Source: a virus
IMG/VR virus record: IMGVR_UViG_3300025012_000185
Location: 1-39,155 of that record
Direction: 5' to 3' (one strand)
Length of the DNA stretch: 39,155 nt
Each line of letters begins with the position of its first letter. The first letter of the stretch is position 1. Below, one piece after another: positions 1 to 39,155 of the stretch. The notes beneath the pieces were generated by a model. That model did not search any database. It saw only the letters and a program-made list of their open reading frames with translations, and was not told the origin of the DNA. The position numbers were made by a program, and so were the translations under genes.

Positions 1-82
1 AGACCCTGACGCCTCCGGTGGTGGCAACGACCACGGCGACCTTCGTCCCGACGGCCACGAAGACGGAGAACCAGACGCTGAC
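1..82. repeat. terminal overlap: left copy
   Basis: Bases 1-82 match 39,074-39,155 in direct orientation with one mismatch (C at 5 versus G at 39,078). The overlap lies within the 72-bp coding repeat, so it can reflect either a circular or permuted genome closed by assembly, or simply the internal repeat. The reading frame stays open through the join, which favours a circular or permuted molecule. Confidence 0.8.
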
Positions 83-560
83 GCCTCCGGTGGTGGCAAC
101 GACCACGGCGACCTTCGTCCCGACGGCGACGATCTCTGGAAGCGTGGTGCTGACGCCGCCGGTGGTGGAGACCACGACGGCGACTTTCGTTCCGACGGTG
201 GCCGCCACGGAGAACTGGCTGCTGACACCGCCGGTGGTGGCGACCGCGACGGAGACCTTCGTCCCGACTGCCATGATCTCGGGAAGCGCGGTACTGACGC
301 CGCCGGCTGTGGCGACCGCGACGGAGACCTTCGTCCCGACGGTGGTTGCCTCGGCGCATCAGACGCTGACGCCGGGCGCGGTGGCGACGACGACAACCGG
401 ATTCGCGCCGACGACGAATCTGACGGTGATTCCTGGAGAATTCAAACTGGAGTTCGAAGGGTTCGAGCCGGAGGTGCTGACGCAACTGAGGATCATCGTT
501 CCGAAAGTAGGCAAAATGGTCGAATATCGCCCGGCGTACCTGTCGCGATGGTTGGCCTAA
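1..560 (+). CDS. tail fibre/appendage protein, C-terminal part (continues from 38,224-39,155)
   Basis: The reading frame is open from base 3 to a TAA at 558-560, with no start or ribosome site here, so this is the 3' part of a gene. It joins in frame to the gene at 38,224 when the near-identical window ends are overlapped. Residues are mostly a 24-residue tandem repeat of the type TLTPPVVATTTATFVPT, with a variable linker such as ATKTENQ, ATISGSV or VAATENW. About six units are visible before a non-repetitive tail of about 45 residues (ending YLSRWLA). Thr/Val/Pro-rich tandem repeats of this kind are typical of fibrous phage appendage shafts or surface-exposed beta-rich domains. That role is an inference from the repeats and from the neighbouring fibre genes. 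The repeat number is uncertain because the window breaks inside the array. Confidence 0.75.
   Translation, partial: TLTPPVVATTTATFVPTATKTENQTLTPPVVATTTATFVPTATISGSVVLTPPVVETTTATFVPTVAATENWLLTPPVVATATETFVPTAMISGSAVLTPPAVATATETFVPTVVASAHQTLTPGAVATTTTGFAPTTNLTVIPGEFKLEFEGFEPEVLTQLRIIVPKVGKMVEYRPAYLSRWLA
3..434 (+). repeat. 72-bp (24-aa) tandem coding repeats, right part
   Basis: Six imperfect 72-bp units start at about base 3. Each encodes [TVL]LTP[PG]xVATxTxxF[VA]PT plus a variable linker of about seven residues. The first two units are nearly identical and the later ones diverge, the usual pattern of recent expansion at one end. The array continues from 38,932-39,155. Confidence 0.9.
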
Positions 561-578
561 TCAGGTAGGATTGGGAAC

Positions 579-1418
579 ATGAGCCACGGGAAAAAAACAA
601 AGTACGCGCCGAAGGCGCTCAAGATCGCAAAGACGGTCAAGAGCAAGCAGCCCCATGCGTTGGCAGAGTGGGAGAGCACAGTCGGGATCACGGTGTCGGC
701 GGACGCATGGACGCCCGGGTTCGACTACTACTGGTTGAACATCCCCGACACGGCCGGGGATCCTTCGACGGTGTTCCCGCTGGCGACGCAGTATGCGACG
801 CTGAGCTACACGGTTAGCGGAAATGTCGTCACGATCACAGTGGACGGGAGGTATGACTTCTTCGCCGATCAGACGATCATCGTGTCTGGGATGACGGATG
901 GAGCACTCAACGGGACGTTCGAAATCTCCGGGAGTTCGGCAGCGGACCAGATCTCGTATGCCCTTGTCCATGGAGACATCCCGGCGACGGCGGATACGGG
1001 TGGTTCCGTGGCGTTTTCGTCGGATCGCGGGAACGTCTACGGTGACTTCGTTGGAGCCGCGACAGGTGCCCCGTTCAACGTCGAGGCCCAGGTGAGGTAT
1101 GGGAAGTACAAGGGCGGGACGTATTCGCTTCGCGTAGAAGGATGCGGTGTGCGGGAGGTCTGCACGTCGACGAGTATCGGACTTGTCGTGGAGCTTGATC
1201 CCTATGCCTTCTCTGATATCTCGTGGTGGACCTGTGCTGTTTGTGGCCTTCCGGAGAGAAAGGCCAGCCTCATCCGGCATCCCTCGACGGGGAAGCTGGT
1301 GCATGCTCATGATTACGACGAACCTGGTGTCGTTGAGCTACAGACGGAAGGCAGCTACAGGGAACAAGCTGCACAGCATACTGCTGACCTGTACAAAACG
1401 TTGGGCGAGTGGCCTTAG
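579..1418 (+). CDS. virion appendage-like protein with CxxC...HxH motif
   Basis: A 279-residue protein starting at ATG with AGGTAGGA at 563-570 about 8 nt upstream. The N-terminus is basic (MSHGKKTKYAPKALK). The middle (about residues 70-135) is a beta-rich module containing 'SGMTDGALNGTFEI' and 'ISYAL'. It resembles the module 'WGMTDGTYDVSNAT ... FTYAL' in the gene at 35,689, so the two genes share a domain. Near residues 220-245 there is a potential metal site, TCAVCGLP followed by HAHDYD. The gene directly follows the repeat fibre gene and precedes the neck adaptor, so a virion role is likely. The exact function is not recognised. Confidence 0.72.
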   Translation: MSHGKKTKYAPKALKIAKTVKSKQPHALAEWESTVGITVSADAWTPGFDYYWLNIPDTAGDPSTVFPLATQYATLSYTVSGNVVTITVDGRYDFFADQTIIVSGMTDGALNGTFEISGSSAADQISYALVHGDIPATADTGGSVAFSSDRGNVYGDFVGAATGAPFNVEAQVRYGKYKGGTYSLRVEGCGVREVCTSTSIGLVVELDPYAFSDISWWTCAVCGLPERKASLIRHPSTGKLVHAHDYDEPGVVELQTEGSYREQAAQHTADLYKTLGEWP

Positions 1419-1427
1419 GAGCAAGTT

Positions 1428-2708
1428 GTGGCTTTGCAAACGATAGACAACCTGATCCTCGAAATCGTGGACCGCCTTGGTGGTCGCGGCGAGGTTGGCA
1501 CGGGCGAAGCCTCGGGAGCCCCGCCGGCTGGCCGCGTGGAGCGTGCGTTGAACGATGCGCTCCAGCATGTAGCGCTGGCCTACAAGCTCCCTCAGTTCGA
1601 GGCTGATCCGCCGTGGTATTTCAAGTCGACCGTCTACCAGACGGGGACGGCTGCGTGCTCGCTGCTGGGGACGACGATCACTGGCGTTGCCACGACGTGG
1701 GTCGCTGGAGTGATGCCGCCGCAGAATGGGCCGACCGGGACCGTCGCAGCCGGCGGCGCGGTGACCGCCGGGACGCACTCCTACCGAGTGACTTTCGTGA
1801 CGGCCGCCGGGGAGACGCTGGCCGGTCCGGTGTCCAACACGGTGACGACTTCTGGGGGGAATCTGACGGTGAACCTGACCGGGCTTCCGATCAGCCAGTC
1901 ATCGCAGGTGACCTCGCGGAGAATCTACAGGACCGCTGCCGGAAACCCCGTCATCGGCCCATGGCTCCTCGTGACGACCATCGCGAACAACACGGCGACG
2001 ACCTATGCCGATACGACAGCCGACGGCGCCTTGACGACGGCGATCCCGGCGGAAGACACGGCGAACTCCATCGGGGTGGGATGGCTGTTCAAGTTCAACA
2101 ACCTGGATGGCGTGAGAGAGATCGTGTCGGTAGCGTCGACGACATCACTCGTGGTGACGCCTCGTGTCCAGACAGCGCAGTCCGGGGCAGCGTACACGAT
2201 CATCCAAAACCAGTGGCAGATGCCAACGGCGTCCGGAGGGCAGACGGGCGCCTCGCCGTCGGACGTGTTCGCGGTCATCGACGTGAGGGACGCCGAGACG
2301 CAGGTGCAGATCAACAAGGCGGATACGCGGGTGCTCGACAAGAGCCAGCTCGCGACAGGGAACCCGGAAGCTTACACGCGGTACAAGGACAAGCTGTTTC
2401 TCTGGCCGGCTCCGGATGCCGCGGACATCTACTACCGCGTCCGGTACATGCAGCGCCCGGAATACCGCGCGTATGGGTCGGTGCCGGCGAAGACGCTGTA
2501 CCCGCTTCCGGAAGAGTGGCAAGAGGTCGTGGTTCTCATCGCGACAGGGAAGGCCCTGGCAGCTCAGATGTCGTTCGAGCGAGCCGCCGCGTGTATCGAG
2601 ATGGCGGATGCCAAGGCGAAGCTCATGCTGTCGCCGTACGCGGAGGAGAGCGAGGACAACAACTTCGGGCTGAAGCCGTCGGGGATGTGGCTTCGGGGGA
2701 GGGATTAG
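1428..2708 (+). CDS. head-tail (neck) adaptor-like protein with inserted Ig/FN3-like domain
   Basis: A 426-residue protein with a GTG start and AGGAG 8 nt upstream. The N-terminal helices (NDALQHVALAYKLPQFE) and the C-terminal part (KLFLWPAPDAADIYYRVRY, then PLPEEWQEVVVLIATGKAL) resemble the helical adaptors that bind under the portal in short-tailed phages. Between them, about residues 105-215 look like an Ig/fibronectin-type beta domain (GTHSYRVTFVTAAGETLAGP, then RRIYRTAAG). An insert of this kind in an adaptor would be displayed on the neck surface. The adaptor call rests on remembered family features and on position before the nozzle-like gene. The gene ends one base before the next start codon. 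Confidence 0.68.
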   Translation: MALQTIDNLILEIVDRLGGRGEVGTGEASGAPPAGRVERALNDALQHVALAYKLPQFEADPPWYFKSTVYQTGTAACSLLGTTITGVATTWVAGVMPPQNGPTGTVAAGGAVTAGTHSYRVTFVTAAGETLAGPVSNTVTTSGGNLTVNLTGLPISQSSQVTSRRIYRTAAGNPVIGPWLLVTTIANNTATTYADTTADGALTTAIPAEDTANSIGVGWLFKFNNLDGVREIVSVASTTSLVVTPRVQTAQSGAAYTIIQNQWQMPTASGGQTGASPSDVFAVIDVRDAETQVQINKADTRVLDKSQLATGNPEAYTRYKDKLFLWPAPDAADIYYRVRYMQRPEYRAYGSVPAKTLYPLPEEWQEVVVLIATGKALAAQMSFERAAACIEMADAKAKLMLSPYAEESEDNNFGLKPSGMWLRGRD

Positions 2709-2709
2709 C

Positions 2710-4647
2710 GTGCCGACCCGGCCTATCTCGCCACGCGGTGGACCGGACCCGGTTCGGCAGGAAGTCGTTCTTGGTGGACCGTTCAAGGGGTTCGACGGGG
2801 ATTCTGCGAACTGGTACAAGAGTCAGGGTGGCGTGTTGCAGGATGCGGAGAACGTCGATTTCCTGAAGGGCCAGATCAGGACGCGGTCGGGGTTCACGAT
2901 TGGAACGACTGCGGGGGAGTTTCTGGCGTTGCCGTTGTCGAATTCCAACGCGGAGCATCGCTACCCCGATCCCATGAGTCCCAGGGGAGTTCGCACGATT
3001 CCTGGCGAGTACGTTCTCGGGTGGTCGCGGTTCAACTACTATCGGCACACGGCGGTATCCGTTCTCCAGCAGTTCCCGGCGGGTGGTCCCGTTCTACTTG
3101 CCGCAGCGACGCAAAGGTACGCCGTTGCCTACATGCCCGGGTTTACGGACTACACGGCGGCCAACACCGCAACCGGAACGGGTGACATCTATTTCTCGCG
3201 GCAGTGGCTGGTCGGAAGTTACATGCACCAGACGGGTGGCGCCGATCAGGACGGTGGCGGCAACAAGCTGTGGCACCTGATTACGAGCCAGACGGGTGGT
3301 GGTACGTTCGGGACTGCATCGTTCTCGACCGCAGCGGCGTTCCCTAGTTTTGGTGTGAACACGGTATTCATCCTTCCGCTTCAGTGGAACGACAATAGCG
3401 GGCTGACGCCAGGAGAAAGTGGGATTGCCCATATCCCCAGCACGACACAGTACGTGTTCCCATGCGGAGAAACGGGTCCCGTCCTGCTCGACATTTCGGC
3501 GACGCCTCCGGCGCAGCAACTCCAGCGAGCCCTCGATCCGATCAAGTACCTCTGCCGGGTCGGCGTGTACTACAACAACCGGGTCGTGCTCGCGTCACAC
3601 CGCAGCATGTCTGTTGTCGCCGGGGTGTGGACGACGACCGATCACCCGGGGCGGATCGCGTATTCCATGAGTGGCTTCCCGCAAAACTTCTCCGGGATCG
3701 GAGGCGGGATCTTCGATCTGGAGATCGGAGATGTCTTCGATCTCTTCGTGATGCGAGACATCTGTTACGCGGTTGGGCTGGAAGGGATCGCGGCCATCCA
3801 GAAGACGGGGAACAGCAACATGCCGTTCCGCGCACAGACTATCGTGCAAGGGCCTAGATTCTCGTATGGGAGAGCCGCGGTCGTCGATGGAGCGTACGCG
3901 ATTCTCCGGACACCAGGTGGCCCGGTGAAGTTCGATGGTGGGTCGGTGTCGTCGATGAGTGAGGGGTTGGACGAGCTTTTCCGCGCATCGGCGACCACCC
4001 ATAACGCCGGGTCGATCACATGGAAATCACAGGCGCTCTACGAGCCGGCCCGCAGCCGCGTCTTCATCCCGTACCATCCGGCCACCGGACTGACGACATT
4101 TTCGACGCCGGCAAAGTTGGCGGTGATCGACACCAAGACGCAAGGCGTGACGCGGGTAGCGCCGGCCGGTGCGGCGACGTGGTCGTACATCTACACGATG
4201 CAGTATTACCAGACGGAGCAGAACGGCGAGCAGGACGTGGAACTGGTGCTCATGTGCGACACCGGCCTGGTCTACATGCAGCGCGGGGCCGTCACGGATG
4301 GTGGTGTGAACATCGCATGGTCCGCGACATCGCCGGTGCTGGATACCCAGACCTCTCGCGACATGAAGTCCTGTGACCGGATCCGCATCACGTACGAGGA
4401 CTGGTACAGCGGTACGAACAACATCACGGTGTCGCTCTACGTCGATGGCGGGGTGACCGCGATCCGAACGGCGACGGTCAGTCTGGTCGGAACGAATTCA
4501 CGGGCCACGAAGACGGCCAACGCGACGTTTGCCCCCGTGATCGGCCAGCAGTGGTGCGTCAAGATTTCTGGGTCGTCGAGCGCCAAGGTGGTCATCAATC
4601 AAGTGGCGCTCTCGTTCGTCGCCCGGCAGGAAGCGAAACCGGACTGA
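2710..4647 (+). CDS. tail nozzle / tubular protein-like beta-propeller
   Basis: A 645-residue protein with a GTG start and a GGGAGG ribosome site at about 2,697-2,702. The N-terminus has the layout seen in podovirus tail nozzle proteins: a GG..KG.D segment, then 'VLQDAENVDFLKGQIRTRSG', where a glycine-rich loop leads to 'lxNvdfxxgxirtRsG'. The rest is beta-rich with many aromatic and glycine turns (GEYVLGWSRFNYYRH, KLWHLIT, FDLFVMRD, AVIDTKTQGVTRV), as expected for a propeller forming the lower tail tube. No enzymatic motif is visible. Its stop overlaps the next start (TGATG at 4,645-4,649), indicating translational coupling. Assignment is by similarity of layout and gene order, not by a search. 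Confidence 0.68.
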   Translation: MPTRPISPRGGPDPVRQEVVLGGPFKGFDGDSANWYKSQGGVLQDAENVDFLKGQIRTRSGFTIGTTAGEFLALPLSNSNAEHRYPDPMSPRGVRTIPGEYVLGWSRFNYYRHTAVSVLQQFPAGGPVLLAAATQRYAVAYMPGFTDYTAANTATGTGDIYFSRQWLVGSYMHQTGGADQDGGGNKLWHLITSQTGGGTFGTASFSTAAAFPSFGVNTVFILPLQWNDNSGLTPGESGIAHIPSTTQYVFPCGETGPVLLDISATPPAQQLQRALDPIKYLCRVGVYYNNRVVLASHRSMSVVAGVWTTTDHPGRIAYSMSGFPQNFSGIGGGIFDLEIGDVFDLFVMRDICYAVGLEGIAAIQKTGNSNMPFRAQTIVQGPRFSYGRAAVVDGAYAILRTPGGPVKFDGGSVSSMSEGLDELFRASATTHNAGSITWKSQALYEPARSRVFIPYHPATGLTTFSTPAKLAVIDTKTQGVTRVAPAGAATWSYIYTMQYYQTEQNGEQDVELVLMCDTGLVYMQRGAVTDGGVNIAWSATSPVLDTQTSRDMKSCDRIRITYEDWYSGTNNITVSLYVDGGVTAIRTATVSLVGTNSRATKTANATFAPVIGQQWCVKISGSSSAKVVINQVALSFVARQEAKPD

Positions 4648-5702
4648 TGTTTCAGAAAGAGATCCCTCAGTTTCTGATCCCTCCTCCGATCCCGTCGCCG
4701 AATCTCTATCCGGTGATGACCGGGGATCCGGCTGTGGACGAGATTCTCGGGCAGCTTCAGGAGCAGAATGCCTACAACTGGCAGCAGTTGGACGCGACGT
4801 TGCAGGCGTACCAGATGTGGCTGGCGAACATGGCGGCGATGATCTGGAGGTACGGGGATTCGACGAATGCCGTCATCAACGGCCAGATCGAGTTCCCAAC
4901 GCCATCGGCGACGGAGCACAGCGGGAACATCAAAGTGTCCTACGTCCAGGTGGTCTATGACGCCCCCGGCGCTCCCGGTGACACGGGAGCTATCCAGATT
5001 CGGCATGGTTACGGGGACGGGACGGCTGGACAAATCCCCCGGGGGTGGTTCCAGATGGCGCAGGGGCTTGTGACCGCCGGGGCAGGTTCTGGGAAGTTCA
5101 TCGATCAGATTCTGGCTTCGAATACGGAAAGCCCGAATGTCGGTGGGTATCCCTCGTTGACCGTCACGGCGGCGACGACTCTCACCGGGACGGGTGCGTT
5201 CAACAACGGGTGGGTCGGAAACGACATCCGGGTTGGTGACGAGGTCAAAGTGATCGACCTGATCGCAGCCCCTCCTGGGACGGTGAGCTGTGCGACCGGA
5301 ACGGGGACCGTGGTCGGGGCAGGTGGGACGCTGTTCACCTCCCTCAAGACGGGATGGCTGATTCGGTCGATGGCGGCCGGAAGTGCGGATCGTTCCTGGC
5401 ATGTCATCGACGCGATAGACAGCGACACGGCGATGACGATCACGCCGCTTGTGGTTGGCGGCTGGGCTGCCGGGAGCGCCTATGAGGTGCTGGCATTCGA
5501 CCGGACCTGGAAGACCATTTCGGCGGTGACTCTGGGGGCGCCGGGCAATCCGGACGAGCTGACGTTGTCGGGGACCGGGACCGAAGTTCCCGTTGGGGCG
5601 GCGCTGTGTGACTACACGATCCGGCGCCCGATGACCGACACGTTTGCATGGATCCGGATGATTGGTGCCGGGCCCATCGAAACGACACTCGCCTTCTACT
5701 GA
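4647..5702 (+). CDS. structural protein, probable tail/appendage component
   Basis: A 351-residue protein. I chose the ATG at 4,647 because it overlaps the preceding stop by one base (TGATG); an upstream in-frame extension would lie inside the nozzle gene. The N-terminal 70 residues are Pro-rich and then helical (EIPQFLIPPPIPSPNLYP, then QEQNAYNWQQLDATLQAYQM), which could be an attachment segment. The remainder is beta-rich with Gly/Thr repeats (TVTAATTLTGTGAF, ATGTGTVVGAGGTLFTS) like phage fibre or tail-hub domains. It ends with a compact strand-rich segment (DTFAWIRMIGAGPIETTLAFY). No specific function is recognised. Confidence 0.62.
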   Translation: MFQKEIPQFLIPPPIPSPNLYPVMTGDPAVDEILGQLQEQNAYNWQQLDATLQAYQMWLANMAAMIWRYGDSTNAVINGQIEFPTPSATEHSGNIKVSYVQVVYDAPGAPGDTGAIQIRHGYGDGTAGQIPRGWFQMAQGLVTAGAGSGKFIDQILASNTESPNVGGYPSLTVTAATTLTGTGAFNNGWVGNDIRVGDEVKVIDLIAAPPGTVSCATGTGTVVGAGGTLFTSLKTGWLIRSMAAGSADRSWHVIDAIDSDTAMTITPLVVGGWAAGSAYEVLAFDRTWKTISAVTLGAPGNPDELTLSGTGTEVPVGAALCDYTIRRPMTDTFAWIRMIGAGPIETTLAFY

Positions 5703-5760
5703 TCCGCGATAGACAGATCGCCATTTCGGCCGTCAGAATGAGAGGCGGAGGAGAACGTCT

Positions 5761-6261
5761 ATGGCTTCTAGCGGGTACGGTGGAGGAGGCTACGGCGGTG
5801 GCTACGGTGGCGGCGGGTACGGCGGGTACCCTCGTCCCGACTACAATTCCGGAGGCTACGGCGTGCCTTCGTACTACACCCAAAACCCCTTCTGGGGTGG
5901 CGGCGGGTATGGGGGATGGGGAGGTGGCGGCGGGTATGGGGGATGGGAAGGATGGGATCCGTGGAGCATCATGTGGGGAGGGGGCGGAGGGAATCCGTGG
6001 AGCCCGTGGGGATGGGACCGGGGGGGCGAGGAGGGTTCCCAGCAGCCGTCTGACCCCCCGGTGGCGTCGCCACCACCGACGCAGCCTCCGACCGCACCAG
6101 CTTCGACTGGACGCCAGTACCGGAACCCGTACCTCAGTCCCGGTGGTGGCCGCACCAACCGCTACCGCCGGCCGAATATCCCGACAACCCCCACCTCCGG
6201 GGCCGTGGGGGGCGGTGGCGCCCCGCAAAACGAGGAGCCCACCTCGGGCAACCAGAGCTGA
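5761..6261 (+). CDS. Gly/Tyr/Trp-rich low-complexity protein
   Basis: A 166-residue protein with a strong ribosome site (GGCGGAGGAG just upstream of ATG 5,761). The first 90 residues are repeats of GGGYGG and GGWGG types with many Tyr and Trp. The remainder is Pro/Gln/Thr-rich with a basic patch (GGGRTNRYRRPN). It contains TQNPFWGGG at about residue 40 and YRNPYLSPGG at about residue 120, variants of an N-P-[FY] motif also found in the next genes. It looks intrinsically disordered. It opens a group of Gly-rich genes placed between tail and internal-virion genes. The function is unknown. Confidence 0.7.
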   Translation: MASSGYGGGGYGGGYGGGGYGGYPRPDYNSGGYGVPSYYTQNPFWGGGGYGGWGGGGGYGGWEGWDPWSIMWGGGGGNPWSPWGWDRGGEEGSQQPSDPPVASPPPTQPPTAPASTGRQYRNPYLSPGGGRTNRYRRPNIPTTPTSGAVGGGGAPQNEEPTSGNQS

Positions 6262-6266
6262 CGAAC

Positions 6267-6929
6267 GTGCCGTATAAGCCAACCAGAGGCTCGGGCGGTG
6301 GAGATTGGGGGGCCGAGGGCTATCGGTACTCCGACCCCGCCGCCGCCATGCTCGGAGCCTTGGGCGGGAACCAGAGCAGGAACAAACTGACCTCCCCCTC
6401 GAACGGGGGATACACAGGAGGATCTATGCCGTTTGGTGGAGGCTACAACTCAGGCCGCCCGGGACCGGATCAGGCCGCGGGGATGAAGAGGGGACCGGGG
6501 GCGCCGGCTGGCGGACCCGTCGGGACTCCTCCCATCTACCAGAACCCGAATCAGGGAATGCGCCCGAACAGCCAGCTCCCGCCGCAGGGGTACCAGCGGA
6601 ACCCCTTCATGCCGGGGCAACAGGCCATCACGCCGATGGGTGGGGCGATCAAGGCCCAGATGGGGAGACGCGGGGTTGGGACGGTTCCGGCGGGGTACGA
6701 CCCGTACAACCCCAATCCGATGGCGCCGGTCGACCTCGGCCAGTCGTATGGGAATGTTGGCGGAAGTGGAGGTCCGATGGACACGGGTGGTAACGCCGCG
6801 GAAGCCCTATTTCGGGAGCGGTATACCGGGGCCACGCCCGGATACTACCAGCGTCGTCGCGGGCTCATGAGCAATCGTGGGATTGGTGGCGCTGGCGGGG
6901 CCGGCAGTGGCGGCGGGAGCGCGTACTAA
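6267..6929 (+). CDS. Gly/Pro-rich low-complexity protein with YQRNPF motif
   Basis: A 220-residue reading from GTG 6,267, five bases after the preceding stop. There is no clear ribosome site at this GTG. An internal ATG at 6,426 has AGGAGG four to five bases upstream and would give 167 residues, but that match lies in Gly-Gly codons and may be fortuitous. Upstream codons keep the G/C-rich third positions typical of this genome, so I keep the long form. The protein is Gly/Pro/Asn/Gln-rich. It contains GYQRNPFMPGQ and ends GGGSAY; both features recur in the next gene (GYQRNPFLQG, ending GGSAY), so the two are probably paralogues. The function is unknown. Confidence 0.62.
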   Translation: MPYKPTRGSGGGDWGAEGYRYSDPAAAMLGALGGNQSRNKLTSPSNGGYTGGSMPFGGGYNSGRPGPDQAAGMKRGPGAPAGGPVGTPPIYQNPNQGMRPNSQLPPQGYQRNPFMPGQQAITPMGGAIKAQMGRRGVGTVPAGYDPYNPNPMAPVDLGQSYGNVGGSGGPMDTGGNAAEALFRERYTGATPGYYQRRRGLMSNRGIGGAGGAGSGGGSAY

Positions 6930-6956
6930 TTTTAACGTAGATAGGAGGTTACTTCA

Positions 6957-7322
6957 ATGCCTACAGGAAACTACGGTGGTCCCAGTGGTCCCAGCGGTGG
7001 TGCGATGACTCAGACGCCGGGGTATAATGCCGGAACTGGTTACGGAACAGTCGGGTACCAAAGAAATCCCTTCTTGCAGGGTCTTGGCGGTCAAGGGACC
7101 TACGGAACGAGTGCCGAGAATGATCTCATCATGGGTGGGACCGGAGACCCCTATTCCGGCTATGCTCCTCCTCCTACTCAGGGGGGGGGGTGGGGCAGTT
7201 CATCAGGATATGGGGGCGGCCCTCCTATGACGCCGCCGAGCGCTCGTCCGCCAACACAAGTTAGTGGGTTTCGGTCTCCCTACGGATATCGCGGGAATGG
7301 TTCTGGCGGGAGTGCGTACTAG
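6957..7322 (+). CDS. Gly-rich low-complexity protein, paralogue of preceding gene
   Basis: A 121-residue protein with a near-ideal ribosome site (TAGGAGG at about 6,941-6,947) before ATG 6,957. It is Gly/Ser/Tyr/Pro-rich. It carries GYQRNPFLQG near residue 35 and ends GNGSGGSAY, matching the motif and C-terminus of the gene before it. Its stop codon TAG directly abuts the ATG of the acetyltransferase gene. It has no predicted membrane segment or enzyme motif and appears disordered. It sits in the virion gene block, so a structural or assembly role is likely but unproven. Confidence 0.68.
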   Translation: MPTGNYGGPSGPSGGAMTQTPGYNAGTGYGTVGYQRNPFLQGLGGQGTYGTSAENDLIMGGTGDPYSGYAPPPTQGGGWGSSSGYGGGPPMTPPSARPPTQVSGFRSPYGYRGNGSGGSAY

Positions 7323-7907
7323 ATGCTCGTCGCGGCCGTCGAACCCGTTGAGATCGACCGCGAACCCGTGCGGTTCCTCTCCATCGTCGAGGCCCCGAAG
7401 TACCAGTTCCCGCTTCGGCCGATCCCGAATTCCTGGTGGACACCTGCCAAAATGGCACAAACGTGGGAGCGGATCTCGGGGTATCCCTACATGCTCGCGG
7501 ACCTCGTCAAGAAGCAGAAGGAGGCTTTCGCGAAGGGAACGGTGTCCGGAGATATCCGCTGGTTCGAACTCGGGGGCGGGGCCGGCTACGCCCACGTTTT
7601 CAACCGGCAGGAGGATGGGACCGCCGACCTGAACTTCGAGTTCGTCGGGGACCACCGGGCCTTCCTGAAGAAGTACGGCGACGGGCGGGAATGTCTGGAT
7701 CTGAGCGTCACGGCAATCATGCGATGGCTGAAGCTGCGGAAACTCCGGGCGTTCGTGGTTGCGGCGAACGGGGCCTCGGTGGCGATGACGAAGCGGTGTG
7801 GATTCCAGCAGGAAGGGTACCTGCGGCAAGAGTGGATCGTGAACGGGCAGCCTGAAGACGTGATCGTGTTCGGGCGGCTTGCGGAGGCGACATGGCAGAC
7901 GAGGTGA
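7323..7907 (+). CDS. GNAT-family N-acetyltransferase
   Basis: A 194-residue protein whose C-terminal part has a typical GNAT (RimJ/RimL-like) signature. It reads VVAANGASVAMTKRCGFQQE (about residues 142-161), then GYLRQEWIVNGQPEDVIVFG, matching the usual N..S..l..K.GF..EG..r.....nG...D pattern around the acetyl-CoA site. The N-terminal half (PKYQFPLRPIPNSWW, DIRWFELGGGAGYAHVF) would form the acceptor side. GNAT enzymes transfer acetyl groups from acetyl-CoA to amines; the substrate here cannot be told. It begins right after the stop of a Gly-rich gene and its end overlaps the next gene by 16 bases, so it is made together with virion proteins. It might modify a virion component or a host target (inference). 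Confidence 0.8.
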   Translation: MLVAAVEPVEIDREPVRFLSIVEAPKYQFPLRPIPNSWWTPAKMAQTWERISGYPYMLADLVKKQKEAFAKGTVSGDIRWFELGGGAGYAHVFNRQEDGTADLNFEFVGDHRAFLKKYGDGRECLDLSVTAIMRWLKLRKLRAFVVAANGASVAMTKRCGFQQEGYLRQEWIVNGQPEDVIVFGRLAEATWQTR

Positions 7908-8248
7908 CGTACACCGGCCCATCCGAAGAACTCATGGAAGCCATGATGCAGTACTACCTGGCCCGCATCGGGAAGCCAAAGGACATGTACCCGGGGCAGC
8001 TCCGGGCGGGCAGGAGCCCTGCTCAGGGGATGGCTCAGGCGCTGATGATGCAGCGGTATTCGAGTGGTGGTCCGCAGTCGTGGAACACCACGAGGGGGTT
8101 CTTGGACAAGTACGGGAGCGGGACGCAGCGAGGCGGTGGCGGTGGTGGCGGTCGAGGTGGCGGAGGGATTCCGCCCTGGATGTTGCAGGCGATGATGAGC
8201 CGCGGTGGCGGACAGGGCGGACCGCAGGGCGGGCAAGGGGGGTACTAG
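7892..8248 (+). CDS. small protein with helical N-terminus and Gly-rich tail
   Basis: A 118-residue protein starting inside the acetyltransferase gene, with GGAGG about 6 nt upstream of ATG 7,892. The N-terminal half is helical with many Met and Gln (EELMEAMMQYYLARIGKPKD, GMAQALMMQRYSS). The rest is Gly-rich around PPWMLQAMMSRGG and ends GGQGGY. It shares composition with its neighbours on both sides. The function is unknown; position suggests an internal virion or assembly protein. Confidence 0.62.
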   Translation: MADEVTYTGPSEELMEAMMQYYLARIGKPKDMYPGQLRAGRSPAQGMAQALMMQRYSSGGPQSWNTTRGFLDKYGSGTQRGGGGGGGRGGGGIPPWMLQAMMSRGGGQGGPQGGQGGY

Positions 8249-8251
8249 GTC

Positions 8252-10150
8252 ATGCAAGTCGGGCACAACCGCAGGAGAGGTGATCCGGACTTTGGTGGTA
8301 GTGCGCTGGGGTATGGGAGTCTTGAGGACATTTGGGACTGGATCGAAACTAATTCCAAGGTCGGGAACGAGCTGACCCAGTGGAACGCCAGGAAGCGGAA
8401 GGAATACCAAGACTACCTCGACAAGTGGTACGAGGAGCATCCCAACGAGCCGCCTCCCGACCCCGGTAAGGATGTGGATCCCGGGATGGGACCCGGCGAG
8501 TATGACGACCCCGCGGAGAAGCCGTGGTCGTGGAAGGATGTGCTCAGTTGGATTGCTTCGACGGGGAAAGACGTGCTCCGTGGCGACTGGCTTGGCGCCG
8601 GGGAGCAGATCTGGGACGCTATTGCTGGCGCAGACATCGACTGGGATTCCATCGAACGGGCTCTCAAGGGCAAGGGCTTGACGCCCGAAGACATCGCGAA
8701 CGCCCGCGATCAGTTTGACCAGTACAGGAAAGACTCCGACGCTCGTTTCAAAAACCGTCGCGGGAACGAGCCTGGGTCTCCTGGCGAAGAAGAGACCGAT
8801 CCGAACAATCCCGGCGGTGGTGCGGGTGGTGTCGGGACACCTCGCGATGGCGGTGTTAGGCCGGATGGCGGCGGTGGTGGGAACTACGACTTCACCCCGA
8901 ACTGGGATCCGAGAGACCCGTCGACATGGCCGGCTCAGATGGGCAACACCGACTACGGGTGGGGCGATGCCGCGCAGCAGTACGGCCCGATGTTGAATCT
9001 CCCCGGAATGGGAGGGGGCGGCGGAAATCCTTTCATGAACGGAGGCGGCGACATGGGCGCTGGAGGGGGCAACTACGGCGGTGGCTACGACCAGGGGGGA
9101 GGCAACTATGCTGGAGGCGGTGGCAATATGGGCTGGGGTGGTGGTGGCGGCGGTAACGCTGGTCCTGATCCTTACTACGGAGTGCCGGGAGGAGGAGACC
9201 CGCGATACCAGCAAAGGCGACCCGACTTCCGAGGATCGCGAGACCTAGACCGGCTCGCCTACTCGTCGGAGAACCGGCCGAACGCGACCATCGATTTCGA
9301 ACGGAATCCGTTCTCGCAGCAGTATGGGTACGGCGGCCAGATGGTGAAGTACAACGAGATGCCGCAGTTCCAGGCGGCGTCCGCTCAGATCGACGAGCAG
9401 ACCGAGCAGGAGATCGCCCAGCAGGCCGAGGATTTCGGTGGTTCCGGGATGCGCTGGTCGAGCGCCCTTGCCGACGCGATGGGGAAGACCCGCCGAGGGG
9501 CAGCCGCGGACAAGAACAAGCTCATGCTCGACATGGACCGGGAAGAGTCTCAGAAGGCGTGGGAACGGCAGATGCAGGAAGCCGGCCAGATGCGCGAAGA
9601 CTACATGGGCCAGACCGGACTCGACTGGGACGTGGCGAGAACGAAGGGCCAGCTCCAGAATCAGATGGGGAACCAGACGTTCCAGAACGTCATGGGTCTC
9701 GACGCCCAGCGCTTCGACCAGAATCGCTACTTCCAGGACAGGGACTACCGGGAGTATGTCGACCAGTATGGTCGCCAGAACGACATGGAACAGCGGTCGT
9801 ATGGGCGCTGGCTCACGAACGACCAGAACGAATTCCAGCGTCAACAGGAAGCGGCGATGCTGGCGATGCAGCTCGGAGGGCAGGAGAATCAGTACGGTCG
9901 CGACCTCTTCCAGGATCTTTGGGGGATGGGGAGGGATGAGCGTGGGATGGAGAACGCGGACAACGAGGCGCTCTATCGGGAATGGCTGCGGGCTCAGGGC
10001 GGATGGGATCAGGAGATCGGTGGTTTCACCGGCGGAGGGGCGGGTGGCCCACAGTTCAAGGCGCCGGGTGGGAAGTGGTGGGAAGATCCGAGGATTTGGG
10101 AGGCGATTGGTGGGGTCGTCGGTGGATACTTCGGAGACGAGGGAGAGTAG
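8252..10150 (+). CDS. large Gly/Gln-rich protein, putative internal virion (ejection) protein
   Basis: A 632-residue protein in three parts. Residues 1-170 are soluble and helical (LEDIWDWIETNSKVGNELTQ, WSWKDVLSWIASTGKDVLRG). Residues 170-330 are a Gly/Asn/Pro low-complexity stretch. Residues 370-600 are a long Gln/Asp/Arg-rich helical region (QMQEAGQMREDYMGQTGLDW, FDQNRYFQDRDYREYVDQYG) likely to form extended helices. It contains GGNPFMNGG and DFERNPFSQQYG, the N-P-F motif of the smaller upstream genes. Position directly before two further large proteins and after the tail genes fits the ejection-protein block of podoviruses. No enzyme motif is seen, so the role is inferred from context. Confidence 0.6.
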   Translation: MQVGHNRRRGDPDFGGSALGYGSLEDIWDWIETNSKVGNELTQWNARKRKEYQDYLDKWYEEHPNEPPPDPGKDVDPGMGPGEYDDPAEKPWSWKDVLSWIASTGKDVLRGDWLGAGEQIWDAIAGADIDWDSIERALKGKGLTPEDIANARDQFDQYRKDSDARFKNRRGNEPGSPGEEETDPNNPGGGAGGVGTPRDGGVRPDGGGGGNYDFTPNWDPRDPSTWPAQMGNTDYGWGDAAQQYGPMLNLPGMGGGGGNPFMNGGGDMGAGGGNYGGGYDQGGGNYAGGGGNMGWGGGGGGNAGPDPYYGVPGGGDPRYQQRRPDFRGSRDLDRLAYSSENRPNATIDFERNPFSQQYGYGGQMVKYNEMPQFQAASAQIDEQTEQEIAQQAEDFGGSGMRWSSALADAMGKTRRGAAADKNKLMLDMDREESQKAWERQMQEAGQMREDYMGQTGLDWDVARTKGQLQNQMGNQTFQNVMGLDAQRFDQNRYFQDRDYREYVDQYGRQNDMEQRSYGRWLTNDQNEFQRQQEAAMLAMQLGGQENQYGRDLFQDLWGMGRDERGMENADNEALYREWLRAQGGWDQEIGGFTGGGAGGPQFKAPGGKWWEDPRIWEAIGGVVGGYFGDEGE

Positions 10151-10153
10151 CGC

Positions 10154-11068
10154 ATGGCTCTGAAACTCCTTGGAGGTTCTTCTCCTGGGCCAATCTGGCA
10201 GGACGAGAGCCCATTCGTCGGTGCGTTCTCGGCGCTCATGAGTGGGATGACGGCGGCGGAGGAGAAGCGCTGGCGGAGGAAGATCGAGAAAGAGCGTTTG
10301 GCGATGGAAAAGGAATCGCGTCAGGCGCTCAAAGAGCAGCGCGAGGCGCAGGCGGAGGATCGGAAGTTCCAGACCGCCGAACGCCAGCGGAAAGCGGAGG
10401 AAGAGGCGGGGCTCCAGAGAGGTATCGAGTTGTTCAACAGGGCCGAGGACCCAACCCAGATCGGCCCGACGGCAGGAACGTTCCAGAAGGCTCAGATGGG
10501 TCCCGGGATCGCTTCAAAACTCATGTTCCGCGATCAAAATCTGACCGGTCCTGAGATCGAAAATATCGAGTCTCGCTACGATCCGGCGGCACACGTCAAA
10601 CGACAGAGAGAGTCGGAGGCCAAGGCCAAGGCGGTTCGTGACGCCAAGCGCCAGGAGGCCGCAGACAAGAGCGCCGCGGGAGTGGCGGAGTACGGGCAGA
10701 AACGCCGGCTTGACGAAAGTCTGATTCGGAGTAGGCCCCTGAAGACGCCCCCCGAACTGACAAAGGCACTGGAATCACTCAACCAGCTGAAACTGCAACG
10801 AGTAAAAATTGCCGGGGCGAAACCGCCGGCTTCGGCGATGGGCGTTACTGACCCGGAAGTGAGCGCAGGCTGGATGCAGAAGTGGAACAACCAGAAGGAG
10901 ACGGCCCTGCGAACAGTGGATGCAGAGATCGCAAAGGCGGCCAAGCTGGTTGAGGCCCTCAGAGGAGGGTTGCCAGCCAACTACTCGGAGGAGACTCCGT
11001 CGGGGCCGCCGATAGAACCACCCGGCGAGTATGACGAAGAGTTGGCGAAGATCGACGCTGCTCTCTAA
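10154..11068 (+). CDS. coiled-coil protein, putative internal virion protein
   Basis: A 304-residue protein with GGGAGAG upstream of ATG 10,154. Residues 34-85 are a highly charged continuous helix (AAEEKRWRRKIEKERLAMEK, QALKEQREAQAEDRKFQTAE) predicted to be a coiled coil. A second helical region covers about 135-165 (KRQRESEAKAKAVRDAKRQE). The C-terminus is acidic and Pro-rich (EETPSGPPIEPPGEYDEELA). It lies between two large virion candidates. It could be an ejection or internal scaffold protein; this is inference from gene order and composition only. Confidence 0.58.
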   Translation: MALKLLGGSSPGPIWQDESPFVGAFSALMSGMTAAEEKRWRRKIEKERLAMEKESRQALKEQREAQAEDRKFQTAERQRKAEEEAGLQRGIELFNRAEDPTQIGPTAGTFQKAQMGPGIASKLMFRDQNLTGPEIENIESRYDPAAHVKRQRESEAKAKAVRDAKRQEAADKSAAGVAEYGQKRRLDESLIRSRPLKTPPELTKALESLNQLKLQRVKIAGAKPPASAMGVTDPEVSAGWMQKWNNQKETALRTVDAEIAKAAKLVEALRGGLPANYSEETPSGPPIEPPGEYDEELAKIDAAL

Positions 11069-11073
11069 AGATC

Positions 11074-14000
11074 ATGGCTGATCCGATTCTGCTCTTCCAG
11101 GAGTACAAGGCCACCAACGATCCGGAGGTGAAGCGTCGGCTTGCCGAGTGGATGCGGGCGAACAAGGGTACGGTCAGAGGCAAGGCGTTCGATGACCTTC
11201 TCGCTGGGATGGGGAAGGATCAGATCGGCAAGACCGAAGGGCCGACGCTGAAGAGCCGCATGACCGAGGGGGCTGGGCCAACGATGCCCACGGCGGAGTC
11301 GATGCGCGAGGGCACGAAGTCGGTTTTTGGACGGATGGCCGCCGACTATGCTCTGGAGCCATATGCGTCCGCCGCAAGTGGGCTAGGAGAGATGGCACAG
11401 CGGAGCACCCTCCCTCGCCAAGTCGGGAAGTTCCTTTCTCAGCAGGGAGACATCGCCAGGGAGCAGGCGGAGGCGATCCGAGGCGAACCACTTCCGGGGA
11501 TGGTCCCCGAACTTGCGTATCAGGCGGTCTCTGGCCTTGGGGCGATGCCGGCGATTCACGCGAAGTTCCAGCCGTTGACATCCGTCGCAACGAAGGCGTT
11601 GGGGAAGGGGCTGCCGGCTTCGATGGCTGGAGCGGGTGCCACGGAATACCTCTCTCACATAGCGGGTGGCCAGTCGGACGAAGATGCCGTTCTCGCAGGG
11701 GCTAAGGCCGCGTCCATGTTGGGACAGGTCGGGGCGGCGGCTCCACTCTCTCCCCTTCGCCGCGCGGGGACTGTCGCGCTGGGGCAAGGTGGAGAAACGT
11801 TGGCCACAGGTGGAAGCCTGGCCGAGGCCGCCGCTGCGGCCGGGATCGGGGCTGGGTTTACGGTTGATGGAGGGCAAGGGGGTTCCGGATTCAAGGACGC
11901 AATGAGGCCAGAGGCCGCGGAGAAGACGGCCCAGAAGGAGCGATTCGCTTCGCTGGAGAAGGAGCGGGTGCGCCAGCAGAAGGAGGCCGAGCAGGCCGCC
12001 AAGGAAGCGGAGGAGCAGCGGCAGGAGGCCGTCAAAGAGAGCTTGGTCGGCGATGTCGTCACGAAACTCCGTGGAGTCCCGCGGGAAGTCGATCCCCAGC
12101 AGGTGCAAACCGTTCTTGAGCAGCATGTCGCCAAGACGATGGGGGAGAACGGGCTTCCTGTGACCCCGGAGGCGGTTGGCGAGGTGCTCAGGCGGAGCAT
12201 CAAGGCCAAGGAAGATGCCGATGCCGTTGCCAACCACATCGAAGCTGAGCGGACCAAGGCCGAAGAGAAGGCCCGGAAAATCGCCGAGCGGGAGCAGAAG
12301 GCAGCCGAGAAGGAAGCCCAGAAGCAGCAGAAGCTCGCCGAGAAGATGGCTCCTGAGCCCCCGGACCCTGCTCAGGTGGCTGCGGAGAAGGGGCACAAGG
12401 TGGCCCAAGCGGCCAAGGCGAGCGTCCCGGCGAAGTCGAGGATCAAGAGCGCCACCCGTGGCAAGGGGACCAAGGTGGCGCAGCTTGGGGCGAGAGCCGC
12501 CAACGGGGACCCCGAAGCGGCTGCGACCTTGGCGAAGTCCACCGACCCAGAGATCCGGGCGGCGGTGGAAGAGGTGACGGCACCCCCCCCCCTCCCCGAA
12601 GGGATGGTCCCTCCCGTCGAAGCCCCCCCCGAAGGAGGGATGAATGCTCGACCAGTCGAAGCCGGCGCCGAGATATTGGCACGGATGACCGAGGGGGAAC
12701 TCGTAGACGCATACCAACGAGCGAAGGCCGCCGACGATGGCTTGTTGGTCGAGGTGTTCGGGGAGGATGGCGCGAAAGCCTACCGGGCGGCCAGGAGAAA
12801 ATCCGAGTCACCCTTCTCTGCTGCGGCCGATCCAGAGGTAAAGCGAGCCGACGCGCTAATCGTGGAAATGGAGAGTCGCCTTAGCGAAGACCAGTACAAC
12901 CGCTTTTTTGGGATTGGCCTTCGCGATGCCGACAATGTCGAAGTCCTAAAGACATATGTCGACGCACACCGCAGTGTCGCCGTGGGCCGCACTGCGGCCG
13001 AGACTGGTGATGAATTGCGCTATCTGGTCACCCGCCTTGACCCGTCCGATCCGTGGTCTCCGGAGGCCGTGACGCTACGAGAGACGATGCGTGTTGCGGC
13101 AGAACAGGGACAGGATCCGAACCAAATCTGGCAGGCCGCCCTCAGGGGATCGGCCGCGCGGTTCGGGGAAGACGCCGATTTCATGTTGCGGCGGTTCATG
13201 CGAGGTGAGAATGCTCGACCAGTCGAAGCCGATAGCGGTAGCCCACCGGGTGGCCCAAATGCAGTTGGCGGCCCTCGCCCTGGGGGTCCCCTTGGAGAGC
13301 CTGGACCCGGAGTCGGCCCAGGCGGCAGAGGCATGGGGCCTGAAGCCACCGTCGCAGGTGCTCTCCCCGAAGCAGCTCGCCCGCCGGGTGTCGAAGGTCC
13401 GCCGCAAGTTGGGCCAGAACCCCGAGGCGTACCTGAACTACCTGAAGCGCTACGGGAACAGCCCCTCCCCGACATCCCGAAAGGGGTCGGCGCAGCGGCC
13501 AAGGCGGTAGGCGCCGAAGATGCGGCCAGGATCAACAAGCATATCGACCCCGAGGGCTTGCTCAACCCAACGAAAAAAGGGATCCCTTCCCAGCAAAAGG
13601 CCGAGAACTACGCAACCATGATTCGTGCCGTCTGGAACAAACCGGAGGCCCGGGACCTGGAGATCCGCGCGACCGCCGAGACCGACTACGTTCCGCGGTT
13701 GTACCGCAAGAGCGACGGCAAGCTCCTCTCGAAAGCGGAAGAAAACGCCATCTGGGAGGCGGGCGATCCAGAGGCGCCGAGCCCGAGCCGGCCGGTTCCG
13801 GACAACCGGAAGACCATCATGAACCAGTGGGTTGTCCCGCTGACGCGGAAGCTCATGAGGCTGTCGATGCCGGATGGTGTCCGACAACATCTTCGAGACT
13901 TCGTCGCGAGCTACGAAGCGCAGACGGGAGAAGCGCAGTCGTATCTCAAGCAGTTGCTGAAGGACCGGGCCGAGGATATGGGGTTCAAGAAGGGGGACAT

Positions 14001-16482
14001 CGTCGAGATGGTGACGGCGCTGGCCCCGCCGAACATGCCCGTCTGGAAGAACCATCTCATCATCAACGTTCTCGATCAGGCAAAAGCCGGGAAGACCCTC
14101 GACGAGGCTCTTCGGAACGTTCACGATCCCAAGAGTGAATACTACGACCCGCGCATAACCCGCGACGCCGAAGTCGAGTTCCGTTCCATGGAGAACACGA
14201 ACAAGCTCATCGAAACGGTGAGAGAACAAGCGTACATGCAGGACGCCGGGTATGACGCGATCGGATTGGTGACGCATCCCGATTGGCATCCTGGCAATCC
14301 CGAGGGGGCGTTCTACCTGCCATCCCTGCGTTCTCAGGAGCGTACGCCGAGTGCGTTTTCCAAGATCATGGCGTCCGTCCTGCGGAAAACTGGTGGTGGA
14401 GGGATCCCGACGAAAGCCGAGCAGGCGCACCAGAAGCAGCGGGAAGACGACATGCACGTTGTCCCGTACAAGTCACCTGGAGTAGAGGGTGGTTCACCTG
14501 GACCCGAGGGGATAGCGAAGAGAACTTTCCTCCGGAAGGCAGACGCCGATGCGTTCAGGGCGCAACTCAAGGCGAAGGGGGTCGACTCCGGCTACATCCC
14601 CCCGCGCCCGTTCCCTGTCCGCATGGCGGAGATGACGCTCAGGGAGCGCCCCGCCGAATGGCTGGCTCGCGGGTTCATCGAAAGCGAGGGGCTTCGGACC
14701 AAGGCTGTCGTGCTCACGGCGTTCGCAAAGGCGGCCAAGGAAGACTACACGGTTGCGAGAGACCGGGTTCTCGGCGACATGGCCGGCGAAGATCCGATGA
14801 TTGCCGAACCGGCGACCGCGGGCCTGTGGAAAAGCAAGTATGTCCCTGTCAAGGAAGCGATCCCGATGGCGGAGGGACTCTGGGATACGAACATCGACAT
14901 GAAGGAGCTGTCCCGGCACCTGATCCGGAAGGACCTCGCCGAGACGCTTCAGGGGGCATGGTCCCCGAAATCGCCGTTCGAGTCGTTCGTCAACATGGGG
15001 GGGGTCGAAGGATTCCTGAAGAAGGGTGTCACGGCGTGGTATTTGCCGCGCCACCCGAAGCAGGTGCTCGTAGAGAACGCGCTCCAGACGTTCGGGGACG
15101 GTGGTTTCCCGATGCTCTATGCGTACCAGAAGGAAGTCCCTGGCCTGTCATACGCACTGGTGCAGACGATGAAGGGCAAGGTCCCCAACGGGAAGAGCCT
15201 CGGAGCGCAGATGCTCCGGGCGCTGCACCTACGCGATGCTGGCGGGAAATGGACTGACGGAAAAGCCACCTTCCCGAAGGGGCAGAAGTGGCTGGAGGCA
15301 GGGATCGACGAGCAGATCGTCAAACTGCTTCTCATCGCGGAGGATGCCGGGTTCCACCGTTCGACGTTTGTCGGGGCGCAGCTTGGCGGGACGAAGCGTA
15401 TCCATGGTGGCGCTGGCGGCGGGCGGCTTGGGGAAATCGGCGGGTTCGAGCGGACGTTTGTGGACGCAGCCAAAGAGAAGGTCGGTCGCCTCCCCGGGGC
15501 TGAGAAAGTCTTCGATCTCGCCAGCAACCTGGAGTTGGCTTACCACGCGGAAGACTTCTTCGCGAAAGTGCATGCGCTGAAGTACCACATGGAGCATGGG
15601 GTGTCCGAAGCGGAGGCTATCGCGCGGGCGAAAGAATTCTACATGGATTTTGCCGACATTCCGGACGGGGCGAGGAGCGGTGTGGCGAAGATGGTGCCGT
15701 TCCTGCCGTCGTTGTACTACAACTGGCAGCGGATCTTTGCCGCGCATACGTGGCATTTTGGGAAAAAGCACCAGCAGCAGTTTCAGATCCGCATGGGGCT
15801 GCTCGCCGCCGGGGCGCTGGGGATCCCGGCAGCGATGCGGCAGGCGTTCTTCTCGGACGAGGAGAAGCGAAAGCTCGGGCGCTTCAAGCCTGGCTGGTTC
15901 GAAGTCCCGATCCCGATCCCCGGCTCGGACGGAAAGTATCTGACCTTCGACCTTGGGAAGTTCATCCCAATGTCGGAGTTGTCGAACCTGTTCCAGAAAC
16001 CGCGAGGCGGTTGGGTCGATCTTCCGAAACAGACCGCACGGAACCTGACGCCGATGTGGACGCAGTTCCCGCAGGCGCTGTTCACGGGCAAGGATCGATG
16101 GGGCTCTGATCTGTACTCCCCGGAAACGGCCGGGATGACGAAGGCGCAAATCCTCGCGAAGGAAGCCGCGAAGAACTACCTGCCGGCGATGCTGGGGTCG
16201 TACACGCTGGGGGCTTACGACAACGCGGTCAAGGACGCGAAGCTCCGGAAGCCATGGGCGGCGCAGTTGGCCCCGATACTCCCGAGTCGCGTGGTGAGCA
16301 AAGAGGTCCATCCCAAGATGGAGAAGAGTCTTCGAAAGCGCGAGATCCGGGGGAGTCAGGCGGCCAAGGGCCGCGCAAGAACAGAGGCCGCCAAGGAGCG
16401 ACAGGACCGGGAGACGCGAGCGCTACAGAAGGCGTACTACCGTTACCTTTCCGGACGTGACGACGAGGAAGAGGAGGAGTGA
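11074..16482 (+). CDS. giant (1802-residue) internal virion / polyvalent-type protein
   Basis: The largest gene of the window. The N-terminal 280 residues are helical with small-residue-rich stretches (SASGLGEMAQRSTL, GAGATEYLSHIAGG). About residues 285-450 are a long Lys/Glu/Gln coiled coil, then a poly-Pro linker encoded by C10 and C8 runs. Residues 530-710 are a compact helical domain (LARMTEGELVDAYQRAKAAD, DQYNRFFGIGLRDADNVEVL). A Pro/Gly-rich linker spans about 713-808, overprinted by another frame. The large C-terminal region includes VAKMVPFLPSLYYNWQRIFA, a pattern I associate with phage ejection or polyvalent proteins, and ends in an acidic DDEEEEE tail. Size, location at the end of the virion block and the helical character fit a T7 gp16-like ejected protein. 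No transglycosylase motif was found. The stop overlaps the next ATG. Confidence 0.68.
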   Translation: MADPILLFQEYKATNDPEVKRRLAEWMRANKGTVRGKAFDDLLAGMGKDQIGKTEGPTLKSRMTEGAGPTMPTAESMREGTKSVFGRMAADYALEPYASAASGLGEMAQRSTLPRQVGKFLSQQGDIAREQAEAIRGEPLPGMVPELAYQAVSGLGAMPAIHAKFQPLTSVATKALGKGLPASMAGAGATEYLSHIAGGQSDEDAVLAGAKAASMLGQVGAAAPLSPLRRAGTVALGQGGETLATGGSLAEAAAAAGIGAGFTVDGGQGGSGFKDAMRPEAAEKTAQKERFASLEKERVRQQKEAEQAAKEAEEQRQEAVKESLVGDVVTKLRGVPREVDPQQVQTVLEQHVAKTMGENGLPVTPEAVGEVLRRSIKAKEDADAVANHIEAERTKAEEKARKIAEREQKAAEKEAQKQQKLAEKMAPEPPDPAQVAAEKGHKVAQAAKASVPAKSRIKSATRGKGTKVAQLGARAANGDPEAAATLAKSTDPEIRAAVEEVTAPPPLPEGMVPPVEAPPEGGMNARPVEAGAEILARMTEGELVDAYQRAKAADDGLLVEVFGEDGAKAYRAARRKSESPFSAAADPEVKRADALIVEMESRLSEDQYNRFFGIGLRDADNVEVLKTYVDAHRSVAVGRTAAETGDELRYLVTRLDPSDPWSPEAVTLRETMRVAAEQGQDPNQIWQAALRGSAARFGEDADFMLRRFMRGENARPVEADSGSPPGGPNAVGGPRPGGPLGEPGPGVGPGGRGMGPEATVAGALPEAARPPGVEGPPQVGPEPRGVPELPEALREQPLPDIPKGVGAAAKAVGAEDAARINKHIDPEGLLNPTKKGIPSQQKAENYATMIRAVWNKPEARDLEIRATAETDYVPRLYRKSDGKLLSKAEENAIWEAGDPEAPSPSRPVPDNRKTIMNQWVVPLTRKLMRLSMPDGVRQHLRDFVASYEAQTGEAQSYLKQLLKDRAEDMGFKKGDIVEMVTALAPPNMPVWKNHLIINVLDQAKAGKTLDEALRNVHDPKSEYYDPRITRDAEVEFRSMENTNKLIETVREQAYMQDAGYDAIGLVTHPDWHPGNPEGAFYLPSLRSQERTPSAFSKIMASVLRKTGGGGIPTKAEQAHQKQREDDMHVVPYKSPGVEGGSPGPEGIAKRTFLRKADADAFRAQLKAKGVDSGYIPPRPFPVRMAEMTLRERPAEWLARGFIESEGLRTKAVVLTAFAKAAKEDYTVARDRVLGDMAGEDPMIAEPATAGLWKSKYVPVKEAIPMAEGLWDTNIDMKELSRHLIRKDLAETLQGAWSPKSPFESFVNMGGVEGFLKKGVTAWYLPRHPKQVLVENALQTFGDGGFPMLYAYQKEVPGLSYALVQTMKGKVPNGKSLGAQMLRALHLRDAGGKWTDGKATFPKGQKWLEAGIDEQIVKLLLIAEDAGFHRSTFVGAQLGGTKRIHGGAGGGRLGEIGGFERTFVDAAKEKVGRLPGAEKVFDLASNLELAYHAEDFFAKVHALKYHMEHGVSEAEAIARAKEFYMDFADIPDGARSGVAKMVPFLPSLYYNWQRIFAAHTWHFGKKHQQQFQIRMGLLAAGALGIPAAMRQAFFSDEEKRKLGRFKPGWFEVPIPIPGSDGKYLTFDLGKFIPMSELSNLFQKPRGGWVDLPKQTARNLTPMWTQFPQALFTGKDRWGSDLYSPETAGMTKAQILAKEAAKNYLPAMLGSYTLGAYDNAVKDAKLRKPWAAQLAPILPSRVVSKEVHPKMEKSLRKREIRGSQAAKGRARTEAAKERQDRETRALQKAYYRYLSGRDDEEEEE
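12642..12664 (+). repeat. 23-bp direct repeat, copy 1
   Basis: The 23-base sequence beginning GAATGCTCGACCAG is found again, identically, at 13,209-13,231. Here it follows AGGAGG (12,633-12,638) at proper spacing from the +1-frame ATG at 12,644. That frame stops after 14 codons (TGA 12,686-12,688). In the main frame both copies encode NARPVEA. Confidence 0.85.
13209..13231 (+). repeat. 23-bp direct repeat, copy 2
   Basis: An identical copy of 12,642-12,664. Here the +1-frame ATG (13,211) opens a 99-codon nested reading frame. GAGGTG lies immediately upstream. Confidence 0.85.
13211..13510 (+). CDS. overprinted 99-residue ORF nested in the giant virion gene (+1 frame)
   Basis: In the +1 frame of the 1802-residue gene, ATG 13,211 to TAG 13,508-13,510 encodes a natural-looking helical basic protein: MLDQSKPIAVAHRVAQ, then LALGVPLESLDPES, SPKQLARRVSKVRRKLGQ and AYLNYLKRYGN. 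In this stretch the main frame encodes only Pro/Gly-rich low complexity (GGPRPGGPLGEPGPGVGPGG) with much lower G/C at third positions. The nested frame keeps the strongly G/C third positions of the rest of the genome. The ribosome site is weak (GAGGTG close to the ATG). A GTG at 13,205 in the same frame is another possible start. Either this is a true overlapping gene or the main frame is translated fortuitously through it. The function is unknown. Confidence 0.5.
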   Translation: MLDQSKPIAVAHRVAQMQLAALALGVPLESLDPESAQAAEAWGLKPPSQVLSPKQLARRVSKVRRKLGQNPEAYLNYLKRYGNSPSPTSRKGSAQRPRR

Positions 16483-16841
16483 TGGTTGGCGAGAACGGGT
16501 GGGAGAAGTGGGGAACGCTGGTGCTCTCGAAGCTCGACGAGCATTCCGCCGAGATGAAAGAAACCCGGCAGGATCTCGCTGAGATCAGAGAGACTCTTGC
16601 GGTAAACGGGATGAACGAACAGAACCACTCGAAGATGCTGGGCGACCGCGTCAGCCGTGTGGAACGGGCCGTCACCGACGTGACATCCCGTGTGCAGTCA
16701 ACCGAGATTCAGATCGACCGTGTCAAGGTCGGGACGGGTGCCGTGAAGACCGCCGTCGTGGCAACGGCTTCCATCGTCGGGACTCTGGCCGCCGCGTGGG
16801 CGTGGGTCGAGAGTCACCTTTCCATTAGTCGGCTGAAGTAG
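16482..16841 (+). CDS. coiled-coil plus C-terminal membrane helix protein (XhlA/holin-like)
   Basis: A 119-residue protein. The start is taken at ATG 16,482, overlapping the preceding stop (TGATG), with GAGGAGG in the preceding poly-Glu codons. Residues 15-85 form heptad-like helices (LDEHSAEMKETRQDLAEIRE, RVSRVERAVTDVTSRVQSTE). A single hydrophobic segment follows near the C-terminus (VVATASIVGTLAAAWAWV) with a short basic end. A soluble coiled coil followed by a C-terminal transmembrane helix is the layout of XhlA-type lysis-associated membrane proteins. It opens the lysis block, which supports a holin or holin-partner role, but this is not diagnostic. Confidence 0.62.
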   Translation: MVGENGWEKWGTLVLSKLDEHSAEMKETRQDLAEIRETLAVNGMNEQNHSKMLGDRVSRVERAVTDVTSRVQSTEIQIDRVKVGTGAVKTAVVATASIVGTLAAAWAWVESHLSISRLK

Positions 16842-16849
16842 GAGGGATC

Positions 16850-17308
16850 ATGGCGCAGCCAAACAAGAAGAGAAGGATCATAGCGCCGCCAAACAAGAAC
16901 GTTGGTGGGGCGACGGCGCAGGATGCCGTCCGAGAAGAGTTGGAAGCTGCCGGCGCCAGCTACGGGAAAGGTGCGACCAGCGCCATGTATGACCCGACGC
17001 ATGGCGGGGCGCAATCGGGAGGCCCCGAAGTCGGGGCGGCTGGGTTGGAAGAGGACATGGCGGATTACAAGGACCAGAGCCCCGATCTCCTCATCAACCT
17101 GAAGCTGAAGATCGATCACCTGACCAAGCAGATTCCGCGGACTCGCAGCATGGAGAAGAAGAAGGCTCTTCGGGCAGAGAGGAACCAACTGATGACCGAG
17201 ATCGAGAATGTTCGGATGGGCACCCGCGGGAAACCTCCGGCCGACTACAAGTACAAGACTTCCCCGTGGAAAGCTCGGGAGAAGTGGGAAGACTCGGATC
17301 TGCTCTGA
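16850..17308 (+). CDS. hypothetical protein in lysis block
   Basis: A 152-residue protein with a strong ribosome site (AGGAGGG) before ATG 16,850. The N-terminus is basic and unstructured (MAQPNKKRRIIAPPNKN). The middle is Gly/Ala-rich. The C-terminal half is a charged helix (LLINLKLKIDHLTKQI, MEKKKALRAERNQLMTEIEN) then KYKTSPWKAREKWEDSDLL. It overlaps the endolysin start by one base (TGATG). There is no signal peptide, membrane segment or enzyme motif. I do not recognise the family. Confidence 0.62.
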   Translation: MAQPNKKRRIIAPPNKNVGGATAQDAVREELEAAGASYGKGATSAMYDPTHGGAQSGGPEVGAAGLEEDMADYKDQSPDLLINLKLKIDHLTKQIPRTRSMEKKKALRAERNQLMTEIENVRMGTRGKPPADYKYKTSPWKAREKWEDSDLL

Positions 17309-17718
17309 TGGAACATCTCCGGTTCAAAAGCGAGCGCGAAGAGCGCGAGTGGGCGATGGAAGGGAAGCTCTGCCCGAAGCTCATCGTGGTGCTCGCCGAT
17401 CTCGTGGAGCGGCGCTGGACGCTCCTCAAGCAGGAGAGCGTCGTCACTTGCATCTTTCGGTCGTTTGCGGAGAATCGTGGGATTGGCGGGACGAGCAACA
17501 CTCACTGCGAATGGCGAGCCGTGGACATCCGAGTGGATCCGACGCAGTTGTTCGTCGAGATGGCGATCCGGGTGGCGCTGAACGAGAGGTGGCCGACGGG
17601 TGTGGCGAAGATGCCGAGGATTCCGCCGTTGGATCATGGGACCGCGCTTCACTACCATGTTCAGGTGACGAGAGACGAAGGTCGTGCTAGACTTTCCACA
17701 AGAAAGGAGACCACATGA
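17308..17718 (+). CDS. M15-like zinc peptidase, putative endolysin
   Basis: A 136-residue protein starting at the ATG that overlaps the preceding stop. It contains the arrangement of Zn-dependent D-Ala-D-Ala carboxypeptidase/endopeptidases of the M15 family. S63-x-x-H66 is followed by R-A-V-D73-I, and then by LHYH117VQV, giving His, Asp, His as candidate zinc ligands. Such enzymes cut the peptide part of peptidoglycan. The length fits single-domain phage endolysins. Flanking genes encode membrane proteins and lipoproteins, so the cluster reads as a lysis cassette. There is no signal peptide, so export would need the holin. Unusual: Cys67-Glu68 stand where the family often has small residues or Gly. 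Overlap with the next gene is ATGA. Confidence 0.75.
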   Translation: MEHLRFKSEREEREWAMEGKLCPKLIVVLADLVERRWTLLKQESVVTCIFRSFAENRGIGGTSNTHCEWRAVDIRVDPTQLFVEMAIRVALNERWPTGVAKMPRIPPLDHGTALHYHVQVTRDEGRARLSTRKETT

Positions 17719-18131
17719 AGAGAACCCTCATCGCCCTGTTGCTGGTCCTTGGCGCCTTCGCCATGGCGTGCAACACCAAAGACTCCCCGACCGGACCTTC
17801 CGACAAGGCCCGGATGTACCTCGACGTTTACGTCTACTATGAGGCCGGCATCAACATCGGCAAGGGTTACCAGGGCGCCCGGGTCACGGTTCGCGACGAT
17901 GCCCAGAACTTCGTCTATCAGTGTACGACGGGAGCTGATGGGTACTGCCCGAGGAAGGAGCTTTTCGCCGAGCTGGGGCCGCTGAACATCTACTCTCAGC
18001 CTGCGGTAATCGACACCTTCATGGGGACGTACAGCGCTTCCGGCGTGTTGGCATCATGGGTCTCGGACCCGGCTCACAACCACGACAAGATCTACACCTT
18101 GCGGATTGCGCAGCCGCCGGCCAAGAGCTGA
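17715..18131 (+). CDS. secreted lipoprotein
   Basis: A 138-residue protein with AAGGAG upstream and an ATGA overlap with the endolysin gene. The N-terminus MKRTLIALLLVLGAFAMAC is a lipoprotein signal peptide with cleavage before Cys19. The mature part is rich in strands and aromatics (RMYLDVYVYYEAGI, GARVTVRDDAQNFVYQCTTG, YTLRIAQPP) and may be a small Ig-like domain. In the lysis block it could act in the outer membrane during lysis or block superinfection. It lacks the Pro-rich pattern of typical o-spanins. The function is inferred from context only. Confidence 0.72.
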   Translation: MKRTLIALLLVLGAFAMACNTKDSPTGPSDKARMYLDVYVYYEAGINIGKGYQGARVTVRDDAQNFVYQCTTGADGYCPRKELFAELGPLNIYSQPAVIDTFMGTYSASGVLASWVSDPAHNHDKIYTLRIAQPPAKS

Positions 18132-18133
18132 CC

Positions 18134-18475
18134 ATGAAGGGCCTCGTGATTCTTCCGCTGCTGTTTCTCGTGGGCTGTGCCGCGATGAACCCGTGGGCAT
18201 CGCATCCCGTCTCGGAGCTTGGGAAGGATGTCAACATCGTGGCGGCCCGAATCCAGACCTTGCAGGCCGAGGTCGCGGCGAGTCACATGCTCTCGCCCCC
18301 GAGGAAAGAGAACCTGGGCAAGACGCTGGACATCGCCAAGGCCGAGGCCGGGGAGGCGTTGGATCTCCTGACGATGGCCGGGACGGCAGACCCGAATGTC
18401 GAGAAGATCAAGACTCTCATCAAGTCGAGCAACTACCGCTGCGATGCTGTCCGCGCGGTGCTCGACAACAACTAA
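18134..18475 (+). CDS. small helical lipoprotein, lysis-associated candidate
   Basis: A 113-residue protein starting 2 bases after the preceding stop. Signal peptide MKGLVILPLLFLVGC has a good lipobox (LVGC, Cys15). The mature part is helical (VNIVAARIQTLQAEVAAS, GKTLDIAKAEAGEALDLL) and ends with a Cys-containing segment (NYRCDAVRAVLDNN). A helical periplasmic lipoprotein next to an endolysin and a holin-like gene fits an outer-membrane spanin-type role. No matching inner-membrane spanin partner is evident apart from the coiled-coil membrane protein at 16,482. Confidence 0.7.
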   Translation: MKGLVILPLLFLVGCAAMNPWASHPVSELGKDVNIVAARIQTLQAEVAASHMLSPPRKENLGKTLDIAKAEAGEALDLLTMAGTADPNVEKIKTLIKSSNYRCDAVRAVLDNN

Positions 18476-18487
18476 GGAGGTGGTAGG

Positions 18488-18772
18488 GTGCAGGTGCCTG
18501 TAGACATCCTCAAGTTGGCGGCTCTGGTGTATGCCGGAGTCCAAGCGGTGAAGAAGTCCCCCTGGTTGGAGGGCCTTCTCGAAAAGTTCGGGGGACCGTG
18601 GGTAGGGATTGCGCTTGCCATCATCGCCGGTTGTGTTGGCGGATTCGTCGAGTACGGCGGAGATGGAGTGATCACCTGGAATGAGGCGGGCAACATCGTC
18701 GCTGCGATTCTCGCAGCCATGGGGACCCACATCGGGCTTTCCAAGGTGGAGACGGCGACTCAGAAGAGATAA
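18488..18772 (+). CDS. holin-like membrane protein
   Basis: A 94-residue protein with a GTG start behind an excellent ribosome site (AAGGAGGTGG, 18,475-18,484). Three hydrophobic segments are visible: ILKLAALVYAGVQAV, WVGIALAIIAGCVGGFV and IVAAILAAMGTHIGL. A short basic C-terminus (KVETATQKR) follows. Small size, several membrane spans and position at the end of the lysis block just before a terminator make a holin likely. It may pair with the coiled-coil membrane protein at 16,482. Confidence 0.7.
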   Translation: MQVPVDILKLAALVYAGVQAVKKSPWLEGLLEKFGGPWVGIALAIIAGCVGGFVEYGGDGVITWNEAGNIVAAILAAMGTHIGLSKVETATQKR

Positions 18773-18797
18773 GTAACCCGTCCTCTCGTAGTCCAGG

Positions 18798-18827
18798 ACG
18801 GCCCCCTCCGGGGGGCCGTTTTGTTTT
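18798..18827 (+). terminator. intrinsic terminator of the late operon
   Basis: A perfect 9-bp stem ACGGCCCCC / GGGGGCCGT with a TCCG loop is followed by a T-rich tract (TTTGTTTT). It lies 26 bases after the holin-like stop and should end late transcription, so the next gene probably has its own promoter or depends on read-through. Confidence 0.88.
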
Positions 18828-18837
18828 ACACTTGGTG

Positions 18838-18939
18838 GTGCCCCGGGAGGATCGTTCTTTCAACAGGTCTCTCGTTCAAGAGGAGTCTCGTTAGCCTGGA
18901 TCCCCACGACCTTGGCCGCGCGCCGGCCTCCCGGGGCAC
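18838..18939 (+). promoter_or_regulatory. structured 5' leader of the GroES-like gene
   Basis: A perfect 13-bp inverted repeat, GTGCCCCGGGAGG (18,838-18,850) and CCTCCCGGGGCAC (18,927-18,939), encloses about 76 bases. Those bases have further short pairings (CTCT/AGAG, CAGG/CCTG) and two TCTCGTT repeats. The ribosome site GAGGAGGAG begins directly after the right arm, before ATG 18,954. In RNA this would be a closed leader next to the ribosome site, as in cis-regulatory elements. Its activity is inference. Confidence 0.5.
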
Positions 18940-18953
18940 GAGGAGGAGAGCGC

Positions 18954-19526
18954 ATGAAGTGGAAGGCAGAAGAGTTGGAACCGTTGAATGGGAAGCTGAT
19001 CGTGAAGCGGGATCCACCTCCCGAAGAGCTTGGCGGGATCGCGGTGCCGAAGATCGCGGTTGTTCGTCGGCCGTGCAAGGACTGTCATGGGGGTGGGTGT
19101 TTCATCCGTCCGATCTACGAGGAGGATGGGATCTGGATCAGCCGCCACGAGGAGATCCGCTGTGAACGCTGCGACGGGAGGGGGTACCGGGAGGCTGTCT
19201 ACGACCCGAGGCCGAAGGTGACGCAGTGGACGGCTACGGTCGTTTCGGTAGGCCCGGGTAAGCCGCGACGGAAGTTCCGGCTTTCGGACGCCCGGACCCT
19301 TTGGTGGAAGCCTGGACGAGAGACGCTCCCTGTCTCGGCTGGCGACCGCGTCGTCGTGGCTCCTTGGTCAGGAGTAACCGCGGGAGGTTGTGAGCTTGGT
19401 GACGGGTACTGGTTGATTCAGAGCTGGGAAGTGCTAGCAGTTCTGGGTCGGGTTGCCACGGTGCCCCCGCTGCCGGCGGGTTGTCTTCCAGAACCAGCCA
19501 CGCACCCACGGGCGTGCCTGATTTAG
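18954..19526 (+). CDS. GroES (Cpn10)-like co-chaperonin with DnaJ-type zinc insertion
   Basis: A 190-residue protein with AGGAGGAG before ATG 18,954. The GroES pattern is split. Residues 8-32 (LEPLNGKLIVKRDPPPEELG, then GIAVP) match the first strand and the mobile-loop approach. Residues 90-105 (TQWTATVVSVGPGKPR), 127-140 (VSAGDRVVVAPWSG) and 152-164 (YWLIQSWEVLAVL) match the core and last strand. Between them, at about 40-80, is an insert with C41xxC44xGGG and C70xxC73xGRG, like half of a DnaJ cysteine-rich domain. GroES caps GroEL and helps fold proteins; phages such as T4 bring their own for capsid folding. About 27 residues beyond the core (from about 164) run antisense to the RusA-like gene. 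The fold call is strong; the role of the insert is unknown. Confidence 0.75.
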   Translation: MKWKAEELEPLNGKLIVKRDPPPEELGGIAVPKIAVVRRPCKDCHGGGCFIRPIYEEDGIWISRHEEIRCERCDGRGYREAVYDPRPKVTQWTATVVSVGPGKPRRKFRLSDARTLWWKPGRETLPVSAGDRVVVAPWSGVTAGGCELGDGYWLIQSWEVLAVLGRVATVPPLPAGCLPEPATHPRACLI

Positions 19527-19848
19527 CCGGGGTCCAGACGCAGGATTTGATCTGGGCGTCGTCGGCGAGGATGTTGGATTTTTCGAGAAGGTGGCAGATG
19601 GCGTCGAGGATCCCCGGGAGATCCCGGCGCCGCTTATCTCCGGTGGCATAGACGACGGCTAGCGAGACGTCGCACGTGACGAGGGCCACGTCGCGATGGC
19701 CACCGAGCTGGAGCCGGATCGCCGTGAGCGCAACGTCTCGCCAGGCGGTGAATCGTTTCTTGGGAAAGCGGAGTCCTGTTCTGGTGACGATGACGGCGTT
19801 TTTCCCGCTGGGCAGTTGTCCCGGAAGGAAGAGGCTAGCGAGAATCAC
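19234..19848 (-). CDS. rusA: RusA-like Holliday junction resolvase
   Basis: A 204-residue protein; the GTG start at 19,848 has GGAGGAGGAG just upstream, encoded by the end of the preceding gene. The N-terminus LFLPGQLPSGKNAVIVTRTG and the region DKRRRDLPGILDAICHLLEK, then LADDAQIK, follow the RusA layout with Asp76, Asp82 and Asp96/97 as candidate metal ligands. The usual D-x-D-N is altered to DLPG. RusA enzymes cut four-way DNA junctions made in replication and recombination. The last about 60 residues are Arg/Pro/Ser-rich and lie antisense to the GroES-like core, so the true domain probably ends near residue 125. It is the last gene of the early operon. Confidence 0.75.
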   Translation of the reverse strand: MILASLFLPGQLPSGKNAVIVTRTGLRFPKKRFTAWRDVALTAIRLQLGGHRDVALVTCDVSLAVVYATGDKRRRDLPGILDAICHLLEKSNILADDAQIKSCVWTPAKSGTPVGAWLVLEDNPPAAGAPWQPDPELLALPSSESTSTRHQAHNLPRLLLTKEPRRRGRQPRQGASLVQASTKGSGRPKAGTSVAAYPGLPKRP

Positions 19849-20159
19849 GACTCCTCCTCCAGGCGGTCCCTGACGCTGTCCCTGACGCTGTCCCAGAAGC
19901 TGTCCCTGACGCTGTCCCAGACGCGGGCATCGACGCTGGCCCAGACGCTGTCCCCGACGCTGGCCCAGGCGCTGGCCCAGGCGCTGTTCCTGACGCTGTT
20001 CCTGACGCTGGCCCAGACGCGGGCATCGACGCTGTACCAGACGCTGGCCGTGACGCTGGCCCAGACGCGGTCACTGGCGCTGCCCCTGACGCTGGTCCTG
20101 CCGCCGGCCCCGACGCGATCCTTGACGCGGGCCTTGACGCACGGTCCCGGGTCGATCAC
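19845..20159 (-). CDS. tetrapeptide-repeat protein, array gene 5
   Basis: A 104-residue protein, GTG start. It opens with MIDPGPCVKARVKDRV and is then almost entirely four-residue repeats x-x-[S/R]-V (WASV, WYSV, DARV, RNSV, GDSV, WDSV, RDSV), ending RDRLEEES. About 22 repeats are visible, and Val, sometimes Ala or Phe, recurs every fourth residue. The start overlaps the previous gene's stop (GTGA), and its own stop overlaps the RusA start the same way. The Glu codons at its end form the ribosome site for RusA. This minus-strand frame is chosen because it alone preserves start, ribosome site, stop and overlap in all copies. The family is not recognised and the function is unknown. Confidence 0.72.
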   Translation of the reverse strand: MIDPGPCVKARVKDRVGAGGRTSVRGSASDRVWASVTASVWYSVDARVWASVRNSVRNSAWASAWASVGDSVWASVDARVWDSVRDSFWDSVRDSVRDRLEEES

Positions 20160-20422
20160 GGCTCCTCCTCCAAGCTGGCCCCGACGCTGTCCCAGACGCT
20201 GTCCACGACGCGGGACCAGACTCTGGCCCCGACGCGGTCCCCGACGCCGGCCGTGACGCTGTCCCAGACGCGGGCATCGGCGCTGGCCCAGACGCTGTAC
20301 CAGACGCTGTGCCGGACGCCGGCCGTGACGCGGTCCCAGCCGCTGGTCCAGACGCTGGTCACGGCGCTGGTCCTGACGCGATCCTTGACGCGGGCCTTGA
20401 CGCACGGTCCCGGGTCGATCAT
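20156..20422 (-). CDS. tetrapeptide-repeat protein, array gene 4
   Basis: An 88-residue protein, ATG start overlapping the previous stop (ATGA). N-terminus MIDPGPCVKARVKDRV is identical to that of array gene 5 over 16 residues. Repeats such as WTSG, RHSV, WYSV, WASA, DARV, WDSV, GDRV and GARV follow, ending GASLEEEP. The Pro end is the only departure from the LEEES terminus of the others. The codons for LEEE carry GGAGGAGGAG, the ribosome site of array gene 5. The shared N-terminus and variable repeat body point to duplication followed by divergence of the repeats. Confidence 0.72.
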   Translation of the reverse strand: MIDPGPCVKARVKDRVRTSAVTSVWTSGWDRVTAGVRHSVWYSVWASADARVWDSVTAGVGDRVGARVWSRVVDSVWDSVGASLEEEP

Positions 20423-20613
20423 GACTCCTCCTCCAAGCTGGCCCAGACGCGGTCCCCGACGCCGAACCAGACGCGGTCCCAGACGCTGTTCCTGACGCTG
20501 GCCCAGACGCGGGCATCGGCGCCGAACCAGACGCGGTCCCAGACGCTGGCCCCGACGCGGTCACTGGCGCCGCCCCTGACGCTGGCCAAGACACACTCCC
20601 CGGGGTCGATCAT
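20419..20613 (-). CDS. tetrapeptide-repeat protein, array gene 3
   Basis: A 64-residue protein, ATG at 20,613 overlapping the previous stop by ATGA, with GGAGGAGGAG upstream. It begins MIDPGECVLASVRGGA, with Glu where other copies have Pro, continues with SDRV, GASV, WDRV, WFGA, DARV, WASV, RNSV and GDRV, and ends WASLEEES. WDRVWFG occurs twice, showing internal duplication. No membrane segment, signal or enzyme motif. Function unknown. Confidence 0.72.
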   Translation of the reverse strand: MIDPGECVLASVRGGASDRVGASVWDRVWFGADARVWASVRNSVWDRVWFGVGDRVWASLEEES

Positions 20614-20792
20614 GACTCCTCCTCCAAGCTGGCCCAGAGGCTGTCCCAGACGCTGGTCCAGACGCTGCGCCAGACGCGATCCCTGACGCTGAACCAGACG
20701 CCGAACCCGACGCTGGTCCTGCCGCCGGCCCTGACGCGGTCCCTGACGCTGGCCGTGACGCGGGCCTTGACGCACGGTCCCGGGTCGATCAC
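20610..20792 (-). CDS. tetrapeptide-repeat protein, array gene 2
   Basis: A 60-residue protein, GTG start overlapping the previous stop (GTGA). It begins MIDPGPCVKARVTASV and includes RAGGRTSV, an irregular unit also present near the start of array gene 5. It continues GFGV, WFSV, RDRV, WRSV, WTSV, WDSL and ends WASLEEES. It is the shortest member. The shared GGRTSV irregularity shows that genes 2 and 5 are closely related even though they are not adjacent. Confidence 0.72.
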   Translation of the reverse strand: MIDPGPCVKARVTASVRDRVRAGGRTSVGFGVWFSVRDRVWRSVWTSVWDSLWASLEEES

Positions 20793-20983
20793 GACTCCTC
20801 CTCCAGGCTGTCAATGACGCTGTGCCTGACGCGGGTCCCGACGCCGTACCTGACGCTGGCCGCGACGCGGTCCCCGACGCGGTCCCAGACGCTGGCCTCG
20901 ACGCTGGCCTCGACGCTGTCCCAGACGCTGTACCTGACGCTGTTCCCGACACTGTCCCCGACCCACGGCCCGGGATCGATCAT
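20789..20983 (-). CDS. tetrapeptide-repeat protein, array gene 1
   Basis: A 64-residue protein, first of the contiguous array. Its ATG overlaps the stop of the small membrane gene upstream (ATGA). It begins MIDPGPWVGDSVGNSV, with Trp in place of Cys at position 7, as in the distant copy at 24,274. It continues RYSV, WDSV, EASV twice, WDRV, GDRV, AASV, RHSV and ends IDSLEEES. The upstream ribosome site is GGGGATGA-like and weaker than the GGAGGAGGAG between array members. Function unknown. Confidence 0.7.
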   Translation of the reverse strand: MIDPGPWVGDSVGNSVRYSVWDSVEASVEASVWDRVGDRVAASVRYGVGTRVRHSVIDSLEEES

Positions 20984-21099
20984 TCATCCCCCTCGTCGGA
21001 TAACCATCCGTCGATCTGCAACAGCACATACCCGATGAGGCAGGATGCCGCAAGGATCTTGAGTACCTGCCAGTCCTCGGGCGTCATCGCGGGACTCAT
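20980..21099 (-). CDS. 39-residue single-span membrane protein
   Basis: Begins MSPAMTPEDWQ at an ATG overlapping the previous stop (ATGA). It contains one hydrophobic helix (VLKILAASCLIGYVLLQI) and an acidic C-terminus (DGWLSDEGDE). The first 12 bases of its coding sequence are identical to those of the gene upstream (both MSPA). It is too short for usual gene finders, but the overlaps on both sides support it. Small phage membrane proteins of this type may act on the host envelope; no specific role can be given. Confidence 0.6.
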   Translation of the reverse strand: MSPAMTPEDWQVLKILAASCLIGYVLLQIDGWLSDEGDE

Positions 21100-21203
21100 C
21101 GCCAGCGTCGCCCAATCGTCACGAATGCCGCCACGGCTCCGAGGAAAAACCCGACGGCAAGGCCAACGAGCGCCCCCCACATGCCAACCACCGCGGGACT
21201 CAT
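21096..21203 (-). CDS. 35-residue single-span membrane protein
   Basis: ATG 21,203 with AGGTGAG five bases upstream; begins MSPAVVGMWGAL. One Gly/Ala/Phe-rich hydrophobic span (LVGLAVGFFLGAVAAFVTI) is followed by a basic end (GRRWR), predicting N-out or N-in insertion with the basic end in the cytoplasm. Its stop overlaps the next start (ATGA). A seven-codon ORF (MNTQVSK, 21,200-21,223) links it to the gene upstream by ATGA overlaps on both sides. Function unknown. Confidence 0.6.
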   Translation of the reverse strand: MSPAVVGMWGALVGLAVGFFLGAVAAFVTIGRRWR

Positions 21204-21219
21204 TTGCTCACCTGTGTGT

Positions 21220-21594
21220 TCATTCCCATAGGTGCGTACCACTTCGCAACTCGGCCCTCGCTCGGCACGGCTCTTTCTCCGCGCTCGGCTGAATCATCTC
21301 GCACTTCCGCATCTGCGCCACCGCCTGCTTCACCGCCTCGCGGATGATCTCGTCACGAACCAAGGGGCTTATCGAACACGGCGTGTGTGTCCAGGTCAGA
21401 GAAGGCGCTCCGGGAGGCAATTCGCCCACCTGAACAAATGGCGCCTGGACCACGTCCGTCGCGATACGAAGGTCCTCGAACTCGGCGGCGATGATCTTGG
21501 CGTGCTTGGTGAGGTATTCATCAAGCATGGGGTATTCATCACACGTGAAGAGTCGCCTCGCCGCCGCCAGGGCCCGTTCCTCGATAGTTCTCAT
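21220..21594 (-). CDS. early hypothetical protein
   Basis: A 124-residue protein. The start ATG 21,594 has GGGAGGAC seven bases upstream; a longer in-frame reading from 21,915 overlaps the preceding gene and lacks support. It is helical at the N-terminus (TIEERALAAARRLF, EYLTKHAKIIAAEFEDLRIA). A segment ELPPGAPSLTWTHTP follows, then a helix RDEIIREAVKQAVAQMRK. It has scattered Cys but no clear metal pair. Family not recognised. Confidence 0.6.
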   Translation of the reverse strand: MRTIEERALAAARRLFTCDEYPMLDEYLTKHAKIIAAEFEDLRIATDVVQAPFVQVGELPPGAPSLTWTHTPCSISPLVRDEIIREAVKQAVAQMRKCEMIQPSAEKEPCRARAELRSGTHLWE

Positions 21595-21608
21595 CGATGT
21601 CCTCCCAA

Positions 21609-21893
21609 CTAGTTCTCCACGTCCAACACGACTCCTGCAACCCAGCCAACACCCTTGCAGGAAGCGCACGGACCCCATTTCCGTGCGCTCTGCGTGTACG
21701 CAACCATCTGCTCCTTCGCGATCTCCAACGCAATCGTCAGCATCCGCGCGGATTCCTCCATGCACTTCTCGGTCCGCGCCTCTGCAAATTGCGCCGGGTT
21801 CAACCAGAGTGACCCGCAGTCGAACAACACTCCCGTCGCCGGCTGAATTGTCCGCTGTCCCCGCGAACACGAAGGGCACGTTCTTGGCGTCAT
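21609..21893 (-). CDS. small zinc-ribbon-like protein
   Basis: A 94-residue protein. ATG 21,893 overlaps the preceding stop (ATGA) with AAGGTGG upstream. It starts MTPRTCPSCSRGQ (CxxC) and ends near CASCKGVGW (CxxCxGxG), so two Cys pairs flank a helical middle (RMLTIALEIAKEQMVAYTQS). Codon third positions favour this frame over the two others. The second pair resembles the DnaJ-type half motif seen in the GroES-like protein. It may be a metal-binding adaptor. Function unknown. Confidence 0.6.
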   Translation of the reverse strand: MTPRTCPSCSRGQRTIQPATGVLFDCGSLWLNPAQFAEARTEKCMEESARMLTIALEIAKEQMVAYTQSARKWGPCASCKGVGWVAGVVLDVEN

Positions 21894-22210
21894 TCGGTAC
21901 CACCTTCCGCGGCATCCGTTGCTTGTTCGAACGTCACTGGGCGCTCCGTTGGTCGGACACAAGCGACAAGCTCCCACACGCGAGCTGCTGCGCCAGGAAA
22001 CGGAGGGTTCCGTTCCCGTAATCCAAGCCGACCGCGAGCCACAATCCATGATTCACTCATCCCGGTCGCTTCGTTCACCTCCTCGCCGCGGATACGGACG
22101 AAAACTTGGGCGCCGTCTCCTTCGTCCGAGTCGCCAACGTTCTCGGCCATCAGCTCACACACGTAGACCGTTTTCCCTTTGCGAAACGAAATTGTCGACT
22201 GGTGCTTCAT
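21890..22210 (-). CDS. early hypothetical protein
   Basis: A 106-residue protein with AAGGAG upstream of ATG 22,210. It begins MKHQSTISFRKGKTVYVCEL and has a mixed, partly beta-like sequence (DGAQVFVRIRGEEVN, ESWIVARGRLG), then a Pro/Ala-rich part and an acidic end (DAAEGGTE). It overlaps the next gene by ATGA. No recognisable motif. Confidence 0.6.
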   Translation of the reverse strand: MKHQSTISFRKGKTVYVCELMAENVGDSDEGDGAQVFVRIRGEEVNEATGMSESWIVARGRLGLRERNPPFPGAAARVWELVACVRPTERPVTFEQATDAAEGGTE

Positions 22211-22219
22211 CGCCGCTCC

Positions 22220-22393
22220 TTATCCCCGTTCTCCTTCCGTGAAACGCTGCCATTCCCGAACCGTCCGGTAGATCCGCTCGAACCCCGGCTCCTTGTCGAG
22301 CCGGAACAGCTCGACCAGCTCCGCGAGCCGCCGAAGAAGCTGAAGCTCCTTCTGCACGCACGCCTCACAGTGACAGCGCCGGTCGTGACTCAT
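22220..22393 (-). CDS. 57-residue small protein with Cys/His N-terminus
   Basis: ATG 22,393 overlaps the preceding stop (ATGA). It begins MSHDRRCHCEACVQKELQ, with HxCxxC that could bind zinc. A helix follows (LQLLRRLAELVELFRLDK), then GFERIYRTVREWQRFTEG. It ends with TAA at 22,220-22,222 just before the ribosome site of the next gene. It is below the usual length cut-off but well supported by its overlap and G/C third positions. Function unknown. Confidence 0.62.
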   Translation of the reverse strand: MSHDRRCHCEACVQKELQLLRRLAELVELFRLDKEPGFERIYRTVREWQRFTEGERG

Positions 22394-22626
22394 GACTTCA
22401 CCTTCGCGGCTTCGATCTCCTGCTTCCGTTTCACCATCATCCGCTGAACATCCATCGGGACCTTACCCGTGTGAGGCGCGATGTTGAGCGAGATGATCTT
22501 CGACGTGAACGTGTGGTCGTCCACGATCCCGGGACAAACGAAGAGCGACTGAATGTGCTTCGCCGCGTCCCCCTGGGTCGGCGCATCCATGAAGAGTTCG
22601 AGCTTCAACGCAACGACAAGTCGCAT
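22390..22626 (-). CDS. early hypothetical protein
   Basis: A 78-residue protein. ATG 22,626 follows AAGGAGG by six bases and overlaps the preceding stop by one base (TGATG). It starts with a hydrophobic strand-like segment (MRLVVALKLELF). A middle part follows (DDHTFTSKIISLNIAPHTGK), then a charged helix (MDVQRMMVKRKQEIEAAKVK). Family not recognised. Confidence 0.6.
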   Translation of the reverse strand: MRLVVALKLELFMDAPTQGDAAKHIQSLFVCPGIVDDHTFTSKIISLNIAPHTGKVPMDVQRMMVKRKQEIEAAKVKS

Positions 22627-22835
22627 CACCACCCTCCTTCGCGGGCAAGGTCATGAACCTCTTGCGCAATGGTCATGGAGTCCATCGGCCTCGTCGCCGC
22701 CTCCGCCATCGCGACGGCGAAGAGGGCGAGGCGAATGATCTCGGACACCTCTGCTTGGCCGAGTATCACTTTCCTTGGAGCCCATTCGTAGCAGGAGTAC
22801 TCTTCCGCAATCTCCCTCACGCTGCGCTCGGTCAT
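22626..22835 (-). CDS. early hypothetical protein
   Basis: A 69-residue protein. The start is taken at ATG 22,835 (GGAGG five bases upstream, ATGA overlap with the Lar-like gene) rather than the GTG 21 bases further up. It is helical throughout (SVREIAEEYSCYEW, SEIIRLALFAVAMAEAATRP, MTIAQEVHDLAREGGW). No motif recognised. Confidence 0.6.
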   Translation of the reverse strand: MTERSVREIAEEYSCYEWAPRKVILGQAEVSEIIRLALFAVAMAEAATRPMDSMTIAQEVHDLAREGGW

Positions 22836-23074
22836 TCTGGCCTCCGGTTCCACCACGCCCTGATTTCGGCACGCGGTCCGCTGTGAGGCGTGGCGGCGCC
22901 GCAGAACACGCCAACGTCGCCCCAGTCATCGACCACGCTCGAGCACTCGACGACGCTCGAGCACTCGACGACGTAGGTTGTGGTCCCGTACATCGCGACT
23001 GGCGAGTATCGCGCCTTCCGGCCGCAGAAGGGGCAGGGTAGCAGCTTCTTCGGCTTCGGCTTCGGCTTCGTCAT
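22832..23074 (-). CDS. Lar-like zinc-ribbon protein
   Basis: An 80-residue protein with GAGGTGA upstream of ATG 23,074. KKLLPCPFCGRKARYS near the N-terminus, a second Cys region (VEC and FCGAATP) and a C-terminal AEIRAWWNRR match the Lar-type layout 'lkPCPFCG ... C..C ... AieaWNrR'. Lar-type proteins of the Rac prophage relieve type I restriction. For phage relatives the activity is usually untested, so anti-restriction here is a family-based guess. An 18-bp tandem duplication (22,935-22,952 and 22,953-22,970) repeats VECSSV and changes spacing within the ribbon. The N-terminus has a TKPKPKPKK basic tail. Confidence 0.68.
   Translation of the reverse strand: MTKPKPKPKKLLPCPFCGRKARYSPVAMYGTTTYVVECSSVVECSSVVDDWGDVGVFCGAATPHSGPRAEIRAWWNRRPE
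22935..22970 (-). repeat. 18-bp perfect tandem duplication in Lar-like gene
   Basis: Two exact 18-base copies (22,935-22,952 and 22,953-22,970) are in frame and duplicate six residues (VECSSV) around a candidate zinc-binding Cys. Confidence 0.9.
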
Positions 23075-23095
23075 GGCTTCACCTCGCGGTTCATG

Positions 23096-23473
23096 TCATT
23101 CCTTTCCGTCCAACGCGGCATAGAGTTTTACGATCAGCCCCTCCGTCTCGCCCTTGCGGACGGCGATGGCGGCAGCCTCGATTCGCCGCAGGCGCCGTAG
23201 TTCCGTGAGCAGCGCGGGCGCCGCGTTGCGGAGGGCGACGATGAAGACGGCGTCTTCGTCCGCGCCGCCTCCCATTTCGCTCGCGTGGATGTGGTCTGTC
23301 GTGACGTCGCGGATCTTCCCGTCGTCGCCGGCGCCGAACGCTCCAACCACCCAATCCTCTCCGAATGGGCGATCGTCCGGCCCCTTTCGATCGGGGACGT
23401 TGACTCGCCACGGTCCCGGCGTCGCCTCCGCTTCGAGATTCGCCAGCGCGTCGAGGTCAACGATGGCGTTCAC
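23096..23473 (-). CDS. early phage protein (Ea22-like layout)
   Basis: A 125-residue protein. The start is taken at GTG 23,473, overlapping the preceding stop (GTGA); an ATG at 23,518 in frame is possible but lies deeper in the upstream gene and lacks a ribosome site. It reads VDLDALANLEAEATPGPWRV at the start, a pattern common in phage early proteins with a variable middle. A central loop with IRDVTTDHIHASEMGGG follows, then DAVFIVALRNAAPALLTELR. Such proteins are frequent in early operons of temperate and lytic phages but have no established function. Confidence 0.65.
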   Translation of the reverse strand: MNAIVDLDALANLEAEATPGPWRVNVPDRKGPDDRPFGEDWVVGAFGAGDDGKIRDVTTDHIHASEMGGGADEDAVFIVALRNAAPALLTELRRLRRIEAAAIAVRKGETEGLIVKLYAALDGKE

Positions 23474-23754
23474 CAGACACCCAACATGCGCTGAAGCGCG
23501 AGGCTGCACGATTGCCATGAGTATTGTCCGTATTTCGTGAGTAGTCCGAGTCCTATCAGCCGCTCGCGAACGGCATCGCGTGCAGCGCGCAGTTCCGCCT
23601 CCATCGCTCGCAGTCGTTCGAGTTCGGCGAACGTTTCGGCCACAATGCTCGCGTCACCGGGCTGCATGGTCGACAGTTCGAGAGCGGCGTTCGCGAGATG
23701 CTTACGCGCTCGCAATAGTCGTGACGAACTCGATCTTTCCCCCTTCGCCTTCAT
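23470..23754 (-). CDS. helical hypothetical protein
   Basis: A 94-residue protein starting at ATG 23,754, which overlaps the preceding stop (ATGA). A basic Ser-rich start (MKAKGERSSSSR) leads into helices (RARKHLANAALELSTMQ, FAELERLRAMEAELRAARDA), with an aromatic C-terminus (YGQYSWQSCSLALQRMLGVW). Coiled-coil character is likely. Function unknown. Confidence 0.6.
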   Translation of the reverse strand: MKAKGERSSSSRLLRARKHLANAALELSTMQPGDASIVAETFAELERLRAMEAELRAARDAVRERLIGLGLLTKYGQYSWQSCSLALQRMLGVW

Positions 23755-24083
23755 CGCTTTTTCCCCCTTCTCTGCTTTTTCTTGTAGCCGCTGATCCATG
23801 CAGCCGCGTACGCCAGACACCGGATACACCGCGTCGCCGACTTGCCATCCAGCGCGGCCCCGCAACGGCCACAACGGTGAGCGGACATGTAGTCCTGTGA
23901 TCTGGCACGACGCCGGTCCCTGTTCTTCGCAAGACACAAGAGGCACCGCAGGCGCTCGGAAGACTCCTTCTGCTTGCCACACTCGTAGCAACGCCCAGAT
24001 TCCACATACCTGCGTTTTCGGGAATACACCGCACACGTTGGGCAGGAAGCGCGATGCCCGCATGGGAACTTCAAGTCGCTCAT
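23751..24083 (-). CDS. multi-CxxC zinc-finger protein
   Basis: A 110-residue basic protein with ATGA overlap on both sides. It holds five CxxC pairs: CPTC, CYEC, CLLC, CGRC and CIRC, with CGH near the start and a Lys/Arg tail (KKKQRRGKKR). Paired CxxC knuckles separated by basic segments suggest two or more zinc ribbons binding nucleic acid. The layout resembles the N-terminal zinc ribbons that precede HNH domains in some phage proteins, but no HNH motif is present. Early operon position fits a regulator or nucleic-acid-binding protein. Confidence 0.68.
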   Translation of the reverse strand: MSDLKFPCGHRASCPTCAVYSRKRRYVESGRCYECGKQKESSERLRCLLCLAKNRDRRRARSQDYMSAHRCGRCGAALDGKSATRCIRCLAYAAAWISGYKKKQRRGKKR

Positions 24084-24277
24084 CTCATTTCGATCCCTTC
24101 CACCAGGTCGACGAGTTCCCTGGCTTTTCGCGTGGCTTCTTCCGGCGAAAGGCCCTCGTCGATGTACATCGCGTATGCCCGGTCGAAGAGCGGTTCCGGA
24201 GTCAACGTCGCGGCGATGACTTCGGCGGGCGTGTTGTTCGGAATCTGCGGCGGCGGCGGAATGAACATCTCGATCAT
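24080..24277 (-). CDS. small hypothetical protein
   Basis: A 65-residue protein. ATG 24,277 overlaps the stop of the upstream repeat gene (ATGA) with GGAGGAAG upstream. A Pro-rich start (MIEMFIPPPPQIPNN) precedes helices (DRAYAMYIDEGLSPEEATRK, ARELVDLVEGIEMR). The segment 'eGlspeeAtrkA' is common in small bacterial and phage helical proteins. The first bases (ATGATCGA) match those of the array genes, so this gene begins at the same type of junction. Function unknown. Confidence 0.62.
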   Translation of the reverse strand: MIEMFIPPPPQIPNNTPAEVIAATLTPEPLFDRAYAMYIDEGLSPEEATRKARELVDLVEGIEMR

Positions 24278-24492
24278 GACTCTTCCTCCAGGCTGTTCCA
24301 GACGCGGTCCACGACGTTGGCCCTGACGCTGGTCCAGACGCGGTTCCTGACGCGGTCCGCGACGGGTGCCCAGACGCTGGCCCAGACGCGGTCCGCGGCG
24401 CTGGCCCCGACGCTGGTCAAGACGCTGTCCCTGACGCGGCCCCCGACCCACGGTCCCGGATAGAGCTTCCTAGAATGCAGGCTCGTCGTCAT
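24274..24492 (-). CDS. tetrapeptide-repeat protein, detached paralogue
   Basis: A 72-residue protein with GAGGAG upstream of ATG 24,492, overlapping the end of the replication gene by 23 bases. After a unique start (MTTSLHSRKLY) it joins the family at PGPWVGGRV and continues with RDSV, LTSV, GASA, ADRV, WASV, WAPV, RNRV, WTSV, RANV and VDRV, ending WNSLEEES. It is the sixth member of the family, 3.3 kb upstream of the other five in the same operon. Shared PGPW with array gene 1 and the LEEES end show common origin. Function unknown. Confidence 0.7.
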   Translation of the reverse strand: MTTSLHSRKLYPGPWVGGRVRDSVLTSVGASAADRVWASVWAPVADRVRNRVWTSVRANVVDRVWNSLEEES

Positions 24493-25297
24493 GTGTCTCC
24501 TCGCGCTTTGCCAGAATTTCTTCGACCCCAGGAAGCACCTTGGTCTTCTGTTCGGGGCGCCCCCCCCGTTTCCCCCACCCCTCCGCTTGCTGGCGCACGG
24601 CTAAAGATAGGCGCGTCCTTATCCAGTTGTCAAGTCCTACGAATGGGCGCCCCCCGGGACAGAGGCGCCGGAACTCCACGTCGAACATCGCAAGCAGCCC
24701 ATCGAAGTCGGCAGCAAGTTCCGGGAACGACGCCAGGAGCGTCACCCGGGCCGGCGACCCGGACGGGTAGGCTTCGGCCGGGTGGTACTTCTTCGGGGCC
24801 TTGCGTTCCTTCGCCGAACTCCCCGGAGCCTTCGCGACGGGGTCTTTGCTTTTAGAGCCAGAGCCAGAGTCAGAGTCAGAGGCCATCGTCCTGCTATCGC
24901 TTGCCATCCGGCTGCTATCGTTGTTGCATGGCAACCGCATAGCAGCCGCATGGTTCGTTGCCGTCACGTTACCGTCGCGGTGCCACCTGGCGTGAGCACC
25001 GACTTTCCCGGCGATGGACTTGTTGAGGAGCCAGCGGATTGCCTCGGAGGCCCCCTTCACCCGGTACGTCCCATCGGAAAGTTTCTCGGCAAGCTCAGTT
25101 TCAACGAGACGGTCGCAGAATCCCGTCACCCTGGCGGATCCATCAAGTTCCGTCCGGCTCAAGATGTCAGATCTGCGGTTGCTGCACTGGTGCCATACTC
25201 GCGCCAACGGACCGAGGGCGTCATGCCCAAGCTCGTGGGATAGGCATTCGATCCGAGGATCCGTGAACGCCCTCTCCTCGATGTTGATCCTTGGCAC
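24470..25297 (-). CDS. replication initiator/organizer-like protein
   Basis: A 275-residue protein. The start is GTG 25,297, giving MPRINIEERAFTDPRIECLS; a longer in-frame start at 25,354 lies in the control region. The N-terminal domain (about residues 1-110) looks like the winged-helix start of phage replication proteins (ERAFTDPRIECLSHELG, ALGPLARVWHQCSNRRSD, WLLNKSIAGKVGAHARWH). A low-complexity Ser/Asp/Lys linker follows at about 140-175 (MASDSDSGSGSKSK). The C-terminal domain is helical (LLASFPELAADFDGLLAMFD, WIRTRLSLAVRQQAEGWG). The linker plus C-terminal domain is reminiscent of DnaD/O-type proteins that recruit the host helicase. It is the first gene of the early operon. There is no ATPase motif, so it is a loader or initiator rather than a helicase. 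Confidence 0.65.
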   Translation of the reverse strand: MPRINIEERAFTDPRIECLSHELGHDALGPLARVWHQCSNRRSDILSRTELDGSARVTGFCDRLVETELAEKLSDGTYRVKGASEAIRWLLNKSIAGKVGAHARWHRDGNVTATNHAAAMRLPCNNDSSRMASDSRTMASDSDSGSGSKSKDPVAKAPGSSAKERKAPKKYHPAEAYPSGSPARVTLLASFPELAADFDGLLAMFDVEFRRLCPGGRPFVGLDNWIRTRLSLAVRQQAEGWGKRGGRPEQKTKVLPGVEEILAKREETHDDEPAF

Positions 25298-25523
25298 GTC
25301 ACTACCCCCGAAAATGGTGCCAACCCCCCGCCGGGTGTGACGAGCCGAAGCCAAAGGCTGGGCTCCCGGCAGGGGGCCGACTCACTAGCTGTTCATGTGC
25401 GGAGGCAACTCCGACTCGTCACGCCCCAAAGATACGGCTCGGGTTCTACGATGTCAACGCGCCAACGTGGCACACTTGACGCAAGTTTGCCAAAACGGCA
25501 CACCGGGTGTACCCTCGTTCCTC
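25298..25523. promoter_or_regulatory. divergent early/late control region
   Basis: 226 bases separate the leftward early operon from the rightward late genes. Two 15-base direct repeats, at 25,461-25,475 and 25,489-25,503, match at 12 of 15 positions and share GGCACAC. A TTGACG (25,476-25,481) lies between them, a possible -35 box, but no good -10 is visible. GCAAGTTTGC between the repeats is a small dyad. At 25,400-25,413 CGGAG-GCAA-CTCCG can form a hairpin. The arrangement fits a repressed promoter, but no site is certain. Confidence 0.45.
25461..25503. promoter_or_regulatory. paired 15-bp direct repeats, candidate operator
   Basis: GCCAACGTGGCACAC and GCCAAAACGGCACAC lie 28 bases apart, start to start, and flank TTGACG. 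The spacing is near three helical turns, which would place two bound proteins on the same face. No repressor gene is recognised; the multi-CxxC protein is one candidate. Confidence 0.4.
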
Positions 25524-25886
25524 GTGAGCAACGTCCGCCTGCCTATAGCGGCTCCGCCAGGCGACCCCGCGCCACCGGACACGAACCCGGGAGCGGCCCT
25601 CCCAGCCATCGGAGAACTCATCGGGGACGACGACCGCGAGCCTCTTTTTCAGGAGGCGATGACGGCTCTTCATCAGGCCCTCACCGAGAACGATGTCAAC
25701 AAAGCCCGCATCGCCACGATGCTTGTTCAGGCCATCCGCAAGGCCGGGAAGCAGGACGACGGCGTCAAGATCAAAACCGACGAGCGTTTCGTCGACTCCG
25801 TCGCGTTGATGGTGAAATCCGAGTTCGCCATCCCATCGCAACTCGCCGAGTTCGAGGAAGCCCTCGTTGAACCAAGCGATAGCTGA
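25524..25886 (+). CDS. putative small terminase subunit (TerS)
   Basis: A 120-residue protein, GTG start at 25,524; no clear ribosome site. An ATG at 25,395 is in frame, but the extension overlaps the control region and looks unlike protein. The N-terminus is Pro-rich (PIAAPPGDPAPPDTNPG), followed by helices (REPLFQEAMTALHQALTEND, NKARIATMLVQAIRKAGKQD) and a C-terminal helix (AIPSQLAEFEEALVEPSDS). It directly precedes and overlaps the large terminase by 20 bases, the usual place of the small subunit, which recognises the DNA to be packaged. There is no clear helix-turn-helix, so the call rests mainly on position. Confidence 0.55.
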   Translation: MSNVRLPIAAPPGDPAPPDTNPGAALPAIGELIGDDDREPLFQEAMTALHQALTENDVNKARIATMLVQAIRKAGKQDDGVKIKTDERFVDSVALMVKSEFAIPSQLAEFEEALVEPSDS

Positions 25887-27519
25887 AGCGAAGAGGGCCC
25901 TCCGGCGACGCCACCAGCTCAAGGTGCTGCCGCCAGAAGACCTCGACTGGATTCGGGCCGCCAGCGTCGCCGACACATACTGGTCTCTGTACTTTTTCTG
26001 CAAGATCGTCCTGCGGTACTGCGAAATCAAACCCGACATCCACCTGCTCTACACGGAGTTCCTCGAATCCAAAGCGAGCAACTACAAGCTCGCCATGATG
26101 CCGCGAGGATTCGTCAAGTCGTGGATCCTCTACGCGAAAGCCATCCGGGATTACTTGCGCGACAACAACGTCCGTGTTCTCCTCGCGATGTCCACGGAAG
26201 AGAACGCACGCAAAGCCTCCGAATTCATCTCGAACCAGTTCACGCGGAACCAACTGATCCGCTACCTCTGGCCGGAAAACGTCCCGACCGATCAGTCCGG
26301 AGACCGCTGGACGATGAAGGCGCGGACACTCCCGCGAACCATCGACGCCCCGGAACCCACGTACACCTTCGCCGGAGTGAAAACGGAGCTGGTCTCCGGG
26401 CACTACGACAAGATCTTCCTCGACGATGTCTTCGCGAAAGAGGCATCCGAATCCGAAGAAGTCGCGAACAAGGTCTTCTCCTTCATCGCATCCTGTGCCC
26501 CGCTCCGTGCGGACCCCGCAACGTCGGAAATCGTTCAGACATGCACCCGTTGGGCCGTCGACGACCCGGCCGGAAAGATCATGGGGTTCGAGAAGCAGAA
26601 CACAGACGAACTCGTTTTTCGGGCTCTCGGTGATCCGCAGTACATCTGTCTCAAACGGGCCGCCATCGAACACGGAAAACCGATCTGGCCGGAACGGTAC
26701 CCGGAGAAAGAGCTGGCCGCGCTGGAACGAGGATTCGAGTCGTCAGGACAGGGACACTTCTTCGCGTTTCAGTATCTCAACAACCCCGTGGATGCCCGCG
26801 TCGTCGAGTTCCCGCTCCCGCGGTACTGGGACCGGGACAAGTCCGGAGACATCCTGCTCCGTCAGCCAGACGGGCAGGACATCGTCATCCAGGAGCGACA
26901 CCTCTACCGAACCATGACCATCGACCCCGCCTACAAGACGAAGAAGAGCCATGACGATGCGGCGATCTGTGTGCTCGGGACACACCAGGAGGGGTACATC
27001 GTCAATCTGTTCTCGTGGGTAGGTAAGCTGGGTCCATCGGACCTCGCCGAAAAGATCGTCCAGACCGTCAAGGAGTCTTTCGACAAGGGATTCCCCCTCG
27101 CGGCTGTTGGGCTCGAAACCAACGCCCAGCAGCTCGCCTTCAAGATCCTCGTTGGGAAGGCCGCCGACCGAGCCGGCGTCCACATCCCATGGCGCGACCT
27201 GAAGACTGGGCCGGAAACGACGAAATACACGCGGATTCGTCACATGGTTGGGCACGTCGCATCCGGGGCGTACTACACGAGTTCGCGATTCGTGATGCCA
27301 AACCGGGAGATGAAGATGTTCCCGGCAAGTCGGAAACTGAACTGGCTCGATGCGTTCGCGTATCAGCCGCAACTCTGGCCGCAGTTCCACCTGGAGCCGG
27401 TGGAGATCCCAGAGGAGGACCGTCTGCCATGGCGAGCGTTCACCCCGTCGGATATGGATCCGAACCACCCCCTGCTCCGGTCGGCGAACCCGTCGGAAGT
27501 CGAAGGCTACGGAGGGTAA
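25867..27519 (+). CDS. terL: terminase large subunit (TerL)
   Basis: A 550-residue protein; the likely start is TTG 25,867, with GAGGAAG seven bases upstream. The ATPase domain has a Walker A-like MPRGFVKSW near residue 78, of the variant type common in phage terminases (usual form PRGxxKS). The Walker B is IFLDDVF (near residue 185), with a motif like TCTRWAVDDPAG following. The nuclease domain shows MTIDPAYKTKKSHDDAAICV, then AVGLETNAQQ and NWLDAFAY, giving Asp, Glu and Asp as candidate RNase H-fold metal ligands. The protein packages phage DNA into proheads through the portal and cuts it. Gene order TerS-TerL-portal supports the call. Confidence 0.9.
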   Translation: MNQAIAEAKRALRRRHQLKVLPPEDLDWIRAASVADTYWSLYFFCKIVLRYCEIKPDIHLLYTEFLESKASNYKLAMMPRGFVKSWILYAKAIRDYLRDNNVRVLLAMSTEENARKASEFISNQFTRNQLIRYLWPENVPTDQSGDRWTMKARTLPRTIDAPEPTYTFAGVKTELVSGHYDKIFLDDVFAKEASESEEVANKVFSFIASCAPLRADPATSEIVQTCTRWAVDDPAGKIMGFEKQNTDELVFRALGDPQYICLKRAAIEHGKPIWPERYPEKELAALERGFESSGQGHFFAFQYLNNPVDARVVEFPLPRYWDRDKSGDILLRQPDGQDIVIQERHLYRTMTIDPAYKTKKSHDDAAICVLGTHQEGYIVNLFSWVGKLGPSDLAEKIVQTVKESFDKGFPLAAVGLETNAQQLAFKILVGKAADRAGVHIPWRDLKTGPETTKYTRIRHMVGHVASGAYYTSSRFVMPNREMKMFPASRKLNWLDAFAYQPQLWPQFHLEPVEIPEEDRLPWRAFTPSDMDPNHPLLRSANPSEVEGYGG

Positions 27520-27542
27520 GTGCCGTCCATGCGCTCCTGCTC

Positions 27543-27968
27543 GTGTTTCGATACTGGGAAGAAAAAGCACGGGATCTCCAGTGTGACGAGCTGTACCTGC
27601 TTTCCAAGGTCGCCCGACTGGCAGTCATCGACTTCCTGCGTGAGCCCGAAGACTTCGACCAACGTGGACAAAACCTCGTCCCGGCCCACCATCGCAGCAG
27701 TGCCTACGGGTGGTTGTTCGAAGACCACTACCGCGGAGTCCCGCTCTCGGATCTCTGTGCCGCAGTGGGTCCGGACATCGTCTGGTTACGACAAGTCATC
27801 ATGGAGGCGGCACTCTTCCACGAAATGATACCGATGGACGATTTCCACCTCGACCGATACGCAACCGTAAACCCAGCCGCGGTGGTCTGGGACATCGGCA
27901 ACGAGCGCCAACCCGGCGCTCACAACGAAGAAGGAGAGGACGATGGCGACGAAGAAGGGACTTGGTAA
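27543..27968 (+). CDS. hypothetical protein between terminase and portal
   Basis: About 141 residues from GTG 27,543. There is no ribosome site, and translation may be coupled to TerL, whose stop is 24 bases upstream; the true start could be slightly different. It is helical and acidic: FRYWEEKARDLQCDELYLLS, KVARLAVIDFLREPEDF, then WLFEDHYRGVPLSDLCAAVG and IVWLRQVIMEAALFHEM. A very acidic C-terminus follows (EEGEDDGDEEGTW). The VPLSDLCAAVGPDIVWLR part looks like a helix-turn-helix and could bind DNA. Function unknown. Confidence 0.6.
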   Translation: MFRYWEEKARDLQCDELYLLSKVARLAVIDFLREPEDFDQRGQNLVPAHHRSSAYGWLFEDHYRGVPLSDLCAAVGPDIVWLRQVIMEAALFHEMIPMDDFHLDRYATVNPAAVVWDIGNERQPGAHNEEGEDDGDEEGTW

Positions 27969-28059
27969 CGCGGGAAAGGCTGGTTCGGCTACGATTCGAG
28001 GAGGATCGCCGTATTCGATCAGCCCGAAGTCCGGCCCGAAGATGGGCGGGAAGAAGTAA
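27943..28059 (+). CDS. 38-residue basic Gly/Lys-rich protein
   Basis: ATG 27,943 with AAGGAG six bases upstream, overlapping the preceding gene in another frame. Sequence features: MATKKGLGNAGKAG, IRGGSPYSISPKSG, ending PKMGGKK. It has ten lysine/arginine residues and no acidic ones. It ends one base before the portal start. Tiny basic genes between terminase and portal occur in several podovirus-like phages, but I know no function. It may bind DNA or the acidic upstream protein. Confidence 0.6.
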   Translation: MATKKGLGNAGKAGSATIRGGSPYSISPKSGPKMGGKK

Positions 28060-28060
28060 C

Positions 28061-30406
28061 GTGGCCCTTGATCCGCGGATGATGATGGGCCCCCCGGACG
28101 GCATGATGCCCCCGGGGGGCCCCCCGCCGGGAATGGAGCCTCCCGGGGCCCCACCTCCCTCCCCACAGATGGGTATGCCAGAGCAAGGAGGTCTGCCAGT
28201 CATCACGCCCCCGGAACCGGAACCGGACTGGTCTCGTCTCGAAGATCAGGCCCTCGTCCGCGACATCAACCTGAGCGAGAAAGAAGAGCTTCGGATCAAG
28301 GACATCCTGCATACTGAAATCGCTCGGGCAACTCGCTCGCTGAAGACGCGCAATGAAGAGCTGACCAAGTGGCGGAAGCAGTACAAGGAAGTTCGAGAGA
28401 CCAAGACCTACCCGTTCAAGAACTGCTCGAACGTGTGCGTACCGTTGACGCCGTCAGATGCCGACCAGATCACGGCGCGGACCGTTCGCGTGCTCTCCTG
28501 TACGGAGCCGCAGTACGTGGTCGAACCGGCGTTGGACCAGGAGATTCCCATCGAAGAGCTGCACTCCGTACAGCAGTACATGAAGGGAAAGCTCTCGGAT
28601 CCGCGGATGGGTTTCGACAGGGCGAAGGAAGAGTTCGTCCATTCCATGGTTGTCACGGGCCTCGGCCTCGGCAAGGTCAAGTGGGACACGAAGACCCGGA
28701 ACGTCAGCCGGTACGAAATCATCCCGGATGCGGAGATGACCGGCAATGCCCTCAAGGGAACGCCAAAGATCATCTCCAAGGACGAGGTGGTCTACGAAGG
28801 CAACGTCTTCGAGGTGGTGCGCCCGGAGGACTTCTTCTATCCGCCCGAGTGCCACCAAGATCCGGACCTGGTCTTCAACGCCTACTGGGTCGGTCATCGT
28901 TTCCTCGAACGCCTCGGCGAGATGCAAAAGAAAGCGAAGGCCGGCGTCTATCGAGAAGACGCCGTCAAGCGAATCGCCGACGCCGACGAACGGGACTACT
29001 CGCAGAACGAGCTGTCTGCGATGGTCGACCGGGACACGCTCGTTGCCGAGGGCTTGGATGATGCGCCCGTAGACAAGAACGCGAATCAGCTCACGAACTT
29101 CGAAATCTACATCCGTGTTGCGCTGGAAGACAGCAAGAAGGGGAAACAGCCGGAACGAGATTGCGTTTTCGTCTACAACTACGAGACGAAAGAGATCCTG
29201 TCGGCCAAGTACCTGTTCTTCTTCCACGGACGGAGACCGTTCGTGCGGGCGCCGTTCAAGGAGAATGGCGAGTTTTTCGGCATCGGCGTTCCGCAACAGC
29301 TCCAGCACCTGCAACGGGCCGCGAACGATCTCGTGAACCAGGGGATCGACGCCGGGACCTATGCGAATCTCCCCGTGATCGCGAAACGGAAAGATTCGGT
29401 GCTTGGGCGTGGGAAGCAGGACGACATCTACCCCGGCAAGATCATCGAAATGGACGACGTGTCGCAGCTCCAGAAGATCGACCTCGGGGATACGTCTGCA
29501 TCGGTGTTCCAGTTCCTTCCGATGATCCGGGAGTTCGCTCAGAAGCGGACCGGCGTGACCGACTTTCTGTCCGGGATGGAGGGCGAGCGTGGGAATCGGG
29601 AGTCCGCCGCTGGGGCCGGGCAACGGACGGGCAACTCGTCGCCGTTGTTCGATGTCGTGCTCGGGTGCGTTCGGCGAGCGCTGGAAGATGCCGCCGATCT
29701 CATGTTCTGGAATTGCTGGCAGTTCAAGCCGGATGGCGACGAATACCAGGAACAGAATCCCAAGGGCGATTTCGTCAAGAAGCTGTTCACGATGCCGCCA
29801 CAGGCCGGAGGAAGGTATCGCTTTCGAATCATGGCGTCTTCGGTCGCGGCGAACCCGGAAGTCCGGAAGCAGACGATCCAGCATCTCTCCGGGATTCTCG
29901 ATCCACTCGACCAACAGCTCATCCAGACGGCCGGGCAGATCGGCAGTCCCGATACCCCGCCCCTGATTCGCGAGCTGTTGGTGAGTGCGATGGGACGAAA
30001 AACACGGCTCATGCGCCAAACGGCCGAAGCCTTCGATCTCCCAGGAGCCGGCCGGCTCGTTCCGGACTGGGACGAGATGTGGCAGGCGAAGCAGGGCGAA
30101 GTCATGCAGATGGTTCAGCAGGCGCAGCAGCAGCCCAAACCCATCGACGAAACGATTCTCAGGAAGATCGGGCCGAGCTGGGCAGAGATGCCACCGGAAG
30201 TCCAAGCGTGGGTCTACACCGGAATGGGAGCCCCGATTCCGCCTGACCTTCAACGGGAAATCGAGATGCGGGCGCAGCAGTTCGCGCCGCCACCGCAGCC
30301 AGGACAAGGAGACCAAAATGCTGGAGATCAGACCGCCGGTGACCCCATGGGAGGGGTTGGAGCAGGACCAGAAATTGGAGCTGCTCCGGCACCTCCTGGA
30401 GTCTGA
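28061..30406 (+). CDS. portal protein
   Basis: A 781-residue protein with GTG start 28,061 right after the small basic gene; GGGAAG is the only ribosome-like match. The first 55 residues are an unusual Pro/Gly/Met-rich stretch (PPDGMMPPGGPPPGMEPPG). The body fits large podovirus portals: a stem-side helix (KEELRIKDILHTEIARATRS), RTVRVLSC, EEFVHSMVVTGLGLGKVKWD, RPEDFFYPPECHQDPD, the strand-rich VFVYNYETKEILSAKYLFFF, and FGIGVPQQLQHLQRAANDLV. C-terminal helices are Gln-rich (MQMVQQAQQQ), then an Ala/Pro/Gly tail. The portal forms the dodecameric DNA channel. Its end overlaps the next gene by 89 bases. Confidence 0.85.
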   Translation: MALDPRMMMGPPDGMMPPGGPPPGMEPPGAPPPSPQMGMPEQGGLPVITPPEPEPDWSRLEDQALVRDINLSEKEELRIKDILHTEIARATRSLKTRNEELTKWRKQYKEVRETKTYPFKNCSNVCVPLTPSDADQITARTVRVLSCTEPQYVVEPALDQEIPIEELHSVQQYMKGKLSDPRMGFDRAKEEFVHSMVVTGLGLGKVKWDTKTRNVSRYEIIPDAEMTGNALKGTPKIISKDEVVYEGNVFEVVRPEDFFYPPECHQDPDLVFNAYWVGHRFLERLGEMQKKAKAGVYREDAVKRIADADERDYSQNELSAMVDRDTLVAEGLDDAPVDKNANQLTNFEIYIRVALEDSKKGKQPERDCVFVYNYETKEILSAKYLFFFHGRRPFVRAPFKENGEFFGIGVPQQLQHLQRAANDLVNQGIDAGTYANLPVIAKRKDSVLGRGKQDDIYPGKIIEMDDVSQLQKIDLGDTSASVFQFLPMIREFAQKRTGVTDFLSGMEGERGNRESAAGAGQRTGNSSPLFDVVLGCVRRALEDAADLMFWNCWQFKPDGDEYQEQNPKGDFVKKLFTMPPQAGGRYRFRIMASSVAANPEVRKQTIQHLSGILDPLDQQLIQTAGQIGSPDTPPLIRELLVSAMGRKTRLMRQTAEAFDLPGAGRLVPDWDEMWQAKQGEVMQMVQQAQQQPKPIDETILRKIGPSWAEMPPEVQAWVYTGMGAPIPPDLQREIEMRAQQFAPPPQPGQGDQNAGDQTAGDPMGGVGAGPEIGAAPAPPGV

Positions 30407-30608
30407 GGGCTTTCTGTACCTGATTCATTTCGCGCGGATGTCGAAGCTCGCCGCGCTGCAAAACCTGGCCCGGGAAGGGAACTCCCGAGACCAGGACTTG
30501 TTCCTGAAGGGGTACATCTCAGGGCTTGAGTTCTGTGAGGGGTCCATCTCGCAGACGGTCGATTCCCTCCGTGGGGATCAGAAACAGGAGGTCGCAAATG
30601 GGGGATGA
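30318..30608 (+). CDS. small hypothetical protein between portal and scaffold
   Basis: A 96-residue protein. ATG 30,318 has AAGGAG seven bases upstream; the first 89 bases lie inside the portal gene in another frame. It is helical: EQDQKLELLRHLLESEGFLY, IHFARMSKLAALQNLARE, GYISGLEFCEGSISQTVDSL. It overlaps the following start. Its place between portal and scaffold is often filled by small accessory head genes. Function unknown. Confidence 0.65.
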   Translation: MLEIRPPVTPWEGLEQDQKLELLRHLLESEGFLYLIHFARMSKLAALQNLAREGNSRDQDLFLKGYISGLEFCEGSISQTVDSLRGDQKQEVANGG

Positions 30609-31422
30609 CTACAGTCGCGTGGAAACGCAAGAGCCGAAAGAAGTCGGAATCGAGGAGGAACGCCCATCGACGATGGTCGACGATGAGGTCGAATACCCGG
30701 ATTCGCTTCCGGAAGATGAGCCGGAAGAGCCCGAAGCCGCCGCCGGCAGAGACGAGATCCCGGAGTACGACGAGGGGGCGATCCTCGGACACCTGAACCG
30801 TTTCGCGGATGAAGCGGCGTACCAGACGGTTGGCGGCAAGGCAGCCGAAGTCAACCGCGAACTCCAGTGGCTTCAGCAGAAGCTGGCGCCGCAGTCCGAA
30901 GAGCAACTTCTCCGGATGTCGGAAACGGAACGACTCGCCTATCAGCAGGGGCTGACGCGGCGGCAGCAGCTCCAGGACTACCGTGATCGCATCCTCCCGA
31001 TGGAAGCGAATCGCCTTCGGGACATGAATCGCCAGAAGGCCAACACCATCGTCCAGATGCAGCATGGGCTTCAGGCGAAGTACCCGGGGTACTGGCACAA
31101 GATCCTCGACCGGGTGCGGCAGATGGTCGATTCTCGCGAAAGCGGGATCAGTGCCGATCATCTCGCCAACCCCATGACCTACGACATCGTCTACCGCAAC
31201 ATCCGCGGCGAAGAGGCCATCGAAAAAGAAGGCCGCTCCAAGCTCAGGAAGATGGCGGCGGGCGCCCAGACGGTGGGCCGCGGCGTGGGAGAAGAGGGGG
31301 GGCAGAAGAATTTTCGTGAGGCCGATGGGCTAACCCCTAGACAGGTTGCAGAGCGATACCGCAAGATGAATTTTAGCGAAGGTGAGATCAAGGCGACCCT
31401 TCGCAGAATGTTTGGAGACTGA
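30598..31422 (+). CDS. putative scaffolding protein
   Basis: A 274-residue protein with AGGAGG before ATG 30,598. The first 65 residues are very acidic (EVGIEEERPSTMVDDEVEYP, DSLPEDEPEEPEAAAGRDE). The middle is continuous helix rich in Gln, Arg and Leu (VNRELQWLQQKLAPQSEEQL, LAYQQGLTRRQQLQDYRDRI). The C-terminus is basic and helical (READGLTPRQVAERYRKMNF, EIKATLRRMFGD). An acidic start, helical body and basic C-terminal helix that can dock to the coat are the usual scaffold features, and the gene lies between portal and coat genes. No protease domain is seen. Confidence 0.7.
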   Translation: MGDDYSRVETQEPKEVGIEEERPSTMVDDEVEYPDSLPEDEPEEPEAAAGRDEIPEYDEGAILGHLNRFADEAAYQTVGGKAAEVNRELQWLQQKLAPQSEEQLLRMSETERLAYQQGLTRRQQLQDYRDRILPMEANRLRDMNRQKANTIVQMQHGLQAKYPGYWHKILDRVRQMVDSRESGISADHLANPMTYDIVYRNIRGEEAIEKEGRSKLRKMAAGAQTVGRGVGEEGGQKNFREADGLTPRQVAERYRKMNFSEGEIKATLRRMFGD

Positions 31423-31424
31423 GA

Positions 31425-32051
31425 ATGAGTTCGGATCGTATCGCAGACGGTAGCAAGATCACTTCCAGCGGGATGTCCGCTGCCGATTTCTTCGCAGAAG
31501 ATGGTTACCGCTCGGCCCCGCTCGGCGGGAGCAACCCGTATTCGGCTGACTGTACGCAGGTGCTCAACCTCCCGAACTGCCCCTCGGACTGTGCCTGTGG
31601 CGGGAAAAACACGATGGTGGCCTGCTGGCCACCGCAGTCGAACATCGAATACTGCCGCAGACAGGGCATCCTGCCGATTCCGGTGTATGCGTTTCTGCCG
31701 GAGTTCAACGGCGGGAAGCCCGTGACGCCGGTTCGCAACGCGAAGATCCTCCGCGACGGCGTGATGATCGGCGATCCCGGGACCTACGAGGTCGTTCTCT
31801 GCTGGACGACCTGCGAAAACGACGCACGCTTGTCCAAGAACGATGCGGATGCGTGCGAAGCCCTCATGAACGGACGCCCCGCGAGGGGGATCTCGACGCA
31901 GGCCGCAACGAGTGGCGATGACGGCGAGCTGCGGAAAAGTGGACTCATCCCAGAGGAAGAGTCGAGCTACACGAAACAGGGTATCGAGCGGACTGGTAAG
32001 GGCCAGTTCGTTGCGAAAGACCGGCGGCCCATGGTTACCGTGCCGGGCTAG
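31425..32051 (+). CDS. Cys-rich protein of the head gene block
   Basis: A 208-residue protein with GGAGACTGAGA upstream of ATG. It has an unusual cluster of Cys between about residues 43 and 77 (DCTQVLNLPNCPSDCACGGK, VACWPPQ, EYCRRQG), and further Cys at LCWTTCEN and DACEAL. These could bind zinc or form disulfides. The middle is beta-like (LPIPVYAFLPEFNGGKPVTP, AKILRDGVMIGDPGTYEVVL). It sits between scaffold and decoration genes, so a minor head protein is likely. I do not recognise the family. Confidence 0.62.
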   Translation: MSSDRIADGSKITSSGMSAADFFAEDGYRSAPLGGSNPYSADCTQVLNLPNCPSDCACGGKNTMVACWPPQSNIEYCRRQGILPIPVYAFLPEFNGGKPVTPVRNAKILRDGVMIGDPGTYEVVLCWTTCENDARLSKNDADACEALMNGRPARGISTQAATSGDDGELRKSGLIPEEESSYTKQGIERTGKGQFVAKDRRPMVTVPG

Positions 32052-32076
32052 CCACAAAAGACTTTAGGAGGAGAAC

Positions 32077-32565
32077 ATGGCAAAGACGGCACCGACTATC
32101 GCGATGCGGGTCGCCCGCACGATGGGCTCGTCCCCTTTCAATCCGGTGTTGGAGTTCCCGGAGAAGGCGGGACCCGAAACGTTCGTGGCTGGCGACCTCG
32201 TCGAGTACACGAGCGGTTACCTCTGCATCCAGACCGTTAGCGGTGCCGACGATGTCGTGTGCGGCATCGCTCAGGTTGGCGCAAGCGGGACCGTCAACAC
32301 CATGATCCCGGTCGAGGTGTTCGACCAGAGCACCCACATCATCGCCAATCTCAAGAACGGCGGTGCCGATTACGTTCTGCTCGCTACGGACCTCGGGGCC
32401 GTGTATGGACCGCGCAGAGATGCTGCGGGGATCTGGAGTCTCGACAAGGCAGAGACGACCGGGCCGCTGTTCCGGGTTCTCGGAGTCCATCCCGACTACG
32501 CCGTTGACGACACGAACGCCTGGGTCTACGCAGTGCCGGTGCCCGGCGACTACTTCGTCGAGTAA
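32077..32565 (+). CDS. capsid decoration/cement protein candidate
   Basis: A 162-residue protein with a strong ribosome site (AGGAGGAG). It is beta-rich and compact, without long helices: ETFVAGDLVEYTSGYLCIQT, VVCGIAQVGASGTVNTMIPV, YVLLATDLGAVYGPR, WVYAVPVPGDYFVE. The 'gDlVeyt.g.....a....vvcGiaq' pattern is typical of the small beta-barrel proteins encoded directly upstream of the coat protein in many phages (head decoration or stabilising proteins). The call rests on the pattern and on position. Confidence 0.7.
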   Translation: MAKTAPTIAMRVARTMGSSPFNPVLEFPEKAGPETFVAGDLVEYTSGYLCIQTVSGADDVVCGIAQVGASGTVNTMIPVEVFDQSTHIIANLKNGGADYVLLATDLGAVYGPRRDAAGIWSLDKAETTGPLFRVLGVHPDYAVDDTNAWVYAVPVPGDYFVE

Positions 32566-32589
32566 ACGATAGGGAAGAGGAGATAGATC

Positions 32590-33561
32590 ATGAACAGGCC
32601 GAACTACACTTCTTCGCCTATCGCAACCGCGGCAGCGAACAGTCGCATGCTCGTGGAGGGGTTCCACACGGTCTTCTACGAAGAGATGAAGCGTGCGAAG
32701 CCCAAGTACGAAGAGTTTTTCGAGATGCAGAAGTCCGACAAGCTCTCCGAAGCCTACATGTCGGCCGCGGGGCTGGGTCTTGCGGTTCAGACTCCGGACG
32801 GGACGCCAGTCGAGTACGAGGACATCTACAACGGCGAGGTCAAGGAGATCCGGAACTTCACGTACACGAAGGGCTACCGGGTCATGCAGTCGACGCTGGA
32901 GGACGAGCTTTACGGGATCAATCGCAAGGCCCTGAAGGCTCTTCCGAAGTCGATGGAGTACAAGGCCGAGTCGACGGCCGCCGCTCTCATGGGCGCTTCG
33001 TTCACCACGACCTACGGGTTCGACCCGAGTTCCGCGGTTATGCCCATCGTCGCGACGAACCACAACTACATCTCCGGGAAGTACGACCTCACGTCGACGA
33101 CGCCGACCACGACGTGGTCGAATCGGCTGGCTAGCAACTCCGCCCCGACGCCGGAGACGGTTTCGCAAATGTACGTTCTCTCGAACCAGGCTCGTGATCG
33201 CGAAGGGTTCCCTATCGAGTTCGGCGAGAAGTTCATCGTGTGCCAGGTCGACAAGGAACCCGTGTTCTGGGCGATCATGAACTCGGTCAACAGGGCGTTC
33301 GAGTTCTCGAACACCAAGGGGATCTTCGGACCGCAGGGGCCGTGGAACATGAAGGTGAAGGTTTGGAAGTGGCTCCCGTCGGCCATCGCGTGGTTCATGC
33401 TTCAGCCGGAGAACACGCCGTTCGTTCACCAGTGGCGCATCAAGCCGAACATCACCGAAGACTACGCGAAGAACAACTTCGTCCAGTACGTCAATGCCCG
33501 GATGCGCTACGGCCAGGGCGCCATCGAGCCGCGCGGGATCTGGGGAACGGTCGGAGCGTAA
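32590..33561 (+). CDS. major capsid protein
   Basis: A 323-residue protein with GAGGAGA upstream of ATG 32,590. Size, position after scaffold and decoration genes, and strong conservation-like composition fit an HK97-fold coat. It has an N-terminal helix (RMLVEGFHTVFYEEMKRAKP), an extended loop and strand region (GTPVEYEDIYNGEVKEIRNF), a spine-helix region (INRKALKALPKSMEYKAEST, AALMGASF) and a C-terminal strand pair (FVHQWRIKPNITEDYAKNNF, VQYVNARMRYGQGAIEPRG). There is no obvious N-terminal delta domain or protease, so scaffolding is probably supplied by the separate upstream gene. The fold is inferred and was not searched. Confidence 0.8.
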   Translation: MNRPNYTSSPIATAAANSRMLVEGFHTVFYEEMKRAKPKYEEFFEMQKSDKLSEAYMSAAGLGLAVQTPDGTPVEYEDIYNGEVKEIRNFTYTKGYRVMQSTLEDELYGINRKALKALPKSMEYKAESTAAALMGASFTTTYGFDPSSAVMPIVATNHNYISGKYDLTSTTPTTTWSNRLASNSAPTPETVSQMYVLSNQARDREGFPIEFGEKFIVCQVDKEPVFWAIMNSVNRAFEFSNTKGIFGPQGPWNMKVKVWKWLPSAIAWFMLQPENTPFVHQWRIKPNITEDYAKNNFVQYVNARMRYGQGAIEPRGIWGTVGA

Positions 33562-33571
33562 GGAGGCCACA

Positions 33572-33781
33572 ATGGCGAGTGCTGTGATCCAACTCGTGTG
33601 CAGCCATCCGGACTGCAACGAAACCTCGGGTAAGCTGTCTGTCGATTGCGAACGCGACATGACCGAGGACGGTTTTCTGCGAGCCGAAGGAAGCAAGCAT
33701 CTTCCCGGCGGCTGGTCGCTGAAACTTCGACGGGATCGTCCCGGCGGGAATGTCTTCTGCTCGGAACACTCGGAGGGCTAG
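33572..33781 (+). CDS. small protein with terminal Cys/His clusters
   Basis: A 69-residue protein with AAGGAGG before ATG 33,572. CSHPDCNETSGKLSVDC near the start and FCSEHSEG at the end suggest a zinc site joining both ends (Cys/His ligands). In between are charged turns (ERDMTEDGFLRAEGSKHLPG, WSLKLRRDRPGGN). It lies between the coat gene and the secreted-looking protein. Many phages have a small zinc-binding protein in the head block; no function is known to me. Confidence 0.65.
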   Translation: MASAVIQLVCSHPDCNETSGKLSVDCERDMTEDGFLRAEGSKHLPGGWSLKLRRDRPGGNVFCSEHSEG

Positions 33782-33782
33782 G

Positions 33783-35231
33783 ATGAACAAGCGAACGGTG
33801 ACGAGTGTTCTCGCTGCCGCCACCCTCTTCGTGGGGGTGGCGGCGTTTGGTGCGAGCACGCTCCCTGACAACCTCGTGGTTCAGGGGAGTGTGACTTGCA
33901 CGTCCATCACGAATACGGGTAGCACCGACTACACGGAGGTCAACGCGGCCAACGGATCGGCTGACGTGCTCGACTACACGGGAACGCTCGGGATCATGAA
34001 CGGTTCCGACACGTTCCAGCTCTTCGACATCAACATCACGAACGCGAACCACACGGGGGGCTCGAACTTCGTCTATGTGTTCGACATCGCCGGGATCACT
34101 CAGGATGCCCAGGCGAGAGAGACGGCGATCCTCATTGGTACCGGATGGGACTACGCTCTCGACATCGGGGCGAACCCAATCCTCGGTGGTGCGGCGGATG
34201 CGATCACGATTGGTGGGTCGGACGCTACGTTCACGTTCACGCGCAACGATGCCGGGGCGGTGACGTTCTCGGGCGCAGACGACGCCGGAGCCGCGGACAC
34301 CATCTATGACACCACGGGGACGGGTGCGGTCACCGTCGGGTCGGCTGACGTGACTGGGGTGACGCTGTCGTCTGATGGTGGGACTCTCGACACGGCAACC
34401 GCCAACACGCTGACGCTCACAGCCCTGACTACGAACGCGGCGACGTTCATCGGTGCGGATGCGGCTTCGCCGGCCGATACGGTGTTCGACACAACCGGGG
34501 CTGGAGCCATCACGGTTGGGTCGGCTGATGTTACGTCGATCACGCTCACGACCGACGGAACCGGGACTGGAGAGGTCGTTCTTCCGCTTCAGTCCGTTGC
34601 CGGCGCAGAGATGGTCAACGATACTGTCGGTGGTGACCAGCTCGCGGATTCCATCACGCTGGATGCCGCTACTACCATTTCCGGGTCGTACGATTTTACG
34701 GCCGGCACTGCGGGCAACGAAGCTGCGGTCGGGAATGTCGCCGTCGAGCGTTGCATGGGGGCGATCTGCCAGACGGTGATGACGCTCACCGCCGTCAACG
34801 TCGTCATCACCGACCCCGGCGCCGCGGCCGCGTATGGCGGGACGTTGATCTACGACTTCCCCGAGGGGCGGATCCTCGCGCTCGGAGTCGTCGCGGATCT
34901 CACGGCAACCGAGGCTTCGGCAACCATCGTGGACGACTGGGATGGGGACATCGCGTTCGGCACGGACGATGCGGACGCAGGAGCCGGTCTTGCGGGCGAT
35001 GAGGTTGACTGGGTTCCGAGCACGGCGACCACTCAGGCTGTAGGGAGCGTCGCGGCGACCGACTGCGCGAGTATCATCACCGACCAGATTTACCACGACG
35101 GGCACACGACCGCGATCGACCTGTACGTGAACTTCGAGATCGACGACGCCGACATCTCGACCGGCGGAGCCGACGCCATCACGGTCAGCGGGACTGTCAC
35201 GGTGACGTGGATCAATCTCGGCGACAACTAA
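33783..35231 (+). CDS. beta-repeat protein with N-terminal signal peptide
   Basis: A 482-residue protein from ATG 33,783 (GGAGGG upstream). The N-terminus MNKRTVTSVLAAATLFVGVA ends at a signal-peptidase-like AFGA-S, a standard Sec signal, odd for a gene in the virion block. The rest is Asp/Gly/Thr/Ala-rich and beta-like. Two tandem modules of about 45 residues share D-T-[IV]-[YF]-D-T-T-G-[TA]-G-A-[VI]-T-V-G-S-A-D-V-T. The C-terminal third (ERCMGAICQTVMTLTAVNVV, GGTLIYDFPEGRILALGVVA, HTTAIDLYVNFEIDDADI) looks like a separate domain also found in phage capsid- or tail-associated proteins. Either it is a virion protein with a chance hydrophobic start or it is exported by the host. Confidence 0.62.
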   Translation: MNKRTVTSVLAAATLFVGVAAFGASTLPDNLVVQGSVTCTSITNTGSTDYTEVNAANGSADVLDYTGTLGIMNGSDTFQLFDINITNANHTGGSNFVYVFDIAGITQDAQARETAILIGTGWDYALDIGANPILGGAADAITIGGSDATFTFTRNDAGAVTFSGADDAGAADTIYDTTGTGAVTVGSADVTGVTLSSDGGTLDTATANTLTLTALTTNAATFIGADAASPADTVFDTTGAGAITVGSADVTSITLTTDGTGTGEVVLPLQSVAGAEMVNDTVGGDQLADSITLDAATTISGSYDFTAGTAGNEAAVGNVAVERCMGAICQTVMTLTAVNVVITDPGAAAAYGGTLIYDFPEGRILALGVVADLTATEASATIVDDWDGDIAFGTDDADAGAGLAGDEVDWVPSTATTQAVGSVAATDCASIITDQIYHDGHTTAIDLYVNFEIDDADISTGGADAITVSGTVTVTWINLGDN

Positions 35232-35246
35232 CGGACAAGCCGAAAG

Positions 35247-35264
35247 GGGGGCCGCAAGGCCCCC
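35247..35264 (+). terminator. GC-rich hairpin after the head gene block
   Basis: GGGGGCC (35,247-35,253), GCAA loop, GGCCCCC (35,258-35,264), 15 bases after a stop codon and about 20 bases before the next start. There is no T tract, so it may be a weak or processed terminator, or an mRNA stabilising element between head and fibre genes. Confidence 0.45.
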
Positions 35265-35284
35265 TGATCGCATAGGGTGATTCC

Positions 35285-35686
35285 ATGCCGATGATTACAG
35301 CGGTGCGGCCGGTCGGCTCAGAGTGGGTCATGGGGACGACGGCCGCGACGCCCGTCACGGTGTCGGCGGCTGCGACGATCAGCTCCTACGGCCACCCGAC
35401 GCAGTTCGGTGGAGACGGCCATACGCTCTACCTGAAGCTCGACGCGACTTCCGTCGGAACCGATGTCTTGGTGGCGGCGTACGCTCATGCGGCCGGATCG
35501 GCTACGACAGCGGCGAACTACGCGGCGATCAGTCCGGCAGTCGTTCCCGATCCGACTGTGCTGACGACGAGTTGGCAGGCGTTCGACTTCTCTCCCCCGT
35601 GTACTGATTACGTGGGGTTTGTTCTGACAAACCGAGAAGTTGCGGATGCGGTGAAGGTCCACGCCGTTTACGTCCACGGGGGTTAG
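35285..35686 (+). CDS. small appendage protein, paralogue of next gene
   Basis: A 133-residue protein, ATG 35,285. It shares its start with the next gene: AVRPVGSEWVMGTTAATPVT versus VLNPVGSAWVSGTPTTNAQI, followed by FGGDGHTLYLKLDA versus FGGDGYALYLYAKR. It is beta-rich throughout (TDVLVAAYAHAAGSATTAAN, WQAFDFSPPCTDYVGFVLTN). It opens the fibre cluster after the hairpin and probably is a tail or head appendage protein. Confidence 0.65.
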   Translation: MPMITAVRPVGSEWVMGTTAATPVTVSAAATISSYGHPTQFGGDGHTLYLKLDATSVGTDVLVAAYAHAAGSATTAANYAAISPAVVPDPTVLTTSWQAFDFSPPCTDYVGFVLTNREVADAVKVHAVYVHGG

Positions 35687-35688
35687 CC

Positions 35689-36300
35689 ATGGTGGCAACG
35701 GTTTTGAACCCTGTCGGGTCGGCGTGGGTTAGCGGAACGCCGACGACGAACGCCCAGATTGAGACAGGGTCGGGCGCCCTGGCGACGGAACTATTCCCGG
35801 TTGCGTTCGGAGGAGATGGCTACGCGCTTTATCTGTACGCGAAGCGAGAAATGACCACGACGATTACGGCGTACGCGCGGGCCGCGACCACGGGAAGCGG
35901 GTTTTTCGGGGCGGACTTCGCGAGTGTAGGCTCGATTTATAGCGCGGTTGCGAAGGTTGGCTGGACGGCTATCCCATTCACGCCGCCTGCGACGGTTGCG
36001 CTGGCGTTCGACGTTACGAACGGCGACGCTTCGTTCGCGTCGGTAGATCGTGCGTGTAACGCGAACATCGCGACGATAACCACATCCGCGGCACACGGGA
36101 TGTCGGCTGGGGACACGGTCACCATTTGGGGGATGACCGACGGGACGTATGACGTGTCCAACGCCACGGTGTTGAGCGTCCCGCTTATCACGACGTTCAC
36201 GTATGCGTTGACACACGCGGATGAGCTGGTGATTGCGGATGCGCTGGGAACGATCACACCATTCTTCCAGTACAAGTTGCTTCTCAAGTGGGGTGGCTAG
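35689..36300 (+). CDS. appendage protein with extra beta module
   Basis: A 203-residue protein starting two bases after the previous stop. The N-terminal 115 residues parallel the preceding gene. A further module at about 120-190 (NIATITTSAAHGMSAGDTVT, WGMTDGTYDVSN, TTFTYALTH) also occurs in the gene at 579, linking genes of the two window ends. The C-terminus is FFQYKLLLKWGG. The two adjacent genes therefore arose by duplication, one gaining a module. Structural role inferred. Confidence 0.65.
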   Translation: MVATVLNPVGSAWVSGTPTTNAQIETGSGALATELFPVAFGGDGYALYLYAKREMTTTITAYARAATTGSGFFGADFASVGSIYSAVAKVGWTAIPFTPPATVALAFDVTNGDASFASVDRACNANIATITTSAAHGMSAGDTVTIWGMTDGTYDVSNATVLSVPLITTFTYALTHADELVIADALGTITPFFQYKLLLKWGG

Positions 36301-37227
36301 ATGTTCGGACTCGGAGGGTTCTCTAAAGTCGCGCACTGGCTCGGGAAGAGCTTCGGATTCGTCTCGGGAGCGGCGCAGTCCGGACGGCCGTCGCTGTGGT
36401 GGGACGGAACTGCGGGTGGACCGCTGAAGTTCACCACGGATACCGGCGTCACGGGCAACGTGGCGAGTTCGACGACACTGTCGTTCGACGACCTTGCGAC
36501 CGGAACGAATACCGGCGCAACGATGGTTGTGGGAACCGGGGCGAGCTTGGCGGCGAGCGGAACCGGAACGATTGCGGCAACGTCCGTTACCGGAACGGTG
36601 CCTGTTGCGAATGGCGGGACGGGGCGAGCCTCGACGACGGCGTATGCCGTTCAGTGCGGCGGCACGACCGCAACGGGTGGTCACCAGCCGATTGCGGCAC
36701 TCGGGGCGCTCGGGCAGGTTCTCACGTCGGGTGGGGCCGGAGTCCTGCCGACCTTCCAGGATGCGTCCGTGGCGGGAGGGACCGCCCAGTTCGACGTGAA
36801 CGTGACGCCGGCTACGACCGCGGGCACGGCCACCTGGGAGGACCTCTGCGTCATCGCGTTGGACGCGGGCAAGATGGCGAGCAACGGGGACAAGCTCAAG
36901 ATTACCGCGTCCGGGGTTCTGGCGGCGAATGCGAACACGAAGTACGTCAGGATGAGAATCGGGTTCACGGACATCTGCTCGTGGAACGATGCCGGCAGCG
37001 GCTACAAGTGGCAGTTCGACACGGAGGTTATTCGCACGGGAGCAGCTACCGGGATTTGGAAGGGGTTCTCGTTCGCGGCGAATTTCGTCAAAAATCCCGA
37101 GACGGTTGCTATCGGTGAAACGTGGGCGAACGCTCTCGACATCAAGATCCAGGCGTACACGCCGACGACGGCCGGTGATGTGACGAACAACGCCCTCTCC
37201 GTGGAGTACTACCCGGCGCCTACGTGA
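36301..37227 (+). CDS. tail fibre protein with NGGTG motif, ending at a possible read-through TGA
   Basis: A 308-residue protein starting directly after the previous stop. N-terminal part: FSKVAHWLGKSFGFVSGAAQ and SLWWDGTAGGPLKFTTDTGV. It then has the very common fibre module VTGTVPVANGGTGRASTTAY, followed by GGTTATGGHQPIAALGALGQ and VLTSGGAGVLPTFQ, usual in phage fibres ahead of a distal domain. The C-terminal part is a beta domain of about 140 residues (AQFDVNVTPATTAGTATWED, KYVRMRIGFTDICSWNDAGS, ALSVEYYPAPT). It ends at TGA 37,225-37,227, and the SGNH esterase domain follows in the same frame after only that codon and a CTG. Confidence 0.78.
   Translation: MFGLGGFSKVAHWLGKSFGFVSGAAQSGRPSLWWDGTAGGPLKFTTDTGVTGNVASSTTLSFDDLATGTNTGATMVVGTGASLAASGTGTIAATSVTGTVPVANGGTGRASTTAYAVQCGGTTATGGHQPIAALGALGQVLTSGGAGVLPTFQDASVAGGTAQFDVNVTPATTAGTATWEDLCVIALDAGKMASNGDKLKITASGVLAANANTKYVRMRIGFTDICSWNDAGSGYKWQFDTEVIRTGAATGIWKGFSFAANFVKNPETVAIGETWANALDIKIQAYTPTTAGDVTNNALSVEYYPAPT
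37225..37227 (+). other. single in-frame TGA between fibre and esterase domain
   Basis: The codons run ...CCT ACG TGA CTG GTG GCG TTG GGC GAC AGC. No other stop separates the two parts, the frame is unchanged, and the downstream GTG has no ribosome site. TGA followed by C is the stop context most prone to read-through. It could be a programmed read-through site, a recent nonsense change or a sequence error. Confidence 0.55.
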
Positions 37228-37230
37228 CTG

Positions 37231-37770
37231 GTGGCGTTGGGCGACAGCAAGACCTGGCTGGAGGGCTGGCAGCCGACACTCCTTTCAGGGCTTGTTGCCG
37301 CAGGGACCAACTACCGGAAAACGGCAAGCAGCGGGGTCAACGGGGCGACGGTTGCGTCGTATGCCGCGGACATCGCTGCGAACCTGTCCGGGATCAATCC
37401 GGACGTTCCCGTGCCTGCGGTGCTCATCAACCTCGGGGTCAACGAGATTGGGGCGCCGCCGGCCAGCGCGACATGGAGAGCGAACTACCAGACGATCATC
37501 GACGCGGTTCATGCGAAGTGGGCGATAGCGGTGATCTACATCGCGTACCCATGGCGGCAGGGGTTCGACGCAAACGCGGCAGTGCTTCATGGGTACATCG
37601 ATCAGCTTCTAACCGACAACGTTGGCTTGTGTGTTGCTGGTCCGGACGAGGTTGCGGTCATCCAACCGCCTGACGACGGGGCAACGAACACTACGGATGG
37701 GATCCACTATTCCGCGGCCGGAAATGTCGCATGGGCTTCGGCGTGGGAAACGACGTTACTGGGGACCTAA
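37231..37770 (+). CDS. SGNH/GDSL-family esterase domain
   Basis: 179 residues read from GTG 37,231, starting almost at the catalytic block I, MALGDSKTW (Ser6). Block II is SSGVNGATV (Gly35), block III INLGVNE (Gly69, Asn71), and block V DGIHYSAAGN (Asp156, His159). All four SGNH blocks are present, so the hydrolase is probably active. Such enzymes remove acetyl or other ester groups, and on phage tails they act on capsule or O-antigen. The first strand before GDS is only two or three residues and there is no ribosome site, so it may exist only as a C-terminal domain of the upstream fibre by TGA read-through. It ends with TAA, and the next gene has a strong ribosome site. Confidence 0.75.
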   Translation: MALGDSKTWLEGWQPTLLSGLVAAGTNYRKTASSGVNGATVASYAADIAANLSGINPDVPVPAVLINLGVNEIGAPPASATWRANYQTIIDAVHAKWAIAVIYIAYPWRQGFDANAAVLHGYIDQLLTDNVGLCVAGPDEVAVIQPPDDGATNTTDGIHYSAAGNVAWASAWETTLLGT

Positions 37771-37779
37771 GGAGGTAGC

Positions 37780-38208
37780 ATGGCAGCTTCAACGTGGGCA
37801 TTCACTAACGGCGCGAGGACGAAACTTCTCGACGGGACGTTCGACATCGACAGCGACACATGGAAGATGGCGCTCTTCACGGACGGTTCCGATATCGGAG
37901 CGGCTTCGACGACGTATGCGCTGGTCACGAACGAGGTGGCGCACGCCCCCGCGACGACCGGCTATTCGACCGGCGGGATCGCGGTCACCTTGAATCTGTC
38001 CGGGACGACAACCGTGACCGTCGACATCGCGACCGATCCCGTCTGGACGACTGTTTCCGCGTCGCTCATTTGCCGCTACGCCGTGATCTACGAGGTCGGT
38101 GGCAGCGTCCTGTGCTGGTCCGATCTCGACGTGGCGAGCATCACCGTCACGGCAGGGAACACCCTCACGGTTGCGGCCCACACGTCCGGGGTGTTCACGC
38201 TCGCCTAA
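37780..38208 (+). CDS. fibre-cluster structural protein
   Basis: A 142-residue protein with AAGGAGG before ATG 37,780. It has a pattern I associate with phage minor structural proteins in fibre clusters: ARTKLLDGTFDIDSDTWKMA, LFTDGSDIGAAS, YALVTNEVAHAPATTGYSTG, then DPVWTTVSASLICRYAVIYE and a C-terminal strand AHTSGVFTLA. Beta-rich, without enzyme motif. Likely a virion component of head or tail surface. Confidence 0.7.
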   Translation: MAASTWAFTNGARTKLLDGTFDIDSDTWKMALFTDGSDIGAASTTYALVTNEVAHAPATTGYSTGGIAVTLNLSGTTTVTVDIATDPVWTTVSASLICRYAVIYEVGGSVLCWSDLDVASITVTAGNTLTVAAHTSGVFTLA

Positions 38209-38223
38209 GCACGAACCCAGGCC

Positions 38224-39155
38224 ATGGCGCTGACGGTCACGAGTCGCGGGACGGGGACTCACAACACCGGAGCAACGACGCTCGTCCCGGGCGGAAGAAC
38301 CGCGACGCTGGCCGTTGGATCCATGGGTGTTCTTTGCATCGCCCTCGACAACGCCGGATCGGCCGGGTCGGCCATCATCGCGCCAACGTCGTGGACCGAC
38401 GCGAAATCAAACGTCTGGACGCGCCGAACGAGTCGCCTCTACGACAACGGCGCGGCAAGCGCCGGGATCGAGATGGTGTTCTACACCGCTCCTATCACCA
38501 CGGCGCTCCTGACGACGGATCTCGGAACGATCACGTGGAACCCCAGTGCTTCTCCTGTGGCGAAGGTGTGGACCTGGTACGAGGTCATTCCGTCGGGGGC
38601 GAACACCGTCGGGTATTCGACCGGCGGTGACATCGCCGGTGCGACGGCCGCAAACGCCCAGGTGACGACGGGCAGCGTTGTAGTCGGGGACGCGGTGATC
38701 GCGGGGTATTTCTCCGAGAACGTCAACGCGGTTACCGGCGATTCCGACACCACCAACGGAACGTGGACCGCTCAGCAAACGACGACAGTAGGAAGCGGCA
38801 CTTCTGGCGTCCGCATCGCGACGCAGCAGAAGGTGCAGACGACGACCCCCAGCACTCAGTCCTACGATGTCACCGTCGCCTCGCAGGACCGCATCGCCGG
38901 CTACATCATGCTGCACGAAGTCGTCGACACGACGTTGACGCCGGGTGTGTTGGCGACCGCGACGACGAAGTTCGCGCCAACCGCGACGGCCACGACGAAC
39001 CAGACGCTGACGCCTCCGGTGGTGGCAACGACCACGGCGACCTTCGCCCCGACGGCCACGAAGACGGAGAACCAGACGCTGACGCCTCCGGTGGTGGCAA
39101 CGACCACGGCGACCTTCGTCCCGACGGCCACGAAGACGGAGAACCAGACGCTGAC
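38224..39155 (+). CDS. tail fibre/appendage protein, N-terminal part (continues at base 1)
   Basis: ATG 38,224 opens a frame that stays open to the window end (310 codons seen). The first 235 residues are a beta domain (ALTVTSRGTGTHNTGATTLV, MGVLCIALDNAGSAGS, SWTDAKSNVWTRRTSRLYDN, VVGDAVIAGYFSENVNAVTG, DRIAGYIMLHEV) of the kind found in exposed phage proteins. From 38,932 the 24-residue repeats begin (TLTPGVLATATTKFAPT, then TLTPPVVATTTATFAPT). Joined to bases 1-560 through the 82-base overlap, it would make a protein of about 460-470 residues with about eight repeats; the exact number is not fixed by this window. The ribosome site is weak (CCAGG). Confidence 0.72.
   Translation, partial: MALTVTSRGTGTHNTGATTLVPGGRTATLAVGSMGVLCIALDNAGSAGSAIIAPTSWTDAKSNVWTRRTSRLYDNGAASAGIEMVFYTAPITTALLTTDLGTITWNPSASPVAKVWTWYEVIPSGANTVGYSTGGDIAGATAANAQVTTGSVVVGDAVIAGYFSENVNAVTGDSDTTNGTWTAQQTTTVGSGTSGVRIATQQKVQTTTPSTQSYDVTVASQDRIAGYIMLHEVVDTTLTPGVLATATTKFAPTATATTNQTLTPPVVATTTATFAPTATKTENQTLTPPVVATTTATFVPTATKTENQTL
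38932..39155 (+). repeat. 72-bp (24-aa) tandem coding repeats, left part
   Basis: Three units of the same 72-base repeat as at bases 3-434. The last two differ at very few positions, including one Ala/Val codon (FAPT versus FVPT). The window ends inside the next unit. Confidence 0.9.
39074..39155. repeat. terminal overlap: right copy
   Basis: Matches bases 1-82 with a single mismatch, in the same orientation. Confidence 0.8.

Follow-up and report, generated by a model that had tools for sequence, protein, structure and literature searches.

Genomic Context of the Locus

The window, that is, the whole stretch of DNA that was analyzed, is the 39,155-base virus record IMGVR_UViG_3300025012_000185. 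Its gene products include the large terminase subunit, a portal protein of the SU10 type (PF23899), tail proteins, and internal-virion proteins, and the virus is therefore a podovirus-like phage; the major head protein is encoded at 32590–33561. The window also carries an intact gene for a 190-residue protein in which two GroES-like halves flank an insert with two CxxCxGxG motifs (Table 1). For its candidate zinc site, this protein is referred to here as the zinc-insert GroES.

Besides the M15-peptidase-like and holin-like genes listed in Table 1, two small frames that appear lipoprotein-like from their translations precede the zinc-insert GroES gene. The holin-like protein is weakly similar to the gene preceding GroES in MW202601 (pairwise E 2.9e-4). 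Four terminator-like hairpins were found in positions 18400–19900, against 0.9 expected, and a promoter search near the zinc-insert GroES gene gave no match. On the opposite strand, a RusA-like resolvase frame (19234–19848) is convergent with this gene, and the 3' ends of the two overlap by 293 bases. Judging from the translations, their recognizable domains merely abut, the GroES part extending to near 19454 and the RusA-like part to near 19479.

Table 1. Features at and around the zinc-insert GroES gene. Positions are those of the window unless preceded by another label.
Feature	Position	Strand	Basis
CDS of zinc-insert GroES, ATG to stop, intact, 190 aa	18954..19526	+	translation; Cpn10 match once insert removed
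Putative Shine-Dalgarno sequence GAGGAGGAG, strong, 5 bases 5' of ATG	18940..18948	+	read from sequence; function inferred
GroES N-terminal half, residues 7-32, ELEPLNGKLIVKR...GGIAVP	18972..19049	+	alignments A1, A4
Mobile-loop GroEL-binding motif GGIAVP, residues 27-32	19032..19049	+	aligned with GGIVLP/GGIVIP of GroES
Insert, about residues 36-90	19059..19223	+	deletion scan; segment length
First CxxCxGxG motif CKDCHGGG, residues 41-48	19074..19097	+	translation, pattern
Second CxxCxGxG motif CERCDGRG, residues 70-77	19161..19184	+	translation, pattern
GroES C-terminal half, residues 92-167	19227..19454	+	hhalign to 45 GroES rows
Extended "roof" segment, about residues 103-124	19260..19325	+	21 residues vs 1-10 in 45 rows
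C-terminal tail, residues 168-190, without GroES counterpart; antisense to RusA-like ORF tail	19455..19523	+	
Small hydrophobic holin-like protein, just 5' of zinc-insert GroES	18488..18772	+	holin-like from translation
Terminator-like hairpin between lysis genes and zinc-insert GroES gene	18802..18815	+	
M15-peptidase-like gene, 5' of zinc-insert GroES	17266-17718		20.1 bits, below Pfam cut-off of 23.2
Junction where about 10.3 kb of IMGVR_UViG_3300025030_000200 is absent from the window	20658..20750	.	contig comparison
12-base-unit tandem repeat array at junction	19866-20962		
Canonical GroES, 100 aa, just after DnaB-like helicase	L003:2645-2947	-	Cpn10 101.1 bits

GroES Identity of the 190-Residue Protein

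The intact protein has no match to the Pfam Cpn10 model (PF00166), even at an E-value of 10. Once residues 38–89 are removed, it matches Cpn10 at 29.2 bits (E 9.5e-07; cut-off 21.1), and a harder-trimmed form scores 19.9 bits, slightly below the cut-off. The shortened protein also matches PHROG 3188 (co-chaperonin GroES; E 1.3e-4 over residues 7–111) and NCBIfam GroES models (E 4.8e-6 and weaker, residues 7–112, below their curated cut-offs), and both sets of matches span essentially the full length of GroES. Without any deletion, hhalign against 45 GroES rows aligns residues 92–167 (E 2e-5, probability 77%). Taken together, the deletion, HMM, and hhalign matches make the GroES identity of both halves flanking the insert well supported. 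The first-pass annotation had recognized GroES strands on either side of an insertion and had suggested a profile search with the zinc segment removed and retained; the strands are borne out, and the search matched Cpn10 with the segment removed and not with it retained. Cpn10 models in standard use thus overlook co-chaperonins that are interrupted by an insert, and such proteins may be under-counted.

Among individual GroES features, the protein has a PL near its N-terminus, the GGIxxP motif of the mobile loop, and the VGPG and GDxV turns. Counting against a co-chaperonin, the near-invariant D of the GroES "DRV" is replaced by G.

A structure was predicted with AlphaFold from an input alignment of 46 rows of GroES sequences, by which the barrel was partly put in by hand. 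The model has a mean pLDDT of 71.8 and a pTM of 0.57. The 10-residue blocks with the GroES strands average 86–94 in pLDDT and the insert 50–58; modeled alone, the insert has an unreliable pLDDT of 54. When the model was searched against the PDB (Foldseek), Cpn10/GroES ranked top (E 1.7e-4). With VIA-align, it superimposes on Thermus Cpn10 (1wnr) with a Z of 12.0 over 84 residues at 2.1 Å, and on T4 gp31 (1g31) with a Z of 8.3 over 90 residues. The first-pass annotation had named a predicted fold lacking the GroES barrel as grounds for rejection; the barrel was obtained, in a test that is not independent since GroES rows were supplied. The model therefore supports the compatibility of the protein with a GroES beta-barrel, bearing an insert of low-confidence conformation, more than it proves such a fold. 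In a viral fold search, the top match was A0A6J5S188 (BFVD), a 141-residue "GroS" from an uncultured phage (E 6.1e-7), and its fold match to the zinc-insert GroES exceeds that of every ordinary GroES.

Position and Nature of the Insert

The insert was located by a deletion scan with a GroES HMM built from the 45 GroES rows, the zinc-insert protein being left out. The intact protein scores 7.9 bits with this model, and the best of the deletions tried, residues 36–90, raises the score to 14.5 bits. Among 23 sliding deletions of 56 residues, only 37–92 (13.0 bits), nearly the same cut as 36–90, and 31–86 (8.9 bits) beat the intact protein, and these two are the ones nearest the insert. Shuffled cores reach at most 2.6 bits among the 131 of 200 listed. 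The cysteines thus played no part in locating the insert. Between P32 and T93 in alignment A4 lie 60 residues, compared with 7–9 in all 45 other rows, which amounts to about 52 extra residues in the mobile loop. Since this extra length follows the proline of GGIxxP, the insert lies in the return (C-terminal) arm of the loop, with GGIAVP intact just before it and not within it. An insertion of roughly 45 residues at the mobile loop or the adjoining segment had been noted before; the location is confirmed and can be narrowed to this arm, while the length was near but somewhat short. The extended roof segment constitutes a second, smaller insertion.

At the DNA level, a search for GG[IVL]..CxxCxGxG..CxxCxG hits the window a single time, and none of 100 shuffles contains the pattern. 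The CxxCxGGG and CxxCxGRG motifs that had been noted in the insert are indeed present (Table 1), and GC-rich third positions (0.79) continue through it in frame. The candidate zinc-site cysteines are C41, C44, C70, and C73, with a fifth cysteine, C49, close by. From two CxxCxGxG motifs, one zinc site would probably be formed. By comparison, the cysteine-rich domain of DnaJ has four such motifs and two zinc sites.

In Pfam, the insert matches DnaJ_CXXCXGXG (PF00684) best, at 20.2 bits (E 7e-4); this score is below the cut-off of 32.7, and the match spans only positions 1–29 of 65, about half of the domain. In a sequence search of the PDB, phage Q antiterminators took first place (E 0.10–0.15) and yeast Mas5 ranked fourth (E 1.7), all short of significance. 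CxxCxGxG knuckles are common to the insert, DnaJ (PF00684), and the Q antiterminator finger (4mo1, 7ubj), and two-knuckle fingers of this type are frequent among small phage proteins, as indicated by many unrelated pattern-scan matches. The insert is no closer to DnaJ than to the phage Q antiterminator fingers and, judging from its sequence, is most likely a one-zinc hairpin rather than a DnaJ domain. When the 190-residue protein was searched for a J domain in Pfam at E-values up to 10, only PF00684 and PF22859 appeared, both below cut-off. Therefore, the DnaJ-type module with Hsp40-like function that the first-pass annotation had envisaged is not upheld, given two motifs instead of four, 20.2 bits against a cut-off of 32.7, and no J domain.

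A Second GroES in the Same Virus

A fuller contig, IMGVR_UViG_3300025030_000200, has 43,435 bases and the same sequence as the window over positions 10954–20749 and 20658–37516; it therefore represents the same virus and not an independent copy. The zinc-insert gene shows 0 differences in 573 bases between the two contigs. Relative to the window, contig coordinates are shifted by −7180 to the left of a junction (Table 1) and by +3125 to its right, and at this junction about 10.3 kb of the contig is absent from the window. Encoded in this extra part are a DnaB-like helicase (PHROG E 1.3e-84) and a PD-(D/E)XK nuclease, as well as the canonical GroES listed in Table 1, which was invisible to the first-pass annotation because the region is missing from the window. 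The extra part carries the same repeat arrays as the window, and its G+C content is 0.616, compared with 0.617 in window positions 25–39 kb. Its tetranucleotide distance is 0.209, compared with 0.269 for another window part and at least 0.256 for 112 other viral loci. The 10.3 kb was dropped from the window at the tandem array, either by assembly collapse or by a real deletion. Cpn60/GroEL was found in neither of the two records, the window and the fuller contig, in a search whose control detected it in 14 of 14.

Comparison with Known Co-Chaperonins

The zinc-insert GroES has in common with bacterial and phage GroES (PF00166, PHROG 3188) the flanking barrel strands, PL, GGIxxP, VGPG, and GDxV. 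In contrast to them, it has about 52 more residues with two CxxCxGxG motifs, a roof about 12 residues longer, and a C-terminal tail of about 23 residues. T4 gp31 is a well-established GroES of phage origin, serving the capsid protein, with a mobile loop of 22 residues compared with 16 in GroES, and with the roof loops missing (PMC6318259). Both proteins are phage-encoded with a divergent GroES fold and an altered mobile loop; however, the zinc-insert protein has a far longer loop, zinc knuckles, and a roof that is extended instead of missing. Assignment to the gp31 type, which has no roof loop and a moderately longer mobile loop, was rejected, the roof comprising 21 residues compared with 1–10 in the GroES rows.

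GroES with an added metal-binding element is also represented by Helicobacter pylori HspA; its metal site reportedly lies in the C-terminal tail (PMC5116745), as opposed to the mobile loop in the zinc-insert protein.

Two GroES genes per phage are already known. Phage CBB has two (PMC5259590). Among 10 phage records, all picked for carrying GroES, Cpn10 scored above cut-off twice in three: CBB, Stenotrophomonas phage RAS14, and Cellulophaga phage phi18:3. Phage phi18:3 (Pachyviridae per its record) encodes a short GroES, gp080, and one of 200 residues, gp096 (L429:41458-42060), which sits between lysis and terminase genes and is without the zinc motif. Cpn10 matches gp096 only at residues 116–198, and its extra length resembles a second, degenerate GroES-like unit. 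With seemingly two tandem GroES-like units, gp096 resembles chloroplast Cpn20. Two distant portal relatives of the window virus also have a long GroES. In MW202601 (L451:1402-1866), a 154-residue GroES whose mobile loop is longer and whose C-terminal half is altered is encoded directly 3' of a holin-like gene, and in BK063670 a 135-residue GroES is encoded near or before the terminase genes. Together with phi18:3, these examples make a variable late GroES a repeated neighbor of lysis or packaging genes.

Searches for Further Zinc-Insert GroES

A protein search of viral contigs for close relatives returned only IMGVR_UViG_3300025030_000200, the same virus. By tblastn, nothing convincing was obtained in 50,697 phage records, queried with the whole protein and with its parts, or in 72,556 plasmid records, queried with the intact protein. 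DNA pattern scans for GG-I..CxxCxG..CxxCxG yielded 115, 35, and 49 stretches in viral contigs and at least 119 in species genomes, with patterns that fix particular glycine codons, so that members differing in codons, spacing, or knuckles would escape these scans. When the pattern matches listed (305 loci, six of them from the window virus) were screened with GroES HMMs, the window virus alone stood out, at 16.3 bits, compared with at most 6.0 bits for any other locus. Among relatives chosen by terminase or portal, none of 11 (phi18:3 included) had a match to the zinc-insert protein, in a comparison that had no positive control, and Cpn10 was found in two of 10 records. Searches of open-licence papers brought up no GroES whose mobile loop carries a zinc insert. 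The first-pass annotation, which knew of no described protein with such a layout, is in line with these limited searches. In these searches, the candidate zinc element in the mobile loop of GroES was found in one virus only, and therefore conservation of the cysteines or of the loop cannot be shown.

Proposed Role and Alternatives

With some reserve, we favor the reading that the protein is a phage GroES co-chaperonin, probably late, that caps host GroEL for phage structural proteins and whose mobile loop is stapled by zinc. The zinc-insert GroES would form a GroES-like ring, and GGIAVP would grip host GroEL. The two CxxCxGxG knuckles would most likely bind one zinc ion, giving a rigid hairpin at the GroES-GroEL rim, which could either stiffen the loop or make further contacts, with the apical domain of GroEL or with a phage substrate. 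The hairpin might thereby give the protein an affinity or specificity different from that of the ordinary GroES of the virus. Late timing is suggested by the position beside the lysis cassette, while the ordinary copy would serve with the replication genes, and the chamber would be adjusted to phage proteins late in infection.

Assembly of the ring may not be straightforward. In engineered human Cpn10 with a replaced mobile loop, a clean heptamer needed special linkers (PMC5118791), and a bulky insert may therefore hamper the ring of the zinc-insert protein. In Arabidopsis, chloroplast Cpn10(1) is reported to function only as a hetero-oligomer with Cpn20 (PMC4242682), and rings mixed with the ordinary subunit are therefore possible. 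A more elaborate scheme has an early ordinary GroES, produced together with the replication genes, and a late GroES act on one GroEL; the grip of the late one would be switched by zinc or redox state through the metal hairpin, alone or in mixed rings, and the chamber would be re-tuned to capsid or tail proteins late in infection. Such a scheme strikes us as unlikely.

The grip of GroES on GroEL is set by the mobile loop, which otherwise varies only modestly in nature among the sequences compared. If the favored reading of a zinc-stapled co-chaperonin is true, the protein would provide a natural test of loop rigidity, beyond loop sequence, as a setter of the chaperonin cycle, and would bear on why some phages carry two co-chaperonins.

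Alternatively, the protein may keep the GroES fold and no longer serve GroEL. Its loop would then provide zinc-based docking, and the protein, as a ring or a monomer, would belong to the virion or act in lysis or regulation. The insert lies exactly in the GroEL-binding loop, an ordinary second GroES would free the zinc-insert copy to change its job, the gene adjoins lysis genes, and Campylobacter phage GroES matches were labeled "putative capsid and scaffold protein" by their depositors. However, GGIAVP is kept, before and not inside the insert, where its loss would be expected once the protein was freed from GroEL, and we regard such a change of function as rather unlikely, though deserving of weight.

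It is improbable that the insert is a neutral passenger, that is, a phage zinc-finger fragment recombined into the GroES gene of a protein that works as a plain GroES. Such an origin would fit the abundance of two-knuckle fingers in small phage proteins and a site that tolerates length change, as seen in the longer loop of the MW202601 GroES, but four correctly spaced cysteines and their GxG turns are intact, and third positions remain GC-rich, in frame, through the insert.

A true Hsp40/Hsp10 hybrid, with the insert binding unfolded substrate as the cysteine-rich region of DnaJ is thought to do, appears very improbable: no Pfam model matches the insert better than DnaJ_CXXCXGXG, but this match stays below the cut-off of 32.7, with two motifs rather than four, no J domain, and Q antiterminators ranking first among PDB matches, none of which is significant.

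Finally, MDR domains of the alcohol-dehydrogenase type have the same fold as GroES and often a structural zinc, and ADH_N weakly matches a trimmed form (15 bits, below the cut-off of 23.5), but we give next to no credence to such an identity, since Cpn10 outranks ADH_N, the structural match to Cpn10 is stronger (Z of 12.0 compared with at most 6.8 for dehydrogenases, VIA-align), and 190 residues are too few for a Rossmann domain, of which Pfam found no match in the protein.

Other Features of the Window

A protein of 1802 residues (window positions 11074–16482) has 0 matches at E 1e-5 among 50,697 phage records. Long imperfect arrays of 12-base units of the GTCCCTGACGCT type lie at 19866–20962 and 24295–24442, with more copies in L002 and L003. 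The GTCCCTGACGCT-type arrays are open on the minus strand, where they encode repeats of the type VWDSVWDRV.

Follow-up and report, generated by a model that had tools for sequence, protein, structure and literature searches.

The window, which is the whole 39,155-nucleotide stretch of viral DNA analysed here (IMG/VR record IMGVR_UViG_3300025012_000185), encodes on its minus strand a run of five adjacent small genes (19845-20983; hereafter, mini-genes) whose products begin with [MV]IDPG[PE][CW]V and end with LEEES or LEEEP, as the preliminary description gave them. An ATGA or GTGA overlap was found at every junction of the array, including those with the upstream neighbor and with the RusA-like gene that starts downstream at 19848. 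A sixth, solitary paralogue (Table 1) had been overlooked. The same virus is present in a second record, IMGVR_UViG_3300025030_000200 (hereafter, G001; 43435 bp), with 15 mini-gene copies in arrays of four, three and seven plus a solitary one. Each of the 15 family members whose end is intact has a residue count divisible by four, and the paralogues range from 52 to 104 aa in four-residue steps.

Table 1 Features of the mini-gene array and related elements in the window
Feature	Position	Strand	Remarks
Mini-gene 1	20789..20983	-	64 aa; MIDPGPWV...SLEEES; identical copy in G001 array I
Mini-gene 2	20610..20792	-	60 aa; hybrid, from gene 23723-23917 of G001 array I and gene 13430-13660 of array III
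Mini-gene 3	20419..20613	-	64 aa; identical copy in G001 array III
Mini-gene 4	20156..20422	-	88 aa; C-terminus SLEEEP; identical copy in G001 array III
Mini-gene 5	19845..20159	-	104 aa; C-terminus RLEEES; identical copy in G001 array III
Sixth paralogue, solitary	24274..24492	-	72 aa; MTTSLHSRKLYPGPWV...SLEEES (PGPWV near start); ATGA overlap with next gene, start 24277
RusA-like Holliday junction resolvase gene	19234..19848	-	Coupled to array end; PHROG E=9.4e-5; no Pfam call
Small gene upstream of array	20980..21099	-	MSPAMTPEDW...DEGDE; stop overlaps mini-gene 1 start
Shine-Dalgarno site GGAGGAGGAG of RusA-like gene	19848..19865	-	Within LEEES C-terminal codons of mini-gene 5
94-bp sequence exactly common to G001 arrays I and III	about 20658..20751	-	Join site of the ~9 kb loss

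With a repeat unit of 12 bp, most frames of the array stay open over long distances, and openness by itself is therefore no proof of coding. What speaks for the reported frame is the conservation of starts, stops and overlaps, together with the Shine-Dalgarno sites, the pattern of codon registers and the related sequences. The earlier view that this is a real, expanding coupled gene array is supported at the sequence level. Coding in another frame (the S-G-T/P-A reading) was rejected because conserved starts, stops and overlaps exist solely in the reported one.

The repeat unit reads V(GTC)-x1(NNG)-x2(NNC)-S(NGC), with third bases 92-98% fixed per register and variable first and second bases. 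GTC fills the V register in 211 of the 253 units of 16 distinct family members, and the remaining units mainly have GCC (Ala) or GGC (Gly) there; the repeats, described at first as strict, are thus regular in register and not fully so in residue. The third base tracks the register rather than the residue, as Gly is written GGG at x1 but GGC in the other registers, and Arg takes AGG at x1 and CGC at S; in the other genes of the phage, GTC makes up just 47% of the Val codons. Between close paralogue segments, 30 nonsynonymous and one synonymous codon differences were counted (235 and 6 under a looser limit, with about 23% synonymous as the neutral expectation), an imbalance that is a strong indication and not a formal test because the paralogue pairs are not independent. 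The suggestion that near-identical subunits could give variation fits this codon-position pattern and the recombination between copies.

The LEEES terminus is encoded as CTG/TTG-GAG-GAG-GAG-TC, with GGAGGAGG lying a few bases 5' of the next start. The Shine-Dalgarno site found within the last codons of mini-gene 5 also precedes the starts at 20792, 20613, 20422, 20159 and 24277. All starts preceded by a mini-gene of this virus's family show a match of 5-6 nt to the complement of the anti-Shine-Dalgarno sequence, against 0-4 nt for array-first genes. In one G001 gene the residues are altered to LQEEP while AGGAGGAG is retained, which speaks against the conserved ends being a protein feature, as had been assumed; the last gene of G001 array II, with nothing coupled behind it, is without LEEES. 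The C-terminus is best read, from the nucleotide pattern, as the Shine-Dalgarno site of the next gene. With its ribosome-binding site embedded, each mini-gene would be self-contained and could be duplicated head to tail without breaking translation.

The two records are 100.000% identical in blocks of 2820, 9801, 756, 301, 6001 and 12156 bases, and about 9 kb of G001 is absent from the window, with the join lying within the 94-bp exact repeat. Because the join falls in this repeat of arrays I and III, mini-gene 2 combines two G001 genes into a hybrid. This gene, and with it the exact number of five, may be a product of assembly or deletion, whereas mini-genes 1, 3, 4 and 5 and the sixth paralogue are independent of that question. 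The sequence is compatible with a true deletion through homologous recombination as well as with a collapse in assembly, and collapse appears likelier because the helicase would otherwise be lost: the absent stretch encodes a DnaB helicase (DnaB_C E=1.3e-75), along with a Cas4/PD-(D/E)XK-type nuclease and a DUF6745 gene. No DUF6745 gene was found in the window record itself; any such gene would have to come from the absent 9 kb. By eye, a GroES-like protein (MKLDVTPLHDRVIVRR...) was also seen in the absent stretch (G001 about 21600-21950, minus strand). Array I leads into the DnaB helicase gene, array III into the RusA-like gene and the solitary copy into the gene at 24277, and nothing is coupled behind array II; arrays I and II and the solitary copy do not adjoin DUF6745. 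An unrelated 72 bp tandem repeat lies at both record ends (window 6-388 and 38997-39155; G001 about 42127-42466), and both assemblies seem to break there because window 1-1237 matches G001 42199-43435 at 99.8%. No reverse transcriptase (RVT_1, PF00078) indicative of a diversity-generating retroelement was detected in records G000-G004, which are possibly incomplete.

Profile searches against Pfam, PHROGs, NCBIfam and PADLOC assigned no family to the mini-gene products, no Pfam match to DUF6745 (PF20530) reached the cut-off in the five products, and megablast of window 1-12000 against named phages returned no match. The family had not been recognised earlier, and this held for library profiles; yet the repeats match those found inside phage DUF6745 proteins. 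When 2.9 million viral contigs were scanned for exact GTC-NNG-NNC-VGC repeats, 71 stretches were obtained, which are unusable for the codon argument because the scan pattern fixes the third bases. Some of these are unrelated repeats, and the largest class comprises internal segments of 'IVWCGSPLSQGLTRAI-(xxSV)n-YGQHDA.WLAFY' proteins, confirmed as DUF6745. Other DUF6745 proteins have xxQL, xxQV or xxAV repeats at the equivalent place, and in most phages found the (x-x-S-V)n repeats sit within DUF6745 proteins. In two such fused relatives (L009 and L056), the repeats differ in length and order, with the C domain 96% and the N flank 100% identical.

A tblastn match in Mycobacterium phage prophiGD102-1 proved to be another DUF6745 protein, with xxQL repeats, and matches were also obtained in Nocardia and Hymenobacter plasmids. 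For the role of DUF6745, the literature search found no paper and PADLOC gave no match. The DUF6745 proteins from Actinomycetota genomes (L177-L199; Streptomyces, Actinomadura, Nonomuraea and others) were scored without tetrapeptide repeats in the survey and possibly represent a cellular version of it. The same xxSV repeats also occur in another type of phage protein (L066, L072, L035, L047 and L063), where they precede a C-terminal part with YPFQPAVDLWxxGLVPSxDGKxWRLHSG, and one of these proteins had a sub-threshold DUF7666 match.

AlphaFold2, run on 15 paralogues, predicted a helix over residues 23-103 of the 104-aa product (mean pLDDT 70, pTM 0.32), and a PDB fold search with the mini-gene model gave no match. 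The DUF6745 model was obtained with pLDDT 75 and pTM 0.60, and its PDB fold search returned nothing usable. Of the solenoid or helical assembly proposed earlier, the helix is plausible, given one long predicted helix of moderate confidence, and a solenoid was not seen. Tetrapeptide repeats of this sort tend to come out as helices in models. A simple coiled coil would not be implied, since Val every four residues drifts around the helix. Judging from the models, the mini-gene rods are probably helical.

The G001 DUF6745 gene (14224-15120, minus strand; PF20530 E=5e-34) encodes a plain linker where other DUF6745 proteins bear repeats, and its stop lies two bases 5' of the start of the first of seven mini-genes. 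Recurrence with the same start and end motifs, which the preliminary description had looked to for support, was not found, as IMG/VR held no MIDPG/LEEES mini-genes beyond the two records of this virus; the same architecture with other motifs did recur, in three further contigs (L098, L090 and L115) from a survey of viral and genome DUF6745 loci. In L098, DUF6745 overlaps MIRSVSGSV...KEAP, followed by MKPPLVSV...KEAP, with the Shine-Dalgarno AAGGAGG in the KEAP codons, and the record has a second array elsewhere. The L090 genes, VDDGK(R/C)V-(xx[AD]V)n-VEQEVRRG with Shine-Dalgarno AGGAGGTG, lie one gene from DUF6745 and run over the contig ends. In L115 the array is upstream of DUF6745 and consists of two stacked xxRV genes, the first cut by the contig end; no clear Shine-Dalgarno was seen at the second repeat-gene start, and the DUF6745 start has one. 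The start and end motifs differ among the four cases, and a repeat-less DUF6745 with overlapping mini-genes and a Shine-Dalgarno in the preceding C-terminal codons is common to G001, L090 and L098.

Adjacent free-standing rods were found in 4 of 10 repeat-less viral lineages and in none of 44 loci with internal repeats (p=0.0007; the lineages were counted manually, as was L115, whose open frame had been merged by the script). When all loci are taken, the figures are 4/23 repeat-less versus 0/44 (p=0.012). These counts leave out extra repeats near L112, L116, L129, L145, L166 and others, which are mostly short-unit and without the xxSV pattern, and also L104, as a possible frameshift. On a tree of 104 DUF6745 domains, every split row falls among rows with internal repeats and the split state needs four changes, which the starred branches force; L098 and L115 are long branches, with their exact placement less sure. 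That fission took place four separate times, each time giving this layout, points to a function borne by the repeats themselves.

Several further observations were made around these loci. At L104:4181-4522, tetrapeptide repeats occur in two successive frames just upstream of the DUF6745 frame; they could stem from a frameshift or a sequencing error, or mark a further split case. DUF6745 is neighbored in two phages by a small gene that has QGDV and TGHxH motifs (phrog_27831), at G001 15107-15457 (minus strand; equal to L080:9108-9458) and, in L090, directly downstream of DUF6745. In two different split phages (L213 about 284-460; L212 after 945), the final repeat gene of the array continues into the residues RTAIK.

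We put at about even odds (roughly 0.5) the reading in which the mini-genes encode helical repeat rods that were split from DUF6745, are produced as a coupled set differing in length and sequence, and work in trans with DUF6745, possibly as a counter-defence. The split and stacked architecture is well supported by sequence, and the function is what we infer. The mini-genes would be the split-off, multiplied counterpart of the repeat segment inside most phages' DUF6745 proteins, with translational coupling making the array members together and the rods acting in trans with the phage's DUF6745 protein. The copies would grow, shrink and recombine in 12-bp steps, so that the phage would hold several rod lengths and surfaces at once. 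With less confidence, and by analogy with Tweety gp54, in which repeat number sets the prophage defence overcome, the module may serve tunable recognition or counter-defence, and the array might then hold several settings at once. A bolder version, which we regard as unlikely, is that one tunable repeat protein was repeatedly turned into a co-expressed repertoire, in which a repeat-less DUF6745 core and coupled, interchangeable helical rods, each differing in length and surface, would provide several recognition or counter-defence specificities per infection and a recombination reservoir.

A less likely reading gives the repeat proteins a structural role, as rods or scaffolds that form part of a filament, spacer or assembly, and not one in recognition or counter-defence. 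The one long helix in the model would suit such a role, DUF6745 carries no defence annotation, and arrays I and III run straight into the DnaB and RusA-like genes. However, structural parts seldom diversify so fast, and here the repeat segment changes while its flanks remain 96-100% identical. To our knowledge, Tweety gp54 is the sole tetrapeptide-repeat phage protein to have been tested. It is a counter-defence factor, according to two reviews (PMC9262239, PMC8549241).

It seems improbable that the array reflects selfish or slippage-driven expansion, with 12-bp repeat DNA and gene units multiplying by recombination and having little function: the high internal similarity, the 94-bp exact repeat between arrays and the lengths in multiples of four residues are what such a process would leave, but the open frame, starts and overlaps are preserved in all copies, synonymous change is nearly absent, and the same layout arose four separate times beside the same gene family. 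More improbable still, the mini-genes could be coupling leaders, supplying the gene that follows (DnaB, the RusA-like gene or the gene at 24277) with ribosomes and a Shine-Dalgarno, with the peptide as filler. Although a strong Shine-Dalgarno site does stand at each mini-gene end, and DnaB follows array I as the RusA-like gene follows array III, one leader would suffice where up to seven are consecutive, and array II leads into nothing. Filler should also drift at third positions, whereas first and second positions vary here, and the same repeats also occur within DUF6745 proteins.

The split rods can be set beside several known systems. Phage DUF6745 (PF20530) proteins share the repeat grammar, in which x1 is W, R or G; they have (x-x-S-V)n, (x-x-Q-L)n or (x-x-A-V)n repeats internally, in a segment that varies between near-identical proteins; their repeats lie between an N-terminal segment and the DUF6745 domain, whereas here they form separate stacked genes. 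The HsdS subunits of type I restriction enzymes (EcoR124I type) have a TAEL helical spacer with 12-bp repeats, the copy number of which changes specificity; the likeness, drawn by description, is a 12-bp repeat giving a tetrapeptide, in this case in a host enzyme and in two or three copies. Also by description, gene bbp36 of Bordetella phage BMP-1, reported to be dispensable (as cited in PMC2884959), offers a variable-number repeat, its variable region 2 (VR2), but with a 24-bp element in a single gene.

Tweety gene 54, described in 2007, has a 12-bp unit encoding a tetrapeptide with invariant third and variable first and second codon positions, and its group (with Che8 gp57 and PMC gp51) shows W/G variation at one position and repeat numbers that differ between relatives (PMC2884959). 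The mini-genes likewise have a 12-bp unit, near-invariant third and variable first and second codon positions, W/G variation at one position, and a repeat number that varies between relatives (52 to 104 aa). In contrast, gp54 is a single protein whose AA-x-x repeat is flanked by unique N- and C-terminal parts, while the mini-genes are many free-standing rods in which only MIDPG[PE][CW]V and LEEES flank the repeats. Escape mutants of gp54 gain or lose tetrapeptide repeats and thereby switch the prophage defence overcome (PMC9262239, PMC8549241), and the repeat mechanism is stated to be obscure (PMC8549241). Because gp54 is not a DUF6745 protein by Pfam, the functional link is one of analogy. 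The array is a new, repeatedly evolved form of the phage tetrapeptide-repeat protein type already known from Tweety gp54, and the split form gives a handle on the repeat question, as its rods can be expressed, removed, swapped and counted apart from the DUF6745 core.
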